The notes under the pieces: model-generated
Seen by the model: only the letters and a program-made list of their open reading frames with translations
Told to the model about the DNA's origin: nothing
The model's database searches: none
Source of the DNA: a virus
DNA length: 64,000 bases
IMG/VR virus record: IMGVR_UViG_3300032278_000003
Location: 1 to 64,000 of that record
Strand: one strand, 5' to 3'
Made by a program: the position numbers and the translations under genes
Shown here: piece after piece, positions 1 through 64,000 of the stretch
How the letters are laid out: each line of letters starts with the position of its first letter
Numbering within the stretch: the first letter of the stretch is position 1

Positions 1-642
1 AATTGCAGCTGCTAAAGATGCGGCAGTAAGAGCGGCATCAGCAGCGTCGTCGGCGCCGGCGGATCCATTGATAAAAGCATTGTTTGGAAGATCAGCAGCA
101 TTAGCTGACGTATACGTCTTTAGCAGCCCTGCATGATCAACAATTGTAATTGTGCCGCCGGAAGTTATTGAAGCTGTAGCTGTGATCGTTGCTTTAGCTT
201 TAACTCCCGGTGCATTCGAGCCAGCATAAGTATTGTGAGATACTGTCCCCGTATCTGGGTTAACCATCTGAGCACCAACAACGAAACCTGCGTTTGTGAC
301 CGATCCGCCCGAAATAGGATCGCCCCGGAGGTTTGTTATTCCCTCACCAGTCCCGAGTCTAGACTTTCCATCACCCGAACCCAAAACCTTAAGATAAAGG
401 CCGGCTTTAGCATTAGAAAACCACTCTCGAAGGGCTAATGGGCCGAACTTATCAGCGCTTGCGTCGCCGAATTCTGCAACGAAATCAGAGAAAGTTGCAA
501 AAACCAGCGGGATAAAAGCCCGCCCCTTCTGCGCCGTTCCAATAACTCCAGCAGGAACCCCAGTGGGCCCGATTCGGCGTGGACCAGAAAGGTCAATTTC
601 TCGGGTGCTTACCCCTGGACTTTTAAATGTCAGTTCTGCCAT
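1..642 (-). CDS. Tail sheath protein, second paralogue (C-terminal part outside window)
   Basis: This is the N-terminal 214 residues of a contractile tail sheath protein; the frame stays open to base 1, so the rest lies outside the window. The start MAELTFKSPGVSTREIDLSG matches the sheath N-terminal arm (FxSPGVxxxEID) and the start of the next gene upstream (MVEQTFRSPGFFEREIDLAA). It continues with the sheath-like GVPAGVIGTAQKG and FATFSDFVAEFGD. From about residue 150 it enters a beta module (ITSGGTITIVDHAG, TYTSANAADLP, then an Ala-rich helix) resembling the insertion in the larger sheath. AGGAG precedes the ATG and only 24 bases separate it from the 1410-residue sheath gene, so the two are probably co-transcribed. 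Either the two sheaths build different parts of one tail, or one is a decoration derivative. Confidence 0.85.
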   Translation of the reverse strand, partial: MAELTFKSPGVSTREIDLSGPRRIGPTGVPAGVIGTAQKGRAFIPLVFATFSDFVAEFGDASADKFGPLALREWFSNAKAGLYLKVLGSGDGKSRLGTGEGITNLRGDPISGGSVTNAGFVVGAQMVNPDTGTVSHNTYAGSNAPGVKAKATITATASITSGGTITIVDHAGLLKTYTSANAADLPNNAFINGSAGADDAADAALTAASLAAAI

Positions 643-666
643 TTGTTAACTACTCCTGTTATATTC

Positions 667-3600
667 TTATTCAAAAGAAACCCCACTATTCGTGATGATA
701 AAATCAATCGCGATAAATTCAATTGCTCTAGTTGGTACCACAACTATCCGACCGTTCAGCCTGTTGCTCTCAACATCTTCGTCGGTATTGTTAGTATCAT
801 CCATAACAACCTGGAAACTATCAATACCGGCTTGTGCCTGAACTGTCGCAAGGAGTGGAGTAACCAAATTAATAAATCTTGCGCGAGTCTCAATATTGTT
901 AGGTTCGAAAAGCAATCTTTCTGCAATTCTAGAGATCAACCTCTTAACTTCGAGAAGCATTCGGCGAACGTTCACTCTATCCAAAGCAGACTTTGCTAAT
1001 TGTAATGTCTTCTGCCCAAATATTACGAACCCACCATTCGGAAAATTCGCAATTGGGTTAATTCTTGCATCGTATAATTCATCTCTATCGCCGGCAGTTA
1101 GACGAGTGTCAACGTTAGTCACATTATCCAAAGCACCACGGTTAAAACCGGCTGGTGCAAACCAAGGAAACGAGACTGAATCGCTGAATGCTAACGCTTT
1201 CATTGCAGCCACCGATGCCGGAACTGTAACTTGCGTCAAATTAGTTGTGTCAGCTATAACAACATCAGGAAAATATGCCGCTGAAAAATTGTTATCTACC
1301 ACTCTAGAAGAAAACTGCTCAGCAGTCTCTCTAATATCTGGTGATGTGCTAGCCAATGTGGTCACTGCCTGCCTATCTTCGGTACCAAACAACCGAGTCA
1401 TATCTTGCGAATAAGCTGGAATATCCATCAAGTAAAGCGCTAACGAATATGCTTTAACTCTCTCTGCCGCGTAATCAGTAACAAAAGAATCTCTAATGCC
1501 CGGGACAGCAAGTATGTTATGCCTGACTGTCATGGCATCTGTCATAATCAGGACGGCCTGATTGTAAGTCATCACCATGCTGTTCCTTGCACCGATACCA
1601 GGCTTACCCTCGTTCAATCCGGTCAGCGTTGTAAAATCTCCGTCGAACTCAGCGGAAGCTTTTCCGAAGAAACCAGATGGAGCGTCGGTGCTAGAACTGC
1701 GATCGTTCATCAGGTGCATATCTTTGTCTAAGATATTCAAGCCATCGAAACCACCGAACAGGGGCAACGAAAACTTACTGTAAGCTGTAAACCTGTTAAA
1801 CTTCACTGAAGAGCTTGAAAGCAGCGTGGCTAACGTTATGCGTGTGCCGTAACCCGGATCTTCTACTGTGTAATTGCTACCATCAACTGTAGCATCTCTC
1901 AAGTAAACAGCTTCAAGCATGTGCTCTCTAGCAGAACCGGTAACGTGCTCTGCTATATTAGTAACAGAACCAGCTGCATTTAAAGCAACTTTTGCTAACG
2001 TGAATTTATTCGCATTACTTAAATCAATCGAGGAACCAGATAACAAAGCACCGGTCTGTAACATGCCCTGAAACTTGGTGTAACCAGTTATCAGTTCGTT
2101 AAAAATACCACCAGCATTTGGATTTAGGACTGCTGAATCAACTGAAGCCGTTCTTGGTAACCTCTCTGGTTTCATGCCCCAGTACAACTTAGGATCAACT
2201 TTCTCTGTAATCTCTGGATCTCCGGATGGAGCAGAACCACCGATCGTAGATTTCATCTTACCGCGAGTGATCTTAAAGCGCATCGGAAACGGTGGGAATA
2301 TCGGAGAAGATATTCTCTTAAGAACAACCGCTGTTTGAACTTCGGATAATTTAGTGTTGACCCTCGTCTTTTCAGCGTCAGTAGCACCAGAAATTAACTG
2401 AGCATCTGTTAGTACTTTACCGACCGGGGCGCCGTCTTGCGTGATCGTTACTTTAGCTGAATCTGTTAATGATTCAGATGTCTTCAAAACGGGAATTCCA
2501 CGAAAACCAAAAGGCAATGCTTCTTCCGGAAGCTCACCACGCTCGTAAACATCGCTCATTTTAACTCTGACATAAAGAGAACGGTTGGGATATTTTCCCC
2601 TAACAATTAATCGACGTTCTTCATCTTCATCGGCATCAAAATTGTAAAATGTGTTATAATCGCCAATCAACCTAGCAACGAAATTCTCGCTGTTAGAATC
2701 TAACGTGCAACCAGGATAAGACTCAAGGATCTCAGGATCAGAATCTAGATCTTTCGCTTTTCTAACTTGAACCTCAAATGTTCCGTGCGGGTTTGCTTCA
2801 TCTAAACTAGCTTTAATATTTGCAATGCTAATCTTGACTTCGCGGTTACCAGCAGCACCATCGGAAAGAGACTCAAAAGTCATGATATCAAATTCTTGAG
2901 TACCGAACGGCTGGCTGATAATAGCTGGTGTGTGAGCTGTTGTGTAGCGAGTATCCATCCGACCCATCGTAGACCAAGCTTTAGCATAATCTCCAGAAAA
3001 TGGTGAATCGCTAATTTCTGCGTCAGAAGGAGCAGCAACAAAAGCTTCGATGGCTGGAGCTAGCTCATTCTCAACAGGGAGATCTAAGTAAAGCAAGTGA
3101 TTAGTTGACTTGAACTTGTGCGGGTCGGTGTTTAAAACTTTAGAAATGTATGACGGATGCTCTGGATCAAGTGACGTAGTGATTGTCCTGTAAATTGTTT
3201 TATTATCAGAACTAATAATAAGAAGCTTAAACTCAGAAGAAGCAATTGCTGCGCGGCCGTCGGTCTGGAGAACATTAGAGAAATTACCTCCATCGCCTAA
3301 AGCAAAAGCTATCGGATCGATGGCGGCGTCTGTGTCTGTCCGGACAAATTCCAAATTATCTACAGTATTGGTAATAGAAGTATTTCCTGATTGTCCCTTA
3401 ACGGCCTGCGTTATTACAAGGTGAGTTTTTCCGCCGGCGGCGCCGATGGCTGCATAAGTAAAAGCAGCTCCGTGAGTTGCGACTAAAGCAGCTCTTAATT
3501 GAGTTAAGAAATCAGCTATAGTACTAGCATCTGTTAATGCTAACGCGATATCGTTTTCCGCTCCTGCAGTCTGAGCGCCTCCAGAAAAAGAAGTTCCTGG

Positions 3601-4899
3601 CTCGAAGACGACTGTGCCGGCGTTGTTAGCAAACGTAACGCTATGAGCTTGTTCACCGGGTCGTGTTGCCCTAAGGGTGATATTCTCACCATCATTACCG
3701 TTAATCGCAAAAATCCCTGGTATACCACCGACAGCTGCTTGGGCTTGGAGAGCTCCACCAGCGGGGTCGTTGTCGCCCGATGTGCCGGCAGCAGCAAACC
3801 GAATCTTAGCGTCGCCGGCGACACCGTTAATCGCTTTGACTACTAAATCTCTAATAGCAGTATCGGCGATACCGTTAGCGTTAATACCAATTCGATTATC
3901 AGCTTCGTCTGGAAGTCCAGTTGCATCGATTAATATCTGAACGCCCGCAGCCGGACCACCGGCGTTTACTGGTACTGTAATTGTAAAAGCATTGTCATCC
4001 GCGACGCTGTCCAACTCAAGTTTGTTTGCAAGATCAGTGGGTAAAGCCGCAGTAATAAGAGCCCTAGCACCTAAAACATTTCCTGTCACTAAAGCTGTCT
4101 GTGCTGTGGCTGAGTCTGTATCTGAATTTACCGAATCAACAACAACGTATGTCTTCGAATTTGGCGTACTTCCATTGTGAGAAATCAGGGTAATTTTATC
4201 GCCGAAAGTATAATCAGCATTTGCTGTTGTTCCCTGTATCTTAACTGACGCGTTAACGTCATCCCCGGCTGGATCATAATCACTGTACGTAAATGTATCC
4301 GCGGATGCCATCGCTGTCAAGCGATAACCGCTAGTCGTATAAACTACGCCGCGTAAAAGCTGGGTTTCAGCTCCGCGGTTTACCTGAACGCTTGGGTTAT
4401 CGTTAAGGATGGGATACGTTACAAGAGCGGACTGCGAAGATCCGGCGACATTTAAATCATGATTTGCTGTAATAAAATAGACACCACCTTGAAGAAGATT
4501 CTGAGATACTGCTCTAACTCCCGCGGCCCTCTTTACCAAGTTAGCTGACGTCGCGCCATGTACCTTAAAACCGGCTCCCTTGACTATACCAGCAGTTCTA
4601 GTGTTATCGCGGTCTGCCGCGGTGGCGTTTCCGCCCGCACCTAAAACTCTCATGAAAGTCAAAGCCCGCTTATTCTTAAGGAACTCAAACGCCGCATAAA
4701 CAGCTGGAAGGTCTGGGTGGAGGTCACCGAACCTGTTTATAAAATCTGTAAAATCACCTACTGTCACAGGGACAAATGCAGGACCCTTTGCTGCTGTGCC
4801 CACAACGCCTCCAGGAATTCCTGAAGTTGCCTGTCGCCTTGCCGCAAGGTCGATTTCTCTCTCAAAAAACCCTGGGGATCTGAATGTTTGCTCTACCAT
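667..4899 (-). CDS. Tail sheath protein, very large (1410 aa)
   Basis: Contractile tail sheath subunit (T4 gp18 family), which polymerises around the tail tube and contracts at infection. The N-terminus (TFRSPGFFEREIDL, then GIPGGVVGTAAKGPAFVPV and FTDFINRFGD) and the C-terminal 120 residues (LAKSALDRVNVRRMLLEVKR, LLFEPNNIETRARF, ending RAIEFIAIDFIITNSG) are the conserved sheath ends. At 1410 residues it is about twice T4 gp18 (659). The extra length is mostly an insertion at roughly residues 120-590, built of Ala/Gly/Thr-rich beta modules (TITVPVNAGG, ITQAVKGQSGNTSITN) that also occur in the fibre genes. These may decorate the outer tail surface. AGGAG lies upstream of the ATG. The gene follows the gp15-like gene after 127 bases. 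Confidence 0.93.
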   Translation of the reverse strand: MVEQTFRSPGFFEREIDLAARRQATSGIPGGVVGTAAKGPAFVPVTVGDFTDFINRFGDLHPDLPAVYAAFEFLKNKRALTFMRVLGAGGNATAADRDNTRTAGIVKGAGFKVHGATSANLVKRAAGVRAVSQNLLQGGVYFITANHDLNVAGSSQSALVTYPILNDNPSVQVNRGAETQLLRGVVYTTSGYRLTAMASADTFTYSDYDPAGDDVNASVKIQGTTANADYTFGDKITLISHNGSTPNSKTYVVVDSVNSDTDSATAQTALVTGNVLGARALITAALPTDLANKLELDSVADDNAFTITVPVNAGGPAAGVQILIDATGLPDEADNRIGINANGIADTAIRDLVVKAINGVAGDAKIRFAAAGTSGDNDPAGGALQAQAAVGGIPGIFAINGNDGENITLRATRPGEQAHSVTFANNAGTVVFEPGTSFSGGAQTAGAENDIALALTDASTIADFLTQLRAALVATHGAAFTYAAIGAAGGKTHLVITQAVKGQSGNTSITNTVDNLEFVRTDTDAAIDPIAFALGDGGNFSNVLQTDGRAAIASSEFKLLIISSDNKTIYRTITTSLDPEHPSYISKVLNTDPHKFKSTNHLLYLDLPVENELAPAIEAFVAAPSDAEISDSPFSGDYAKAWSTMGRMDTRYTTAHTPAIISQPFGTQEFDIMTFESLSDGAAGNREVKISIANIKASLDEANPHGTFEVQVRKAKDLDSDPEILESYPGCTLDSNSENFVARLIGDYNTFYNFDADEDEERRLIVRGKYPNRSLYVRVKMSDVYERGELPEEALPFGFRGIPVLKTSESLTDSAKVTITQDGAPVGKVLTDAQLISGATDAEKTRVNTKLSEVQTAVVLKRISSPIFPPFPMRFKITRGKMKSTIGGSAPSGDPEITEKVDPKLYWGMKPERLPRTASVDSAVLNPNAGGIFNELITGYTKFQGMLQTGALLSGSSIDLSNANKFTLAKVALNAAGSVTNIAEHVTGSAREHMLEAVYLRDATVDGSNYTVEDPGYGTRITLATLLSSSSVKFNRFTAYSKFSLPLFGGFDGLNILDKDMHLMNDRSSSTDAPSGFFGKASAEFDGDFTTLTGLNEGKPGIGARNSMVMTYNQAVLIMTDAMTVRHNILAVPGIRDSFVTDYAAERVKAYSLALYLMDIPAYSQDMTRLFGTEDRQAVTTLASTSPDIRETAEQFSSRVVDNNFSAAYFPDVVIADTTNLTQVTVPASVAAMKALAFSDSVSFPWFAPAGFNRGALDNVTNVDTRLTAGDRDELYDARINPIANFPNGGFVIFGQKTLQLAKSALDRVNVRRMLLEVKRLISRIAERLLFEPNNIETRARFINLVTPLLATVQAQAGIDSFQVVMDDTNNTDEDVESNRLNGRIVVVPTRAIEFIAIDFIITNSGVSFE

Positions 4900-4980
4900 G
4901 TATGGATTCTCCTGTGATTCACTTGTGCAACCACTGTATAACTATTTTCTAAAAACTCTAGTTTCTCGTGGTTCTTCATA

Positions 4981-4988
4981 TTTATTTT
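4981..4988 (-). promoter_or_regulatory. Possible T4-type late promoter element upstream of the sheath gene
   Basis: The minus strand reads AATAAATA, 7 of 8 matches to the T4 late consensus TATAAATA, about 80 bases before the sheath start and inside the 127-base gap that follows the gp15-like gene. Similar octamers lie in other gaps (48335, 32642, 15041). The surroundings are AT-rich, so chance matches are possible. Confidence 0.3.
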
Positions 4989-5026
4989 TTATAAAAGCCA
5001 CAAAATTTGATAATATTCCCCTTTTT

Positions 5027-6280
5027 TCAAAGCAAATCATCTAATTTTAAAATCGGATCACTCGGTCTAAAAATTGTCTCTCCCGATTTTTTATTTTGTT
5101 CTGTGACTCTTACCTCGGTAACAACCGTTGCTCCCGTTAGTGGATCTTGAGTTTCTACTCTTCGTAAGTCTCCCAAAGATCCTATATTATTATTTAGTGT
5201 TGTAGAACCCAAAGAATCCAGTTTTGATTCAATTTGTTTACCAGTCAATTTACCAACTGCCTGCTTTGGGACTGAACTTAACTCGTGCTCTAAATCGTTT
5301 AACACATAATCATCGACATCTGATGAGGGTACATTTGAAACATCGCCATCGGGTTTCTTCATATTCATACCCTCGTGAATTGTAAAATTAATGCTTGGTG
5401 CCGAGACGAATCTTCTGATCGGAGACGGTTCACCGATGCTGCGTGGAGCAATCAAGTAAGCCGGCACTTTCATCGTTATTGAACACTTTACCAATCTCTC
5501 TTCATCAGTAAAATCATCAAAGTTAGCTTCTGGGCTTAATTCATCCTGAACTAACGCGGAAAAATAATAACCCTTATTAGTATCTAGGCGAAAAGATGGT
5601 CGGTTATTGTTTGTGTAACCACCCATGAATATCGTCAGCATCTGATTCATCTGTTGTGTATACTGGCACCACATCGTGATCTGGTAATTGGCGGTGTAAT
5701 GCTTGACTGGCGGGATCTCATATATCTCGTAAATGTTAGTAGAAAAATCACTAGAGACCAATGGGTTCCTCGCCACGCCAGAACTGACACCTTTTTTTAA
5801 TAATTTTTTGCCAGCTTCAGATTCATTGTGAGCGGTATCAAGCGACGGAGCTGTTGCTAACTGATCGTCATTGTTAATTCCCTGCTTATTGATGTAACTT
5901 TGAAGCCTAGCATCATCTGGCGCAATCTTCTTCCTAACAATCATCGGCATGTTCTCGCCGACACCCGGTGTCTGAGTTATTCCCGTCCTCATGATAGAGA
6001 TAAGCGGTAATATCAGGGCGTTGCTTGAATCTCTAAGGGGTTTCTTCCGCGCTAAAAGGGCAAACCTTTCGCCAGTCGCGAAAATGACCGGAACTTTCAT
6101 TACCTTCTTGTTAGACTCAACTAAGAAATTTAGTTCTTTTTCGAAAAGGTTAAAGACAGATCGATCAACGTCTTCTATAGTACATGATGGTATGTCAAAA
6201 CCGTCAACTTGTTCACCATCTTGGTAACCCAGATCAGTCTTGCCACCGACGCCGGTTTTTACGCTGTACCTAGTTGCCAT
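5027..6280 (-). CDS. Tail sheath stabiliser / tail terminator, T4 gp15-like
   Basis: Predicted tail completion protein that caps the sheath and connects the tail to the neck. It has the gp15 pattern: an N-terminal FNLFEKELNFLVESNKKVMK helix, then VPVIFATGERFALL (compare T4 gp15 VPITYASKEHFM), a strand LILPLISIMR, and a later block NIYEIYEIPPVKHYTANYQI followed by MTIFMGGYTNNNRP-like helix and strands ending LVKCSITMKVPAYLIAP. The C-terminal 110 residues are polar and end SDPILKLDDLL. At 417 residues it is longer than T4 gp15 (272), mostly from a loop near residues 115-180 and the tail. Its start shares one base with the upstream stop (TAATG), implying translational coupling. Its place between neck and sheath genes supports the call, which rests on remembered motif patterns. 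Confidence 0.72.
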   Translation of the reverse strand: MATRYSVKTGVGGKTDLGYQDGEQVDGFDIPSCTIEDVDRSVFNLFEKELNFLVESNKKVMKVPVIFATGERFALLARKKPLRDSSNALILPLISIMRTGITQTPGVGENMPMIVRKKIAPDDARLQSYINKQGINNDDQLATAPSLDTAHNESEAGKKLLKKGVSSGVARNPLVSSDFSTNIYEIYEIPPVKHYTANYQITMWCQYTQQMNQMLTIFMGGYTNNNRPSFRLDTNKGYYFSALVQDELSPEANFDDFTDEERLVKCSITMKVPAYLIAPRSIGEPSPIRRFVSAPSINFTIHEGMNMKKPDGDVSNVPSSDVDDYVLNDLEHELSSVPKQAVGKLTGKQIESKLDSLGSTTLNNNIGSLGDLRRVETQDPLTGATVVTEVRVTEQNKKSGETIFRPSDPILKLDDLL

Positions 6281-6942
6281 TAGTCATCACCATAAAACGA
6301 AGAACTGATCGAAGCTTCATCTCCTTTTTTAGAAACTTCCACCACTTTCTCCGGAGCTTCTATCTTATTTTGTGTAATCAACGCGCGGACGTCGCCCGTG
6401 TTGCCTAGCTTGTTTGTATCTTTACCTCGTTGTTGCACGAATTCATCCTGTATAGCATCTTCTTCTGCGGATGCCTGATCTGTTGGTCCATGTGGCAATA
6501 TATCAATCTGTCCTTTTCTCGCTTGCTTGCATGCTAGCTTGATGCCCGTCTTATACTCTACTTGACCGAAAATCAAAGCAGTAAACTGTGCGCTAGTGAT
6601 TTCAAAAAATATGTCGCCAAAACTTAAGTAGTCACCCTCTTTGAGTTCAAGACCACGATCTAAAATATCTCTATAATGAATATACACCTGGATTGTTTTC
6701 ATCATCTCAGAGCCAAACTTTGTAGTTTTGATCGCTGATGGGTCCCAATCGACTCGAGCTTCTACCTCTATCGGTGGATCGAAAACTTTTGTGATTGCTT
6801 CCTCATAAATCTCATGTATGTCTGTCAAATCTGTTCTTACTTTATAGTAAAATATCTTTTGACCGATGACATCTTTATTGATCTCTTTAGTCAGATCAGA
6901 TATGAAATCAATTTCTCTTGGTGTTATAAAAAGTCTTGCCAT
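6280..6942 (-). CDS. Neck protein, T4 gp14-like
   Basis: Predicted neck or head-completion protein. The N-terminal half has the gp14 pattern: DVIGQKIFYYKVRTDLTDIH resembles the gp14 IEMFYVPREY region, and GLELKEGDYLSFGDIFFEIT matches the KEGDLIYFPMDNSLFEI strand pair, followed by FGQVEYKTGIKLACKQARKG. The last 70 residues are polar and probably disordered (SAEEDAIQDEFVQQRG to SSSFYGDD). The length of 220 residues compares with 256 in T4. It sits between gp13-like and gp15-like genes, the same order as T4 13-14-15, and its stop overlaps the next start by one base. The call depends on motif resemblance plus synteny. Confidence 0.72.
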   Translation of the reverse strand: MARLFITPREIDFISDLTKEINKDVIGQKIFYYKVRTDLTDIHEIYEEAITKVFDPPIEVEARVDWDPSAIKTTKFGSEMMKTIQVYIHYRDILDRGLELKEGDYLSFGDIFFEITSAQFTALIFGQVEYKTGIKLACKQARKGQIDILPHGPTDQASAEEDAIQDEFVQQRGKDTNKLGNTGDVRALITQNKIEAPEKVVEVSKKGDEASISSSFYGDD

Positions 6943-6948
6943 TATGCG

Positions 6949-8115
6949 TTATCCAAGTGTTATTGCTTTACCTAACGGAATTGGTACTGACTTTAGCACG
7001 GTTTTAATAGCTTCAGCAGATTCTGCTTCTCCCTTTAAGAGATTACCATAAGAAAGGGTATCTAACAGCTCAACCATCTTCTCAATTAATTTTGTTTGAT
7101 CTTCTCTACCTTGAGAAATCAATTCCGAACCGTTCAAGCTTAAATCACCATCCGGAAGCGGAACGCTGGAAAATTTTGATCTTATGAGCCCAAGAAGCTC
7201 TTTGCTTAGCGCTAAGCCGTACTGCCTAACCCACTGTCGACCGATCTCATTAATTTTTTCATACCTCAGATTTCCGAAAGGAACATTCGATAAGTTAGAT
7301 ACCCCAAAAATGGTGCCATCTTCAATGTGAGGGTTTAACGGATCGGGATTAAACGCAACTCTAAAAAACAGTTTTCTATCTGCAACTTGCGGAACGGGAA
7401 AAATCCTTAACTTGCTTCCCATTAGCTGATAAGAATAATTGGAACGCCGGACACGGTTGCTAATATCCATCTGTCCGGCTCTTAAAATGTCTTCGAAAAC
7501 TGGCAAGACATAAAAAACAGTCTCTGGAGTGAATGACTCGAAAGCAAACTCGTTATTCAAGTAATTGATAGCTGAAGATGTGTCAAAAAACCGGTACTGT
7601 GCTTGCGGTGAGAAATGCATGACTTCCATAATCTTCATGCGAGTCCGTGGACTATTCACGCTGCTGCTGACCATCAAAGTCCCATCGGAAGCTTTTAGCT
7701 CTTCGTACACATCATAATCTTGACGCCCGACTTCTAAAGCGATAGATCCAGAAAATATGTTATATGACCCCCCGACACCAGCCTCGCTGGCATACGGTTC
7801 AGCCGCACGCAAAAGAAACTCTAGGTTTTGTCTTGGGTGTAGCTCTTCAGCCCCCTTGAGGGAACCGGTCGGGATACCTAATAGATTGGTCAGCTGTGAC
7901 TTGCCATGAGCTTCTAGAACGATTCTCCCGTACTCGAGGAATGATTCTTCGAAACAAGACCAGATCTGTTTCTTTGTTAGCTCAACGCTAAGAATATCGT
8001 CACCCAGTTTGCGTTTGACAAAAGTCACCATCGAATCGGCTTCACGCGCGAAAATGGGATCTTCGTCAAAAAATCCGAATGGGGTGGGTCTAAGGGTACT
8101 AGTAAAAGAAGACAT
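6949..8115 (-). CDS. Neck / head completion protein, T4 gp13-like
   Basis: Predicted head-to-tail neck component. Residues 25-75 (MVTFVKRKLGDDILSVELT, then IWSCFEESFLEYGRIV) have the gp13 arrangement of a helix, the short L-G-x-x-x-x-x-V-E-L-(T/S) element and a second helix. A central jelly-roll-like region follows (GGSYNIFSGSIALEVGRQDY, MKIMEVMHFSPQAQYRFFD, QLMGSKLRIFPVPQ). A late motif INEIGRQWVRQYGLALSKEL is typical of neck proteins. At 388 residues it exceeds T4 gp13 (309). The leader is unusual: the AGGAG lies in the 3' arm of a perfect 10-bp inverted repeat (8118-8151), which could hide the ribosome binding site. It heads the neck-sheath cluster. Confidence 0.75.
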   Translation of the reverse strand: MSSFTSTLRPTPFGFFDEDPIFAREADSMVTFVKRKLGDDILSVELTKKQIWSCFEESFLEYGRIVLEAHGKSQLTNLLGIPTGSLKGAEELHPRQNLEFLLRAAEPYASEAGVGGSYNIFSGSIALEVGRQDYDVYEELKASDGTLMVSSSVNSPRTRMKIMEVMHFSPQAQYRFFDTSSAINYLNNEFAFESFTPETVFYVLPVFEDILRAGQMDISNRVRRSNYSYQLMGSKLRIFPVPQVADRKLFFRVAFNPDPLNPHIEDGTIFGVSNLSNVPFGNLRYEKINEIGRQWVRQYGLALSKELLGLIRSKFSSVPLPDGDLSLNGSELISQGREDQTKLIEKMVELLDTLSYGNLLKGEAESAEAIKTVLKSVPIPLGKAITLG

Positions 8116-8117
8116 GT

Positions 8118-8193
8118 CTCACTCCTAAACTAAATATGGAATAGGAGTGAGAATATCTTTGAGATATGAAGAAACTAGAAATGAAATCTAGTT
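8118..8193 (-). repeat. Three consecutive hairpins in the gap before the neck genes
   Basis: Three inverted repeats occupy almost the whole 82-base gap between the last small paralogue and the gp13-like gene. The first is a perfect 10-bp stem (8118-8127 with 8142-8151, 14-base loop) covering the gp13-like ribosome binding site. The second is a 6-bp stem with a 3-base loop (8154-8168). The third is a 7-bp stem with a 7-base loop (8173-8193). None is followed by a T-tract on the minus strand, so a standard terminator is unlikely. RNA processing, transcript-end protection or translational control is possible. Confidence 0.7.
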
Positions 8194-8197
8194 CTTA

Positions 8198-8536
8198 TTA
8201 GCCAAGGCTTCTTATGCACACCCAGCTTGAACCATCGAATACAGCAAGAACCCAATCTCCGATATTCGTAAGTCGTATGTCGCCGGTAGTACAGTTTGTG
8301 CCTAAAACATCACAATGAGCTTCCGAATCTGATACTATTAACTTAATAGCGCCAGTTGTGGCTGCAGCTGGTAAAGTTAAATCGTTACCTGCAACGAAGC
8401 CATCAGCGACGATTGTCAAAAATGTCGTAGCGTCTAACGCAGCAGTCGCTGCGACTGTTACTTTTGAGTCAATAGCAAAGCCGTTACCAGTCGCGCTTTG
8501 GACTAAACCTTTTACAAAATCTATATCAATTTTCAT
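8198..8536 (-). CDS. Small virion-type protein, tandem paralogue 3 of 3
   Basis: A 112-residue protein in a family of three adjacent copies. All start M-x-(I)-(N/D)-I-D-F-x-K-G-L-V-Q, then G-F-x-I-(D/N)-S-x-V-x-V, the signature ALDATTFLT, a strand with LPA(S/A)A-TGAIK, and end with GDxxxxxFDGxxWxxxxxxG (here WVLAVFDGSSWVCIRSLG). The all-beta pattern and the terminal aromatic strand recall small capsid decoration, head-fibre or fibre-tip domains; no catalytic motif is visible. This copy is the most diverged (MKIDIDFVKGLVQSATGNGF) and carries two cysteines in GTNCTTG. AGGAG precedes the ATG. The position between capsid and neck genes supports a head-surface role, which is inference. Confidence 0.8.
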   Translation of the reverse strand: MKIDIDFVKGLVQSATGNGFAIDSKVTVAATAALDATTFLTIVADGFVAGNDLTLPAAATTGAIKLIVSDSEAHCDVLGTNCTTGDIRLTNIGDWVLAVFDGSSWVCIRSLG

Positions 8537-8548
8537 TTTAATCTCCTA

Positions 8549-8878
8549 TTAACCGTTAGTTCTCATTACTTGCCACTCGGTACCATCAAAGATACAAATA
8601 GCGCCGTCGCCGACTGCATTGAATGTAATGTTGCCAATAGTGGCATTGGCGCCCATAAGCTTACTACCCACAGCAACCGTGTTGACTACTACCTTGATAG
8701 CACCGGTAGCGGCTGAAGCCGGTAAGGTACATTCATGAGCCGTTTCTATTTCTGTCAAAAAGGTAGTAGCATCAAGAGTAGCATCACCACCGTTTACTAC
8801 GACTCTTGAATCGATACCAAAACCTGCGCCCGATTCTTGGACGAGGCCTTTTGTGAAATCTATATTAATCTTTGGCAT
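8549..8878 (-). CDS. Small virion-type protein, tandem paralogue 2 of 3
   Basis: A 109-residue paralogue of its two neighbours. It starts MPKINIDFTKGLVQESGAGF, identical over the first 15 residues to the next copy upstream, then has ALDATTFLTEIETAHECTLP, ASAATGAIKVVV, and ends GDGAICIFDGTEWQVMRTNG. An 11-base spacer carrying AAGGAGA separates it from the previous copy's stop, and the same layout is repeated before the next copy, so gene plus ribosome binding site seem to have been duplicated as a unit. No enzyme motif is present. Capsid decoration or a head fibre is the most likely role given the beta-rich sequence and location, but this is not proven. Confidence 0.8.
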   Translation of the reverse strand: MPKINIDFTKGLVQESGAGFGIDSRVVVNGGDATLDATTFLTEIETAHECTLPASAATGAIKVVVNTVAVGSKLMGANATIGNITFNAVGDGAICIFDGTEWQVMRTNG

Positions 8879-8889
8879 TTCTATTCTCC

Positions 8890-9225
8890 TTAACCGTTAG
8901 TTACAAGAACTACCCAGGCAGTTCCGTTATAAATGCAAACAGCGCCGTCGCCGATTTCACCGAAAGTTATATCAGCGCCACCTTCGGTGACGGCATTGGC
9001 TGCCTTAATGACTCCAGCAGCTGCAGCAGTCATAGCAAGAACTTTGATAGCTCCAGTTTCTGCTGAAGCCGGTAAAGTTACTTCGTGGGCACCGGCAACT
9101 TTGGTTAAAAATGTCGTAGCGTCTAACGCAGCATCGTCAGCAATTGTAACGCTAGAATTAATACCAAAACCCGAACCAGTCTCTTGAACGAGACCCTTCG
9201 TAAAGTCTATATTAATTTTTGGCAT
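8890..9225 (-). CDS. Small virion-type protein, tandem paralogue 1 of 3
   Basis: The first copy of the trio, 111 residues. The ATG at 9225 (MPKINIDFTKG) is preferred over the non-ATG start at 9258 because AAAGGAGA lies just upstream and the product then aligns end to end with the next paralogue. It shares ALDATTFLT, HEVTLPASAETGAIKVL and the ending GDGAVCIYNGTAWVVLVTNG. It has an Ala-rich loop (TAAAAGVIKAANA) absent from the other two. The three copies differ mostly in this central loop, so they may occupy non-equivalent positions or expose different surfaces. Function is unknown. Confidence 0.82.
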   Translation of the reverse strand: MPKINIDFTKGLVQETGSGFGINSSVTIADDAALDATTFLTKVAGAHEVTLPASAETGAIKVLAMTAAAAGVIKAANAVTEGGADITFGEIGDGAVCIYNGTAWVVLVTNG

Positions 9226-9304
9226 GATCTTTCTCCTTTTTTGTCTGCAAGATTCCACACCGCCGGCAGGGTCGACTGATCAAAATGATGCGGGCCTACT
9301 AATA

Positions 9305-9310
9305 ATTATA
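9305..9310 (-). promoter_or_regulatory. Possible -10 element upstream of the three paralogues
   Basis: The minus strand carries an exact TATAAT 80 bases before the first paralogue, in the 111-base gap after the coiled-coil gene and inside a small inverted repeat (CTACTA...TAGTAG). No TTGACA-like -35 is visible at 16-18 bases. A host-type promoter is therefore weakly supported. Confidence 0.25.
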
Positions 9311-9336
9311 GTAGAAGAATGGATTTACAGGTATTT

Positions 9337-9651
9337 TTACAGACCGGCTTTTCTTAAAAGCGTGAGAAGACGATTGTCATGACGAATATTAGCCCAATTT
9401 TTAATAACGCTAATTAACTCGTTGTTATCGTTGTTATCGTTGTTATTGTTGTTAGTGTTATTTGTTTGAATCGCTGTCAACTGTTCTTTCAAATTAGCGA
9501 TCTCGTTAACTAGCGTATTTACTGTATTAGCTACCTGATTTACTTCTTCACGAGTAGCTGTGATGGGTGTTGTCTTATTTGTTGTCGTCTTCGCTGTGGT
9601 CGTTGCGGGGTTGGTCGTGTTCTTTGTCGCTCGGCTCTTTGAAACTGCCAT
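9337..9651 (-). CDS. Small Thr/Asn-rich coiled-coil protein, unknown
   Basis: A 104-residue protein, not recognised. The first 35 residues are Thr/Lys-rich (TTTAKTTTNKTTPITAT) and probably disordered. Residues 35-62 form a heptad-like coiled coil (VNQVANTVNTLVNEIANLKE). An Asn/Asp-rich linker (NNTNNNNNDNNDNN) follows, then a basic amphipathic tail (IKNWANIRHDNRLLTLLRKA). A strong AAGGAGG precedes the ATG by about 8 bases, suggesting high expression. It could be a small virion trimer or connector; a role linked to the downstream paralogues is only suggested by adjacency. Two exact 10-base direct repeats lie just upstream. Confidence 0.75.
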   Translation of the reverse strand: MAVSKSRATKNTTNPATTTAKTTTNKTTPITATREEVNQVANTVNTLVNEIANLKEQLTAIQTNNTNNNNNDNNDNNELISVIKNWANIRHDNRLLTLLRKAGL

Positions 9652-9685
9652 GATATTGCCTCCTTTAGCTTATAACAAGCTGAAT

Positions 9686-9707
9686 AGTTTATATCTAAGT
9701 TTATATC
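9686..9707 (-). promoter_or_regulatory. Tandem 10-base repeat with late-promoter-like core
   Basis: On the minus strand GATATAAACT occurs twice, exactly, 12 bases apart (9686-9695 and 9698-9707), just upstream of the coiled-coil gene. Each copy contains TATAAACT, similar to the T4 late TATAAATA. Tandem promoters or a two-site operator would fit. Confidence 0.35.
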
Positions 9708-9716
9708 AATTTAAGA

Positions 9717-11276
9717 TTAATCGTTTAATAAACCGGCCAATTTATTCCAACGCGCGAGAAGCAAATCACCTTCGCTCTTTTTAGTACGCGCTGACTCGTC
9801 TTTAATTGTGACTTTCTCTGTTGGGTTAGTACCACCACCGAAAAGATCGCCGGACCACGGTACTTTGCCATGTTTGCTAGCTCCTCTGACTTTTGGTGGG
9901 CTTATCTTTTTCATGTATTTATCAAGATCACCGGGTGTGACTCCGGAAAATTTCATTTTCTCAAAAGCGGCGATTACTTTTTCTTTTTCTTCGTCTGTTA
10001 ATCCTGTTGGTAATCCACCACCGGCTTTATCGACAGCTTCATCATCCAAACCAGCAACTTTGGCCGCATATTTTTCCATGCCAGCAAGTGATCTTGCACC
10101 GGTGGCAGGTCCATCAGCTTCATCATCACACCCCTCGATATCTAAATGACCCGTACCAGATCCCAAAGGTTCACAGATTGCGTTACCAATCGGTTGACCA
10201 TCAACGACTACGCCCTCTGGATCAAACGGTTCTGGCGGGAAATATAAATGAATCTGGTCAAATCCAGCTGCTTCCATAGCTTCAATTGCGGCGCCCTTCT
10301 TGGCAATCTTTCCGGTTTTATCAATATCTGGACCGGCTGCAAAAATACGATCAACTTCTGACTGCGCTACTCGACGGCCACCAGTTGAAGCTCGGTGAAG
10401 ATTAGCAATCCTAGTTCTTTCAGCTGGTTGGTGGATATAAACACCGATAATCTTAAGGCCGGCGAAATCTGCATCACCCTTTAGGTTTCCAAGCGCAGCA
10501 ATTCTTCCGGTATCAGCAGTTGACTCACCGGCTTGATCAGCTAAGTAAACTGTTGCGTAAGGAGTCTCACCAATCTCTTTAATACCATCCATTAAACTCT
10601 TTAGTTCAGTCTTAACATCACTCATGTACCGCGCCGCCGCTGCTGCTCTGACACCTAGCGTCGGTGACCCATCGCTTGGGCCCATCATCTCATTAGTTGC
10701 ACTATCTAAACCATCAATTGATTTTGAAAAACCACGGGCTTGCGTAAAGAATGCTTTGGTGTTCGGAAAACCAGCAAACTCATCACCGCCACCAGCACCT
10801 TTGACTTTTTCAAAAGCTGATTTGCTAAGAATCGAAGATAACTCAAACTTCTTACCCTTTTCATTAACATGAAAATACTCACCAACAATTGAATCAAAAT
10901 CCTCGCCAGCATCAACGCGCTTAGATATCTCATTAAAAACTGCTGGAGCTAACGTCTCTTGCGTCACACTAGTCATGGCTTTGTCTTCTTCTTGAAACTG
11001 TTTTGTACCAGCATCGCCCAAATCATCGAGGTAATCTTCAAAATTCTTTTCTTGGTTTGCACCAATAAAATCACCAATCGCTTTTTTAGCAGCGCCCTTA
11101 CCCGCAGCAGGTGGTCCGTATAACGCAACCAAAGTTATCGGTTTGGCATCAGCGGCTTGAACTTGCTGAGCTAGCTCAGTTTCGGCTTCCCTTAAAATCT
11201 GTCGCAGCTTCTTTCGTCTCTTGAGTTTAGGCTTATTGACGTTTGGGATATCGTATAACTCTTTTAGCGTTTTCAT
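9717..11276 (-). CDS. P-loop kinase, zeta-toxin-like, in the head gene cluster
   Basis: A 519-residue nucleotide-binding protein. Residues 48-65 are a strand plus Walker A (TLVALYGPPAAGKGAAKKAI). Near residues 275-305 come a strand (LKIIGVYIHQP) and an Arg-rich lid-like segment (RTRIANLHRASTGGRRVAQS), an arrangement typical of zeta-toxin/polynucleotide-kinase-like P-loop kinases. The substrate cannot be told. The N-terminus is basic (KPKLKRRKKLRQ) and contains ILRE/A at residues 27-31, a prohead-protease-type site also found in the capsid protein. The C-terminus ends LLLARWNKLAGLLND, sharing R-W-x-x-L-A-G with the scaffold end. It lies directly after the capsid gene and its terminator. These features suggest a protein packaged or assembled in the prohead; alternatively a cytoplasmic toxin-like kinase. 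Confidence 0.75.
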   Translation of the reverse strand: MKTLKELYDIPNVNKPKLKRRKKLRQILREAETELAQQVQAADAKPITLVALYGPPAAGKGAAKKAIGDFIGANQEKNFEDYLDDLGDAGTKQFQEEDKAMTSVTQETLAPAVFNEISKRVDAGEDFDSIVGEYFHVNEKGKKFELSSILSKSAFEKVKGAGGGDEFAGFPNTKAFFTQARGFSKSIDGLDSATNEMMGPSDGSPTLGVRAAAAARYMSDVKTELKSLMDGIKEIGETPYATVYLADQAGESTADTGRIAALGNLKGDADFAGLKIIGVYIHQPAERTRIANLHRASTGGRRVAQSEVDRIFAAGPDIDKTGKIAKKGAAIEAMEAAGFDQIHLYFPPEPFDPEGVVVDGQPIGNAICEPLGSGTGHLDIEGCDDEADGPATGARSLAGMEKYAAKVAGLDDEAVDKAGGGLPTGLTDEEKEKVIAAFEKMKFSGVTPGDLDKYMKKISPPKVRGASKHGKVPWSGDLFGGGTNPTEKVTIKDESARTKKSEGDLLLARWNKLAGLLND

Positions 11277-11343
11277 TGAATCTCCAGTAAAGCATCAAGG
11301 GTGATGATCATCAAAATATAAATATCATCCTCAGCGACAAAAG

Positions 11344-11376
11344 TAAAAAAAAAGGGTGGCCCGAAGACCACCCTTA
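11344..11376 (-). terminator. Intrinsic terminator after the major capsid gene
   Basis: On the minus strand an 8-bp stem (AAGGGTGG / CCACCCTT, 8-base loop) is followed directly by a run of T residues. It lies 22 bases past the capsid stop codon and should end the capsid transcript before the kinase gene. Confidence 0.9.
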
Positions 11377-11397
11377 GTTCATAGGATTAAAAACCTA

Positions 11398-13281
11398 TTA
11401 GATAATGTCCATGTCCAAACATGTAACAGTACCGTAGAAATCACCGCGGACCATCTTCTTGCCGTAGCGAGTCATGACACCCTTACGTGGGGTGAAGTCC
11501 TCTGGCTGGAAGATTGTCGGAGTGACAATCAGCGGTACATACGGAGCGTAGACATAACCTGTCTCCAAATAGCTACCACCCTTAAAACCAACAAGGATCC
11601 TGTTGCGTGGGAAGTATGGGTCCTTGTAAACCGTAAAACGGCTTGTAAGGGTACCAACTGCTTCAGCACCGATGCTCATTGGGCTAGCAACTTGACCGTC
11701 ACTATCGAGGCTCAATGCTGGCTTATAAAGTATGGAAGATTCCAAAACAGTAGCAATCTCAGGGCTGACAACTATAAAGTTAGCAGCACCACGAAGAGTG
11801 CGACGATGGATCTCGTTAGCAACATCAATGATCGTCTCGATGAGAGTCTCATACCACTCGCGGACCGTACCTGTAAAAGCAGGTCCGGGTCGTAGTGACG
11901 TAGCTCGCGAAACAGCCACACCAGTTCTCTTATTAACGAAGTTACCAGGTGAGCGGCTCCAAAAGTAGTTAGCTGCCTCAGCGCCATTAAGAAGATCACC
12001 AAGGATCTCACGATCAATCTCAAGAGCAACCTGCTCCGAGAGGATCTGAGTGAGCTCAACCTCAGCATCTAAGCTGTGATAAGCGTTCAAATCCTGCGCG
12101 AGTTCTGGTGACCACTTAGCGCGTAGCTTACGGGTCTCAGCAACAACAGGTACTGACTCAATCTTGATATCAATCTCTGGAATAGTGCTCTCTGCAGCAA
12201 AGCTAGACTCGAAGGCCGGTGAAACGATAGTCGACATATCAGCTGAATCTGTAGCCGATGGTAAGACATAATCGAATGCAGCATGCTGGTCAGCGCCATC
12301 GCTGAAGTCAGCAGAAACAATCTGCGTCGCATCAGTTTCGTGAAGCTTGACAACCATCAATACGTGAGTATGATCAGCGGCATTGGAAAGTACCTGAGTT
12401 GAATCTTTGTCTACCCAAGCTTTAATTAGCCGGTTAAGACGACGAACGTTAAGAATTCCCTCTCCGCCCTGGACAGCATCTGGTACTTCCACAACACCAG
12501 CAATAGCGACCGCGGCAGCAAACAGCGATACTTCTTGGACCATCGTTAAATCCATGCCTGGCAAACAAGCTTTTGGTACTGCCAATAAAGCATAATTAGC
12601 ACCAGCTTCTAGTTCAGCAGTAATCTGAGGATCGTGAGAATACCAAGCAGCGTCAGCTGTTGTCAACTTAAGAGTATCCACCCGCGCGGTGTTTGTGGCT
12701 GCTGTTCCGGGGATAAATAAATTACCGACCGCAAGAGTATCCAAAGTGTCGTTACTGACGGAACCAACATTTTTCTTACGCGCTTTTGAATAACCAGTAC
12801 CGGTTAAGTCGTATTGACCACCAGCTGCTAGCGCTGGTGTGCCAGCTTTAGGATTCGTTGGTGTGCCGTAGATTGACTCACCCTTATCGTAGGAAGCTTC
12901 AGATGCAGTACCATCACCACCGACCGAAGAACCATATGTGTAATCCAGATAGAAAAGCAGACCGGAAGGAAGGCTCATTGGCTGGATCGAGACAAGCTCG
13001 TTAGCAATCAATCCACCGAAAACTCGGCGAACGATCGGGAACGCAATATTTGTGAAACCACGGATAGATGAATCACCTACAGTGCCGGCACCGAGACTAG
13101 AAGCCTCGCGCAGTGCCTGCCCTGCCTGATTTTCAAGCATAGTGGCCATGTTTTCGCGCTTAACTCCTTCGAGTCCGCGCAAGAGACCAGTACGGCCCCA
13201 TTTTTCTAACAGTCGACGATTCGCAGTACCAATATTGCGTGATTTGATACCCTCAGTCAACTGACTCAATGAAAAACTCAT
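11398..13281 (-). CDS. Major capsid protein, T4 gp23-like
   Basis: Main shell protein (627 residues; T4 gp23 has 521), HK97 fold by family. Diagnostic is residues 76-113: FTNIAFPIVRRVFGGLIANE then LVSIQPMSLPSGLLFYLDYT, the spine-helix region of T4-type capsids. Other family motifs are SPELAQDLNAYHSLDAEVEL, LSEQVALEIDREILGDLLNG, and the late FTVYKDPYFPRNRILVGFKG. A candidate protease site L57-R-E59/A60 in MLENQAGQALREASS would remove the N-terminal 59 residues. An AGGAG precedes the ATG. It follows the scaffold gene by 31 bases, as in T4 22-23, and is closed by a terminator. Residues 120-300 hold extra Ala/Thr-rich sequence, probably an outer insertion. Confidence 0.95.
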   Translation of the reverse strand: MSFSLSQLTEGIKSRNIGTANRRLLEKWGRTGLLRGLEGVKRENMATMLENQAGQALREASSLGAGTVGDSSIRGFTNIAFPIVRRVFGGLIANELVSIQPMSLPSGLLFYLDYTYGSSVGGDGTASEASYDKGESIYGTPTNPKAGTPALAAGGQYDLTGTGYSKARKKNVGSVSNDTLDTLAVGNLFIPGTAATNTARVDTLKLTTADAAWYSHDPQITAELEAGANYALLAVPKACLPGMDLTMVQEVSLFAAAVAIAGVVEVPDAVQGGEGILNVRRLNRLIKAWVDKDSTQVLSNAADHTHVLMVVKLHETDATQIVSADFSDGADQHAAFDYVLPSATDSADMSTIVSPAFESSFAAESTIPEIDIKIESVPVVAETRKLRAKWSPELAQDLNAYHSLDAEVELTQILSEQVALEIDREILGDLLNGAEAANYFWSRSPGNFVNKRTGVAVSRATSLRPGPAFTGTVREWYETLIETIIDVANEIHRRTLRGAANFIVVSPEIATVLESSILYKPALSLDSDGQVASPMSIGAEAVGTLTSRFTVYKDPYFPRNRILVGFKGGSYLETGYVYAPYVPLIVTPTIFQPEDFTPRKGVMTRYGKKMVRGDFYGTVTCLDMDII

Positions 13282-13312
13282 TTGTTTTCTCCTTTATTCA
13301 TTAAATAAGTTG

Positions 13313-14974
13313 TTATTTTCTAATGCCAGCCAAAGTTGCCCATCGTGCTGCCACAGTATCCTCGTTAATCGCGGGTGAACCGCTACGAGTTGACTTACTG
13401 GCGGACGACAACAGTTTCCGACTACCTGCGGACTCGTTAATCTTACGAGAACGCTTAACTAAAGACTTTGCAAGTCCCTGGTAAAGGAACTTAGCCTCAC
13501 GAACGGTCTTGGCATTATCAAGGGCCTCGACTATGGCACGCTGCTGCTTCTGCGTCACATTACGATTCTGCATCAGTTTATTCACATATAAAAGCTTAGC
13601 GTTAAATAAATTCATTTCTTTAAGCTGCTTCTGCAGCTTTCTGTTCTCGGTCTGTAACCGAGCTGTGCTACGACGGGTGCGGCTGGCAGAATTTCTGCGC
13701 TGTGCTCTACCTCGACGACGGCTTTCAACAGTCGGGGTTGGTGCATCACCAAGCTCGTCTGCCAAGGCATTCAAAAGGTCATCTTCATCAACATCGACAA
13801 ACATATCACCTTCATCTTCGCCACCACCAAAGTTATCTATAACTCCGGGGTCTACGCCTTCGCCTTCACGAAGCTTACGCAATCGACGAATCTCACGGCG
13901 AAGGATGTTTTCATCAATCTCGTAAACCTCATCAGTTGCTTCAGCATCATCATCGCCTTCATCGGTGGCTTCGGCTTCGTCATCGTCGCCTTCGCTAAAC
14001 CGGTCGAATTCACCGAGGTCGATCTCTTCTTCCTCAGCTTCTTCACCGCCTTCTTCTTCACCTTCTTCACCTTCACCTTCGGCACCTACCTCGACCTCAA
14101 GACCGAGTGCGGCGCCTAAATCTTCAAGCGCGGTAGAGGCGGCATCGACGTCAACGTCTTCAGCAGCAGCTTCTTCGCCACCACCGAGGTCTTCATCGCC
14201 CCCCTCTAATTCTTCATCTTCTTCATATACGTCCATCTCGTTGTACTCGTCTGTTTCATCAATCTCAAACAAGCGTCGAAAGATAGCACTGCTTCTTCTA
14301 GTCATCTCTTTGATCTCCTTTATCATGTTTTTATAAGAAGTAGTTAATTGTTTGTTTGCCCCTTCTTTAAGGAGCAGCCTCTTCATCAACAAAGCTTCAG
14401 AAAGCAAGTCCTGATATGCTTTTTTTATCAGTGTCCGTTGCTTCTCATTAAGCTTATTGAACTGGAGGCCTTGAAGCATTGCATCCATCCTTTTCGCCTG
14501 GCGTCTTATAGAATTAAATGCTTCTTTAAGATTTACTTTACCTGACATTACGGTTGAACGAGTGTTTTTCCTCAAACCGCGGTTCCGACCGCGACCTTCA
14601 GCAACGGAAATATTAACGTCTCCCTGCGCATTTACTGTTACGGATGTATTCTCGACTTCATCATCGTCATCGGACATCTCATCTTCCAGTGCGGGGGGTT
14701 CCAATAATTCGTCTTCGGGCATCGGCGGTGGTCGTGGTTGATCGACTACCGACGGAGGTAATTCTTCGTCTTCGTCATCAGCCATCATTGCGATATCAAT
14801 CCCAGTCACTTCATCTTCAACAGGCTCATCTTGCTCTCCCATGATTTGCGCTTCAATTAGCGCTTTAATACGAGGAGTTACAGCCTCGATAATCTTGTTC
14901 TTGGCGTTTTGTTCCGCCATATCGCGAAGCTGCTTAGCCTCGGCAATCGCCTGTTCATATAGATTACTTGACAT
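13313..14974 (-). CDS. Prohead core scaffolding protein, T4 gp22-like
   Basis: Predicted internal scaffold on which the capsid assembles and which the protease degrades. The N-terminus MSSNLYEQAIAEAKQLRDMA followed by EQNAKNKIIEAVTPRIKAL is the helical start seen in T4-type scaffolds. Long acidic tracts follow (residues 60-110 and 245-345, many Asp/Glu runs), separated by a basic helical segment (RRQAKRMDAMLQGLQFNKLN). A coiled coil (TARLQTENRKLQKQLKEMNL) precedes a basic tail. It ends AARWATLAGIRK, sharing the W-x-x-L-A peptide with two other head-cluster proteins. At 553 residues it is about twice T4 gp22 (269). Its position directly before the capsid gene supports the call. Confidence 0.82.
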   Translation of the reverse strand: MSSNLYEQAIAEAKQLRDMAEQNAKNKIIEAVTPRIKALIEAQIMGEQDEPVEDEVTGIDIAMMADDEDEELPPSVVDQPRPPPMPEDELLEPPALEDEMSDDDDEVENTSVTVNAQGDVNISVAEGRGRNRGLRKNTRSTVMSGKVNLKEAFNSIRRQAKRMDAMLQGLQFNKLNEKQRTLIKKAYQDLLSEALLMKRLLLKEGANKQLTTSYKNMIKEIKEMTRRSSAIFRRLFEIDETDEYNEMDVYEEDEELEGGDEDLGGGEEAAAEDVDVDAASTALEDLGAALGLEVEVGAEGEGEEGEEEGGEEAEEEEIDLGEFDRFSEGDDDEAEATDEGDDDAEATDEVYEIDENILRREIRRLRKLREGEGVDPGVIDNFGGGEDEGDMFVDVDEDDLLNALADELGDAPTPTVESRRRGRAQRRNSASRTRRSTARLQTENRKLQKQLKEMNLFNAKLLYVNKLMQNRNVTQKQQRAIVEALDNAKTVREAKFLYQGLAKSLVKRSRKINESAGSRKLLSSASKSTRSGSPAINEDTVAARWATLAGIRK

Positions 14975-15040
14975 AAAACCACCTATGCTCTACTATACGG
15001 TAAATATCGTAAAAAAAACTAAATTTACCATTTCTCAGTT

Positions 15041-15048
15041 AATTTATT
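15041..15048 (-). promoter_or_regulatory. Possible late promoter element before the scaffold gene
   Basis: The minus strand reads AATAAATT in the 84-base gap before the scaffold gene, 67 bases from its start. It resembles the octamers before the sheath gene and the LamG-like 946-residue gene. The gap also holds a run of eight T residues without a clear stem. Confidence 0.22.
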
Positions 15049-15058
15049 AAAAAATAAG

Positions 15059-15607
15059 TCAACTTTCGTTGACTCCAAGTATATTTTTGATTATCAGCCT
15101 CACTTTTTTGAGAGATAAATCTTCGTCATCGCCTAAATCAAAAAAACTTATTTCATTATCCGCGCCGACAGATCGGTGCGGATGACTATATCCTATCGTA
15201 CTCCCGGTCTGCTGTAAACTGCCAGGAGAATATGCTTTCGGAGAATTCGCTCCGCCACCAACTTGTATTCTGTTTTTATATAAACCTGGAATGGGAGATA
15301 AACCTTGCACAGAAGCTAATTCTCCAAGTTTCGTATTGCCCGCGACGTAATAAAACGGATCGGTACCATTGATAGCTAAAAAATCATTAGCTAAATAACT
15401 GTTTACTATTTTTCTAATCTTGCTTTGAATGTCAATTGGAATATCTGACACGTCTACTTCGGCATCATCTTCTTCTTGGTATGGATACTGAGATGATTGT
15501 TGTTTGGGTTTGTGAAATTTAGAAACTATTTGCCCGTAACCAAGACCCGTCCTACTATTAGGACGAGCCCCGGGGGCATAGTCTCCAGTAGATGCTGGTA
15601 TTGACAT
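15059..15607 (-). CDS. Unknown head-cluster protein, 182 aa
   Basis: Not recognised. The N-terminal 50 residues are polar and Gln/Pro-rich (RPNSRTGLGYGQIVSKFHKP, then QQSSQYPYQ). A helix rich in Ile and Lys follows (IPIDIQSKIRKIVNSYLAND), then FLAINGTDPFYYVAGNTKLG, a Gly/Ser/Pro-rich stretch, and a terminal helix (LSLKKVRLIIKNILGVNES) after an acidic FFDLGDDEDL. No signal peptide, membrane segment or enzyme motif is seen. It lies between the small head proteins and the scaffold and is probably a virion or assembly component by position only. The stop of the upstream gene is 5 bases before its start. Confidence 0.7.
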   Translation of the reverse strand: MSIPASTGDYAPGARPNSRTGLGYGQIVSKFHKPKQQSSQYPYQEEDDAEVDVSDIPIDIQSKIRKIVNSYLANDFLAINGTDPFYYVAGNTKLGELASVQGLSPIPGLYKNRIQVGGGANSPKAYSPGSLQQTGSTIGYSHPHRSVGADNEISFFDLGDDEDLSLKKVRLIIKNILGVNES

Positions 15608-15612
15608 CTAGA

Positions 15613-16089
15613 TTACTTACCGATTGATTTCCCCAGCTCGTAATCACCAAGCGTGTGACGAGCTTGTTTTTCCGAGGTAGCTTTTGGATTCGTCAAAGCA
15701 CCGACACCGACTCCGGGCGTATCGTTTGCTGTTTGGCCGAAACCATCTGGGGGATCTGGTTGGTCTGATGGATCGACAGATCCTGCGCCTGGGGATGATG
15801 GGTTAGGAACGTAAGGGCTGGCTGGTAAACCGCCGCCGCCGGTAGCTACTTCAGACATGTCTGGCGAGTCTGAATAATCTCTATTGAACATCCCAAAAGT
15901 GTGTCCTTCATCGTTGACTGTTCCGTCAAGAACTTTTTCTTGAAAATCTGCTCGGACTTCATCGTCTTTCATCTCCAATAAAGGCGAACCGGGAAAGCAC
16001 GCTTTTAATGACAGATCATCTCGAGAACCCAAAGATCTTGATCTGGGTTCACCTTTAATTTCTACAACACCTTGTGTGTGAGTTGGCAT
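15613..16089 (-). CDS. Unknown head-cluster protein, 158 aa
   Basis: A 158-residue protein without recognised relatives. An N-terminal segment (GVVEIKGEPRSRSLGSRDDL) is followed by CFPGSPLLEMKDDEVRADFQ, then a long Gly/Pro/Asp-rich central region (GGGGLPASPYVPNPSSPGAG, DQPDPPDGFG) that is probably disordered. It ends with a short helix (KQARHTLGDYELGKSIGK). AGGAGA sits before the ATG. The low-complexity middle and location among small head genes suggest an assembly or linker protein. No catalytic residues are evident. Confidence 0.7.
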   Translation of the reverse strand: MPTHTQGVVEIKGEPRSRSLGSRDDLSLKACFPGSPLLEMKDDEVRADFQEKVLDGTVNDEGHTFGMFNRDYSDSPDMSEVATGGGGLPASPYVPNPSSPGAGSVDPSDQPDPPDGFGQTANDTPGVGVGALTNPKATSEKQARHTLGDYELGKSIGK

Positions 16090-16101
16090 TTAATATATCT
16101 C

Positions 16102-16377
16102 CTATTTAGAAAGTTTTTTTAACAAATACTTTTTCTTTCCCACAATCTTCGTAAGAGTCTTTCGAATCTTAGATTCAGAAATCTTTAATGCCTTCAAGTG
16201 ATCTAAGTCTTTCTCTAAAGCACCGGCATAAGAATCAGCATCAACTTCTTCAGCATCAACTTTCGCGGCGTCTTCTTCACCTTGCTCTAAGGTCTCAGAA
16301 ATACTAGTTCGCTCTTCTCGAATCATTCGACGAAGAATTCTGGGTGTTAACTTAATTGATTTTCTTGACTTTCTCAT
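16102..16377 (-). CDS. Small prohead-core-like protein, 91 aa
   Basis: The ATG at 16377 (MRKSRKSIKLTPRILRRMIR) is preferred to a TTG 12 bases earlier because GGAG lies 6 bases upstream and overlaps that TTG. The protein has a basic N-terminus, an acidic middle (TLEQGEEDAAKVDAEEVDAD) and a Lys-rich helical end (KIRKTLTKIVGKKKYLLKKL). This charge layout resembles small prohead core proteins such as T4 gp67/gp68, which are protease substrates, and it contains glutamates in protease-like contexts (MIRE/E, ISE/T). The location between protease and scaffold fits that idea, but homology is not shown. Confidence 0.7.
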   Translation of the reverse strand: MRKSRKSIKLTPRILRRMIREERTSISETLEQGEEDAAKVDAEEVDADSYAGALEKDLDHLKALKISESKIRKTLTKIVGKKKYLLKKLSK

Positions 16378-16406
16378 AACGCACTCCAAATAAACTGTTT
16401 ATATTA

Positions 16407-16814
16407 TTATTTATGCTGCCCAGGCAGTTTCTTTTCAGAAAATGCTAAAGTTGCCCAGTTGCCGGCAGCGTCTCCGAAGAGATCAGTGGGATCATTTTGA
16501 TCCACAACTTGAGATATAGCATCTGGAGCAACTGTCCGCGAATTGCTCTCAGCGCTTGTTTGTTCCTGTAATGTTGTCCTAGCAGTATCAGCAAAAATGC
16601 TCTGCATCAGCGGATCATCCGTCATTCCCATAATAGTTTCGGGAATCACATCTTTTTTAACCCTGGGTTTCTTGCGTCTTGCTGGGGCTCTTTTCGCTGC
16701 TACTTTCTTTGATTCTTTAATCTGGTTATTAGCACCAACTAAACCCTCAGCAAGAATCTCTACCAAACACTCTTTGACTAAACTCTTCAAAACTGACCTG
16801 CTTACTTTAGACAT
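16407..16814 (-). CDS. Small head-cluster protein with shared C-terminal W-x-x-L-A peptide
   Basis: A 135-residue protein. The N-terminus is an amphipathic helix (SRSVLKSLVKECLVEILAEG) containing ILAE/G at residues 20-24, a plausible prohead-protease site. A very basic patch follows (KKVAAKRAPARRKKPRVKKD), which could bind DNA, then TIMGMTDDPLMQSIFADTAR. Near the C-terminus DLFGDAAGNWATLAFSEKKL repeats the W-A-T-L-A of the scaffold end (RWATLAGIRK). The combination of cleavable leader, basic body and shared tail peptide resembles T4-style internal head proteins injected with the DNA. This is an inference; no family was recognised with confidence. Confidence 0.72.
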   Translation of the reverse strand: MSKVSRSVLKSLVKECLVEILAEGLVGANNQIKESKKVAAKRAPARRKKPRVKKDVIPETIMGMTDDPLMQSIFADTARTTLQEQTSAESNSRTVAPDAISQVVDQNDPTDLFGDAAGNWATLAFSEKKLPGQHK

Positions 16815-16832
16815 TTATTAATCTTCCTCATG

Positions 16833-17261
16833 TTACGCCGGTGTGACCTTAGCAGAATTGGCGGCGCCGGCTGCAACATATACATGGTCCACACCCTCAA
16901 GAGCTGCAATTGCTGGAAAATCAGAACGCTTCACATTCGTTAACCCAGCCATCACGGTTACATCAGTCTGTGTATTAGAATCGACATATAAGTCTATACA
17001 TTTAATCGGTAAAACCATCATTGAATTCTGCGGAATAACCATCCGCATCGCTACAGTACCACCTTGGACGTCCGATTGGCTAACTTTAAAAGCAATCCCC
17101 ACATCTCCGCTGGGGGCTGTTATACAAATCCATTGAGTTACATACGGAAACTCTATTCGTAAATCAGCCATATCAGCGCCGTGCTGATATACGAATGGGA
17201 AACCAGAAGCTTGATATTCTGCTGCATGATTGTGGCTGGGCCGTGGGTGATTAAGAGACAT
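16833..17261 (-). CDS. Putative head decoration protein, 142 aa
   Basis: A small beta-rich protein starting MSLNHPRPSHNHAAEYQASG then FPFVYQHGADM. Alternating strands follow (LRIEFPYVTQWICITAPSGD, VAMRMVIPQNSMMVLPIKCI, TDVTVMAGLTNV) and it ends with VDHVYVAAGAANSAKVTPA. No charged low-complexity regions or catalytic motifs are present, so it looks like a compact jelly-roll-type surface protein. Its start overlaps the protease stop by one base (TAATG), indicating coupled translation with the protease. Decoration of the capsid surface is the likeliest role by context and size. Confidence 0.7.
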   Translation of the reverse strand: MSLNHPRPSHNHAAEYQASGFPFVYQHGADMADLRIEFPYVTQWICITAPSGDVGIAFKVSQSDVQGGTVAMRMVIPQNSMMVLPIKCIDLYVDSNTQTDVTVMAGLTNVKRSDFPAIAALEGVDHVYVAAGAANSAKVTPA

Positions 17262-17869
17262 TACTCATCCTCCCAAGATAAGATATCATTGAATACCCTA
17301 TCTATTCTGTCTGATTTGTTAAAAAATGTATCTAGCTCTGACTCGTTTATCTCTTTGCCCTCGCTCATCATGAAGGCTCCCGGTGTTGAGGGTTCAGAGA
17401 CAAAATCCCAACATATCAGTTGAAAATCATCCTGAACGACCTGATGGTCACCATCCTTTTTAGTGGAACCGACACCACGAGAAGAGATACCGAGGGTTAT
17501 GCCAGATTCGACGAGGCTTTGAAGAATCTTTCCAGCGGGTGTGTCTAACAACTCTACCGAGCCATAAACGGTATCTTCTTCCATGTAAGCTTCCCTAACG
17601 ATGTGGGAAGCGTTCTTTAGCTCTACAACACTACTGTCAGGGTGGTCGCACTCTCCAAGAGCTCTGTTCTCTTGAATAAACTTCTGGTAATTCCTGATCT
17701 CTCTTTCCAGAATCGGTTTTGGATATATCCGACCGTTCTGATTTAAAGTACCCGATTTTTGTAAAATACCTTTTAATACTACTTTTCCATCGTTCTCTAG
17801 CCGGGATTCACTGATCGCATCTTTTGAATACTCGAACTGAGACCAGTTTGTTAATAATTTTCTGCTCAT
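17261..17869 (-). CDS. Prohead core protease, T4 gp21-like
   Basis: Serine protease that matures the prohead by cleaving scaffold, capsid and core proteins after glutamate. Family signatures are GTLNQNGRIYPKPILEREIR near residues 40-59, LGECDHPDSS (catalytic His76), then SLVESGITLGISSRGVGS (catalytic Ser within GISSRG, residues 128-132) and FQLICWDFVSEPSTPGAFM (residues 149-167). At 202 residues it matches T4 gp21 (212). Its place after the portal and before scaffold and capsid follows the T4 20-21-22-23 order. The stop overlaps the start of the next gene. Confidence 0.95.
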   Translation of the reverse strand: MSRKLLTNWSQFEYSKDAISESRLENDGKVVLKGILQKSGTLNQNGRIYPKPILEREIRNYQKFIQENRALGECDHPDSSVVELKNASHIVREAYMEEDTVYGSVELLDTPAGKILQSLVESGITLGISSRGVGSTKKDGDHQVVQDDFQLICWDFVSEPSTPGAFMMSEGKEINESELDTFFNKSDRIDRVFNDILSWEDE

Positions 17870-17870
17870 T

Positions 17871-18704
17871 TTAACTCCTTAACTCGTTACTTAACTTCAT
17901 AACAGTCAGATACCTGGAAACTATTGAATCATCGATGTTTTCCGTCGGTAAAGATCTTACTTTCTCGGAAACTAAACTGATCTTTGATTTAATAATATCG
18001 CTATTGCAAGACATGGCGTAATCTGTAAGGTCTTCCAAGCAAGAAGATTTCCTGTTTTCGAATATCTTTGTTATTTTTTTATCTTCGCCGATGGCAAACA
18101 CGTAATCTTTTAAGAGGTGGGCCTGCTCGGGCAATAATTCTTTAGAAAAAGAACTGTTAAAACTCTTAGTCATAATGCTAACTGTTAAATTGTCAACATC
18201 TTCAGTCTTCAGCTCTTTTATATCAGCGGTATTTTTTTCAAGAATTAACCAGTTGTGAAGCTTCGCTTCGTAAATGGCTTGAGAATCTATATCGGATTCG
18301 CTTGATCTCCAGCTGTCTAGCAACCTTTGGATCGTCGCTAAAGTCTTGTAGCTACCGACCCTTTGCTTGTAAAAGCTCGGATCGTTAAAAGAATAATTGA
18401 TCTCATGAATCAACGAAGATTTTTCTTTATACAGTTTTTCAGCATTAAAATTAGTAGCGGCAATTTTAGCTTCACCGATTATCCTAGTTGCCAAACTCTC
18501 GGATGGCATCGTGGTTGAATACAGAGCGTTGAACAGCTTATACTCACGGTAAAGCTCAGTACCTTGACTAAAATATTTATTAGTTATCTTAAAAACTTTG
18601 GAAACTTTTTCTTGATCGTTATCGACCAATGATCTTGAAGCATACTTTGCTAGTTGCTCAAATATTATACCAACGTTTCTCTTCTTGTTGTGACTTTTAG
18701 ACAT
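17871..18704 (-). CDS. Conserved portal-adjacent protein, 277 aa
   Basis: The ATG at 18704 (MSKSHNKKRNVGIIFEQLAK) is chosen because AAGGGA precedes it; an earlier start at 18773 would overlap the portal gene by 50 bases. The body is helical (VFKITNKYFSQGTELYREYK, YKTLATIQRLLDSWRSSESD) and ends in SRYLTVMKLSNELRS. The opening NKKRNVGIIFEQL is a pattern I associate with a conserved protein found beside portal genes of T4-like marine phages, without known function. A role in prohead initiation or core assembly is suggested by position between portal and protease, where T4 has genes 67 and 68. Confidence 0.75.
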   Translation of the reverse strand: MSKSHNKKRNVGIIFEQLAKYASRSLVDNDQEKVSKVFKITNKYFSQGTELYREYKLFNALYSTTMPSESLATRIIGEAKIAATNFNAEKLYKEKSSLIHEINYSFNDPSFYKQRVGSYKTLATIQRLLDSWRSSESDIDSQAIYEAKLHNWLILEKNTADIKELKTEDVDNLTVSIMTKSFNSSFSKELLPEQAHLLKDYVFAIGEDKKITKIFENRKSSCLEDLTDYAMSCNSDIIKSKISLVSEKVRSLPTENIDDSIVSRYLTVMKLSNELRS

Positions 18705-18723
18705 CTTTATCCCTTCGTCAAAT

Positions 18724-20676
18724 TTAACTCGAACCCTCTTCTTCATCGGGTTCATTAGAATCGCTTGACTCATTTAAAATAGACTTTTTACTATTAAGTA
18801 AACCAGACTTTTCGATATTTCTCAAAACATTTAAAATATCATTCGACATAACGGGCGCTGAGCCAACGCTATTATCGATATCTCTCTCGAAAGCTTCAAA
18901 CGATGTAAGCCTCTGGCTTCCGTACGGCTGCCGCATTGAATCTTGTTTACGTTTATTCATCGTCATGTTACCGAAATTGGGCATGTGATAAGAAGCAGCT
19001 GTTTTCTTGCTAGAGCTAGGCTTCATTTCCTGGCCCCAGACATTTTTAATTTTCGCTTGAGCCTTCAAGGGCGCATCATCGTCATCCATCGAAAGCAATA
19101 AATCGTCTTCTTCATCATCGTCATCGTCTTCATCAATTTCGTTAAAACTAGATGGGTTATCTGACGGTTCTATTGGGACTCCATCAAGCAATTTTTCATC
19201 ATTGCCCTGATCAACGGCGAAGAGGCCGCCTCCCTCTTCTTCTCCCCCAGCTTCTTCTCCGCCAGCTTCTCCGCCAGCTTCACCGCCAGATGCTTCAACC
19301 TCAGCATCATCCAGTTTATCTTGTTTCAGACCCTCCATGACTCCTTCGATTTCATCATCGGTAAGACCAAGAACATTCTTTCTAACCCACCCCTTGTCAA
19401 GCATTCCCTCTGGAACTTTACCGGCGATATCAAACCGCTGGCTAATCAACTCAAGTTTCTGTAACTGAGCTACGGAGGATGGGTTTGACAACCTCAAATC
19501 AAAATCTATGAGCTCTTCAGCGTCATACCCGTGAGAGTACAAGTGAATCATCGCAAGCTTATTCAACTCAGAGATTACTGTTTTTTGAACTCTTTGGATA
19601 GTTCTAGAAAACCTGATATCTTCTTGCGCTAGTGTTGCTTTAGAACCGATGTCTTCGTCATACCCGAGATACGCCTTTGGTATCTTTATTGCTGCAAATA
19701 ATTTCTTCTGGATATACTCTACGTCCTCTATCGCTGTGGCATTCGTACCTCCAGCTAGCGTATCAATCTTAGTACCGGTATCACCGCCTCGGACTGGAAT
19801 GTAATAATCTTCATCGACAGCCATCGGGTTATATCTCAAATCAGCTTGACCGGTTGTTGAGCTAGTGATAGTGCTCTTTTTAAGAGCTGATTTTGCTTGC
19901 TCTATGTAATTAGGGACGTCTTCCGGGGGCACATTACCAACATCGATATAAAACACTCGTCTCTCTGGGGCACGTATTATACGATAAACCAGCATCGCAT
20001 CTTCTATGAGGATCAACTGTCGCCAGATTCGACGAGCAGATTCTAAAATTGAAGTTCCGTAAGGAAGAAAAGAATCGTTTCCCAATAACCGGAAATGAGA
20101 AATTTGCCAGTTCTCTAAAATCGTGTTGCCCTGAGTCGCCCACCGGAACCTTACTGCAGCTGGGTTATCGGGATCAAACCCTTCTTCTCTCTCAATTTCG
20201 CTAATCGGAACTGGGTAAGCGTTAATCACACCGAACTCTGGGTGGACGTCGTTAAAAAGAAAGAAATCACCGTATTTACAAAGATTCCTGACCCACATAA
20301 CTAAATTAAACTCAATGTTTAACGTATCGTGAAAAAGAGTGTTCAAAAGCTCTTGTTTTTGAGCATCGTCAGAGTAAATATGCAAAACTCGGCTGTGTTC
20401 ATCGGGAGACACTGTTTCTTCAGCATATATGTCTAACGCTGATGCTAACTCTGGTGTAGCTTCCATTTCACTGAAATCACTGTACCTAGCCATCCGGTCA
20501 AAAGAGCCATAAGCGCTTAAAGTAGAGTTATAGACATCGCTATGAGCTCTTTTAAACAGTTCGACCGCAGAGGATCTTCCGGAACCCGCAGAAGATTTGA
20601 CTTTCCGCTTAACTACCGGACCTGTTCTAAATATTCTTGTCAGCCTATTAAAAAGACTTTCTGATTTTTCAGCCAT
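18724..20676 (-). CDS. Portal protein, T4 gp20-like
   Basis: Forms the dodecameric portal vertex through which DNA enters and leaves the head. Typical T4-type portal sequence: MARYSDFSEMEATPELASAL then DIYAEETV, FNLVMWVRNLCKYGDFFLFN, an acidic IEREEGFDPDNP, LLGNDSFLPYGTSILESARR, IWRQLILIEDAMLVYRIIRA with PERRVFYIDVGN, and RDP-equivalent core IQKKLFAAIKIPKAYLGYDE. Residues 470-555 are Gly/Glu/Asp-rich and unstructured (EAGGEEEGGG, EIDEDDDDDEEDDLL), an extension beyond T4 gp20 (524 residues) to 650. The last 90 residues are polar. It lies directly after the terminase gene. Confidence 0.95.
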   Translation of the reverse strand: MAEKSESLFNRLTRIFRTGPVVKRKVKSSAGSGRSSAVELFKRAHSDVYNSTLSAYGSFDRMARYSDFSEMEATPELASALDIYAEETVSPDEHSRVLHIYSDDAQKQELLNTLFHDTLNIEFNLVMWVRNLCKYGDFFLFNDVHPEFGVINAYPVPISEIEREEGFDPDNPAAVRFRWATQGNTILENWQISHFRLLGNDSFLPYGTSILESARRIWRQLILIEDAMLVYRIIRAPERRVFYIDVGNVPPEDVPNYIEQAKSALKKSTITSSTTGQADLRYNPMAVDEDYYIPVRGGDTGTKIDTLAGGTNATAIEDVEYIQKKLFAAIKIPKAYLGYDEDIGSKATLAQEDIRFSRTIQRVQKTVISELNKLAMIHLYSHGYDAEELIDFDLRLSNPSSVAQLQKLELISQRFDIAGKVPEGMLDKGWVRKNVLGLTDDEIEGVMEGLKQDKLDDAEVEASGGEAGGEAGGEEAGGEEEGGGLFAVDQGNDEKLLDGVPIEPSDNPSSFNEIDEDDDDDEEDDLLLSMDDDDAPLKAQAKIKNVWGQEMKPSSSKKTAASYHMPNFGNMTMNKRKQDSMRQPYGSQRLTSFEAFERDIDNSVGSAPVMSNDILNVLRNIEKSGLLNSKKSILNESSDSNEPDEEEGSS

Positions 20677-20726
20677 CTTATTACCAATCTCATTATTATA
20701 ATATTAGAATTATAACTTCATTAAAA

Positions 20727-22328
20727 TTAAATTAACCACCTAAAATCCATATCTATGCTTCCCGAAAGATGCGAAGATAACACTTCATAAGGAACGCCTC
20801 TGACGCTTCTTAGTATCTTGTTTAAATATTCATTCCCGAAAGAAGAGCCAACTGACCCCTGAAACGAATTAGAATCTGATGAAAAACCAGACAACATTGC
20901 CTTATTAAGGTCCGCAGATGATTTAGAGTGAAAACTAGATGTATCATACAACCAAATACCGATCGCTAAAGACATAACTAGATCGTCATGCTTCCCGCGC
21001 ATCGCCTGTGGCCTCGAACCCTTCCATATAAAGGTTTTCATCTCTTCATAAAACCTAGAAGAGTATATCTTTATTTGGTTATTCCTAATTACTTCTTCTA
21101 GTTTAGTTAAAATCTTGTTTCTAGAAGGACCTTGCGTTGAAAAGCCAGCTTTGCCAATGGGGCCATCATTATAAAGGGCAGAGATGCGATCTTTCTCCTT
21201 CTCGAAGTAAATATTTTGGCATTTTAACTCTTTTAGCTTCATCAAAACAGCATATCCGTATGTATTGCTCTCCGGGCAGATGACTGCGTTGTTATACCTC
21301 TTACTAGCCTCTATTAGGACCAAAGCAAATTGATCTGGTGGTGATTTTCCCTTAAATTCGCAAACAACTTCCGACTCGTTGGTATCAATTACATGAAAAG
21401 TTGAAAAATCAGCGCTATCGCCGCGGGATATATCGGCACTGATGACGTATTTGTTTTCTGGTTGGGCATATTTCCAAACCCAAATGTTATTGCTTGGTCC
21501 CCAGCGCTCTAATGGGTTCTTGATTGACATCATTAGCTTCTCAATGTCCCTTTGTGTCAAAAATGTCTCACCAGAAGCTTGGAAATCACACAGTAGCTCT
21601 TGCGCTATCTGCCTTTTTGTCATATTCTTGGTTTCTTTTTCAAACCAAGCATCATCTCTTTCTGGGTGAACATCCCACTGAAGTTTTATTGGGTTAAAAT
21701 CATTATCGCCAGTTTCGGCTTGCATATAAATGTCATAGTACTGACCACCGACACCATTTGGCGTTGATAGAACTATTGCGCGGCCACCAGTGGACAACGT
21801 TGGGTATAAACCCATCCACAGTTCATCAAAATTCCTCACGAAAGCAGCTTCGTCAACTATTAGCAAAGAAAGCGCCTCAGAACGTCCAGCATCTTCTGAT
21901 GTCGGTACTGCTTTTACGATTGAACCGTTCGAAAACTCAAGAGATTGCTTATTATTAGAAATTATCTCTGGCATTAGCAACCACTTCGGTAAATGGCGGA
22001 TGATAAACTTAACTTTTCTAATGAAATTTTGCGCGACGGCCAATTTTGTGGCAATAATTAAAACATTCTTATCTTTATAGAAAATGGTTAACCAAACAGC
22101 GTACGCAGCAACTAAAGTAGATAACCCTAACTGACGGCTTTTGACAATTACGTTAAACCGGTGAGCATTGAACTCTTTTACGCACTCATCTTGAAACTCG
22201 TAAGTATCGAAATCTAACGTTCCTCGAGTAGCGTGCTGTATTTTGCAGTATTTGTTAAAGAAATAAGAAGGATTTTTCCCGCATTTGATGATCTCTTTTA
22301 CTTGTCGCTGCTTCGTCGATGGGGGCAT
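20727..22328 (-). CDS. Terminase large subunit, T4 gp17-like
   Basis: ATP-driven packaging motor with nuclease. ATPase: classical Walker A SRQLGLST (residues 64-71), Walker B LSLLIVDEAA (153-162, D159/E160) and coupling motif VLSTPNG (186-192). RNase H-fold nuclease: SADISRGDSADFST with D299, CPESNTYG with E353, and GKHDDLVMSLA with D448/D449, so all acidic centres are present. At 533 residues it is shorter than T4 gp17 (610), with a short N-terminal region. Its start overlaps the stop of the 122-residue gene by one base (TAATG). The portal gene follows. Confidence 0.97.
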   Translation of the reverse strand: MPPSTKQRQVKEIIKCGKNPSYFFNKYCKIQHATRGTLDFDTYEFQDECVKEFNAHRFNVIVKSRQLGLSTLVAAYAVWLTIFYKDKNVLIIATKLAVAQNFIRKVKFIIRHLPKWLLMPEIISNNKQSLEFSNGSIVKAVPTSEDAGRSEALSLLIVDEAAFVRNFDELWMGLYPTLSTGGRAIVLSTPNGVGGQYYDIYMQAETGDNDFNPIKLQWDVHPERDDAWFEKETKNMTKRQIAQELLCDFQASGETFLTQRDIEKLMMSIKNPLERWGPSNNIWVWKYAQPENKYVISADISRGDSADFSTFHVIDTNESEVVCEFKGKSPPDQFALVLIEASKRYNNAVICPESNTYGYAVLMKLKELKCQNIYFEKEKDRISALYNDGPIGKAGFSTQGPSRNKILTKLEEVIRNNQIKIYSSRFYEEMKTFIWKGSRPQAMRGKHDDLVMSLAIGIWLYDTSSFHSKSSADLNKAMLSGFSSDSNSFQGSVGSSFGNEYLNKILRSVRGVPYEVLSSHLSGSIDMDFRWLI

Positions 22329-22696
22329 TATGAAACCTTGAGGTGAACATTCATCCTATAGTATGCATGCTTACGCGGTGAGTATGGAGATACGCTTACT
22401 AACTCTACGTCATCATCCCTGTCTTCCTCTGTGACCTTAATAGAACGACCGACCCGGTCCTTAAACTGAGTTTTCATGTTCTTTAACGCATCCGCGATGG
22501 CATCATTAGCCTCTTTTTCGTATTTAGTCTTCTGCTGCTGCATTGATTCTTCACTAGCAAAAGATATAACCGCAATGTACTTAAGAACTAAGCTATCCCC
22601 GTGTATATGAGAGGTTACTTTCATAGTATCACTAGAATAACCAAAAGTGTGATTAAATATCTGTCCTAATGCGCTGACTTCTTCTGAATTTAACAT
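22328..22696 (-). CDS. Conserved small protein preceding the terminase, 122 aa
   Basis: Function unknown. The sequence begins MLNSEEVSALGQIFNHTFGY, then two strands (MKVTSHIHGDSLVLKYIAVI), a helix (ATDAIADALKNMKTQFKDRV-like, residues 65-85) and ends in SVSPYSPRKHAYYRMNVHLK. The FNHTFGYSS start and SPRK-x-AYYR end are features I associate with a family in T4-like marine phages. Being coupled to the large terminase by a TAATG overlap, it could be a packaging accessory or small-terminase substitute, but it lacks an evident DNA-binding helix-turn-helix, so that is speculation. Confidence 0.72.
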   Translation of the reverse strand: MLNSEEVSALGQIFNHTFGYSSDTMKVTSHIHGDSLVLKYIAVISFASEESMQQQKTKYEKEANDAIADALKNMKTQFKDRVGRSIKVTEEDRDDDVELVSVSPYSPRKHAYYRMNVHLKVS

Positions 22697-22704
22697 TCTT
22701 TCTC

Positions 22705-22965
22705 CTAAAAAAACCTATACCTCGGTTTAAATCCTGATTTCTTTCTCAATAGCCACTCGTCAACTTCTTTCTGACCCGGCTTCCAATCTTGACCCAAAAA
22801 ATTCTTATTGGGTTCTATAAAACATATAAAGCACTCTGAGCAAGAATCGTGGTTGTAGACGCTGATAGTATCTTCTAAAGTTTGAAGTATACCAGAGCAC
22901 ACCGGACAATTGACAGCAAAGCTTTTTTCTCTTTCGTCTATATAAATATCAACAAAATTACTCAT
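22705..22965 (-). CDS. Small zinc-site protein, 86 aa
   Basis: A short protein with two cysteine pairs, CPVCSG and CSECFIC, spaced like a zinc ribbon (CPVC-x18-CSEC). It opens with a strand (VDIYIDEREKSFAV) and ends DEWLLRKKSGFKPRYRFF. The gene overlaps the 3' end of the Mre11-Rad50 fusion gene by 8 bases, so they are translated together. It may bind nucleic acid or act as an adaptor in the recombination or packaging cluster; nothing more specific can be read. Confidence 0.7.
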   Translation of the reverse strand: MSNFVDIYIDEREKSFAVNCPVCSGILQTLEDTISVYNHDSCSECFICFIEPNKNFLGQDWKPGQKEVDEWLLRKKSGFKPRYRFF

Positions 22966-25900
22966 GAACTACCAAAGAATTCTTTCCCTTATTTCTAATG
23001 TCTAAAACGTTATCAACAACATCTTTAATTGCATCTATGTGCGAGATCACCAATATACACTTAAACCATTTTTTAAGAGACAGCAACAAACGGCTGCAAG
23101 CTTCTATGTTCCCATCATCGAGAGCACCGAAACCCTCATCAATTATAAGCAAATCTGACTTTGGTAAATTAGATACATTAATTAAAGCCACCCTGATGGC
23201 CAAAGATGATAACATTTTCTCCATACCAGACGCACACTCTATTACGCGCTTTGAGTCACCGTAATTAATAAATACGTCAAGAGCATTCGTGTTTTCTTCA
23301 GCCTCGATGTCGACAGTGAATTCTACAACTCCATGAAGTATCTTTTCGATTTCAGCGTTTATGATGGGAAGCTGCACACTCATTATTTTTAGCGGTATGC
23401 CTTTTTTATCAACTGCTTGAAGAAAAGCAGTATAAACATTCCACTTCTTTTTTAGCTCAGCAAATTTTTCTCTTTCTTCCTCTAGATCAGAAAGCACCTG
23501 CTGGTTTAAACCTATTTTCTCGCTGAGGCTTAGCCTTTCGGAGTCAAGAAAATTAGCGCGAGTAGATAGCATTTTTAGCTTGCTCTTTAGACGATTAATC
23601 TCTTTTGCCTCTGAACTTTCTGTCGCATTTAACTTCATTTTTGATAACTGGTTCTTAGAATCTTGAAGCTCTTGGTTAATGTTAGTATCTTCAACTTCAA
23701 GCTCCCTCAAAGACACGACCATGCCGCTTTTTTCAAGCTTTGAATCTGATTCTGACTTTAATATATCTTCGTATTTACTGACTTTATCCTCTAGCGACTC
23801 ACCCAGCATTTTTTTCAAGCTTCTCTTTATTGCGGAACAGTTAGACGAAATCTCTGTGACTTTTTCTTGCTGCAGCGGAATGTTTTCTTTTGCAATGTGG
23901 GAATCTTTGATGAATTTGCACTTTGGGAACTGAGTTCCGCAGGGAACAACTTCCAGAGTGCTAGCACATTTTTTCTGGTTCTTTAAAAGAGTCTTTTCTC
24001 TCTCGAGCATGTGCTGTATCGATTGTAAATTAACCTCGATCTCTTTTTGTTGCTGCAGGTTTTCTTTTAACTCTTCAATCGGAAACTGTTCTTTTATCAA
24101 GGATATTTTTTCAAGCTTATTATCGATCTCGTTGATACTGTCAGAGATGGATAATATCCTTCTTTGCATAGACATGCTTCTTTTTAGCAAGTCATCGATA
24201 TGCTTAACTTGATCTCTTATCTCATCTTCAGTAAAATCTTCAGAATTTTCGTGAGTTGCTAACAAAAGCTTTAAGCTATCAACTTCTTCTCGTATAATCT
24301 TTGACTGTTCTTCAACCTCTATTCTTTCTTGCACAAATGATTCTAACTCGAACCTTTTATTCCTGATAATAGAAGACCAGTCTCTATCTGGAGCGCTTTT
24401 CATTGAACCCTTAAGTTCTGAAAACTCTGCTTTAGCGATATTCAGCATGCTGTCAAATATGCCCAAATCCAAAAACTTAGTAAGTATAGATTTCCTGACT
24501 GTTGCGCCGTTACAGATGAAGTTATTCATCCCTCCCTGGCTGGCTAAAGATGTCAGAAGAAAATCTTCCGCAGACCCGACTAAAAGCTTAAGATCTTTCT
24601 CTGTTTCCCTTCTTTGTTCGCCGCTAAGATCTTCTACTTTTTCACCGTTCGATAATACCTTCCAAAGGTTTAAGCTCGTTGAGGCATTGGTCTTTCCAGA
24701 CCTCATTGTATGCTTAACAGACTGCCTCTCTGTCCTGTATAATATTCCGTTAACGTTAAAATCTATATTAACTTGACAAAAACCTTTTCTTGAATTGATG
24801 ATATGCAAATTTTTGATAGCGCCACGATCGGTTGTATTAAAAAGCCCGTACATCATAGCACCAGGAATCGATGATTTTCCAGACCTGTTTTTACCAAAAA
24901 TGCCAGTTATGCCTGGAAGCTTATCAAAATCAATTGCGTTTCCAGTTCCGTAACCAAAAGTATTATCAAACCTCATCTTTTTTAAAGACCACTTTAAGTT
25001 TTTCTTGCTTTCGTTACGAGCGGCTTCCGAAGCAATTCTTTTCGTCATGTCTTCAAGGATACTGCGCTCATCGTTGCTTAAAACATAAGTCTTAGTATAC
25101 TCGTTCATGAGTTTAACGTGAGTCGATGGGTTAGATAAATCAGACTTATTCAGTGTCGTATCACCGATGGTGATCGTCTCATCGTGCGTATCATCTACAT
25201 CCCACTTAAAAACGACTTCAGTCGATAAGTAATTCTCTTTTAACTCATTCGCTAGCTGTTTTATCTCACTTTGTGGTATTGTCGTTGAAGACCTGATCCT
25301 AAATCTTCCCTGCTTCATCGATTCATCCACCACCACTAAAGTTTTTTCAATACTTCCCTCCCAGGGGATTGTATAAAACGAACGTGGGTTAGAAACAGCG
25401 ACAAACTTAACGTCAAAATCATCACGATCTCTAATGTCCCATATGAGGTATCCTTTGTCCGGATCTTCTCCATAATTCTGTTGTATTGTGCTACCTGGAT
25501 AAGCTATGCGCTGATCTTCAACAAGGAATTGTGATTTATGAATATCACCCAAAAAAGCAAAATCAAAATCTTTAAAAAACTCTGCATTTATCTGGTCGTT
25601 TTCGCTAATTTCGAAATCACTATCGACTTTGCATCCCCAAACCGGTCCGTGAAACAAGGCTATACTTAAGCCCTGTGGGCTTGGGTTTACTTCCTCCCAG
25701 GATTCTTCATCAAAACACGAAAAGACACACCAGCTAACACCGTGACCCTCTATCGGATATGTTCCGGACTGTTTGTACAGTTTAATGTTATCATCGCCTA
25801 TAGCTTCAACAATCGGGGTGATAGCATCTTGCCTGTCTTTGTTCAAGATGAGACCGTCGTGATTGCCCAGGATCGCGTGAACGGGGGCGATTGATGCTAA

Positions 25901-26107
25901 TCCCTTAAACCACCAGACTAAAACTTGAATTAATTCTGGAGAAATGCCTTGAGTCTTCGAGTGTACTATATCGCCACCGATGAATATAGCGTCTAAATCT
26001 TCGTCTCTTAAATCGGAAAATATTCTTTCGAAAACTTCGATATACTCATCGTGACGTGATAGCCCTCGAAAGTGAATGTCAGCAAAATGTGCGCATCGAA
26101 AACTCAT
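22958..26107 (-). CDS. Single-chain Mre11-Rad50 (SbcD-SbcC) recombination nuclease
   Basis: A 1049-residue fusion of what are two proteins in T4 (gp47, gp46). Residues 1-330 are an Mre11/SbcD metallophosphoesterase: FADIH (D10, H12), GGDIVH (D46, H49), LGNHD (N82, H83), LFHG (H153) and LGDIH (D188, H190). From residue 370 comes a Rad50/SbcC ATPase: Walker A GKNRSGKSS (405-413), a long coiled coil with central VPCGTQFPKCKF at the hook position, a second coil, signature CASGMEKMLSSLA, Walker B DLLIIDEGFGALDD (D990, E991) and switch VISH (H1023). All catalytic residues are intact. The hook is C-x6-C, not the usual C-x-x-C. The enzyme should resect double-strand ends for recombination-dependent replication. 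Primase and resolvase genes lie just upstream. Confidence 0.95.
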   Translation of the reverse strand: MSFRCAHFADIHFRGLSRHDEYIEVFERIFSDLRDEDLDAIFIGGDIVHSKTQGISPELIQVLVWWFKGLASIAPVHAILGNHDGLILNKDRQDAITPIVEAIGDDNIKLYKQSGTYPIEGHGVSWCVFSCFDEESWEEVNPSPQGLSIALFHGPVWGCKVDSDFEISENDQINAEFFKDFDFAFLGDIHKSQFLVEDQRIAYPGSTIQQNYGEDPDKGYLIWDIRDRDDFDVKFVAVSNPRSFYTIPWEGSIEKTLVVVDESMKQGRFRIRSSTTIPQSEIKQLANELKENYLSTEVVFKWDVDDTHDETITIGDTTLNKSDLSNPSTHVKLMNEYTKTYVLSNDERSILEDMTKRIASEAARNESKKNLKWSLKKMRFDNTFGYGTGNAIDFDKLPGITGIFGKNRSGKSSIPGAMMYGLFNTTDRGAIKNLHIINSRKGFCQVNIDFNVNGILYRTERQSVKHTMRSGKTNASTSLNLWKVLSNGEKVEDLSGEQRRETEKDLKLLVGSAEDFLLTSLASQGGMNNFICNGATVRKSILTKFLDLGIFDSMLNIAKAEFSELKGSMKSAPDRDWSSIIRNKRFELESFVQERIEVEEQSKIIREEVDSLKLLLATHENSEDFTEDEIRDQVKHIDDLLKRSMSMQRRILSISDSINEIDNKLEKISLIKEQFPIEELKENLQQQKEIEVNLQSIQHMLEREKTLLKNQKKCASTLEVVPCGTQFPKCKFIKDSHIAKENIPLQQEKVTEISSNCSAIKRSLKKMLGESLEDKVSKYEDILKSESDSKLEKSGMVVSLRELEVEDTNINQELQDSKNQLSKMKLNATESSEAKEINRLKSKLKMLSTRANFLDSERLSLSEKIGLNQQVLSDLEEEREKFAELKKKWNVYTAFLQAVDKKGIPLKIMSVQLPIINAEIEKILHGVVEFTVDIEAEENTNALDVFINYGDSKRVIECASGMEKMLSSLAIRVALINVSNLPKSDLLIIDEGFGALDDGNIEACSRLLLSLKKWFKCILVISHIDAIKDVVDNVLDIRNKGKNSLVVHE

Positions 26108-26114
26108 GAATACC

Positions 26115-27089
26115 TTAAATTAAAGATCCGGATTTTATCGAAGAGATCAGGTTCAAAAGCCGGTCATCATTACCGAACTTTTTAGCTGAATTTAATCTTT
26201 CGAAAAAAACTTTTTTGGTCATCTCTCCAACGTCATCATACCCGTTACAATCTAAAATCCTAACAGCAATTCCGTAAGAATTCAGAAGCGATGCGATCTT
26301 ATACATTTTCGTCCTCATGTCTGGATCAAGCGCCAAACAGACAGGAGTATCATTTTTTACTATCATTCTAAATAGGTTCTGATCTTCTTTTAAAGAACAA
26401 CCCAACAAGCATGTAGCGTTGTTATTAGCTTTCACTAAATCAAAAGGGCCCTCTACGAGTGTTAATTCTTTGCTCCAATCAATGTTTATTTCATTGAAAA
26501 TAATATCTCTTCTTGGGACTCTCGAGTTAATGTACTTCATTCTAGAATCTTTAAAAACAGAACGAGCTACATAGTAATTCAGGCATCCATCGCTATCAAA
26601 CGACGGCATGATTACTCGATGTCTCAGCCTTCCAAATGGTGTCGCGCACAGTTTAAAATACCAGAGATCATCATCCGACATGCCTCTTGACTGAGAGTAT
26701 TTTATGCTTGCTTTGATGTCCGGATCGATGGACTCTTTGGATTCAACTAATAAGACAAATCCTTTCGGAAGCTCAACTTCTGGCACCTCGTCCAAATTAA
26801 CAGAAACTTGGTTATCAGAATTATTCATTCTCTTAAAAACGCGAGAAGATTCATCAGCTAAAGATGGGAAATATCTAAAAGCTAGCTTGCGTACGCCCAA
26901 ACCGGAAATACCACACACCCAGCAGTTGTACTGTTGCGTCTCTAGCTGGATCACTAGTTTTAGCTTTGAAGAATTGTGTGATTTACACTTTTTGTTCGGG
27001 CACGAAACTTCAACGTTAACGTTATCTGGTGTCGGTCTAATTTTTTTAAAAGCTCGACGTAAGAATTTTATTTTTTCATTTCGCGACAA
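26115..27089 (-). CDS. DNA primase, DnaG-type
   Basis: Makes RNA primers for lagging-strand synthesis. An N-terminal zinc site is formed by SCPNKKC (C30, C35) and NCWVCG (C56, C59). The catalytic TOPRIM region has LVEGPFDLVKA (E213, D217) and LALDPDMRTK (D255, D257). A central GRLRHRVIMPSFDSDGCLNY is the RNA polymerase-domain segment typical of DnaG. There is no helicase domain, so a separate helicase is expected elsewhere. At 324 residues it is close to T4 gp61 (342). The gene starts 1 base after the resolvase stop and lies 7 bases before the Mre11-Rad50 fusion start, forming a tight three-gene unit. Confidence 0.9.
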   Translation of the reverse strand: MSRNEKIKFLRRAFKKIRPTPDNVNVEVSCPNKKCKSHNSSKLKLVIQLETQQYNCWVCGISGLGVRKLAFRYFPSLADESSRVFKRMNNSDNQVSVNLDEVPEVELPKGFVLLVESKESIDPDIKASIKYSQSRGMSDDDLWYFKLCATPFGRLRHRVIMPSFDSDGCLNYYVARSVFKDSRMKYINSRVPRRDIIFNEINIDWSKELTLVEGPFDLVKANNNATCLLGCSLKEDQNLFRMIVKNDTPVCLALDPDMRTKMYKIASLLNSYGIAVRILDCNGYDDVGEMTKKVFFERLNSAKKFGNDDRLLNLISSIKSGSLI

Positions 27090-27090
27090 T

Positions 27091-27630
27091 CTAATCTCTT
27101 GTAGCTAGATCTCTAGCTATAACATAAGCATCTGCCATATCATAACATTCTTTGATCAAGACTACAAAGCCTTTTCTCGGACCCTGTCTCATGACCTTGG
27201 TTGGCCAATCAAAACTTGGTTCGAGAGACGATACGTGTTCTTGAACTTGTTCTTTTGTGTTTTTGTCACTTTTTCGATTGATCTTTATGCCCAGGTTCTT
27301 TCTAGCCGAATTTACGTTAATAAACTCTGGCGTTAATTCAAAAATTTCCTGTGATATGTAAGAACAAATTCCGTTAAACCTTGCTAACGTCACGATCGTT
27401 TTAGCGCTAGATAAGCCGGGTCTAAATGCTTGCAAATTTTCCTCTATCCCGACCCTAGTTACGTTTAATTTGTTAGTTAATAGGGATAATTCTTCTTTAA
27501 ATTTTTTCCCCTTGTCGAAGACTGACTTTTCTTTTTCTAAGTTTATGTATTCTAAAAGCTTAAGTTGGTTTTTTTCATTTAAAACGCAAACACCAACAAC
27601 GGATGTGGATATATCTAGACCTAATATCAT
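27091..27630 (-). CDS. RuvC-like Holliday junction resolvase
   Basis: A 179-residue RNase H-fold nuclease expected to cut four-way junctions in replicated or recombining phage DNA before packaging. It opens ILGLDISTSVVGVCVLNEK (D6), has VGIEENLQAF (E63/E64) after the second strand, and closes with CYDMADAYVIARDLA (D164, D167), giving the four-acid RuvC active site. NSARKNLGIKINR is the substrate-helix region. T4 uses an unrelated resolvase (gp49), so this is a different solution. It is the first gene of the island with primase and Mre11-Rad50. A regulatory role as a nuclease of another type cannot be excluded. Confidence 0.85.
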   Translation of the reverse strand: MILGLDISTSVVGVCVLNEKNQLKLLEYINLEKEKSVFDKGKKFKEELSLLTNKLNVTRVGIEENLQAFRPGLSSAKTIVTLARFNGICSYISQEIFELTPEFINVNSARKNLGIKINRKSDKNTKEQVQEHVSSLEPSFDWPTKVMRQGPRKGFVVLIKECYDMADAYVIARDLATRD

Positions 27631-27645
27631 TTAAAATTATATCTG

Positions 27646-30441
27646 CTAGAAATCCATCTTAAAACGAAAAACGTAACGATCGTTATCTTTTCTGACTATT
27701 GGACGCGATAGATTTACTTTACCAACAACATTTAAGTTTTCATCGTGGATAAACATATTAGTGATTAAATTACAACTGCTTTCAGCATCAGCTGGAAGAT
27801 TTGTCGGTCGAAGATTTTGGAATGTTGGATTAGAAGAACTAACAGCTTCATCAGCAGATATTGGTATTCTCATCTCTAGCATATGTATATTACGATCACC
27901 CCTAAAATCAACGTTAAATTGTTGCATGCCAAAAGGTGGTATTGTCGGATCCATAAGGCAAACCATACCCTCTTCATAGATAATGTTTCCGACAGCTGCC
28001 CACGTTGGATGGCTACCCGAAGCGTTGCAGCGATAAAGCTCTCCCATGCCGTTATCTTTAAATGATAACTGCATTTTTCCAGCGCTGCCGGTGACGTAAG
28101 GATCTCTGAGGACAAAAGATTCTCTCTTTATCAGATCTCCGTAAAACATGTTTGATATATCAAAAAACGTAATCTCATTTGAGTCTGTATCTTTTGTCCT
28201 GTTAAGAACGACTAAATCGATATTGCTTTGATCTCCGTAAACTTTAGATGCCGCTATTGTAACGACTGTTCCACCATCGGAAGAAACTTGGATATCTACC
28301 GGCGGTAACAAAGCTTCAGTTATACCGTCAACGTTAGTCGTGTTTAAATCTTCAGAAAGAAGCTGGTTATACTGTTCTTTCATATCGATCAAGTTTCTCA
28401 TAGATACTCGACCAACAGTCGGATAGCCCTGATCGTTAACGAAATAATCAGATGAAGAACCGCTTGTTAACGTTGATATGCGTGTTTCTAGGGTAGTAAA
28501 CTGAGGTCTGTGGTCTCCACAGTCACTGGGCAATAGAGACAGGTTGCGTTTTCTGTTCTGAGGCCTCAGATAGAGCGCTTCAGTTGCCGGCATGAAATCA
28601 AAATCATCAGCATCAAAATCAGTAAAAGTACCAAGCGCTTCTTGTTCGTGCAACTGGTGACACCTAGCCTGAGCGCCAGTCACTAAATCGTAACAAAAAT
28701 TTTCCAAGCTAATCGACCTAGCCCCCAGACCAAACGATAGCTGAGTATTAAAGGGAGTGTGAACGGTCGATGTTGTTGATTGCGATGGAGTCTCTAAAAT
28801 CCTTCGCATCGAGCTTGACGGTACAAACATCGGTGGAAGATAAAACAAGAAATTAGAATCTGTGAATTCGTAGTAACCGCTAGCAGCAGTTGAAATAATC
28901 TCTTCGTCTGTCCTATAACGTCCAAAAATCCGTATTTCTTGCAATTCTGCATTTAATGGTGCGTTAAAAGCTATATCCGACTGAGTTGTTCCAACGCTAG
29001 TGCCGTCTCCAGTAAACGTAAACTGTGGCACGAATTTATCTGGATCTTTTTCACCTGGAAAATGCTCTGCTAATTTCTCTACGCCAAATTTGTAAGCAGC
29101 ATAATCATCGAATAAGTCAGCAGTTTTGTCAGCAGTAGATGGGCAATTATCTAAAGAAGCAACTAGATCATCACCAGAAACTGGAAGTTTGTATTTCACA
29201 TCATCCGAAGCTGTATTTTGAGAAACTTGCACAGCTCCAGCTGCGTTAGTTGCATCTAAACGCCACTGTTCTAAACCATCAGCATCTACAGTCGCATTAA
29301 ATCTATTACCAATAACTAAAGCCGCTGGAATATTATTTTGTATGGCTTTTGGCTGACTCGGTGGGGCGGGATCATCTACACCAAAGTGTTTCCTAATTGA
29401 AAAAGTGTCTTCTATAACAAATTCCCCAGCGGTGTGTCCATCAATAAAAAAGCTACCGGTATAAAAATTCTGTGTTGCGCCACCCCACCGGATCGCGCAG
29501 TAGCTCCAAACGTCTTTTTTTAACACATCGCTAGATAAGAATATCTTCCTCTTTCCGCGATTTGCATTTCCGACCGCAGGATCGACGTGACCCGGTGGCA
29601 GACTAGCATCAAACCCAAGCTGTAACATCAACCTGAAAGTGTTAACTCTTCCGTAAGAATCTGTGCCCGAACCCGATATCAATGATATGCTGTAGCAGTT
29701 CGGCATGTGCATGATAGTTCCAGCATGAAAGGGTTCTTTGCTATCCTGGGGTCGACCTGACTCATAATCGGTTGTATACCTTGGGTTGATAAAAAACTCA
29801 TAGCTAAAAGACGCTGACGGAAAGTACCTCCCGGGGCGGTCGTCGACTGTCGGCACGGGAAACACGATCGCTGAATCGCTTGGAACGTTTGATGGGTACC
29901 TGGCTGATGATGTGAAGAAATTCAGGCAGTGATAATTGGTAAAACCGAAAGATAGCGGTTTCTCATACTCGCTCTGATAAAACGGAAGCATGCTTTTTAT
30001 GAATATTGATTTTCTGATCGTGTTTGCGTTAAACTGGTGCGGCATATCAAACCGGTAAACGATCAGTTTTTTCTGATTGTCTAAAGATCCTGCAAGTCTT
30101 TGAACGTTATTCAGGTAATTGTTGACTATCCCACTGATATTTCTTCTTTTTACATCTCCGCTAGCAACGTGATCTTTTACTATCGGTATTGTGGACTCCC
30201 AGCTTTTTGGGGTCCACGAACTGTCAGCGACTGATCCGCTTGTTTCAGTTCCCAGAAGCGACATCGCATCGAAGCGATACTCTTTTAGCTCATCAGTGAT
30301 CGTTTTTAAAGTAACGCTACGTTCGGCGAAAAGAAAAACGTCCCCGGTATAACCAGCAGAACTCGAGACGAAATTCTGCGTCGGGTGTACCTTGATAGAA
30401 CTGACCTTGATGTCATCAGGTAGTATAGGGATTAAAGCCAT
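27646..30441 (-). CDS. Tail/baseplate-associated virion protein with LamG-like domain
   Basis: A 931-residue structural protein. Residues 210-390 look like a concanavalin/LamG jelly roll (SYEFFINPRYTTDYESGRPQ, FRLMLQLGFDASL, WSYCAIRWGG, GSFFIDGHTAGEFVI, AALVIGNRFNAT), a fold often used for carbohydrate or capsule binding. The last 170 residues (WAAVGNIIYEEGMVCLMDPT, SSSNPTFQN, ending NLSRPIVRKDNDRYVFRFKM-DF) are homologous to the end of the next gene upstream. AAGGGGA precedes the ATG. It may be a baseplate or fibre-network component contacting the host; the exact position is unknown. Confidence 0.72.
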   Translation of the reverse strand: MALIPILPDDIKVSSIKVHPTQNFVSSSAGYTGDVFLFAERSVTLKTITDELKEYRFDAMSLLGTETSGSVADSSWTPKSWESTIPIVKDHVASGDVKRRNISGIVNNYLNNVQRLAGSLDNQKKLIVYRFDMPHQFNANTIRKSIFIKSMLPFYQSEYEKPLSFGFTNYHCLNFFTSSARYPSNVPSDSAIVFPVPTVDDRPGRYFPSASFSYEFFINPRYTTDYESGRPQDSKEPFHAGTIMHMPNCYSISLISGSGTDSYGRVNTFRLMLQLGFDASLPPGHVDPAVGNANRGKRKIFLSSDVLKKDVWSYCAIRWGGATQNFYTGSFFIDGHTAGEFVIEDTFSIRKHFGVDDPAPPSQPKAIQNNIPAALVIGNRFNATVDADGLEQWRLDATNAAGAVQVSQNTASDDVKYKLPVSGDDLVASLDNCPSTADKTADLFDDYAAYKFGVEKLAEHFPGEKDPDKFVPQFTFTGDGTSVGTTQSDIAFNAPLNAELQEIRIFGRYRTDEEIISTAASGYYEFTDSNFLFYLPPMFVPSSSMRRILETPSQSTTSTVHTPFNTQLSFGLGARSISLENFCYDLVTGAQARCHQLHEQEALGTFTDFDADDFDFMPATEALYLRPQNRKRNLSLLPSDCGDHRPQFTTLETRISTLTSGSSSDYFVNDQGYPTVGRVSMRNLIDMKEQYNQLLSEDLNTTNVDGITEALLPPVDIQVSSDGGTVVTIAASKVYGDQSNIDLVVLNRTKDTDSNEITFFDISNMFYGDLIKRESFVLRDPYVTGSAGKMQLSFKDNGMGELYRCNASGSHPTWAAVGNIIYEEGMVCLMDPTIPPFGMQQFNVDFRGDRNIHMLEMRIPISADEAVSSSNPTFQNLRPTNLPADAESSCNLITNMFIHDENLNVVGKVNLSRPIVRKDNDRYVFRFKMDF

Positions 30442-30451
30442 GTTATCCCCT

Positions 30452-31831
30452 TTAGAAGTCTAATCTTACCCTGATCGTTAGATCCTTTTCGTCGTTTTTC
30501 TCTATGGGTCGAGAAGTCTTGGCGACTGCTAACAGTTCGTCATAATCGCCGTAAAGACCGACAGTCGTGATGTAAGAAAATGGTTTTTCAAGCGTGTTGA
30601 TTGCATCGCTTGTCACGACAATGTTACCCGTTGAATCGACGTAAGTTGGGTTAGCTGAGTAGTTGAATTCATCGGGCATAGCACGGATGAAATAGATGGT
30701 TGAGTTAATCTCTGTTTTATTCTGAAATGTTATCGCTGTACCAGCGTCAGTACCGAACCTTGCGCTACAAACGTGGCTTACTATGTCATCAACAGAACCG
30801 CTAGTGAAAAAATACGGGTACACCTGACCGCCTGTGGTCACAGCGGCAGTATAAGCTGTTGGCGCGGTGCCAGCAGCTGAACCGTCAGTGCCGTAAGTTA
30901 GGACGCGGTTCGCTTCTACGCCATCTGTCGTTTCTTGTGGTGGGCCGAATAACGCTTTACCCGCGGGGATGGCATCAGCCGCTGAGAAATCTCCGACAGC
31001 ACTTGATGCGGTCGAAGTCATCGCATCGATCACCCCGAAACCAATATCGGTACTAGCAAAGACTTTTTCAACATCTAAAACTACGGTACCGTGATCGTAA
31101 AATATCAGACCGACAGTCTTGCTTGTGTCAGATGCCCAAACTATGTTTCCAACTTCGCCGCCGAAAGTTACCGGTCGGTTCGTTGATGCTCCGAAATCTG
31201 TATAAATTCTTTCGTTAGTCCCCTGGGTCTGAAACAGGTTATCAGCATACGCTCGAGTCCCCGTTTTTGCTGCGGCTAAGTTGTATTTCATCCTCATCGC
31301 AAACGTTTCACGCTTGATACCGTCTCTAACAAATAACCGGTGAAAAGACAAGAACAAAGCTGCGTGGATCTCATCAGTAGCTGTTGTAGAATCAAAGGGC
31401 GCAGAGAATATCTGTTCTTTACCGTTTTCTTTGGAACCGGGACCCAAGAGGTTTGTAGAAAACTGCTTGTAGATATCTTGTTTTTCCCTCATCATTATCG
31501 ATTCTTTTACATATCGCCTTTTACCAGCGGTGTCTTCAGAGATAAACGCAGCTGGAGCAACATTCGAACCAGTTGCCGGGGTAGAGGAAGAAGAAAAACC
31601 GAAAGTGATATCAAAAAGGCTGTTTGCTGTTTGAAGGCTAAAATCTTGATCGAAAACTGTCTGGTAAAGAGAAGAAGTAACACCGGGACCGATGCTAGAA
31701 GTTACGAAAACTTCGTAACTTTTTCGAGAATTTGAGCCAGAGACATCCTCTCTAACAATATCTACTAACTGATTTAATACTGATTTAGTATTTCTAATAT
31801 CATTACTTAATAAAGACTTAAAAACGGCCAC
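30452..31831 (-). CDS. Tail/baseplate-associated virion protein, 459 aa
   Basis: Starts with GTG, supported by GGAG 7 bases upstream. The N-terminus (VFKSLLSNDIRNTKSVLNQL, VDIVREDVSGSNSRKSYEVF, GPGVTSSLYQTVFDQDFSLQ then TANSLFDITFGFS) is a pattern I associate with tail-associated proteins of T4-like marine phages. The C-terminal part (VGNIVWASDT, LIFYDHGTVVLDV, NYSANPTYVDSTGN, YITTVGLYGDYDELLAVAKT then SRPIEKNDEKDLTIRVRLDF) matches the end of the 931-residue protein. This shared module may be an attachment or oligomerisation domain. No enzymatic motif is present. Confidence 0.72.
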   Translation of the reverse strand: MAVFKSLLSNDIRNTKSVLNQLVDIVREDVSGSNSRKSYEVFVTSSIGPGVTSSLYQTVFDQDFSLQTANSLFDITFGFSSSSTPATGSNVAPAAFISEDTAGKRRYVKESIMMREKQDIYKQFSTNLLGPGSKENGKEQIFSAPFDSTTATDEIHAALFLSFHRLFVRDGIKRETFAMRMKYNLAAAKTGTRAYADNLFQTQGTNERIYTDFGASTNRPVTFGGEVGNIVWASDTSKTVGLIFYDHGTVVLDVEKVFASTDIGFGVIDAMTSTASSAVGDFSAADAIPAGKALFGPPQETTDGVEANRVLTYGTDGSAAGTAPTAYTAAVTTGGQVYPYFFTSGSVDDIVSHVCSARFGTDAGTAITFQNKTEINSTIYFIRAMPDEFNYSANPTYVDSTGNIVVTSDAINTLEKPFSYITTVGLYGDYDELLAVAKTSRPIEKNDEKDLTIRVRLDF

Positions 31832-31847
31832 TTAGAACTCCATTAAA

Positions 31848-32591
31848 TTAACTGTACTTTAAACTAAGATTTATCGTGTGTTGGATACCCGTCAATAAGC
31901 CGGTTACTACAACAACTGTCGTTATAGCACCCTCTGAATTACCGAAAGTATTGTATATCGTTTCATTCAGGGACGATTTGGGAGATAATGTCAAGTTTAA
32001 TGTCGGATTACCGCTAGTCCCAACAGACGCTGCCTTACGATACATGGCCATCTGATCTCTTTGAGAAATGTAAGACACGGGAAGGGGATTACCAGAGGCA
32101 TCTTTAACAGTTAAAAACCTGCTTGATGCCCTTATCATAAACACAGATTCTTGTATATCAATGGGAACAGTAGTGCCAGAAGTGTTACTAGAAGTCCCAG
32201 TACCTATCTTTTGAACTAACCTAACAGATGTTGACGGGCTATTGCTTATCTGAATTAGCGGCGTTGTTACGTTGGTAGAGATAGTTCCTTCTGACGCGTT
32301 AACGAGACTTGGAAGCTGAGTCTCTACCTGGCTTGACATGCTTAATAGTTTATATTTCAACCCAAGGTTATTGCTTGTTTGAGCCTCGAAAATAGGAGTA
32401 TTTTTCTCTATCTTCTCTCTTCCGACAGTTAAGCCGAATTTTTTTATCAAGCTATAGTCTATTTCATCGTCGCCCATTGCAAACTTGACAATCGAGAAAG
32501 AACCATCGTTTTGTGCCAGCCTCTGGCGGCCTAAATCTGTTAAAACTGCATCAACAATTATGTTATTAGTACTGTGATCAAGAAATCCCAT
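31848..32591 (-). CDS. Tail-associated virion protein with LTxxGRxxL N-terminal module
   Basis: A 247-residue protein starting MGFLDHSTNNIIVDAVLTDL then GRQRLAQNDGSFSIVKFAMG-DDEIDY. The same module (TxLTxxGRxxL...F.S..F.D) opens the 946-residue protein encoded at 45443-48283, so it may be a common anchoring domain for tail or baseplate proteins. The middle is Thr/Ser-rich, and the C-terminus has alternating strands (TVVVVTGLLTGIQHTINLSL). It lies first in the 459/931-residue set. No catalytic motif is seen. Confidence 0.75.
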   Translation of the reverse strand: MGFLDHSTNNIIVDAVLTDLGRQRLAQNDGSFSIVKFAMGDDEIDYSLIKKFGLTVGREKIEKNTPIFEAQTSNNLGLKYKLLSMSSQVETQLPSLVNASEGTISTNVTTPLIQISNSPSTSVRLVQKIGTGTSSNTSGTTVPIDIQESVFMIRASSRFLTVKDASGNPLPVSYISQRDQMAMYRKAASVGTSGNPTLNLTLSPKSSLNETIYNTFGNSEGAITTVVVVTGLLTGIQHTINLSLKYS

Positions 32592-32641
32592 AAATGTCTC
32601 CCAACTTACAATTAAATATACCTACAAGCTAAAAAGAGTAA

Positions 32642-32649
32642 AATTTATT
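32642..32649 (-). promoter_or_regulatory. Possible late promoter element before the 247-residue gene
   Basis: The minus strand reads AATAAATT, about 50 bases before the start codon in the 83-base gap after the 755-residue gene. It resembles octamers at 4981, 15041 and 48335. The match to T4 TATAAATA is 6 of 8. Confidence 0.22.
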
Positions 32650-32674
32650 CCTCTAAAGCAAGAGCTTAAGCTTG

Positions 32675-34942
32675 TTATTCGTCATCCGTCTTTATTTGGT
32701 TTTTAGAAACTCCCAATAATCCAGCAACTTCTTCGATTTCTGCAAAATCACCCAAGTTAAAATCAGTCCTATCATCAATTTGATATTTCAAAACGATATC
32801 ATCATTTCTATCTGGGTTTAATATCTGCAAATAGTAGCAATTACTCAAGTGGCCACCCGCGTCGGGATCCATGCATTTAACTACGTCTTTAATAGCTCCC
32901 TCGCCACGACCTAATTTGATCTTTTTATAATCGGGACGGAACTTAACAACCGCCCTCCTGTATCTTGCTGTTCGTGCAGAATCTTGAAAAGCACGAGTCG
33001 ATACATACCAATTCGGAAAAACCAAAGGAGCACCCGGTGGAGAGATCTGTCTTACAGATAAATTGTGCGTTTTGGCATCTAAGTTAATTTTTAACTGTGC
33101 TCCATAATTCGATATCTGTCCGTGAGCATCAATCGCGCAGACCGTGTAAATGTAATCCCTGTCAGACTTAAAAGTAAAATCTGAGTATACTGTGTTGGAA
33201 TCTCCCAATTCTAGCCTCTTAACTAAATCGTGGCGATTGGGTGGTCGCTTCTTGTTTGCTATAAAATCTGAATACTCTAGTAAAACTTTGATCTCTTGTA
33301 AGCTTTGTTCCTCGTCTTCGATCGAGTAATTAAAATCATAAATCTGAAGCAGCCTGAACGGTTCGTATATAGTATTTCGTCTAAAAATTGCAAAATAAGT
33401 AGAATCTCTCTGTTTATCTACCGGGAAAGCCCAGTTTAAGGTTAAAGCTTTTTTGTAATACTCGTAAAACGCCGAAATATCTCTTGGGTATGATGGAGCT
33501 TTGGTTTCTCTCGTCTCAACTCTAAGAATATTCGAGTAAGGCGTGTTGACAAAATAGCTTCTTTTTATCATATCACCAGTATTACCCAGTGGGATTGTAA
33601 TACTGAAAGTTACTATACCTCTAATTGTGTACTTGTACTCTTTATCATAATTTAGAGCAGCGTCAAGATACCTATTCGGTATATCTCCAGCAGTTCCCTC
33701 TTCGTTATTAAAACACGAAACAAAAATTAAAGGAAATTTTTCTGACCTATATTTTACTTCATCATCTTCGCCGGGTTCTACCGCTTGTTCTTTTTCAATC
33801 ACGAATCCGACAAGCTTAAAATCAGAAATTCCGCTATTGGTAAAAGAATTAATAACTTCAACATCGTAACAAGCTGCGGATGAAAGCGTTCGTTCTAGAG
33901 GACCAGCTGGTTCTCCAACTATGGTTTCAATATCACCTGAACTTTTTTGAATGCCCAGTTTATCCATAAACTCTTTCCAATAGATCAAGTTTTTTACCCG
34001 AGCTTGCATCCCTAATAACTCGCCAGAAAACCCGCTGGAATTAATACCCATTCTCCAGAGAAACTCAGAATTCATAACTATAGTAACATCTTCTGGTATC
34101 GCTTCAGTTTCGGGATAGTCTAAGTTTTCCAGCAAAGCGCTGTCTCTCACATCAACTACAGATTTTGAATCACCTGCAGCAGAATTGCTAAAATATTTAT
34201 CGAAATATGCTTTATCGGCCATGGATGGTGGCGTGGTCTTCAATCCCTCTGCTGAGTAGTCCTTTGTGCTACTCACACTTAGCATGTTCTTATACTCAGT
34301 TTTTCCCACCACATCTTTCCAAAGAAACTCTTGTCGCTGAGCATATCCCGTTGAATCTACCTCTAAAGCAAACCAATTGTTAGTAGTTGAACCATCTTCA
34401 CCCATAGCAGAAAACATGTCTAAATACTCGTTGGTGATATTAACAAAATCGCGTTGCTGGACCTCGAAGCTATCATACTCTTCAGAACCACTCATTGCTA
34501 ACACTTGAGATGTTGACATATCACTCGGTCTCTTCTTAGTTAAACCAACTAAGTATCTAAAGACATCTATTTGAGATTTTGAAGCGACATTATCTTTATC
34601 AAACCCACCGGGTGGTTTCCATGCTAACCTGATATAGCTTGGTACTTTTCCGCTAGAGATCTTGTTAAACCCGTCAGATTCTACGTTTTTTCCCGTTATC
34701 GTCTTAATCTGTTCCATGGTTTTTTGGTTAAAAATTGGATTCTTAAAGCTGTACCTAGTTCTTTCGTTTTGAGTATAAAAATTGTAAATGAATATGTTAT
34801 TAAAATTTAAGTTTTGGACAGTTGGGGCTGAATTTTCTTGATCGTCTTTCTTGAAGTGGGATTCCCACCGTGGCGGTGGCACGTTAACGATGACAACTCC
34901 CATCGATGTTTTAGAAGCTTTATTGTTCTTAATATCTACCAT
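32675..34942 (-). CDS. Large virion protein with fibronectin-like repeats, 755 aa
   Basis: A 755-residue protein without a confidently recognised family. After a polar start (KASKTSMGVVIVNVPPPRWE, SAPTVQNLNFNNIFIYNFYT) it holds mixed regions. From about residue 470 a fibronectin III-like pattern appears (PRDISAFYEYYKKALTLNWA, STYFAIFRRNTIYEPFRLLQ, DYIYTVCAIDAHGQISNYGA). It then ends with short strands and a Lys/Glu-rich tail. Fibronectin-like domains are common in phage tails and mediate weak surface binding. The gene starts 2 bases after the 2592-residue gene's stop, so the large structural genes form one translation unit. A baseplate periphery role is inferred. Confidence 0.65.
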   Translation of the reverse strand: MVDIKNNKASKTSMGVVIVNVPPPRWESHFKKDDQENSAPTVQNLNFNNIFIYNFYTQNERTRYSFKNPIFNQKTMEQIKTITGKNVESDGFNKISSGKVPSYIRLAWKPPGGFDKDNVASKSQIDVFRYLVGLTKKRPSDMSTSQVLAMSGSEEYDSFEVQQRDFVNITNEYLDMFSAMGEDGSTTNNWFALEVDSTGYAQRQEFLWKDVVGKTEYKNMLSVSSTKDYSAEGLKTTPPSMADKAYFDKYFSNSAAGDSKSVVDVRDSALLENLDYPETEAIPEDVTIVMNSEFLWRMGINSSGFSGELLGMQARVKNLIYWKEFMDKLGIQKSSGDIETIVGEPAGPLERTLSSAACYDVEVINSFTNSGISDFKLVGFVIEKEQAVEPGEDDEVKYRSEKFPLIFVSCFNNEEGTAGDIPNRYLDAALNYDKEYKYTIRGIVTFSITIPLGNTGDMIKRSYFVNTPYSNILRVETRETKAPSYPRDISAFYEYYKKALTLNWAFPVDKQRDSTYFAIFRRNTIYEPFRLLQIYDFNYSIEDEEQSLQEIKVLLEYSDFIANKKRPPNRHDLVKRLELGDSNTVYSDFTFKSDRDYIYTVCAIDAHGQISNYGAQLKINLDAKTHNLSVRQISPPGAPLVFPNWYVSTRAFQDSARTARYRRAVVKFRPDYKKIKLGRGEGAIKDVVKCMDPDAGGHLSNCYYLQILNPDRNDDIVLKYQIDDRTDFNLGDFAEIEEVAGLLGVSKNQIKTDDE

Positions 34943-34944
34943 CT

Positions 34945-37900
34945 TTAGTTACTCGACCCAGCCTTTTTAATTTTTGCGCGTAAAGTTAACGGATACATAG
35001 AGTTTCTCTTAACTCTTCCATCAGTGCTGTTTAAGTAAGGCAAGCCCTCTCTTATTAAAGAAAAATCTTTTATCTCTTGACCATCTATTAACTCAATCTC
35101 TCCTGGTGTATCAATCAAACTACCGTCCAATTCTTTTCGGATATTTTTTTGCAAGACAAAATCATCTAGCTTGTATGTTAGACCGACAATATGATCAAAA
35201 ACAAAACCGTGCTCAAACTGTTCTAACACCTCTTCCACATTGGAAAAAACTTCGTTTACTGACGTAAGTATTTCCGCAGCTGCTAAACTCCTCTTCGTAA
35301 TCGGTTGTTCAAATTTGAACGGATAAAATATTTTGCTCTCTAAATCAACAGCATCTTTCGCGAATAACGCGTTACTAAGATCGTCAAACTTAAATAGATC
35401 TTGCCGACCGATCTCGTCAAAGTGAGAGTAAAAAGGCGTTGAAGCTTCGTCTATCCTAGTCCTGTCATAGAAATACTTAAGCAGATGCTGCGGACCTGTT
35501 TGAGCATTTTCAGCAACATTGCTAGCTCCTTTAAAAGTAGCAACTATTTTCGCCAAACTTTCCCGCATGGGTTCTTGGTAATTCCTCTCTTCAGGCAACT
35601 CTCCCCTTCTATCTGGAAAATAATCTCCGACCGGAGCGTGACTGTTAAGATAGGGTATCGTGTATTCAAAAAAGTTCAAACCCAAAACGTGATTAGCATA
35701 AATCTTTAAAAATACGCTTAGTATTTCAACTTCATCGCTATACCCCTTTTTGACTTTAGAAACACCGCCCCTTAAATACCCAAGCGAATCAGCGAGTCCA
35801 CGCCTGTTGTTTGATACTTCACTTCCCAGTGAAGAGACAGATATTCCTTCGTTAAATCGTGCTAGTATATCTTCAACTCTAGAATGCTGGTTTTCTTGAG
35901 AATCCCAGTTAGTTGCAATTTTGATAATTTTACCACGAGAAAAATTTAAAACTTTTGTCTCAGGAGATCGTTCTTTCGGATCAAACTTAAGAACTATCCA
36001 TGGACGAAAATAATCAAACAACTCAAGCTGAATCTCAAAATCACCATCGCCAAAGAGGGAAAAATGACCCTGGGTACTTTCGTCTTCATTGTCCAGATCA
36101 TCCGGTGCTGACAGTATTCTTGTTAGCTCGCCAGTTTCTATACCGACAAAACAAACTCTAGTGTTTTGAGAATCGATCAAACCCAATTCATGAAACCACC
36201 TTTCTGCTTTTTTGTAAGAGTTAAGCTGGTTATGCTTGCTACCGAAATGGGGAGACTTAACCTCATTAGCAGCGGCACCGTGATTGTTTGGTGGAGCGAA
36301 TGGGGTAAGTTTAAAACCGGGAACTATGCTAAGCTTTTTCCTGCCACCAGGACCGTATGGCAAATACCACGATTCTTGAGAGCCGTCATTTCCATCGTGT
36401 CCGTGAGTCATCGCCCTGACCCTTAACGCGTTATAATTGTCTAACACTTCTGGCGTAACGTTGACAAACCCAATCTTAGATATCTGCTCAACCGCTAACT
36501 GATTTGTCTTTCCTTGCTGCGCATTTTTTAAATCCTTAGCGATTTTTTCGTAGGTTGACATTGACAAATCAAAAACTTCTCTATAGAGTTCAGCATACTG
36601 CTTCTGAGCATACAAGTACTGGTAATACTGCCTCTCTAAGCTATCAACGTTATTCACACTATTCTGGTGGGTATAATTTGACCAAGTTCCAGAACTTTGA
36701 GCATCAACATTTCTTGAAATATTACCCCATTTTGGCACAACAGCAATTTCCGGCGGGGTGTAATCTTCAACCCACTCCCTCTTAGCAGTTATTTCAAAAT
36801 ACGGATGATCTTCTTGCCAGAAAAAGCAGTAAGGTAACTGGGCCACGGTGGCTCTTGCTTTTCGTTGATTAAAGCGAGAAGTACCGGTAGCTATCTCACA
36901 AATTTTGGCATGCATGTTTGTAAAAAACGTTTTAGCTTTAACTTTTTCAGCCTCAATTTTTCGCTCAACCCGGGTATACATCGCACGGCTCCATGGAGCT
37001 TCCATCCACTCTTGGTAAGCATCTTCACCGTATGAATTGTAATACTGCGTTGCTGAACCCTCTCCTGTGACAAACTCGTTAATAGTGTATTCTTTATTTT
37101 GACCGTCGCCGGAATAATTACCGTGCTCATCAAACTCTAGACCTTCGTTGATTTCACTGACCATGTAATCAAGCGCCATAGTACCCAAAGGGAGGGCTAC
37201 ATGCAAGTTATTCTTGTACCAATCTAAGCTTCTATCATAAAACGGTTGAGTACCAGAAATATTGAATCCCTTAACGTAATCTGGCAAATACGTTGCTTCA
37301 GCGTCAGCCTCGGCTGTCCCGAAACCCATCGAAGGATTCAGCGTGCCCATCTGACCGGTACCGTCTTTATATACTGGGTCTGGGCTATAATGCGTCCAGT
37401 TTGAACCACCCTCTCCTGTAAAATATAGATAAGTAGTTACGGTATTTGCATCACCCTCAGAACCGATATACTCAGTCGGTATGCCACTATTGAGGTATTT
37501 AAACTCTGGATAAAATCTACCCGCGCGGACGTCATCTAGATCATCTGGATACGGATAATACTCAGACGCGATATCTTTTCTATAGTATACATCTGCAGCG
37601 GTTATCTTGTTGTGCTCTATATCTTCGTCATGAAAACCCTCAGCTTTCCCAAGAAAAACTTGCCGGGCGACGGTTGAGATAGCTTTAAGACCGTCGTCTA
37701 TCCGAACTAGCCCGTTATCCGGACCTCTATCTTCGTATGCCCACATCCAATCAACTGGGACTGCAGATATTGTCGGTGCGTGACCCGTGTACTCTAAGAT
37801 CCAGTCAGGTATCAACCCGATGCCCGATTCAGCACCCTCGGCAGGTTCTCTGGGGTTCGGTGGATTATAACCGTCTCGAGAGTAGTAAAAATAATTATCT

Positions 37901-40900
37901 GGTCGCGGGGGTGGGGTGCCGTCCTGGTTATTATTTCCATCTACCCATCGACTCCACCAGGCATCCTGGCGGCCGCCCTTCTCTGGGTTTTTGGAAAAGC
38001 CGTAGGTCGGGTGGTTGTGAGCGTGACGGACCCAATCCCAAGTTTGATGCCCCCAACCGATGACAGCTGGGTCATCTTTCAGGTCATTGTAAAACAACCT
38101 TGCGTACTCGTACTGCTGTCGAAAACCCTCCACATTGTTGGACATCGTTATCCCAGTATCAGTTAAACCGCCGTTTAAATCATCATAGTAAGCAAGAGCT
38201 AAAAACAAATTTGCCATCACCCATCTTGCGTTCTGGTTACCTCTTCGGTAATCCTCGACAGCTTCAACATCTGAGACAGTGACTGGGCCACCGAATGAGT
38301 TATAGTGAGCTGCGTTGCCGCCGGAGGGGTGGTGATCGCCCAAGCGCCAGTCAGCGTACATATAATTGTCGCGGAACCCGCGGTTGTACGTCCGGCCATT
38401 GCCATAGAACTGTGCGTGATGAAAGCGAGGGCCAACGCGGACCGACTCTGGTAACTCTTTAGCAATACCGTCTACAAGCATGTTACGATCGTTAGTGGGC
38501 CGACACCTGAGAGCGTGGGCGAACGAGTAAGTCCTTTTCTTCAGTTTAATATCAAATTTAATTCTAGTTATGATCTTGACTATCGGCTCTGACAATGGAT
38601 AAATTTGGACCCAGTCACTTGAGTTATCTTCAGTGAAGTTATCCATTCTTCCCCTGAACACTTGCGAACTTCCTACAAGATCATTAATGATCGGCATCTT
38701 TTCTAGTAGCTCGTTATACCATTTCGTTGGTAACAAACCTACCCTTGAGGAAAAGAAAGCATGAACTCGAGTAAAAGTACCCTCTCCAAGGGCAGCAAAA
38801 TCACTTTGATTTTGCTCAAAATTTCGCCACCCGCCCTGCTCTAAGAAAATAGGTTTGGAAGAATAACCAAAAAATGTATCTGCATCGCTTACGTCAAAAT
38901 TAAAAGTCGTTTTTTCTCCATGGGTGTAGCTTATTAAAGCGCGGTCTGAAACAGAGAGTTGAGTTTTCAGTTTATCTCTAAATTTAATATTTTTCGGAAC
39001 ACAAGAAAACAAAAAATCACGATAATCTCTTCTGTTTACTAGCGCTGTTGTCTTATAAAGAAAATCGGTTTTTTCAAGCGTAGTTCCGCCTCGATTTATA
39101 CCATGCGGAGCATCATCTTCTGATGCGAGCTGGATTTTCTGCCTTTGAAACGGGCTATTGAGCGAAACGTGCGGTAAGAATCCAGAACGAGTGTGAATTG
39201 CGAAAGCAGTCCACTCATCTATAGAGTTATTGATAGGTTCAACAGCTAATCTGAAAACTGGCTCTTTTGACAACTGATCCTCAGCAATCTTGAAGTAATC
39301 GTTCGCCCGGGCGACATACTCATTTAGCTGGTAAGCTAACTGAGCCTGGCTTCCTCCCTCCGTTGTAAAAGTTCTTAACGTTCTTCGTATATTATCAGAG
39401 TAAGTACTTGTTCTATCATAAGATGATTGAGCATCTCTCACGTCATAATACCCGCTAGACACCACTTCTTGACGGTTTGAATTTTGAACTTGCTTAAACT
39501 TAAGCTTAACTTTGGGTAACTCTTTCGTGAATATCTCAGCTATCTTAACGTATTCCCAAACTACATCAAAAAGATCCTCGTCAGACATATTAACGATTTT
39601 TTCATCTTGACGGTTTTCAGCATTAGTCACTAATCCCAATCCACGGAAGATACCAAGCGGGTTATCGTTAAAGCTTGATTTACCCTCTATTTTTTCGAAA
39701 ATATCTGCTAAATTTTGACCGTCTTCGATGGTTTCCTGGGTTGGATAGCCGTAAAAAAGCTGCGCGCATATAGCTTCTGCAAGCATTATTAGAAAATTAT
39801 CATCCCTATCCAAGTTTAGTACTTGGCTTCTCAACTTATTTATCGCAGACTGCTTAACGCCGTCATTCAGGTTTAACGAAGCAAAACCAGCTGTTTCTTT
39901 AGGACCGCCGGCTCCGATACCACGAACGCCCATAACCATATTATCTATTGTTCTAACATTAGTCTCTGCAGCAGTAGCATCTGTTCTTTGCGGTCTTCCT
40001 TCAGCAGGTTGTCCCTCAGAATTGCGTCTTGCTCGTCCCTGGTATTCATACTCTTGTTCTGTCGCTCCCGGACTGTATCCACCCTCGGAAGTAAATAAAA
40101 AATCTTGAACAACACCGGCATAATTTTCTTGCGCATCAGCTCGTCCAAAGAATCTGCTAACGGCATTAACAAATCCTTCTGAGTTTGGTGACATGCCAGT
40201 TCCAGCTTCAACTGTTCGAACGATGTTTCTTCGATACTGTGCTAAAGCCCTATCCCTGTTTCTTGGTAATTCGTCTACACGATCAGCTAAATTTGAAACA
40301 TTGCTAAACAAACCAGAAACTAAGCTTGAGTTATCAAACCCCTCCCTAACTACATCTTCGTTCATCTGGTTCATCAAACCGATTTTTTGATTCAAAGTGA
40401 ACCTAGTGAATGCTTTATTTTCTTCAAAAAAAACAGATTTTGGGTTGTTAAAATCCCTAATCCAGTTATTGTCTTCAATTTTTTCGTGATACTGTGAGTA
40501 CAAAGCGTTTGCAGCTTGAGAGTAAGCTATATCGCTGTAATAATGTGAAAAGAACGGTGAACCGACGTCGTTATACCTTTCAGATAGCTGAATCAGCACA
40601 GCGAAAAAGATATATTTCCTCTTTGAATCTATTGACATAGATCCAATAACCGTCCCGTTGATCAGCGAATTTATATCATCTCCCAGCTGACCGCCAGCAG
40701 CAACAGTGGCACCTACAGTGCCGCCCTCAGCAGTAGTACCGGCAGGGATATCTTGACCGGTGGATAAATTTTGAGTAAAAACAGAAACACTGTTACTGTT
40801 TGCAGAATTTCCCAATAGTATCCTAGACGCTCTATTAAACGCGTTGCTCTTAAAAACTCCCAGCGAATAATTTGATAACTTAGTACCGCGACTGCTCGAT

Positions 40901-42723
40901 CCCTGATGCGCATAGTGCGAAGCTAGTAACGCGCTGTTATAGATATACCGACCGACTCGTCGCTTCGTTATGTGGGAAACTATATTCCTGGGATCTAGCA
41001 AAACTAAAACTTCTTTTTCTCTAACTTCAGCATCAACTGAGTATTCTATTCCGGCCATTACGTTGCCGCCGATCACTGTTTCCCTGATCGGACACATTTT
41101 ATCGATAAGCTTCTCGGAAAGGTTTACCAAACTTTCTGGCCCGTTCTCGAACGGAAAAGCTTTTAGTATCTCGACTTTTTTGTTAAAATCTGAGTCACCA
41201 AGATTATTTTTGATGTTATCAATAAGCGCCAACAGCTGACTTTTCTTTAAAATCAAAACATCTCTTATCGTCATAAAATGCATTATCAACGAACCAGATT
41301 TTTCTAAAGCATCATTAATCAAAAACGGAGCAAAAGTAACAGCTTGATTATTCCTTTTTATTGATTTAGTTCTAGCAAAAATTTTCTGGACATCATCTTC
41401 TATTACATCATCAACTTTACCGTTGGGTAAGATCCTGCCCTGCGATATAACGAATGTACCAGCTGTATCTCGTGGTGATTTTATATCTAAGTTTGGGTTT
41501 TCATCCGCGGATGCGTACTTAAAATCTGATTTAGCTCTTAGTATTTTTCTTCTAATCTTTAAAGCTGAGCTATAGATATCATACTCGATAAAATCACTCA
41601 CTACCGGCATTGTCGACGCACCGGAATAAACATTTTTTCCCGACCTAAACCTTGCTCCCGAAACATCATTGTGGACAAATTTCATTTCTTCTATGTAGTG
41701 ATTTATATTCCTGATAGATTCTGAAGCTGATTTAATGAAAAATTGCCAGTGATCCGATTTGTCAAACTTAAAACTTAACTCTTGATCGTCAAACGTATTA
41801 AACCGAAAATTATGCTTCAAACTTTCGTAATTTGTTGGGGCGTGCGGGCCGAGGTCGTTGTAATTAGAACCCCAAACTATTCGATTAATAAAATCTATGT
41901 ATTTATTAGCTTTTAAATTATCTTTCCAAGCTGTCCGGGCCATGAATCGAACTTTGCCGATATCGATAGCCATTTCTTTGTTGAACTTCATTTGCCTGGG
42001 TTGCGCATTAACAGCTTGAATTACGTATTCGTCTATCTGATATAGCATTGCATAGACTTCTAAGATCTTTTGAAAACAAGCCGACATGCCCGTTCTTGAT
42101 TCGGTCTGTTCTTCGTTGTAAGACCTGATTACGGGATGGCGTGCGTACAGCCCTATATTCATTCTATCTAAATTTCCGGTAGAGTCAACCCTGTACGTCC
42201 GCGGATCTTTTGCGTTCTTAGGATTTTCCTCACCAACATAATTCTCGAACATGATACAGTTAGCAACCCAGTCTCTCCAGACTCTAGCATCTGAATTCCT
42301 TCGCCACATCTTAGCAGAACCAGAGTCTTTTTGTGCCGCTAACCCAGCAGGTTCGTCAGCGCCGGTTTCTTCTAAGTCAAAATTTAACGGTACATAATTG
42401 AAGTCGGCCAGAATGTGAACCGGTTTGCGCTTTATCTCTCTCTGCAGAAAACGGTCGCCGTCGGGTTGCTTAAAAAAATCAACAAGCTGTTGATCAGTAT
42501 AATTGATTTTTGTTGTAGTCTCTGCAACACCGGTATTATGAACAATGGCTGCCGGCGTGGGAAGCAAACCCTGATTGCTTGTAGATACAACGATTGATTC
42601 TCTTATATTTTCATGTCGTTCTTCATTAGAAACAGCGATATTGTTGTTACTACTTTTGGGAGAAGTGTTGGATATCGTCGGATTGATTCCTTGAGCAGAA
42701 TTTTTTCCGCTGTTATTTCCCAT
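34945..42723 (-). CDS. Giant virion protein of unknown function, 2592 aa
   Basis: The largest gene in the window (7.8 kb). I do not recognise a family. The first 75 residues are polar Asn/Ser-rich; a helical region follows (DNLKANKYIDFINRIVWGSN, ILEVYAMLYQIDEYVIQAVN). Other notable parts are a loop with repeated Gly/Ala (residues 650-690), a Trp/Tyr-rich stretch near residues 1480-1650 (WDWVRHAHNHPTYGFSKNPE, DAWWSRWVDGNNN), and a late helical part (YYQYLYAQKQYAELYREVFD). No membrane segment, signal peptide or typical enzyme motif is visible, and it does not look like a tape measure. The stop-start junction with the previous gene (TAA-ATG) indicates coupled translation. A baseplate or tail-tip structural role is likely by context. 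Confidence 0.7.
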   Translation of the reverse strand: MGNNSGKNSAQGINPTISNTSPKSSNNNIAVSNEERHENIRESIVVSTSNQGLLPTPAAIVHNTGVAETTTKINYTDQQLVDFFKQPDGDRFLQREIKRKPVHILADFNYVPLNFDLEETGADEPAGLAAQKDSGSAKMWRRNSDARVWRDWVANCIMFENYVGEENPKNAKDPRTYRVDSTGNLDRMNIGLYARHPVIRSYNEEQTESRTGMSACFQKILEVYAMLYQIDEYVIQAVNAQPRQMKFNKEMAIDIGKVRFMARTAWKDNLKANKYIDFINRIVWGSNYNDLGPHAPTNYESLKHNFRFNTFDDQELSFKFDKSDHWQFFIKSASESIRNINHYIEEMKFVHNDVSGARFRSGKNVYSGASTMPVVSDFIEYDIYSSALKIRRKILRAKSDFKYASADENPNLDIKSPRDTAGTFVISQGRILPNGKVDDVIEDDVQKIFARTKSIKRNNQAVTFAPFLINDALEKSGSLIMHFMTIRDVLILKKSQLLALIDNIKNNLGDSDFNKKVEILKAFPFENGPESLVNLSEKLIDKMCPIRETVIGGNVMAGIEYSVDAEVREKEVLVLLDPRNIVSHITKRRVGRYIYNSALLASHYAHQGSSSRGTKLSNYSLGVFKSNAFNRASRILLGNSANSNSVSVFTQNLSTGQDIPAGTTAEGGTVGATVAAGGQLGDDINSLINGTVIGSMSIDSKRKYIFFAVLIQLSERYNDVGSPFFSHYYSDIAYSQAANALYSQYHEKIEDNNWIRDFNNPKSVFFEENKAFTRFTLNQKIGLMNQMNEDVVREGFDNSSLVSGLFSNVSNLADRVDELPRNRDRALAQYRRNIVRTVEAGTGMSPNSEGFVNAVSRFFGRADAQENYAGVVQDFLFTSEGGYSPGATEQEYEYQGRARRNSEGQPAEGRPQRTDATAAETNVRTIDNMVMGVRGIGAGGPKETAGFASLNLNDGVKQSAINKLRSQVLNLDRDDNFLIMLAEAICAQLFYGYPTQETIEDGQNLADIFEKIEGKSSFNDNPLGIFRGLGLVTNAENRQDEKIVNMSDEDLFDVVWEYVKIAEIFTKELPKVKLKFKQVQNSNRQEVVSSGYYDVRDAQSSYDRTSTYSDNIRRTLRTFTTEGGSQAQLAYQLNEYVARANDYFKIAEDQLSKEPVFRLAVEPINNSIDEWTAFAIHTRSGFLPHVSLNSPFQRQKIQLASEDDAPHGINRGGTTLEKTDFLYKTTALVNRRDYRDFLFSCVPKNIKFRDKLKTQLSVSDRALISYTHGEKTTFNFDVSDADTFFGYSSKPIFLEQGGWRNFEQNQSDFAALGEGTFTRVHAFFSSRVGLLPTKWYNELLEKMPIINDLVGSSQVFRGRMDNFTEDNSSDWVQIYPLSEPIVKIITRIKFDIKLKKRTYSFAHALRCRPTNDRNMLVDGIAKELPESVRVGPRFHHAQFYGNGRTYNRGFRDNYMYADWRLGDHHPSGGNAAHYNSFGGPVTVSDVEAVEDYRRGNQNARWVMANLFLALAYYDDLNGGLTDTGITMSNNVEGFRQQYEYARLFYNDLKDDPAVIGWGHQTWDWVRHAHNHPTYGFSKNPEKGGRQDAWWSRWVDGNNNQDGTPPPRPDNYFYYSRDGYNPPNPREPAEGAESGIGLIPDWILEYTGHAPTISAVPVDWMWAYEDRGPDNGLVRIDDGLKAISTVARQVFLGKAEGFHDEDIEHNKITAADVYYRKDIASEYYPYPDDLDDVRAGRFYPEFKYLNSGIPTEYIGSEGDANTVTTYLYFTGEGGSNWTHYSPDPVYKDGTGQMGTLNPSMGFGTAEADAEATYLPDYVKGFNISGTQPFYDRSLDWYKNNLHVALPLGTMALDYMVSEINEGLEFDEHGNYSGDGQNKEYTINEFVTGEGSATQYYNSYGEDAYQEWMEAPWSRAMYTRVERKIEAEKVKAKTFFTNMHAKICEIATGTSRFNQRKARATVAQLPYCFFWQEDHPYFEITAKREWVEDYTPPEIAVVPKWGNISRNVDAQSSGTWSNYTHQNSVNNVDSLERQYYQYLYAQKQYAELYREVFDLSMSTYEKIAKDLKNAQQGKTNQLAVEQISKIGFVNVTPEVLDNYNALRVRAMTHGHDGNDGSQESWYLPYGPGGRKKLSIVPGFKLTPFAPPNNHGAAANEVKSPHFGSKHNQLNSYKKAERWFHELGLIDSQNTRVCFVGIETGELTRILSAPDDLDNEDESTQGHFSLFGDGDFEIQLELFDYFRPWIVLKFDPKERSPETKVLNFSRGKIIKIATNWDSQENQHSRVEDILARFNEGISVSSLGSEVSNNRRGLADSLGYLRGGVSKVKKGYSDEVEILSVFLKIYANHVLGLNFFEYTIPYLNSHAPVGDYFPDRRGELPEERNYQEPMRESLAKIVATFKGASNVAENAQTGPQHLLKYFYDRTRIDEASTPFYSHFDEIGRQDLFKFDDLSNALFAKDAVDLESKIFYPFKFEQPITKRSLAAAEILTSVNEVFSNVEEVLEQFEHGFVFDHIVGLTYKLDDFVLQKNIRKELDGSLIDTPGEIELIDGQEIKDFSLIREGLPYLNSTDGRVKRNSMYPLTLRAKIKKAGSSN

Positions 42724-45441
42724 TTAAATCACCTTATTACCCTCTAGCCTCATGTCAGCGATATCATATATATCACTAGCAGCAGCTCCGCTGATATCAA
42801 CTTTAAAATCATTATAAACTGGGTAAATCTTAAACCTTACGCGAGTGCACGCACCAAGCATAGAAAAAGTCCGCATTTTATAATTGGTAAAACCCAAAAA
42901 CGGGTACGCTGAAATTGGAATTTCAATATCTTCTATTATAGCTGTAATAACAAAAAAGTCGATATGTACCGGCTTGGTCCACTGAGTGCGCATTCCGGTG
43001 GCATTCCACTTTAATAAAAACTCTCCATCATCTGGAAAATAAACTGCGCTGAGTCGCATCACTTTGTGCCTCTTGCTGCCACCGCTGTTTAAAGCTTCGT
43101 AAATACCGCCAGAACAGACTAGCCTAGCAAGTTTGCTATCGGCAGAAAACCTAGATAAAGTTTGGTACAAGATGTCACCCGTTTGTGGGTCTTTCGTTCT
43201 GGCGGGTATTACACCGGCAGCGCGACCGACAGTGCTAAAAAACTTGCTTGTATCTTTTAGAAAAGTCTTCATAGAATCAGCGCCTTCAAAATCTTCTTGT
43301 ACTGTCACGAGGTCAATGGGATTCGTTATTATTAGGTTGTAGCTAATTACCAAATCTTCCATTAAGATATCAGTCGGTATCAAGAAATATAAGTTATCAT
43401 CACTACCACCGCTTTCTTCTGGGGGTCTTGGACTTAAGTACCTAGACTCTATCAATTCTCCAGTCTCTTTTGAGTAATAAGAAGCAAACAACTCGAAACT
43501 TTTACCGATGTTTTGTAAATTTTTGTTTAATTTTTCTTTGAACTGTTCTGTATAAAATTCTCTATCGCGTGATTTAAAAATTTGATCTAAATTTTTGGAT
43601 ATGTTAGTCGCGTAATTGTTCAAGAGTGATTTTGCTAAACCCACTCTTAAATACCTAGATTTATTGCTGCTTGTCCACTGTCCCAGGTTTTCAAGAACGA
43701 TATTTCTCGGAGCGGCATTTAACGTCCTGATCTTTGTCTTTAAGAAATTATCATACTTTTTTCCGTGAGAATCGATAAAATCTATCTCGTATGAATACCT
43801 GACTCCGGGTAACGGATCACCGTGAATTATCTCGTTAGCGCCCCTTGTAAAAGGTAACTCAAAACCTGGGGTACCTATCTCTGGTTGGCAAAATACGCTA
43901 GATATCCTCACGCTACCTGGAATATTAGATATCTTGAGAACATTAACTGGAAAATTATTCTCTTTGTTAGAAATGCAAAAAGAAAACAATTTTATTGAGT
44001 TCATTCGTTCTTCTGATATAGGAAAATCAGGATAAGACTTATCATATTTTTCATTATTCAGTTTGACTGTTGAGTTAACTGAGTATTCTCCTGAATTAAT
44101 GTTGGTGATTACATCTCTGTTTAAATTTGCTTTACCCGATGAATCAAAAACGACGACAGTATCTGATCTTAGAGATAAATCAACCTGTGAATATCCGGAA
44201 TTTACTTCTTTGTCTTCTGATACTACCCTGTTACAGGAAAATAATTTCAGTGAGTTATCGTAAAGCTGATCCCTAGTGATGAAAACTTCTTTTTGTGAAG
44301 GGTTACCCCGGTGGGCAAACTGTGACGGAAAGCTTCCTAAATTTTCAAGCCGGGGAAGTTTTAAGTATTTTTCGCTTTTCCTCCAAGGTTCATCACAATC
44401 TATAACTGCGAATACTTCATCTGTTTTTTTATTAGACTTAATAAGCTTAATTTTTAGCATTTTTGGATCAATATTCTCGCTCCCCCTAAAAACGCACTCA
44501 ACTTTCAGCTTCTTGAAATTAGATAAAACAACTACGCTAGAAACATCGCTGTGAACCCCGACGCTAGTGTTGTTTCTCAAGATCAAATTATGGCTTGATA
44601 TCTTCGCAACACGCATAAAACTAGCTAACAGTTTTTTCTCAAAATCATCTAGCGGAGTTGCTTGAGTATTTGAAAACGGAGCCTTTAATAAGTTAGCTTT
44701 CATAAAAATGCTTAACGGATCTCTTTTACGAAACACTGTCCTAAAACACTCTCTCTGAAAAGCATCATACCCGTCAAGATCTGATTCGCCCAAATCCTGC
44801 TTTGATAGCTGGTTTATTTCTTTAAAATCTCGAGATAAAGGAATGGGTAATCTCATGATTGAATTTGAATCTTTTTTTGGAATTACTTTCTTAGAATCTT
44901 GAAAAGCACTAAAGCTGTAAACATACAGGTTGTTTTTAAAGATTTTAATTTCCGGAAATTTTTCAGTTAAAGTTTCAATCCTCCACTGTCCCTTATGACG
45001 GTTAAAACCATCTTGGATAAAAAACTTTAATAATTTCTCAAGGTTTCTTTTCTTTCTTTTTTCCGAACCGCGCATCCAATCTCGATCTTGCGCGTATTTA
45101 ATAAACCCACGGACGTAATCAACTAATTCTTGTTCCCTCGCTGAAAGCTTTTCCTCTATAGAAACTCTTTTTATAACGCGCTCAAACTGATCGGGACCAA
45201 CATAACAGATTTCTAAAGTGTCAACACCGAAAATGGTAGTTAACACGTTATAATAAATCGTTAAGTCGTAAATCTTATCAGAAAACATGCCACCGTAACT
45301 TTCTGCAACTAATCGGACAAAATCATCTTTTAAAACGATCGGTTGAGATCCTAAAAATTCATTAATAACCGGAACATTGGCTGGAAGCCGGGGTTTAATA
45401 GTAACTTTTGGGCGGCTAATCGGTATTACTTTTCTTTTCAT
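42724..45441 (-). CDS. Large virion protein, 905 aa, unknown
   Basis: The ATG at 45441 (MKRKVIPISRPKVTIKPRLP) is preferred because GGTGAT lies 7 bases upstream; an ATG at 45450 overlaps the previous gene's stop and lacks such a site. The N-terminal third is helical and basic (EKRKKRNLEKLLKFFIQDGF). A fibronectin-like segment is suggested near residues 560-620 (GSVRISSVFCQPEIGTPG, VRYSYEIDFIDSHGKKYDNF), and a second near the end (EFLLKWNATGMRTQWTKPVH, RVRFKIYPVYNDFKVD). No catalytic motif is visible. It abuts the 2592-residue gene and probably shares a structure with it and the 755-residue protein. Confidence 0.65.
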   Translation of the reverse strand: MKRKVIPISRPKVTIKPRLPANVPVINEFLGSQPIVLKDDFVRLVAESYGGMFSDKIYDLTIYYNVLTTIFGVDTLEICYVGPDQFERVIKRVSIEEKLSAREQELVDYVRGFIKYAQDRDWMRGSEKRKKRNLEKLLKFFIQDGFNRHKGQWRIETLTEKFPEIKIFKNNLYVYSFSAFQDSKKVIPKKDSNSIMRLPIPLSRDFKEINQLSKQDLGESDLDGYDAFQRECFRTVFRKRDPLSIFMKANLLKAPFSNTQATPLDDFEKKLLASFMRVAKISSHNLILRNNTSVGVHSDVSSVVVLSNFKKLKVECVFRGSENIDPKMLKIKLIKSNKKTDEVFAVIDCDEPWRKSEKYLKLPRLENLGSFPSQFAHRGNPSQKEVFITRDQLYDNSLKLFSCNRVVSEDKEVNSGYSQVDLSLRSDTVVVFDSSGKANLNRDVITNINSGEYSVNSTVKLNNEKYDKSYPDFPISEERMNSIKLFSFCISNKENNFPVNVLKISNIPGSVRISSVFCQPEIGTPGFELPFTRGANEIIHGDPLPGVRYSYEIDFIDSHGKKYDNFLKTKIRTLNAAPRNIVLENLGQWTSSNKSRYLRVGLAKSLLNNYATNISKNLDQIFKSRDREFYTEQFKEKLNKNLQNIGKSFELFASYYSKETGELIESRYLSPRPPEESGGSDDNLYFLIPTDILMEDLVISYNLIITNPIDLVTVQEDFEGADSMKTFLKDTSKFFSTVGRAAGVIPARTKDPQTGDILYQTLSRFSADSKLARLVCSGGIYEALNSGGSKRHKVMRLSAVYFPDDGEFLLKWNATGMRTQWTKPVHIDFFVITAIIEDIEIPISAYPFLGFTNYKMRTFSMLGACTRVRFKIYPVYNDFKVDISGAAASDIYDIADMRLEGNKVI

Positions 45442-45442
45442 G

Positions 45443-48283
45443 CTACTCATCACCAATTATAAATTCAATTGTAAAAATCGGGAAAAAATAAATGTCAGTA
45501 CCCGGGACTTTCGGGTCAGTTTTATCGTGAAATATCTTTCCGAAAGCAAAAACGTGAGCTAATTCTGGATAATCGTCATCGTTATTCTCAATAGCGTCAA
45601 ACGCAGCGGTTAAGTCACCAGCTACGTTGTTTTCTCTTGCACCCCTAAACTTCTTTTTGTACGATGCTTTTTCCCTTCTTATTACGCCCAAATCTCTGAT
45701 AGCTAGTTTTTTAAAAGACGGTTTACCGTCATCTTCCGAAGCTTCAAACATTTGAATAAACGAATTGTTTAACTCGCTGGTTTTTGTGAAAGTGATCAAT
45801 TCACTAAATTTTTCTAAATTGGGAAAATCAAGCACATTTTGCGGGCCTTTATTCATATCTCGAGTCAAATAATAGATAACTTGCTCATTAGAATCATTCT
45901 CGCTCGGTCGAAACACGTCTAATAAATTAGATATTGTCTCTTTTGGGATCAGGGTTTGAAACCATTTTTGCAACTGTTTTTCATAAACACGCCGAGTGCT
46001 AGTCTCTGAAACACTTAATTCGCCCCATCTCTGACCGTACCAGGCAGTATCAGTCGCTCTTCTTCTTAAGAATTGAGTCCAAGACATTGCAGATCTTACA
46101 GTTACTGGGCTACTGTATTCACTAAAAACAAAATCGGGTTGAGCGATCGGTGGGAGAAAAAAGAAATTAGGAAGGCGAGAGCTAGAAAATGTTAGATCAT
46201 CATTGTCTAACTCATTATCCATGATCTCATTCAAGTGATAAACAGTTGCTTCCCTCTCAAAAAACCGACCCCCCATGGGGCCTCGAGCTACTCTAGCGTG
46301 TGGAATAAAATCATCTCTTCTGTAATCGTTTTGCTGACCGTACACAGATTCTATAAAGGGAAAAGATTCTAAACGCGTCTTGAAGATAGTCGGGTTATCT
46401 AAATCTAATTTTCGAAAAGTTGTGGGTTCTATCACGCTACCGTATTCACCTTTTTGAATTCTTACCATTTCTTGCCTTGTTATCTCTAACCCTTGCTGGT
46501 CGCTCGAGACGTTCAAGTCTAAATGACCTAATAGTTTCAATTCTTGGTAAGCATGCAGTGTCCCAGACATCACCATGGATACCTTATCTAACAACTCTGT
46601 CATCTCTACGCGTTTAGTTCCACGTTCCATCAGTTGTTCAGTGATATAAGTCTTTGAAGATTTAGCCCAGTAAAGAGCTGCTTCATCTGCTATCGGATAA
46701 TAGTGAACCCACTTTCTTTGATTCACGTTAGATTCAACGTATTTTCCGTAGTATGTGTAAAGCCTGTTATTTTGACCAGCTTGATATGATAATAAGTGAT
46801 TGTTTTCAACCGAAGCTACTAAAGAACCAATCGTGGCGATTAAGTTGTCATAAGAACTGAAATTGTCTTCTTTGGGGATTGCTGGTAAAGCGCTTCCAGA
46901 TGGAACTAAAAAGTACTGACAATCTAAAATATAACCGTCTAAATAAGAATCAGCTGTTATGCTATGAGCTGCTGTGTTATCTAATACAGCGCTTGTTGCA
47001 AATTTATTTCCAAGGATTAAATCAGAAGATGATGTCAAAGAGTAAACATTAATACCTTCGCTGATCGGAACAGGTATCCTCAAAGATTTATCCATAGTCC
47101 CATCTACAACTAGAAAAATATAATTGTGATCAAATGCTAACGAAACCCTGTGCCACGTGTTCGCCGAAATAACATTACTGATAGTGTAAACTTTCGACTG
47201 AGAATATCCTTCGGCAGTTACGGGGGCGACGCCGTCGTGATAGTTAAACAATTTTAAATTTAAGTGATTCGAAATAGTAAATACTTCAGCGACTGGTACT
47301 TTGATTTTTGTATCGTTAGCTTTAACGTAAGTGTCAAAAAGCTGCATTATCGTATTATTTAAACCACCATCGATACCACGTTTTGGATCAGTAGAACCTT
47401 GACTAATATAAACCCATGTTGATATCTGGCTAGAGTAACGATCTTTATGATAACCAGCACCCCTGATCAACCCTTCTGTGTTGTACAGGCTGGCTGTTAG
47501 GTTTAACCTAATGAATTTGTTAAAAGACCCACCGACGTTCCACGATTTACCCTCATTAGAGAATGCCCTTATGCTGGGGTTTGCTATCCCGCTTGAATCG
47601 AATGTCGGACTAGCATCAGCTGTGTTTGCCGGAGATCCATTGACTAAGTAAGCAGCGTTCGTGCTTAAATCGCTGCTAGCTGAAAGGTTCTGGCTTATCT
47701 TATTATTCTCAACCAAAAAAACGTAATCAGGATCCAGCAGATCGGTCCTTGTTCCCAGCTGAGATTGCCACTCATCGAAGAGCCACCAGCCCGTTAACCG
47801 ACCACCCATATTATCATACATAACTTCTTGTGTGGCTGAACCACTGATAAAGAAACTGGCTAGCGGGTTATATTTCACTCCCGCGCGGTCAATACCAGCT
47901 GTTGAAAGCTTGATAACTGTTTTGCCATCGGGTGGTTCCATGATGGAAGTACCAAACATCGATGCCTTGACCGGACGCATGTTACCATCTGAACCAGAAG
48001 TAAACAGGAATGCTGGTCTCTCTCCCTGTTCCCTAACTTCCATCATATTGACGATGCTTTCGTTCTCAGTTATGATCGAATCTTGGGGACGCGACATAGC
48101 TTCAAAAAACGGAACTCCGTCTTTCGGATCAACAACTTTAAATTCTGATTGCTCATACATTGTCAAGCCGTCTGAGAACGAGACAAACCGCATCCTTAAC
48201 TCACCGGATGACAGTTGTTTCCTGCCCTCGTGAGTTAGATACGTATCAAAAAAACGCGATTTAGGGTCTAATATTCCAGCCAT
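45443..48283 (-). CDS. Tail-associated protein with N-terminal GR module and LamG-like domain
   Basis: A 946-residue protein. It opens ILDPKSRFFDTYLTHEGRKQ then LSSGELRMRFVSFSDGLTMY, the same module as in the 247-residue protein. Residues 240-440 form a LamG/concanavalin-like jelly roll (SFNKFIRLNLTASLYNTEGL, SSQISTWVYISQG, NTWHRVSLAFDHNYIFLVVD, SDLILGNKF). The C-terminal part ends in IYFFPIFTIEFIIGDE. LamG domains in phage tails usually recognise surface glycans. Upstream AATAAATA (48335) may be its promoter, and the ATATTTAGTTTT just before the ATG lacks a strong ribosome binding site. A fibre-anchor or receptor-contact role is inferred. Confidence 0.72.
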   Translation of the reverse strand: MAGILDPKSRFFDTYLTHEGRKQLSSGELRMRFVSFSDGLTMYEQSEFKVVDPKDGVPFFEAMSRPQDSIITENESIVNMMEVREQGERPAFLFTSGSDGNMRPVKASMFGTSIMEPPDGKTVIKLSTAGIDRAGVKYNPLASFFISGSATQEVMYDNMGGRLTGWWLFDEWQSQLGTRTDLLDPDYVFLVENNKISQNLSASSDLSTNAAYLVNGSPANTADASPTFDSSGIANPSIRAFSNEGKSWNVGGSFNKFIRLNLTASLYNTEGLIRGAGYHKDRYSSQISTWVYISQGSTDPKRGIDGGLNNTIMQLFDTYVKANDTKIKVPVAEVFTISNHLNLKLFNYHDGVAPVTAEGYSQSKVYTISNVISANTWHRVSLAFDHNYIFLVVDGTMDKSLRIPVPISEGINVYSLTSSSDLILGNKFATSAVLDNTAAHSITADSYLDGYILDCQYFLVPSGSALPAIPKEDNFSSYDNLIATIGSLVASVENNHLLSYQAGQNNRLYTYYGKYVESNVNQRKWVHYYPIADEAALYWAKSSKTYITEQLMERGTKRVEMTELLDKVSMVMSGTLHAYQELKLLGHLDLNVSSDQQGLEITRQEMVRIQKGEYGSVIEPTTFRKLDLDNPTIFKTRLESFPFIESVYGQQNDYRRDDFIPHARVARGPMGGRFFEREATVYHLNEIMDNELDNDDLTFSSSRLPNFFFLPPIAQPDFVFSEYSSPVTVRSAMSWTQFLRRRATDTAWYGQRWGELSVSETSTRRVYEKQLQKWFQTLIPKETISNLLDVFRPSENDSNEQVIYYLTRDMNKGPQNVLDFPNLEKFSELITFTKTSELNNSFIQMFEASEDDGKPSFKKLAIRDLGVIRREKASYKKKFRGARENNVAGDLTAAFDAIENNDDDYPELAHVFAFGKIFHDKTDPKVPGTDIYFFPIFTIEFIIGDE

Positions 48284-48334
48284 AAAACTAAATATACCTC
48301 TTGAGAATTCTCTGATTGATAATAGGCTTAGGAC

Positions 48335-48342
48335 TATTTATT
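48335..48342 (-). promoter_or_regulatory. Possible T4-type late promoter element before the LamG-like gene
   Basis: AATAAATA on the minus strand, 7 of 8 to TATAAATA, about 52 bases before the 946-residue gene and in the gap at the end of the coiled-coil gene. The same octamer lies before the sheath gene. Confidence 0.3.
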
Positions 48343-48850
48343 ACTGAGAGCTATTATCATCCTCTGAATCATCACTAGATTCATCACTCTCGTCAGAATC
48401 TTCTGACAGCGACTCTTCAGCTTTTCTCAATACTTTTAGCTTTTCTGGTCTATCACCGATCTTTCTGGGTTTTATGCCACCATCTTCTTTTATTTTTTCA
48501 GCAGCTTCTTCAACTCTTTCTGCTTCAATTTCAGCATGTTTGGCCGCTTTTTCTGCTTCGGTAGTGGCGTAGAACTCTTCTAATGCACGGCAACGAGCTG
48601 TCTGTTCTCTTCGAAGAGTGTTTATTTCAAAAGCTATTTCTTCTAAAACTTTCGGTAAACCTCGTAGCAAAGATACTGTTTTTGTCAGCAAATCTTGCGC
48701 ATCTTCGATTTTGGCTAAGGCTTCCAAATTTTGATTGATATAGGTAGCAAAATTGCTCACTAACCTTCGACCGTTTAGATCAGCAATTTGTTGGTTTCTT
48801 AAATTTTCTGTTTCAGATTGTAACATTTCTTTTAGGGTTTCTTCAAACAC
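48341..48850 (-). CDS. Coiled-coil protein with acidic Ser/Asp tail, 169 aa
   Basis: The start is a GTG at 48850 (first residues V-F-E-E-T-L-K-E-M-L, V read as Met) with GGAGG 6 bases upstream; a TTG start 21 bases earlier would overlap that site. The protein is almost all helix, with long charged heptads (TLRREQTARCRALEEFYATT, HAEIEAERVEEAAEKIKEDG), then a Ser/Asp/Glu tail (SEDSDESDESSDDSEDDNSS). No family is recognised. It could be a chaperone for fibre or tail assembly, since it sits directly after the repeat-fibre genes and their terminator, or a virion coiled coil. Confidence 0.75.
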   Translation of the reverse strand: MFEETLKEMLQSETENLRNQQIADLNGRRLVSNFATYINQNLEALAKIEDAQDLLTKTVSLLRGLPKVLEEIAFEINTLRREQTARCRALEEFYATTEAEKAAKHAEIEAERVEEAAEKIKEDGGIKPRKIGDRPEKLKVLRKAEESLSEDSDESDESSDDSEDDNSSQ

Positions 48851-48908
48851 AGTTATCCTCCAGCTAAACAAAAATAACTATCGAATTCTAAGCAAAAATC
48901 TTGTAGAG

Positions 48909-48942
48909 TTAAAAAAAAAAGAGGGGGGCGAATGCCCCCCTC
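48909..48942 (-). terminator. Intrinsic terminator after the 2001-residue fibre gene
   Basis: On the minus strand a perfect 9-bp GC-rich stem (GAGGGGGGC / GCCCCCCTC, 4-base loop) is followed by ten T residues. It lies 38 bases past the fibre stop codon. It should separate the fibre transcript from the downstream tail genes. Confidence 0.94.
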
Positions 48943-48979
48943 GGAAAGGTTAACAGTTAAAGCTTAAGATTAATTTGTA

Positions 48980-51900
48980 TTAAACGTAAACGATAACCTG
49001 AACAACATCATCAAGTGCGAGGTCATACGCGAACTTTAACTGCTTGGAGGTTGCTGTAAAGTAAGCATCATGCGTTGCTGCGGACGCATGTAACCTTTGT
49101 AACTGGCCATTGACATATACTTGTATCTTGTGAAGAGCAGTACTCGACGTCCATGCGGTGCTACCACCAACGGTTGTCCAGTCGGCAGACACAAGCGCAT
49201 CTCCAGCCTCTAATGCACCACTTGTGTCATTCGCAAGGTCAGTATTGATAACAACGTTATACACTGATGGTGCTGTAGATGATAAAGCCGTACCGTTAAA
49301 GTAAAGCGTCCCACTGACGTTGTATAGTTTATCAGTCGTTGAACTTGGCGCAGAAATCTGCTCGAACTGGATCGGTGAGTTATTGAATAAGAACGAATCG
49401 TTCTGATCACCACCATCAAAAGTCATACCGTAACCAACTAAGTGAATTGAAGCTGCGTCATCTTTACCAGAGGTAAGTTTCACGCCACCAAGCGTCGCTT
49501 CAAGTCCAACCGCTGTTGCAGCAGTACCCGCATCATTCAATATTGATATTGTCTGGCTAGATCCTGCGTCAGCATGAAGCTTGATAGCATTTGCAGCATC
49601 ATGATTAGCAACCATCATGATCTGTCCACCTTCTGCCCAAAGATCTTTGTCATCTGCCCATGCAAGAGACATACCACCTGCAACTGACGATAACAAAATA
49701 GCACCTGCGGCATCTGTACCATCCGTGGTACCTGCAGTATTAATCAACGAAGCAAGTTCGCTACCAGCAGTTCCGTGTGGCGAGAGCAACAGACAAGAAG
49801 CTCCACTCTGACCGAGCGTTAGCGTTTGGCCATCGATAACAGTCATTGTGACTCCAGCGCCCGAAGATGAAATATCTAATGCACCAGCTGAAACAATGTC
49901 CATGCCTGTTCCGTTGTCATGCGTGAATGTTACATCACTGCCAGCGCCGAAGCTGAGAACCGCTGCATCAGAAAGCAGCTTCATATCATCACCGATGATA
50001 GCATCACCAGCAACGCTCAAACCACCGTCGGTCTGTAAAGAACCGTCAGTCGTTGAAGTAGCTGCTGTCGTGTCGTCAACAATCACGCGACCTGAAGTTG
50101 TAAGTTGTACCATTGAAGAATTACCGGTTGAGGTGATAGCACCGCAACCAATCGTACCAATAGTGGCAATGTTCTTAGAACCATCAAGGACAACAGCTTT
50201 TGAAGCTGCGGCAGTACCATTCGTGATACCATCTAACTTCTCAAGGTCAGCTTCGTTCATATCAGCGCTACCAATAATAAAAGAACCAACAGCGGTTACA
50301 GAACCAGCCGTTGTCAGATTACCGGTGGAAGCTAGCGTCATCTTAGCTGTTGCAGAAGCTGCAGCAGTTTCAGAATCAGCCGTTGTAAACACCAGCTTCG
50401 TAGCATTAGCGTCGGCAGCGAAAGTTTCCTCTGCGATTGCGTGGATACCAGCGGCAACAGTTGCACCGTCAGTACCGTCAGAATCACCAGCAGCAAATTC
50501 CATTGAAGCGATAACTTCATCAGCGATAACTACATCTTCTTCAGACTTTAGCTGTAAAATAACAGGTTTATCATCCCCGGCATTTGTATTCGTTATCGTG
50601 AGTCCCTTGTCAGCAACGTGAGTCAAAGTAACCTCTTTGTCGGCACCGAAGTGCACGACAGCGGCGTCCGATAACAAAATAAGGTCATCACCGATAACAG
50701 CATCCAAAGCAACACTCAAACCACCGTCAGTCTGCAAAGAGCCATCGGTCGTAGAGGTTGCTGCAGTTGTATCATCAACAATAACACGGCCCGAAAAGGT
50801 GCCTTGTGCAAATGAAGAACTACCCGTTGAGGTAATAGCACCACAGCCAACAGTACCAATAGTAGCAATGTTCTTGCTACCATCAAGGACAACAGCCTTC
50901 GAGGCTGCAGCAGTACCAGCGGTAATTCCATCAAGTTGCTCAAGATCAGCTTCGCTCATAGCAGCAGAACCGATTGTGAACGAAGTAGTGGCCTCCAAAG
51001 TCCCGAAGAACTTAGCAGACTTATCAGCTTCGATCTCAAACGCTGGATCGGCGCCCAAGGCACCCGCCGCGTCTTCAATCACAAACTTGTCACTATCACC
51101 ATCTTCAACACCCATTGACCAAACAGTAGTCCCGCTAAGCTGAAACTCGACTCTTGCGTCGCCGTCAGATGCAGTGTTGTTAATCTTGAGATTAGTTCCG
51201 TTTGCGTGTGCGCCCGCCATTGTAAGACCGGTGTCCGCGGTATGCGTCAAACTAATATCACTATCTGCACCGAAATTAAGCACAGCTGAATCTGAAATTA
51301 GCGACACATCATCACCAACATATAAATCAGCCTGCGTGGAAATACCACCAGTTACTTTAAGCGCACCAGTTGTTGCACTAGAAGCAGCAGTGCTGTCGCT
51401 AATAGTCGCAGCTGCGCTAAAAGTCTTCGCTCCCGAAAATGTCTGAGTGGTGCTCAAGTGAGCAGTGTCAGCATCCAAGTAAGCCGAAGCGACCGCAGTG
51501 CCGTTCCAGACGCCAGTACCAATCGTACCAACGCTAGTCAAACTAGAAGCAGTAACTCCAGAACCAAGCGTACTTGCATTAAGAACCGAAGTTCCAGCAA
51601 TCTTGTACGCCTTTCCCGAAGCTGCATCAATATCTACATTAGAGCTAAGTGCAGTATTGGCGTGCACGTACTTCCAATAGAGGTTAGTGCCACCAGTGAC
51701 ATCAATCTCCATGCCTGATCCATCTGCGTTAGCTACAGTATCATTACCCTTCGACACAGTGATCAAATCATCTGCAACAGAAAGTACTGTCGAGTTGACT
51801 GTCGTTGTCGTACCGGTGACAGTAAGATTACCAGCAACCGTTGTTGTTGACGCAGAACCCAAGCCGAGCGTCACATCAACGACACCGCTTGAAGTTGTTC

Positions 51901-54900
51901 CCTGAATCTGAAGTCCTTTTGTGAGAGTACCATCATTTGCTGCAACGTAGAAATCTAAGCCACCTTGTTCTGCACCGGAAGATGCGTCATCGATAGTTGC
52001 GTTGATTCTTGCGAAAGTATGCGCGTTAGAAGCGTCATCCTCACTAGCGAAATCGACGTTACCGCAGATGTCTCCATCAGCTGGACTAGATCCATTCTTG
52101 TTGAGTTTGAGTGTGGCGCCCGTGGCATCTGCATTTGTGTTTTTAAGCTCAAATACCGGAACGGCTGTGACCGCACTCGTCATCAATAAGCCCGAGTCTG
52201 CAACGTGAGCTAAAGTAACTTCTGAATCTGCACCGAAGGCGATCTGAGCCGAATCGGAAAGCAGAATAAGATCATCACCGATAACCGCGTCTAAAACAAC
52301 ACTCAAACCACCGTCGGTTTGCAAAGAACCGTCGGTTGTAGAAGTTGCTGCAGTTGAATCATCAGTCTTGATAATGCCACTAGCAACGATAGTTGAGGTA
52401 GTAAGAGCAGCAGTTGCTAGCGTTCCGCCGGCGACTGTTAACGTCGTAGTACCATTGTGAGTGAATGTAATATCCTGATCATCACCAAAGCTGAGGACTG
52501 CGGCGTCGGCCAAGAATAGATCAGAAAAGTTCTGATTTGCACTACCAAGTGCCACACCGTCATCCGACGCAGGATATAATGCAGTTGCGCTAAGAGATAG
52601 TTCATCACTACCCCCAACTTCAAATGTAATAACATCATCAGCTGAAGCACGAATTGAAGTATCATCATCGGCATCTAGATCAATACGACCCGTACCGCCT
52701 ATGCTGATACTACCTTGAGCATTCAAGTCAATATTATCAACATAAAGATTTGCCCAAGCCACACCGGAAACAGACCTAGTAACAGTAGCCGTACGGCCAC
52801 CGTTCATCTCACTGACGTCTAGAGTTCCGCTAGCAGATGACACTTGGATTGCATCACCAATAAGGGTAGTAGTCAACCCACCGTTGGGCACCTGATCGGC
52901 GCCCGATGCGTATGAAACACCCAGCGTACCGCTAGTAGATGTAGGAGCAGTCGAAACTGTACCCACCCAGGAGCCGATGACGAGGGCGTCACCAGAAACT
53001 GCCTGCATCAGAGCCACAGACCAACCCCCACCGTACGGCGAAATCGTCGACGTGGAAGAAGTGAGTTCCGTACTTGCCAATATTGAACCAAAAGAGGAAG
53101 CTTTTGTTGCAGTTGCTGAAGCAGCTGCTGCCACCGTTGCAGTCCAAGTATTGCTACCATCGTTTATTGTAATAGTATCATCAGCTAGAGCATCTGCAAT
53201 CTCAGATGAAAGGCTCGTGAAAGAAACGAACGTTGTATTGCTATCGTAATCGTTAGCGTTATCTCGAACCACATAACCCGCAAAATCATCTGCAATGGTT
53301 GAATCACCAGTAGTTGAACCGAGAGAGTCCGCGCTGTCAGAGCCAGGAAGCACATTGTTGCCAGCTGGATCTAATATAATATCACCTATAGCTGCCAATT
53401 CAACGCTTGTGGTGCCATCCATTGTAAGCCTTGCTGATTCAGTTCCGCCATCTTTAAAAATAACGTCGGCACCATCAGCATCAAGAACGATGTCGGTGGA
53501 TGAATCCAAAGTTAAGTCGCCGGTGGAATTAATACTGATTGGGGTTGCAGCAATAGTTAAACCAGTTGTACCATCGTGGGTTAAAGTAGCATCTTTACCA
53601 GCGCCGAGACCGAGAACGGCCGAGTCGCTCAACAGATACACATCATCACCGATGATAGCATCAGCCGCCACAGACAAGCCACCGTCGGTCTGTAAAGAAC
53701 CGTCAGTAGTAGAAGTTGCCGCAGTTGTATCGTCAACGATCACGCGACCAGAAGTCGTAAGCTGAACCATTGAAGAGCTACCGGTTGATGTGATAGCACC
53801 ACAGCCAACTGTTCCGATTGTTGCAATATTCTTAGAACCATCGAGAACAACAGCTTTGCTAGCAGCAGCAGTACCGTTGGTAATACCGTCTAGCTTCTCA
53901 AGGTCAGCTTCACTCATATCAGCAGAACCGATAATGAAAGAGCCAACTGCAGTTACTGATCCGGCGGTTGTTAAATTACCAGTGGAAGCTAATGTCATCT
54001 TAGCCGTTGCAGAAGCTGCAGCAGTTTCAGAATCAGCTGCTGTAAATACCAGCTTCGTAGCGTTAGCGTCGGCAGCGAAAGTTTCCTCTGCGATTGCGTG
54101 GATACCAGCGGCAACAGTCGCACCGTCAGTACCGTCTGAATCGCCTGCTGCTAATTCAATAGACGCAATTACGTCAGCTGCAGCAATAGCATCTTCTTCT
54201 GATTTCAGTTGTAAGATAACCGGCTTACCAGCACCAGTATTGGTGTTTGTTAATGTAAGTCCTTTATCAGCAACATGAGTCAGAGTGACTTCTTTATCTG
54301 CACCAAAATGAACGACGGCCGCATCAGAAAGCATAATAAGATCGTCACCAACAACCGCATCAAGAGCCACAGACAAGCCACCATCAGTCTGTAAAGAACC
54401 GTCAGTCGTTGAAGTTGCCGCAGTTGTATCATTAACAAGAATGCGACCAGTAGTGTTCAAGTTATCATTAACAGTAGTCTCTGAAGTCGTATGACCAATC
54501 GAGATTGCGGCGCCTGAATCATTAGTACCAACATTAACACCCGATGCACCGTCAATCGACACAGCAGCTGCGCCATCGATAAGGAACGCACCAGCTGAAG
54601 CGAGAGTAGCTCCTGTTCCGCCATCATGAGTGATTTTTACATCTTGGCCTGCACCCATAGCGAAGATTGCTCCATCGGATAACAGATCGAGATCATTACC
54701 AATAACAGCGCTATTTGCAACGCTCAAACCACCGTCGGTCTGTAAAGATCCGTCAGTAGTGGAAGTTGCTTCGGTGGTGTCGTCGACTTGGATTCGACCA
54801 GCAAAGACTCCAGCGGCCTGGGCAGTAAATGTTGCACCACCATGCACGCGTTTAATAGCTGATGCCATGTGGTTTAAAACGACACCTAAGTTTGCTGCAG

Positions 54901-54985
54901 CAAGTCCTGTTGATGCTGCTGCGCTTTCGCTGTCGGTCGGCATGGAACCTGTTAGTTGGGCCAGCCGTATTTGTGTAGTAGCCAT
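48980..54985 (-). CDS. Repeat-built tail fibre/adhesin-like protein, 2001 aa
   Basis: A Thr/Ala/Gly/Asp-rich fibre-type protein with no catalytic motif. The core repeat is DDTTAATSTTDGSLQTDGGL then SVA-DAIIGDDLxLLSDAAV-xxFGAxxxVTLTHxxxxG, in six close copies and one diverged copy. A second repeat, SEADLEKLDGITNGTAAASK then AVVLDGSKNIATIG, occurs three times; LDGIT-x-GTA is common in phage fibres. Two stretches of about 235 residues are almost identical to each other. The end, KIQVYVNGQLQRL...QLKFAYDLALDDVVQVIVYV, is a beta module also at the end of the 1663-residue protein. A triple-stranded beta fibre is expected. TAAGGAGA precedes the ATG and a strong terminator follows. The host receptor is not predictable. 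Confidence 0.85.
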   Translation of the reverse strand: MATTQIRLAQLTGSMPTDSESAAASTGLAAANLGVVLNHMASAIKRVHGGATFTAQAAGVFAGRIQVDDTTEATSTTDGSLQTDGGLSVANSAVIGNDLDLLSDGAIFAMGAGQDVKITHDGGTGATLASAGAFLIDGAAAVSIDGASGVNVGTNDSGAAISIGHTTSETTVNDNLNTTGRILVNDTTAATSTTDGSLQTDGGLSVALDAVVGDDLIMLSDAAVVHFGADKEVTLTHVADKGLTLTNTNTGAGKPVILQLKSEEDAIAAADVIASIELAAGDSDGTDGATVAAGIHAIAEETFAADANATKLVFTAADSETAAASATAKMTLASTGNLTTAGSVTAVGSFIIGSADMSEADLEKLDGITNGTAAASKAVVLDGSKNIATIGTVGCGAITSTGSSSMVQLTTSGRVIVDDTTAATSTTDGSLQTDGGLSVAADAIIGDDVYLLSDSAVLGLGAGKDATLTHDGTTGLTIAATPISINSTGDLTLDSSTDIVLDADGADVIFKDGGTESARLTMDGTTSVELAAIGDIILDPAGNNVLPGSDSADSLGSTTGDSTIADDFAGYVVRDNANDYDSNTTFVSFTSLSSEIADALADDTITINDGSNTWTATVAAAASATATKASSFGSILASTELTSSTSTISPYGGGWSVALMQAVSGDALVIGSWVGTVSTAPTSTSGTLGVSYASGADQVPNGGLTTTLIGDAIQVSSASGTLDVSEMNGGRTATVTRSVSGVAWANLYVDNIDLNAQGSISIGGTGRIDLDADDDTSIRASADDVITFEVGGSDELSLSATALYPASDDGVALGSANQNFSDLFLADAAVLSFGDDQDITFTHNGTTTLTVAGGTLATAALTTSTIVASGIIKTDDSTAATSTTDGSLQTDGGLSVVLDAVIGDDLILLSDSAQIAFGADSEVTLAHVADSGLLMTSAVTAVPVFELKNTNADATGATLKLNKNGSSPADGDICGNVDFASEDDASNAHTFARINATIDDASSGAEQGGLDFYVAANDGTLTKGLQIQGTTSSGVVDVTLGLGSASTTTVAGNLTVTGTTTTVNSTVLSVADDLITVSKGNDTVANADGSGMEIDVTGGTNLYWKYVHANTALSSNVDIDAASGKAYKIAGTSVLNASTLGSGVTASSLTSVGTIGTGVWNGTAVASAYLDADTAHLSTTQTFSGAKTFSAAATISDSTAASSATTGALKVTGGISTQADLYVGDDVSLISDSAVLNFGADSDISLTHTADTGLTMAGAHANGTNLKINNTASDGDARVEFQLSGTTVWSMGVEDGDSDKFVIEDAAGALGADPAFEIEADKSAKFFGTLEATTSFTIGSAAMSEADLEQLDGITAGTAAASKAVVLDGSKNIATIGTVGCGAITSTGSSSFAQGTFSGRVIVDDTTAATSTTDGSLQTDGGLSVALDAVIGDDLILLSDAAVVHFGADKEVTLTHVADKGLTITNTNAGDDKPVILQLKSEEDVVIADEVIASMEFAAGDSDGTDGATVAAGIHAIAEETFAADANATKLVFTTADSETAAASATAKMTLASTGNLTTAGSVTAVGSFIIGSADMNEADLEKLDGITNGTAAASKAVVLDGSKNIATIGTIGCGAITSTGNSSMVQLTTSGRVIVDDTTAATSTTDGSLQTDGGLSVAGDAIIGDDMKLLSDAAVLSFGAGSDVTFTHDNGTGMDIVSAGALDISSSGAGVTMTVIDGQTLTLGQSGASCLLLSPHGTAGSELASLINTAGTTDGTDAAGAILLSSVAGGMSLAWADDKDLWAEGGQIMMVANHDAANAIKLHADAGSSQTISILNDAGTAATAVGLEATLGGVKLTSGKDDAASIHLVGYGMTFDGGDQNDSFLFNNSPIQFEQISAPSSTTDKLYNVSGTLYFNGTALSSTAPSVYNVVINTDLANDTSGALEAGDALVSADWTTVGGSTAWTSSTALHKIQVYVNGQLQRLHASAATHDAYFTATSKQLKFAYDLALDDVVQVIVYV
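49985..54345 (-). repeat. Long internal direct repeat within the 2001-residue fibre gene
   Basis: Two copies of roughly 700 bases (about 53640-54345 and 49985-50690) encode nearly the same 235 residues, from LSDAAVVHFGADKEVTLTHV through to the next DGSLQTDGGLSV. Parts are almost identical in bases, such as near 50400-50470 and 54055-54125, while other parts differ at synonymous sites. The listed range spans both copies and the region between. Confidence 0.85.
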
Positions 54986-55021
54986 ATTTTTTTCTCCTTA
55001 TATATTAGGCTATTTTTTTGT

Positions 55022-55049
55022 GAAAAAGACAAATCGATTCGTCTATTTC
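55022..55049. promoter_or_regulatory. 28-base imperfect palindrome in the fibre gene leader
   Basis: A palindrome centred on AATCGATT, with 12 of 14 positions symmetric, in the 242-base gap before the 2001-residue fibre gene. As minus-strand RNA it can fold into a stem with a UCGA loop, followed by CUUUUUC. It could be an operator, a leader hairpin or a weak terminator. The rest of this gap (54986-55227) is AT-rich without other clear signals. Confidence 0.5.
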
Positions 55050-55227
55050 GAGAACTACACCGAAAGATAATCAAAAATTTAATTGAAATGTTGTGAAATA
55101 AAACTAAGAAATGAAAGGGAACGCAGATAAATATAACATACAAACAGAAATTGACTCAAAAAAATGACTTTTATTTACAGCAATAGAACTCAACAAAATT
55201 TAGCGCAACAAACTTAACAAAGCAACC

Positions 55228-55449
55228 CTAATACATCAACTTTTTTAGATTCTTCAAGTGAGTATCAAAAGCACAAAACTCAGATGTTATATACTCAACA
55301 ACTAAACTTTGGGCTAACCCCTGAGGATCTTCAAACTCAAACCTAAACTTACCAGTAACTTCTCTAGTCGCAGACAGCAGTTGCAATCCCCTTAACATCA
55401 AGTAGGCTGAGATCGCGATGTCTGACGTTACGTACCTATTATCTGACAA
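55228..55449 (-). CDS. Small DUF5659-like protein, 73 aa
   Basis: A 73-residue protein. Its layout TSDIAISAYLMLRGLQLL, then VTGKFRFEFEDPQGLAQSLV and EYITSEFCAFDTHLKNLKKL matches the DUF5659 type (polar start, T-S-D-x-x-x-A-x-Y-L, strands with F-x-F-(E)D, then Y-x-x-x-x), found scattered in phages with unknown function. The start is TTG with AAAGG about 10 bases upstream, as no ATG occurs near. It lies between two fibre genes. It could be a small regulator or an assembly partner, but neither is shown. Confidence 0.7.
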   Translation of the reverse strand: MSDNRYVTSDIAISAYLMLRGLQLLSATREVTGKFRFEFEDPQGLAQSLVVEYITSEFCAFDTHLKNLKKLMY

Positions 55450-55481
55450 GATGATTTCCCTTTAGTCTAAATATAAATATT

Positions 55482-58400
55482 TCAGATAATGTTTATCGTC
55501 ACATGATCGTCAACAAAAAGATTAAAACCAAAAATTATGTTATTTGTCGGCTGCAAATAGTAATCGTAACTTGAGCCGCTAAGAAGCAAGACACCATTAA
55601 CGAAGACATCGATCCTTTCTGGATCGTATGATACCGTACTGAAATTATAACTAGTTGAAAATGCGTTACCAGCGGCTAAGTCTGTAGCGATTACTTGCGT
55701 TATTTTCTTCCTGCTTATGTCTAAATCAATAAACCCAGGCGAATCTGTAGTTAAACTTAGTAAGCTAGAAACACGAAAAACTTTCTCGTTAGACAAAACG
55801 CTATGGGATTCAAAAGTTATAACTGGGGAATCTCTGGGAGCAGCTCCTTCAGATATAACGACGTCTAGAAGATCATCAACTTGAACTTCAAAAGCAAACT
55901 TAAGAGTGCTAGCACCAGTCAAATAGTAATCTGCGCCTGAAGCTGCTACTTCGCTAGCTGAACCCGAATGCATCAACATACCGTTCAAAAACACATCAAT
56001 GGAATTTGGATCGTAATCTACAGCTGATAAATCGGTGCTTCCAACTGTTATATTTGTAAGAGCTGACGTTTGCGATAACGCATATACGTCTTTATCTCGG
56101 CCGCCACCGTCGCCGGCGAGGCCGACTGGACCGACCAAAGTCTTAAGTTGAGTTAAGCTGATCTTTTTAACTGCGTTACTGTCGCTAGCATCTGATATAG
56201 CTATTGAGTCTAAAAGATTACCAGCGTTCGAATCTGCACCGAGACTATTGATGTCTAAATTAAGAGTTGCTGCGCCCTGAGTTGCTCCGCCGCTAAGGCC
56301 GGTTCCTGCAACAACAGAGGTTATATCACCGCTACCGCCGGCGCCTAAATTAAGTAGCTGCGTTATAGTGATCTTCTTAACTGCGTTACTGTCACTAGCA
56401 TCTGATATTGCGATCGTATCTGCAACATTACCAGCGTTTGTATCAGCATCAAGGCTGTTGATATCTAAATTAACAGTTGCTGCGCCAGAGTTCGCGCCTC
56501 CTGAAAGACCTGTGCCTGCAACAACTGAAGTTATATCGCCAGAACCGTCGCCTCCGATTAACGTCTGGAGTTGAGTCAAAGTAATCTTTTTGCTTAAGTT
56601 ACTGTCGCTAGCATCAGCAATAGCCATTGTATCAGCTAAGTTTCCAGCATTACCATCAGCAGCTAGACCGTGGACATTGAGGCGTAAATTATCAGACCCA
56701 TCGTCTTCAAGACCGACACCAGCGATGTCAGCTGGTTCGATAGCTAACTCAGAAGAAACAATTTTGAGACCAGCAGAGCTCTTAAGATCTAGCGCAAATT
56801 CGGTGCCTGATAAGTCTAGACCATCACCAGCTGTATAAGTCGTATCCGTGTCAGTATTAACTCGAGCTTTAAGCTGAGTTAACGTAATCTTTTTAGTCGC
56901 GTTGCTGTCGCTAGCATCTGAAATTGCGATAGAATCTGCTAAAGCTCCAGCATTCCCATCGGCAGCTAAACCATTAATGTCTACAGCTAGCTCAGTAGAA
57001 TCGATTTTGAGACCACCCGTCGACTTGAGATCAAGAGCAAATTCAGTACCTGATAAATCTAAGCCGTTACCGGCAGTATAAGTTGTATTTGTATCAGCTG
57101 AAGCAATCGTAACAGCATCAGAACCAGCAACTGTTGTTATGGTAACGTTAGATCCAGGTATTAGTGTCAACGTATCAGCTGCAGAATCAGCTACTACATC
57201 ATCTTGTCCGGAAATAGACGTGACAAGAGTAAACCCAGCAGCGTCACCGAAATTACCGCTATTATTATTACCCGGATCTTCTGTTACTGTCACTGTAGAT
57301 CCGGAATCAGGTTCTACGGTGAAAGACGCATCAGTTGATGTATTTCCTGCGACAGCTGTTGCTGTAACATTCAAGGAACCAGCATTTATCTCTGAAACAA
57401 ACTCAGCAACGACATCAGCAGCTGACCTGTCTGTTCCGCCACCGACGGTTGTTGCTGACGCTGTACTAGATCCGCTATTGTCGTCAACAGTAAAGTCATG
57501 ATTTGTGGATCCGTCACTGAACCTCAATATAATATTGCTTGGAACTGTACCGTAGCTTCCCATACCAAAATTATTAGTAAACCGAACTTTTTTACCGGGC
57601 GGGCCGATAGAAATAGTTTTAAATGCATTGCTTGCGCCAGAACCACTGCCAACAAGAGTTTTAAGCTGAGTCAGCGTGATCTTTTTGCTTAGATTACTGT
57701 CACTAGCATCTGCAATAGCAATTGAATCACTTAAGTTACCGGCGTTTCCATCAGCGGCTAGACCGTGCACATTCAATCTTAGATTATCAGACCCATCATC
57801 CTCAAGACCGACACCTGCTAGGTCTGCTGGTTCGATAGCTAACTCAGAAGAAACAATTTTGAGACCAGCTGATGCTTTGAGATCTAGCGCAAACTCAGTA
57901 CCTGACAAATCGAGACCGTTACCAGCGGTATATGTTGTATTTGTATCAGTGTTAACCGCTGCTTTAAGTTGAGTTAACGTGATCTTCTTGGTCAAGTTAC
58001 TATCGCTAGCATCAGCTATCGCGATTGAATCGCTTAGATTTCCAGCGTTTCCATCAGCTGCTAAGCCATGAACATTTAGCCTAAGTTTATCAGATCCACC
58101 GTCTTCAAGACCGACACCGGCAAAATCTGCAGGTTCAACTGCTAATTCTGTAGATACTATTTTTAAACCGCCAGCAGAAGAGCCACCGGTGAACTGTGAT
58201 GCAATAGCAATACCAGCCCCACTCGGATCGTTGAAAGAGATAGTCGTATTTCCAGCAGAACCAGCAGTGGCTTGAGTTAACGTTATCGTTGGACCGGACG
58301 ATTCTCCATCAGAAACAGCTGTTATCTTTCCGTTATGACCGCCTGAGTGGTTGATTCCTGCAGTCAGCTTAGCACCAATTGCAGCCTTATCAAAATCGAG

Positions 58401-60473
58401 GCCTTGAATCTTTATGACTGGACCGGTGTTGTCTGGGGCAGAGTTCTTATCAAACGTATAATTGACCGATGTTCCGTCTGTTGATATTATTGTGATATCA
58501 GCATCATGATAATTATCAATCATCCCACCATCGCACCTAATCGACCCAACAGCAGCAACTGCTTCTTTTAAATCTACGCTAAAAGCAGTCCCAGCCAAAT
58601 CTAGACCGTTGCCGGCCGTGTATGTTGTATTAGTGTCAGTATTTACCAAAGTTTTAAGCTGAGTCAGTGTGATCTTTTTGACATTATCGCTATCGCTAGC
58701 ATCAGCTATCGCGATTGCATCGCTTAGATTTCCAGCATTACCGTCAGCACCAAGGCTGTTGATGTCTAAGTTAACTGTTGCTGCGCCAGAATTAGCACCA
58801 CCCGACAGGCCGGTTCCGGCTACGACAGAAGTAATGTCTCCGGAACCACCGCTACCGATTAATGTCTGGAGTTGAGTCAAAGTGATCTTCTTACTTAGAT
58901 TACTGTCACTAGCATCAGCAATGGCCATTGTATCAGCTAAGTTTCCAGCATTACCATCAGCAGCTAGACCGTGAACGTTCAGTCGCAAGTTGTCAGATCC
59001 ATCATCATCGAGACCGACACCAGCAATATCAGCTGGTTCGATAGCTAGTTCGGAAGAAACAATTTTGAGGCCAGATGAAGATTTAAGATCAAGAGCAAAT
59101 TCAGTACCTGATAAATCTAGACCATCCCCAGCGGTGTAAGTTGTGTTTGTATCGGTATTAACAACTGCTTTGAGCTGGGTTAACGTAATCTTCTTGACTG
59201 CATTACTGTCACTAGCGTCTGCAATAGCCATTGAATCTGCGAGAGCTCCTGCATTTCCATCAGCAGACAAACCGTCTATATCCAAATTGACTGTTGCTGC
59301 GCCCGATGTAGCACCGCCGCTAAGACCTGTTCCAGCGACGACTTCTGTAATGTCGCCACTCCCACCACTGCCGATTAATGTTTGAAGTTGTGTCAATGTA
59401 ATCTTTTTGCTTAAGTTGCTATCGCTAGCGTCAGCAATCGCGATTGCATCGCTTAGATTTCCAGCATTACCGTCAGCGGCTAGGCCATGAACGTTTAATC
59501 TTAAATTATCTGATCCATCGTCTTCGAGACCGACACCAGCAATATCAGCCGGCTCAACAGCTAATTCGGAAGATACTATTTTGAGACCAGCAGAACTCTT
59601 AAGATCTAGTGCAAATTCAGTACCAGACAAGTCTAAGCCGTCGCCGGGAGTATAGGTTGTATTAGTGTCAGTATTAACCACCGCTTTAAGCTGGGTTAAC
59701 GTGATCTTTTTAGTCGCGTTGCTATCACTGGCATCAGCAATTGTCATTGAATCAGCTAAGTTACCAGCGTTAGAGTCGGTTGGTAAGCTATCGACGTTTA
59801 AATTAACTGTTGCTGCACCAGAATTTGCACCACCACTAAGACCGGTTCCAGCTATCACACTTGTGATGTCTCCAGAGCCTCCAGAAGACTCGCTTAAATA
59901 ATCCCCAATATACAAAAAGGCTTCTATATAAGTTGGATTCTGTGCATGGTCTCCAGTCCCTGGCGGGTCTTGTTGAAATAGCACACCATTAAAATAATCT
60001 AAGTTCCAGTCCCGATCATCGAGCAATGGTATCTGAGTTCCAGAGCCTATTGTACCGTAAAAAGGCTTTGCTTCATAAGCAGTCGCAAAAGATGATGGAA
60101 TTAATTGAAGCGTTCCGCCTGTTTCATGCAAAAGCTTACCGTTGGTAAAATTTCCAGTTCCCGCTTTTGAGTTAGAAGAGTTTGCTACGTAATCATCTGG
60201 CAACTTTATCTCAAAACCATGGCGACCATCAACAGTATTCGTACCAGATTTAAAAGAGCAAGGTAAACGTAAAAACTCAACGTTGCCAGTGATAGTATAT
60301 GGAGAAGCAGAATTCGGACTAGCAGTTATTGCATCAGCGAATATAGTCGTAGTAGACATCGTGATACCAGAAGGTAACGGTTCGTTGGCTAATCCTTTAT
60401 CATTAGAAGTGTGAGCTTTGCCTGATAGCTTTTTAAGAGATATTAACCGTTCGGTTTTTGCATCATATCCCAT
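55482..60473 (-). CDS. Repeat-built tail fibre/adhesin-like protein, 1663 aa
   Basis: The N-terminus (RLISLKKLSGKAHTSNDKGL then ANEPLPSGITMSTTTIFADA) is a conserved head and is followed by a folded domain to residue 190. From residue 200 comes the repeat array: ADASDSN-x-x-KKITLTQLK in eleven copies, GDITSVVAGTGLSGGANSGA in five, plus NTDTNTTYTAGDGLDLSGTE and ALDLKSSAGLKIVSSELAIE units. Two inserted beta modules (near 57200-57600 and 58180-58560) resemble the sheath insertion. The end has two copies of the DVFLNGMLMHSG...LKFAFEVQVDDLLDVV module, which also ends the 2001-residue protein. GGAG lies 9 bases before the ATG. It is a probable long side fibre or surface filament; no enzyme motif. 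Confidence 0.83.
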   Translation of the reverse strand: MGYDAKTERLISLKKLSGKAHTSNDKGLANEPLPSGITMSTTTIFADAITASPNSASPYTITGNVEFLRLPCSFKSGTNTVDGRHGFEIKLPDDYVANSSNSKAGTGNFTNGKLLHETGGTLQLIPSSFATAYEAKPFYGTIGSGTQIPLLDDRDWNLDYFNGVLFQQDPPGTGDHAQNPTYIEAFLYIGDYLSESSGGSGDITSVIAGTGLSGGANSGAATVNLNVDSLPTDSNAGNLADSMTIADASDSNATKKITLTQLKAVVNTDTNTTYTPGDGLDLSGTEFALDLKSSAGLKIVSSELAVEPADIAGVGLEDDGSDNLRLNVHGLAADGNAGNLSDAIAIADASDSNLSKKITLTQLQTLIGSGGSGDITEVVAGTGLSGGATSGAATVNLDIDGLSADGNAGALADSMAIADASDSNAVKKITLTQLKAVVNTDTNTTYTAGDGLDLSGTEFALDLKSSSGLKIVSSELAIEPADIAGVGLDDDGSDNLRLNVHGLAADGNAGNLADTMAIADASDSNLSKKITLTQLQTLIGSGGSGDITSVVAGTGLSGGANSGAATVNLDINSLGADGNAGNLSDAIAIADASDSDNVKKITLTQLKTLVNTDTNTTYTAGNGLDLAGTAFSVDLKEAVAAVGSIRCDGGMIDNYHDADITIISTDGTSVNYTFDKNSAPDNTGPVIKIQGLDFDKAAIGAKLTAGINHSGGHNGKITAVSDGESSGPTITLTQATAGSAGNTTISFNDPSGAGIAIASQFTGGSSAGGLKIVSTELAVEPADFAGVGLEDGGSDKLRLNVHGLAADGNAGNLSDSIAIADASDSNLTKKITLTQLKAAVNTDTNTTYTAGNGLDLSGTEFALDLKASAGLKIVSSELAIEPADLAGVGLEDDGSDNLRLNVHGLAADGNAGNLSDSIAIADASDSNLSKKITLTQLKTLVGSGSGASNAFKTISIGPPGKKVRFTNNFGMGSYGTVPSNIILRFSDGSTNHDFTVDDNSGSSTASATTVGGGTDRSAADVVAEFVSEINAGSLNVTATAVAGNTSTDASFTVEPDSGSTVTVTEDPGNNNSGNFGDAAGFTLVTSISGQDDVVADSAADTLTLIPGSNVTITTVAGSDAVTIASADTNTTYTAGNGLDLSGTEFALDLKSTGGLKIDSTELAVDINGLAADGNAGALADSIAISDASDSNATKKITLTQLKARVNTDTDTTYTAGDGLDLSGTEFALDLKSSAGLKIVSSELAIEPADIAGVGLEDDGSDNLRLNVHGLAADGNAGNLADTMAIADASDSNLSKKITLTQLQTLIGGDGSGDITSVVAGTGLSGGANSGAATVNLDINSLDADTNAGNVADTIAISDASDSNAVKKITITQLLNLGAGGSGDITSVVAGTGLSGGATQGAATLNLDINSLGADSNAGNLLDSIAISDASDSNAVKKISLTQLKTLVGPVGLAGDGGGRDKDVYALSQTSALTNITVGSTDLSAVDYDPNSIDVFLNGMLMHSGSASEVAASGADYYLTGASTLKFAFEVQVDDLLDVVISEGAAPRDSPVITFESHSVLSNEKVFRVSSLLSLTTDSPGFIDLDISRKKITQVIATDLAAGNAFSTSYNFSTVSYDPERIDVFVNGVLLLSGSSYDYYLQPTNNIIFGFNLFVDDHVTINII

Positions 60474-60476
60474 CCA

Positions 60477-63400
60477 CTAACTCCAAGAAACCGACATTTG
60501 AGTTATATTGCCAGTCCACGTCTTATCCGCAACTATCTTAATTAGTATATACTCATTATTATCAACAAATTTAGTACCAAAAGTAACCTCATTCGTTGCG
60601 TTAAGGGAACTATCAAGAGAACCAACCAGAGCACCGGCGTTGTCTCCGTTCTGGCCTGAAGCAAAAGCTTTTGCTGTATCCATCCAGCCCGTTGTCTGAT
60701 CGGCACTTGAGTGGGATATCTTGGCAAAAACTTGTATTTTGTTACTAGATCCTAATGCTTCAGTATTTTGAACAATCGTACCGGTACCGTTAATTGTTAA
60801 ATCGAAGTTTGTTTTTGAAGCGCCCGAAGTATTCTTGAACCACCTTATGTATTCACGAGTTGCGTTAGTTAACGAACCGTAATCCGGATTACCATTAGGA
60901 GCAATGATTGTTCCGCTTTGACCAGAATCTCTAAAATCTCCAAGATTTCCGGATGGGCCGACTTTCTGCGGAGATCTTAATTTACCATCATAAACAATCA
61001 AACCGGTATTGTGAGCAGCGTCTGCACCGTCCATCGATGTTGCGCTGTTCCAGTCGTTGCTGCCACCAGAGACATGCGCTTGAGTCGTATACGATGTTGT
61101 ACCAGCTTTGAGCCTCTTAGCTTCTCCGTTAAAATACTCAGTCGTATTTGTAGAGTTGTCTGTGAAGTTTGCTACTAACAATTCAGCGCTTGATGTCGAG
61201 CTTGTTGTTGTATTACCCTCCAACGGATGATGAACTCTGCCTGTTAGAGTCACGGAATATGCTGTTTCACCCGGTATTGATGTTCCCTGGTCAAAAGAGA
61301 ATGTTGCTTGCACCACTAAGTCATCATCGTAAGCATCCGAAACGCCTGTATCAAGGGCGGGGAGAGTTCTTGATGCAGCATTAACTGTTGAATTTGTAAC
61401 ACCGTCACCAGTCGCAGCGATTGAAGTTACAGTGCTGTTTGTCGTAGTCGGAAAACTAATCGCTGATGCGCTGCTACTGTACACGTATTTATAAAGGTTA
61501 GCAACTGTAAAATCGAAACGGCCAGTTGGAGATATGAAATAAGTAACTCCAGAGCATTGGTAAGTTGAACCCGAAGTAAAATTACCAACAGCAACACCAG
61601 AAAAAGATATTGTCGGATTAGAATCATCGTTGACCCACTCAGCATAATCTGATGCATGGTCCGAGCCGTCAACGCTATGAATCACCCGAACATAATTCCA
61701 GCCGTTTCGTTGTGCTGCAATTGCAACTTGAAACTGTCCTGTTCGATAAAACCTTGTATAGTCTGGTAGGTTGTTGTTATCTTCACCAACAGTTGCAGCG
61801 CTTAAATTAATAAAACCAGAACCGCTTGTCAAACTGCTACCAGATCCAAATGATGTTAAATCTGCGGTATGTATTACGCTTCCGTTAACTTCAAGCTTAA
61901 GAGAACCTTGGTGTGCTTTACCGCTACCGAAAGCATTTGCTGGATAGTTATTTCCGCTAGCTGAAGTGCTCTCATTTATGTCGCCCGATATAACTTGCCC
62001 CTTGTTGAATATAGCCCTTCTATCACTAGATAAGTTATACGCTCCATTCGCGTTAACTGCGGAAAAACCAGCTGCAGTAGAGACTGCCGTGTAGCCACCC
62101 TTCGTTAAGGTTGCTCCAAAGCTTAGTTTCCCATTTACACCGGATTGATTACAATCAATATCGTTAACATTCGGTGATGCATTTACTGCATTAACGGCCC
62201 CAAATGTAACTGCAAAGCTGTCTAGGTAACCAGACCAATCATCGTCTGTCACAATCTTCGCCACAACCCACTCGTCCGTCCCAACTTCCACCGTTCCGAA
62301 TGTGATGTTGTTTGTCATAGCGTTCGATGTATCTACAGCACCGATAGCACAGCCGGCATTCTCAGTAACAGTATTGTAAGAAAACGCAGTCTTTGCATCA
62401 AGCCAGTCAGTGGTGTTACCAGCACCATCAGATGGCATCTTAAAGTATAGCCTAAATTTATTGTTAGCACCGACCGCGTCGCCGTTCGCCACGAGCGTCA
62501 CAGACCCCGCGATTGTGTAACTTAAATCGCGTTTTGCAGCGCCAGCATTCTTGAACTTCCTGTAATAAGTCCTGAGCCCAGTCGCTGCTGAATAATTTGG
62601 GTTACTATCTGGTCCGTTCGCGAGAGAACCGCCATCGGATGTGTTTCTAAAATCACCCGAGTTCAGAGTGTTCTTTGGTGCATAGAGTCTTTCTCTGTAA
62701 ACTTGCAAGCCATCACCGTGAGTTCCACCACCGACTAAGCTTGTCGCAGGATTCCAATTTAGAGATCCACCGGTTACGTCTGATTGATTCGCGTATGCAT
62801 CCAATTGTAACCTATAAGCTTCTCTCTGAAAAGTCTCTGAGGTGACTGTAGCTGTATCTGACACATTATATAACAGTATCCCCGATGCGGAAGATTGGCC
62901 AGAGTTGTTAAGGTTGTTTTTTATGGGATGAGAGACAGTCACGCCAGCAGTTATTGAACCACCCAGGATATAATTTGCTGCGACTGAATCTGTCTCGTTT
63001 ATAACAATTTGCTTAAGATGATTTTCTCCACCACCGATTGCAGCTTTCGCTACATTACTGATGTTATATGTTACGCCTGATCTTGTTCCTGCATTAGACG
63101 TAGTAAAACTAGTTGCTGTCGTATCGTAGACGTATCGATAAGCATTAGAAACTGTCACTTGGTACTGAGCGTTACCACCGGTAAAATACGTGACGCCAGA
63201 AATCTGTAACGAGCCAGTACCAGTAAAAGCCAACGAGTTGCTAGCAGCAGCCAGTGCGTTGGCGTCCGGATCATTGACCCACTCAACATAATTTGTCACG
63301 ACTGTTACGCCTTTGACGTGCTTGACACGAGCGTAATTCCAACCGTTTTTCTGACCTACCGCGCCGGTCGTTGCGACTTTCCACTTGCCTGTCCTGTGTT

Positions 63401-64000
63401 TAAAATTATCAAACGATGTTCCGTTATCGAAGGTACCCGATTTTACAGCTGACACGTTTATAAAACCCGAACCCTCATAATCGCCCGCAGCATTTACGTG
63501 GGTACCTGATCCGGATCCCGGGACGCCGCCACCAGTAGAACCTGAAGTTAAGTCAAGCGTGTATATGTCTACTCCGTTTAATTCTAAGACTAACGAACCG
63601 ACATTGGCATCACCGAAAGAATTAGCGACGTAATTAGTCTCGTTACTTGGGGTAGTTACGTCGGCGGGAATGTCTTCGTTCAAATCACCAATTAAATCGC
63701 TAGCGCCATTATAAACTGCAGCTCGTAAATTATTTGAACTAGTCGCAGTCGCATAATCCCCGTTCACGTCAACAGCTGCTCCAATTCCGGCGGAAGCTGC
63801 TACATTGACATACGCCGGGGAAGCTGCAGACTGGTCGTTGCTTGTACCAAACGAAAGTTTGACATCCGTACCATCTGAGTTGACATCAACATCATCTAAA
63901 TCTGGAGCTGGCGCTGGAACCAAAAGCTTAAGGATCTCGTTAAACCTATCAACAGGAGTACCAACGGGAGTTGATGTCGTAAAATCGGTAAAAAGACCAT
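60477..64000 (-). CDS. Large virion protein with duplicated 560-residue unit (5' end outside window)
   Basis: The frame is open to base 64000, so the start lies outside; about 1173 residues are visible. An apparent start at 63923 is a TTG inside the frame, and the preceding codons read TPVGTPVDRFNEILKLLVPA then PAPDLDDVDVNSDG, a sequence that continues naturally. The protein consists of two similar units of about 560 residues. Each has KLSFG, a Gly/Ala-rich part, (G)SLxLE-(V/L)NG-(V/S)-I, SGFINxSA, a (K/Q)xxVA strand, NGWNYxRVxH...YxEWVND, and later PNxNPxY, RxxxRxFKN and TGxxDxxxAF. It ends ITQMSVSWS. Thr/Ser/Asn richness and repeats suggest a fibre or surface protein. It starts the fibre block. 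Confidence 0.8.
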   Translation of the reverse strand, partial: GLFTDFTTSTPVGTPVDRFNEILKLLVPAPAPDLDDVDVNSDGTDVKLSFGTSNDQSAASPAYVNVAASAGIGAAVDVNGDYATATSSNNLRAAVYNGASDLIGDLNEDIPADVTTPSNETNYVANSFGDANVGSLVLELNGVDIYTLDLTSGSTGGGVPGSGSGTHVNAAGDYEGSGFINVSAVKSGTFDNGTSFDNFKHRTGKWKVATTGAVGQKNGWNYARVKHVKGVTVVTNYVEWVNDPDANALAAASNSLAFTGTGSLQISGVTYFTGGNAQYQVTVSNAYRYVYDTTATSFTTSNAGTRSGVTYNISNVAKAAIGGGENHLKQIVINETDSVAANYILGGSITAGVTVSHPIKNNLNNSGQSSASGILLYNVSDTATVTSETFQREAYRLQLDAYANQSDVTGGSLNWNPATSLVGGGTHGDGLQVYRERLYAPKNTLNSGDFRNTSDGGSLANGPDSNPNYSAATGLRTYYRKFKNAGAAKRDLSYTIAGSVTLVANGDAVGANNKFRLYFKMPSDGAGNTTDWLDAKTAFSYNTVTENAGCAIGAVDTSNAMTNNITFGTVEVGTDEWVVAKIVTDDDWSGYLDSFAVTFGAVNAVNASPNVNDIDCNQSGVNGKLSFGATLTKGGYTAVSTAAGFSAVNANGAYNLSSDRRAIFNKGQVISGDINESTSASGNNYPANAFGSGKAHQGSLKLEVNGSVIHTADLTSFGSGSSLTSGSGFINLSAATVGEDNNNLPDYTRFYRTGQFQVAIAAQRNGWNYVRVIHSVDGSDHASDYAEWVNDDSNPTISFSGVAVGNFTSGSTYQCSGVTYFISPTGRFDFTVANLYKYVYSSSASAISFPTTTNSTVTSIAATGDGVTNSTVNAASRTLPALDTGVSDAYDDDLVVQATFSFDQGTSIPGETAYSVTLTGRVHHPLEGNTTTSSTSSAELLVANFTDNSTNTTEYFNGEAKRLKAGTTSYTTQAHVSGGSNDWNSATSMDGADAAHNTGLIVYDGKLRSPQKVGPSGNLGDFRDSGQSGTIIAPNGNPDYGSLTNATREYIRWFKNTSGASKTNFDLTINGTGTIVQNTEALGSSNKIQVFAKISHSSADQTTGWMDTAKAFASGQNGDNAGALVGSLDSSLNATNEVTFGTKFVDNNEYILIKIVADKTWTGNITQMSVSWS

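Follow-up and report, generated by a model that had tools for sequence, protein, structure and literature searches.

Genomic context of the fusion gene

The window, meaning the whole 64,000-nucleotide stretch analyzed here (positions 1 to 64,000 of the IMG/VR virus record IMGVR_UViG_3300032278_000003), encodes a Mre11-Rad50 fusion of the SbcD-SbcC type (22958..26107; 1049 aa, ATG start). This gene and all features described below lie on the minus strand. Upstream of the fusion, across a 7-bp gap, is a DNA primase-like gene (26115..27089; PHROG_47, E = 4e-28), followed by a gene for a RuvC-like Holliday junction resolvase (27091..27630; PHROG_827/159). On the other side, a conserved small ORF of 86 aa (22705..22965) overlaps the fusion stop, and a conserved ORF of 122 aa (22328..22696) occupies the interval between the fusion and the terminase. 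Relatives of these two ORFs were found in 56 and 69 of 220 loci, respectively, and neither matched a Pfam or PHROG family above cut-off. The terminase large subunit (20727..22328; Pfam Terminase_6N, E = 1e-15) and a T4-type portal protein, gp20 (18724..20676; Pfam Portal_T4, E = 7e-74), complete the cluster.

The phage is T4-like, with matches to portal gp20, the major head protein and the tail sheath. Four very large ORFs at 34945-42723 (2592 aa), 48980-54985 (2001 aa), 55482-60473 (1663 aa) and 60477-63923 (1148 aa) probably encode tail or fiber proteins. The neighborhood recurs among relatives: counterparts of the primase, RuvC or terminase genes accompany the fusion at 180 loci. Of these, 45 were inspected singly, and in them the genes run co-directionally as (tail genes)-RuvC-primase-fusion-TerL-portal, within the limits of each contig.

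Domain architecture of the fusion protein

The fusion ORF (window 22958-26107) contains 1049 codons without an internal stop, and the same frame was found again in the parent virus record of 66,967 bases. Its N-terminus matched Pfam Metallophos (residues 4-191, E = 1.3e-12) and the SbcD-like profile PHROG_100, and its C-terminus matched the SbcC-like profile PHROG_77 (E = 7e-46), with SMC_N and SbcC_Walker_B scoring there under the curated Pfam cut-offs. A profile search of the PDB with the fusion family recovered SbcC, Rad50, SbcD and Mre11 chains. AlphaFold2 modeling of a single chain (mean pLDDT 86.7, pTM 0.56) gave the order Mre11 core, cap, helix-loop-helix, Rad50 N-lobe, outgoing coil, loop, returning coil and C-lobe. 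The top PDB folds for this model were Mre11-Rad50/SbcCD, and a fold search of viral predictions returned full-length top matches in Tupanvirus, Harvfovirus and Yasminevirus (E down to 3e-62), in addition to full-length matches to the Tenacibaculum phage fusion proteins. One continuous frame with the nuclease first and the ATPase second, as proposed in the first-pass annotation, is therefore upheld by the ORF, Pfam, PHROG and AlphaFold2. The single fused frame is shared by at least 100 different full-length homologs with identities of 27-75%, so the fusion in the window is not a sequencing error. Production of a separate Rad50 from an internal start was also considered and rejected, as the three ATG codons around the domain junction (334, 354 and 378) all lack a Shine-Dalgarno-like sequence.

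The Mre11 phosphoesterase core, which includes the Metallophos match, spans residues 1-250 (25358..26107) and carries the motifs D10-x-H12, G45-D46-xx-H49, G81-N82-H83-D84, H153 and G187-D188-I-H190. Using the Mre11 ligands of P. furiosus as reference (D8, H10, D49, N84, H173, H206 and H208), every ligand was present by motif position except His206, the third active-site His, which is replaced by Asp188. In addition, the canonical GDxxD reads GDxxH (H49). The earlier proposal that all metal-site and ATPase residues are intact thus needs qualification; the other Mre11 ligands are present, whereas the metal site itself departs from the canonical form at these two positions. Conservation is nonetheless near-complete: D10, D46, H83, H153, D188 and H190 were identical in 175 of 175 aligned relatives, H12 and N82 in 174 of 175, and H49 in all 78 relatives of a pattern-selected set. 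Mimivirus R555 has the same two departures, GDxxH and Asp for His206 (PMC3175470). Because the ligand motifs are nearly invariant and both departures are fixed and shared with R555, the active site looks, from sequence, to be maintained in the R555 version.

A Mre11 capping domain (approximately residues 251-320; 25148..25357) was assigned by its position and by AlphaFold2 secondary structure, and a low-confidence loop (306-314) falls inside it. It is followed by a helix-loop-helix (residues 327-364; 25016..25129), modeled as helices 327-340 and 345-364, an element that docks Mre11 on the root of the Rad50 coil (PMC3175470). In the model, this element runs straight into Rad50 with the next strand at residue 372, leaving a short linker.

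The Rad50 half starts with the N-terminal ATPase lobe (residues 372-545; 24473..24994), delimited by the family profile and AlphaFold2. Its Walker A motif, GKNRSGKS (residues 405-412; 24872-24895), keeps G410 and K411 in 175 of 175 aligned relatives. AlphaFold2 places the outgoing coiled coil at residues 549-720 (23948..24463) and the returning one at residues 734-899 (23411..23908). The C-terminal ATPase lobe (22958..23410), supported by Pfam and profile matches and by alignment, contains the signature SGMEK (960-964), Walker B LLIIDE (986-991), a D-loop and H1023.

Distribution of the fusion among viruses

Fusions of Mre11 and Rad50 were described in 2011 by Yoshida, Claverie and Ogata in Mimivirus R555, a Bacillus phage, bacterial plasmids and eukaryotes, in tree positions outside the canonical bacterial, archaeal and eukaryotic clades (PMC3175470). 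R555-like genes were reported as abundant in aquatic viral metagenomes, mostly on phage-like contigs with adjoining phage primases (PMC3175470). The first-pass annotation had implied that the fusion was novel; that suggestion does not hold given the 2011 report (PMC3175470), several isolated phages and more than 200 IMG/VR contigs. A search of phage databases for the domain order recovered the same order in isolated phages and in hundreds of viral contigs. Microcystis phage Mel-JY01 (PP395634) encodes a fusion of 1066 aa annotated as 'AAA domain containing protein', and Xanthomonas phage phiXF1 (951 aa) and Thermus phage phiLo (866 aa) likewise have a single frame with both PHROG domain matches. 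The proteins of Tenacibaculum phages pT24 (1310 aa) and PTm1 (1318 aa) match the window model over nearly their full length, and that of PTm1 matches the SbcC PHROG. Listeria phage LMTA-57 (KJ591605 / NC_047871; L004:2917-5946) was rejected as a cultured example. Compared with the two separate genes of about 50 near-identical Listeria phages, its fused gene lacks one nucleotide, and its apparent fusion is probably a one-nucleotide deletion.

Fusion was also the rule in DNA scans. In a scan for the hook motif (at least 120 contigs), all hook-bearing frames but two matched the window protein, and a nuclease, whole or partial, was present in every listed frame whose upstream end was available, the partial ones being split genes and fragments. 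A scan using the Mre11 motif alone, blind to the hook, found every evaluable relative fused among the matches listed, and a scan with the other hook type found 85 of 87 evaluable frames fused, with one split and one truncated gene in addition.

The Mre11 domain is unsplit in the window protein. At ten loci (L015, L045, L068, L075, L113, L143, L304, L002, L017 and L234), it is divided into two ORFs at a single position, with GDIHK before and YPGSxxQQN after the break, and the C-terminal part remains fused to Rad50. In L045, L068, L075, L113 and L143 these frames share a few bases (ATGA, GTGA, TTGA and similar); they lie a few bases apart in L015 and are separated by a gap of 702 bases in L304. 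An endonuclease-like ORF of approximately 300 aa sits at the junction in L017 and in L002, an uncultured 484-kb phage, where it matches a TnsA-like endonuclease. The loop at this position is longer in some unsplit relatives, for example L054, L083 and L183. No Rfam match to a group I or group II intron was found at the split in ten sources. The Mre11 split resembles the genes-in-pieces that homing endonucleases produce, in which a split enzyme can stay functional, as Aeh1 NrdA does (PMC2988022).

Hook spacing and conservation

The hook loop comprises residues 721-733 (23909..23947), where AlphaFold2 breaks the helix, and contains C723-x6-C730 (23918-23941) in the sequence PCGTQFPKC. The C-x6-C reading of the first-pass annotation was confirmed at C723 and C730, as was its statement that this differs from the usual C-x-x-C. 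Both cysteines were present in 78 of 78 pattern-selected relatives. For a hook-blind count, spacing was read in 74 evaluable homologs that the Mre11 motif alone had picked out among the matches listed. C-x6-C (type A, mostly PCGxx[FY]PxC) occurred in 54 of the 74 and C-x2-C in 16, comprising 12 with DPxCxxC (type B) and four with other C-x2-C hooks; four homologs had a hook of some other form. A search of prokaryote genomes totaling 257 billion bases found the type-A pattern on four contigs, three of them with the same phage cassette. The prevalence of C-x6-C in relatives, together with the mostly phage-borne prokaryote examples, identifies a conserved feature of this group of phages rather than a misreading.

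The Rad50 CXXC zinc hook has been described as conserved from archaea to humans and viruses (PMC5093744), and no description of a C-x6-C Rad50 hook was found in the open-access literature. The Pfam profile Rad50_zn_hook (PF04423) did not match the window hook even at E <= 10, nor the hook regions of three relatives (L061, L181 and L193), whereas T4 gp46 matched it weakly (E = 0.006). The hook peptide by itself gave no tblastn match in phages. We infer that the type-A tip still joins the two arms through a cysteine-metal or other cysteine-dependent contact with a different geometry; it might instead form a disulfide, or hold no metal site. Dimerization at the hook may differ from that in C-x2-C systems, as the earlier reading had suggested.

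The Walker A motif was also compared between hook types. It starts with Ala rather than Gly (AxxxxGKS) in 47 of 66 type-B proteins, as in Mel-JY01, and keeps Gly in 101 of 101 type-A proteins.

Exchange of hooks between close relatives

A tree of 175 rows was built from the nuclease and ATPase heads, leaving out the hook, the coil and one Mre11 loop. It implied at least six switches between hook types A and B, a number to be taken as an estimate since the tree came from a quick search without bootstrap. A first heads tree of 122 rows gave 10 changes when all hook types were counted. Switching was clearest in near-identical pairs. Between L061 (type A) and L181 (type B), identity is 98% in the heads but 41% in the hook. 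At the codon level it amounts to 94% as far as residue 690, drops abruptly there to 48-52% over residues 691-750 and rises again afterwards, and their flanking DNA is collinear at 84-91%. A second pair, L130 (type A) and L193 (C-x2-C), is 97% identical in the heads and 38% in the hook, with a broader edge than in L061/L181. L130 and L158 are also near-identical fusions with different hook cassettes (C-x6-C against C-x2-C), in which identity drops sharply at the hook.

Local recombination of the hook cassette is the straightforward reading of these pairs at the sequence level. The members of the swap pairs stem from different metagenomes, and any single contig may be an assembly chimera. The coil as a whole is the fastest-evolving part of the fusion proteins. 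Modularity of the hook is plausible because the Rad50 hook has been replaced experimentally by the MukB hinge (PMC6969161), and the exchanges suggest, in line with that experiment, that the tip tolerates replacement. In close relatives that differ by a clean hook swap, nature has in effect repeated the published hook/hinge replacement (PMC6969161), and with pairs as similar as L061/L181 it becomes testable what a Rad50 tip must do.

Proposed role and alternative explanations

Taken together, these results make it probable that the fusion is a functional Mre11-Rad50 machine in a single chain, made by an aquatic T4-like myophage, that processes DNA ends for recombination-replication and carries its dimerization tip as an exchangeable cassette. 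The fusion, its conserved catalytic motifs, the hook spacing and its conservation, the cassette exchange and the gene order are seen in the sequences; nuclease activity, metal binding, dimerization and a role in replication are predictions. By homology, two chains would pair both through their ATPase heads and nuclease cores and at the tip of the coil. ATP binding would clamp DNA ends, and their trimming at the ATP-gated Mre11 site would yield 3' ends for use in recombination-dependent replication, like those made by the T4 gp46/47 homologs (PMC3175470). The primase and the RuvC-like resolvase would act alongside, and the terminase would then package the concatemer; such constant neighbors would suit a module for the priming, recombination, resolution and packaging of concatemers. 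The position beside packaging genes also leaves room for a role linked to packaging. The hook types would be cassettes moved by recombination among related phages. A fixed 1:1 stoichiometry and tethering of the nuclease by the fusion, as put forward in the first-pass annotation, is a reasonable inference, and equal amounts and local assembly had already been proposed in 2011 (PMC3175470).

Several other explanations were weighed against this one. That the single frame is an artefact of assembly or sequencing joining two genes has a precedent in LMTA-57, one nucleotide short of its two-gene relatives, but it is refuted by the independent full-length homologs noted above (at least 100, with the same single frame) and is hardly credible here. 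Alternatively, the fusion could be mainly a structural clamp or tether of DNA ends for packaging or repair, with a weak or altered nuclease. The Asp188 in place of the canonical Mre11 His, the GDxxH motif and the constant adjacency of TerL and portal would fit such a function. Asp is, however, a normal metal ligand, and the invariance of Asp188 and the remaining ligands in 175 proteins and of H49 in 78 is that of a maintained site; the primase and RuvC-like resolvase are equally constant neighbors, and we regard a mainly structural role as rather improbable. The hook loop could also be a degenerate, non-functional tip whose cysteine spacing has drifted, the arms joining by coiled coil alone. 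The coil evolves fastest, and C-x5-C, C-x7-C or the lack of a clear pair occurs in a few members, yet in the hook-blind sample both cysteines and the PCG..[FY]P.C frame are mostly kept amid diverging coil, and the hook types form a few discrete classes rather than a continuum, so that degeneration appears unlikely.

A more specific version of the exchangeable tip is that C-x6-C is a true alternative metal hook, of a geometry incompatible with C-x2-C, and that repeated swaps in this clade lead to own-kind pairing or to escape from hook-targeting factors. We hold this to be possible and somewhat doubtful. If true, own-kind pairing would mean that the arms do not pair with the Mre11-Rad50 of the host or of co-infecting phages.

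Comparison with known systems

The fusion is an ordinary member of the known viral Mre11/Rad50 fusion family. It shares with R555-type fusions the order of Mre11 first and Rad50 second in one chain, a viral and aquatic origin, and adjoining phage primase genes. R555 is longer, at 1351 aa compared with about 1050 aa for the window protein. It was argued from structures of the T. maritima proteins that a nuclease-first fusion fits the complex, as the C-terminus of Mre11 lies near the N-terminus of Rad50 (PMC3175470). The same report makes no mention of the hook, and the C-x6-C tip is thus undescribed there. The Mel-JY01 fusion is 29.6% identical to the window protein across 99% of the query and also has a primase-like gene directly upstream, whereas its hook is C-x2-C (DPKCKHCCNNIFV) and that of the window is C-x6-C.

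In T4, which has homologous domains in its phage recombination nuclease, gp47 and gp46 are two genes, whereas the window has one; the T4 gp46 hook is CPTC. The two phages are alike in that the window phage has a T4-like portal, capsid and tail sheath. E. coli SbcCD and archaeal and eukaryotic Mre11-Rad50 have the fold and catalytic motifs in common with the window protein, and differ from it in being encoded by two genes and in having the canonical GHxH and a C-x2-C zinc hook. The fusion itself adds one example to a family published in 2011, and the hook matters more. A large natural family in T4-like phage contigs, mostly with non-CXXC spacing, stands against the statement that CXXC is conserved in all life, viruses included (PMC5093744), and it is the hook that makes the window fusion a variant worth following.
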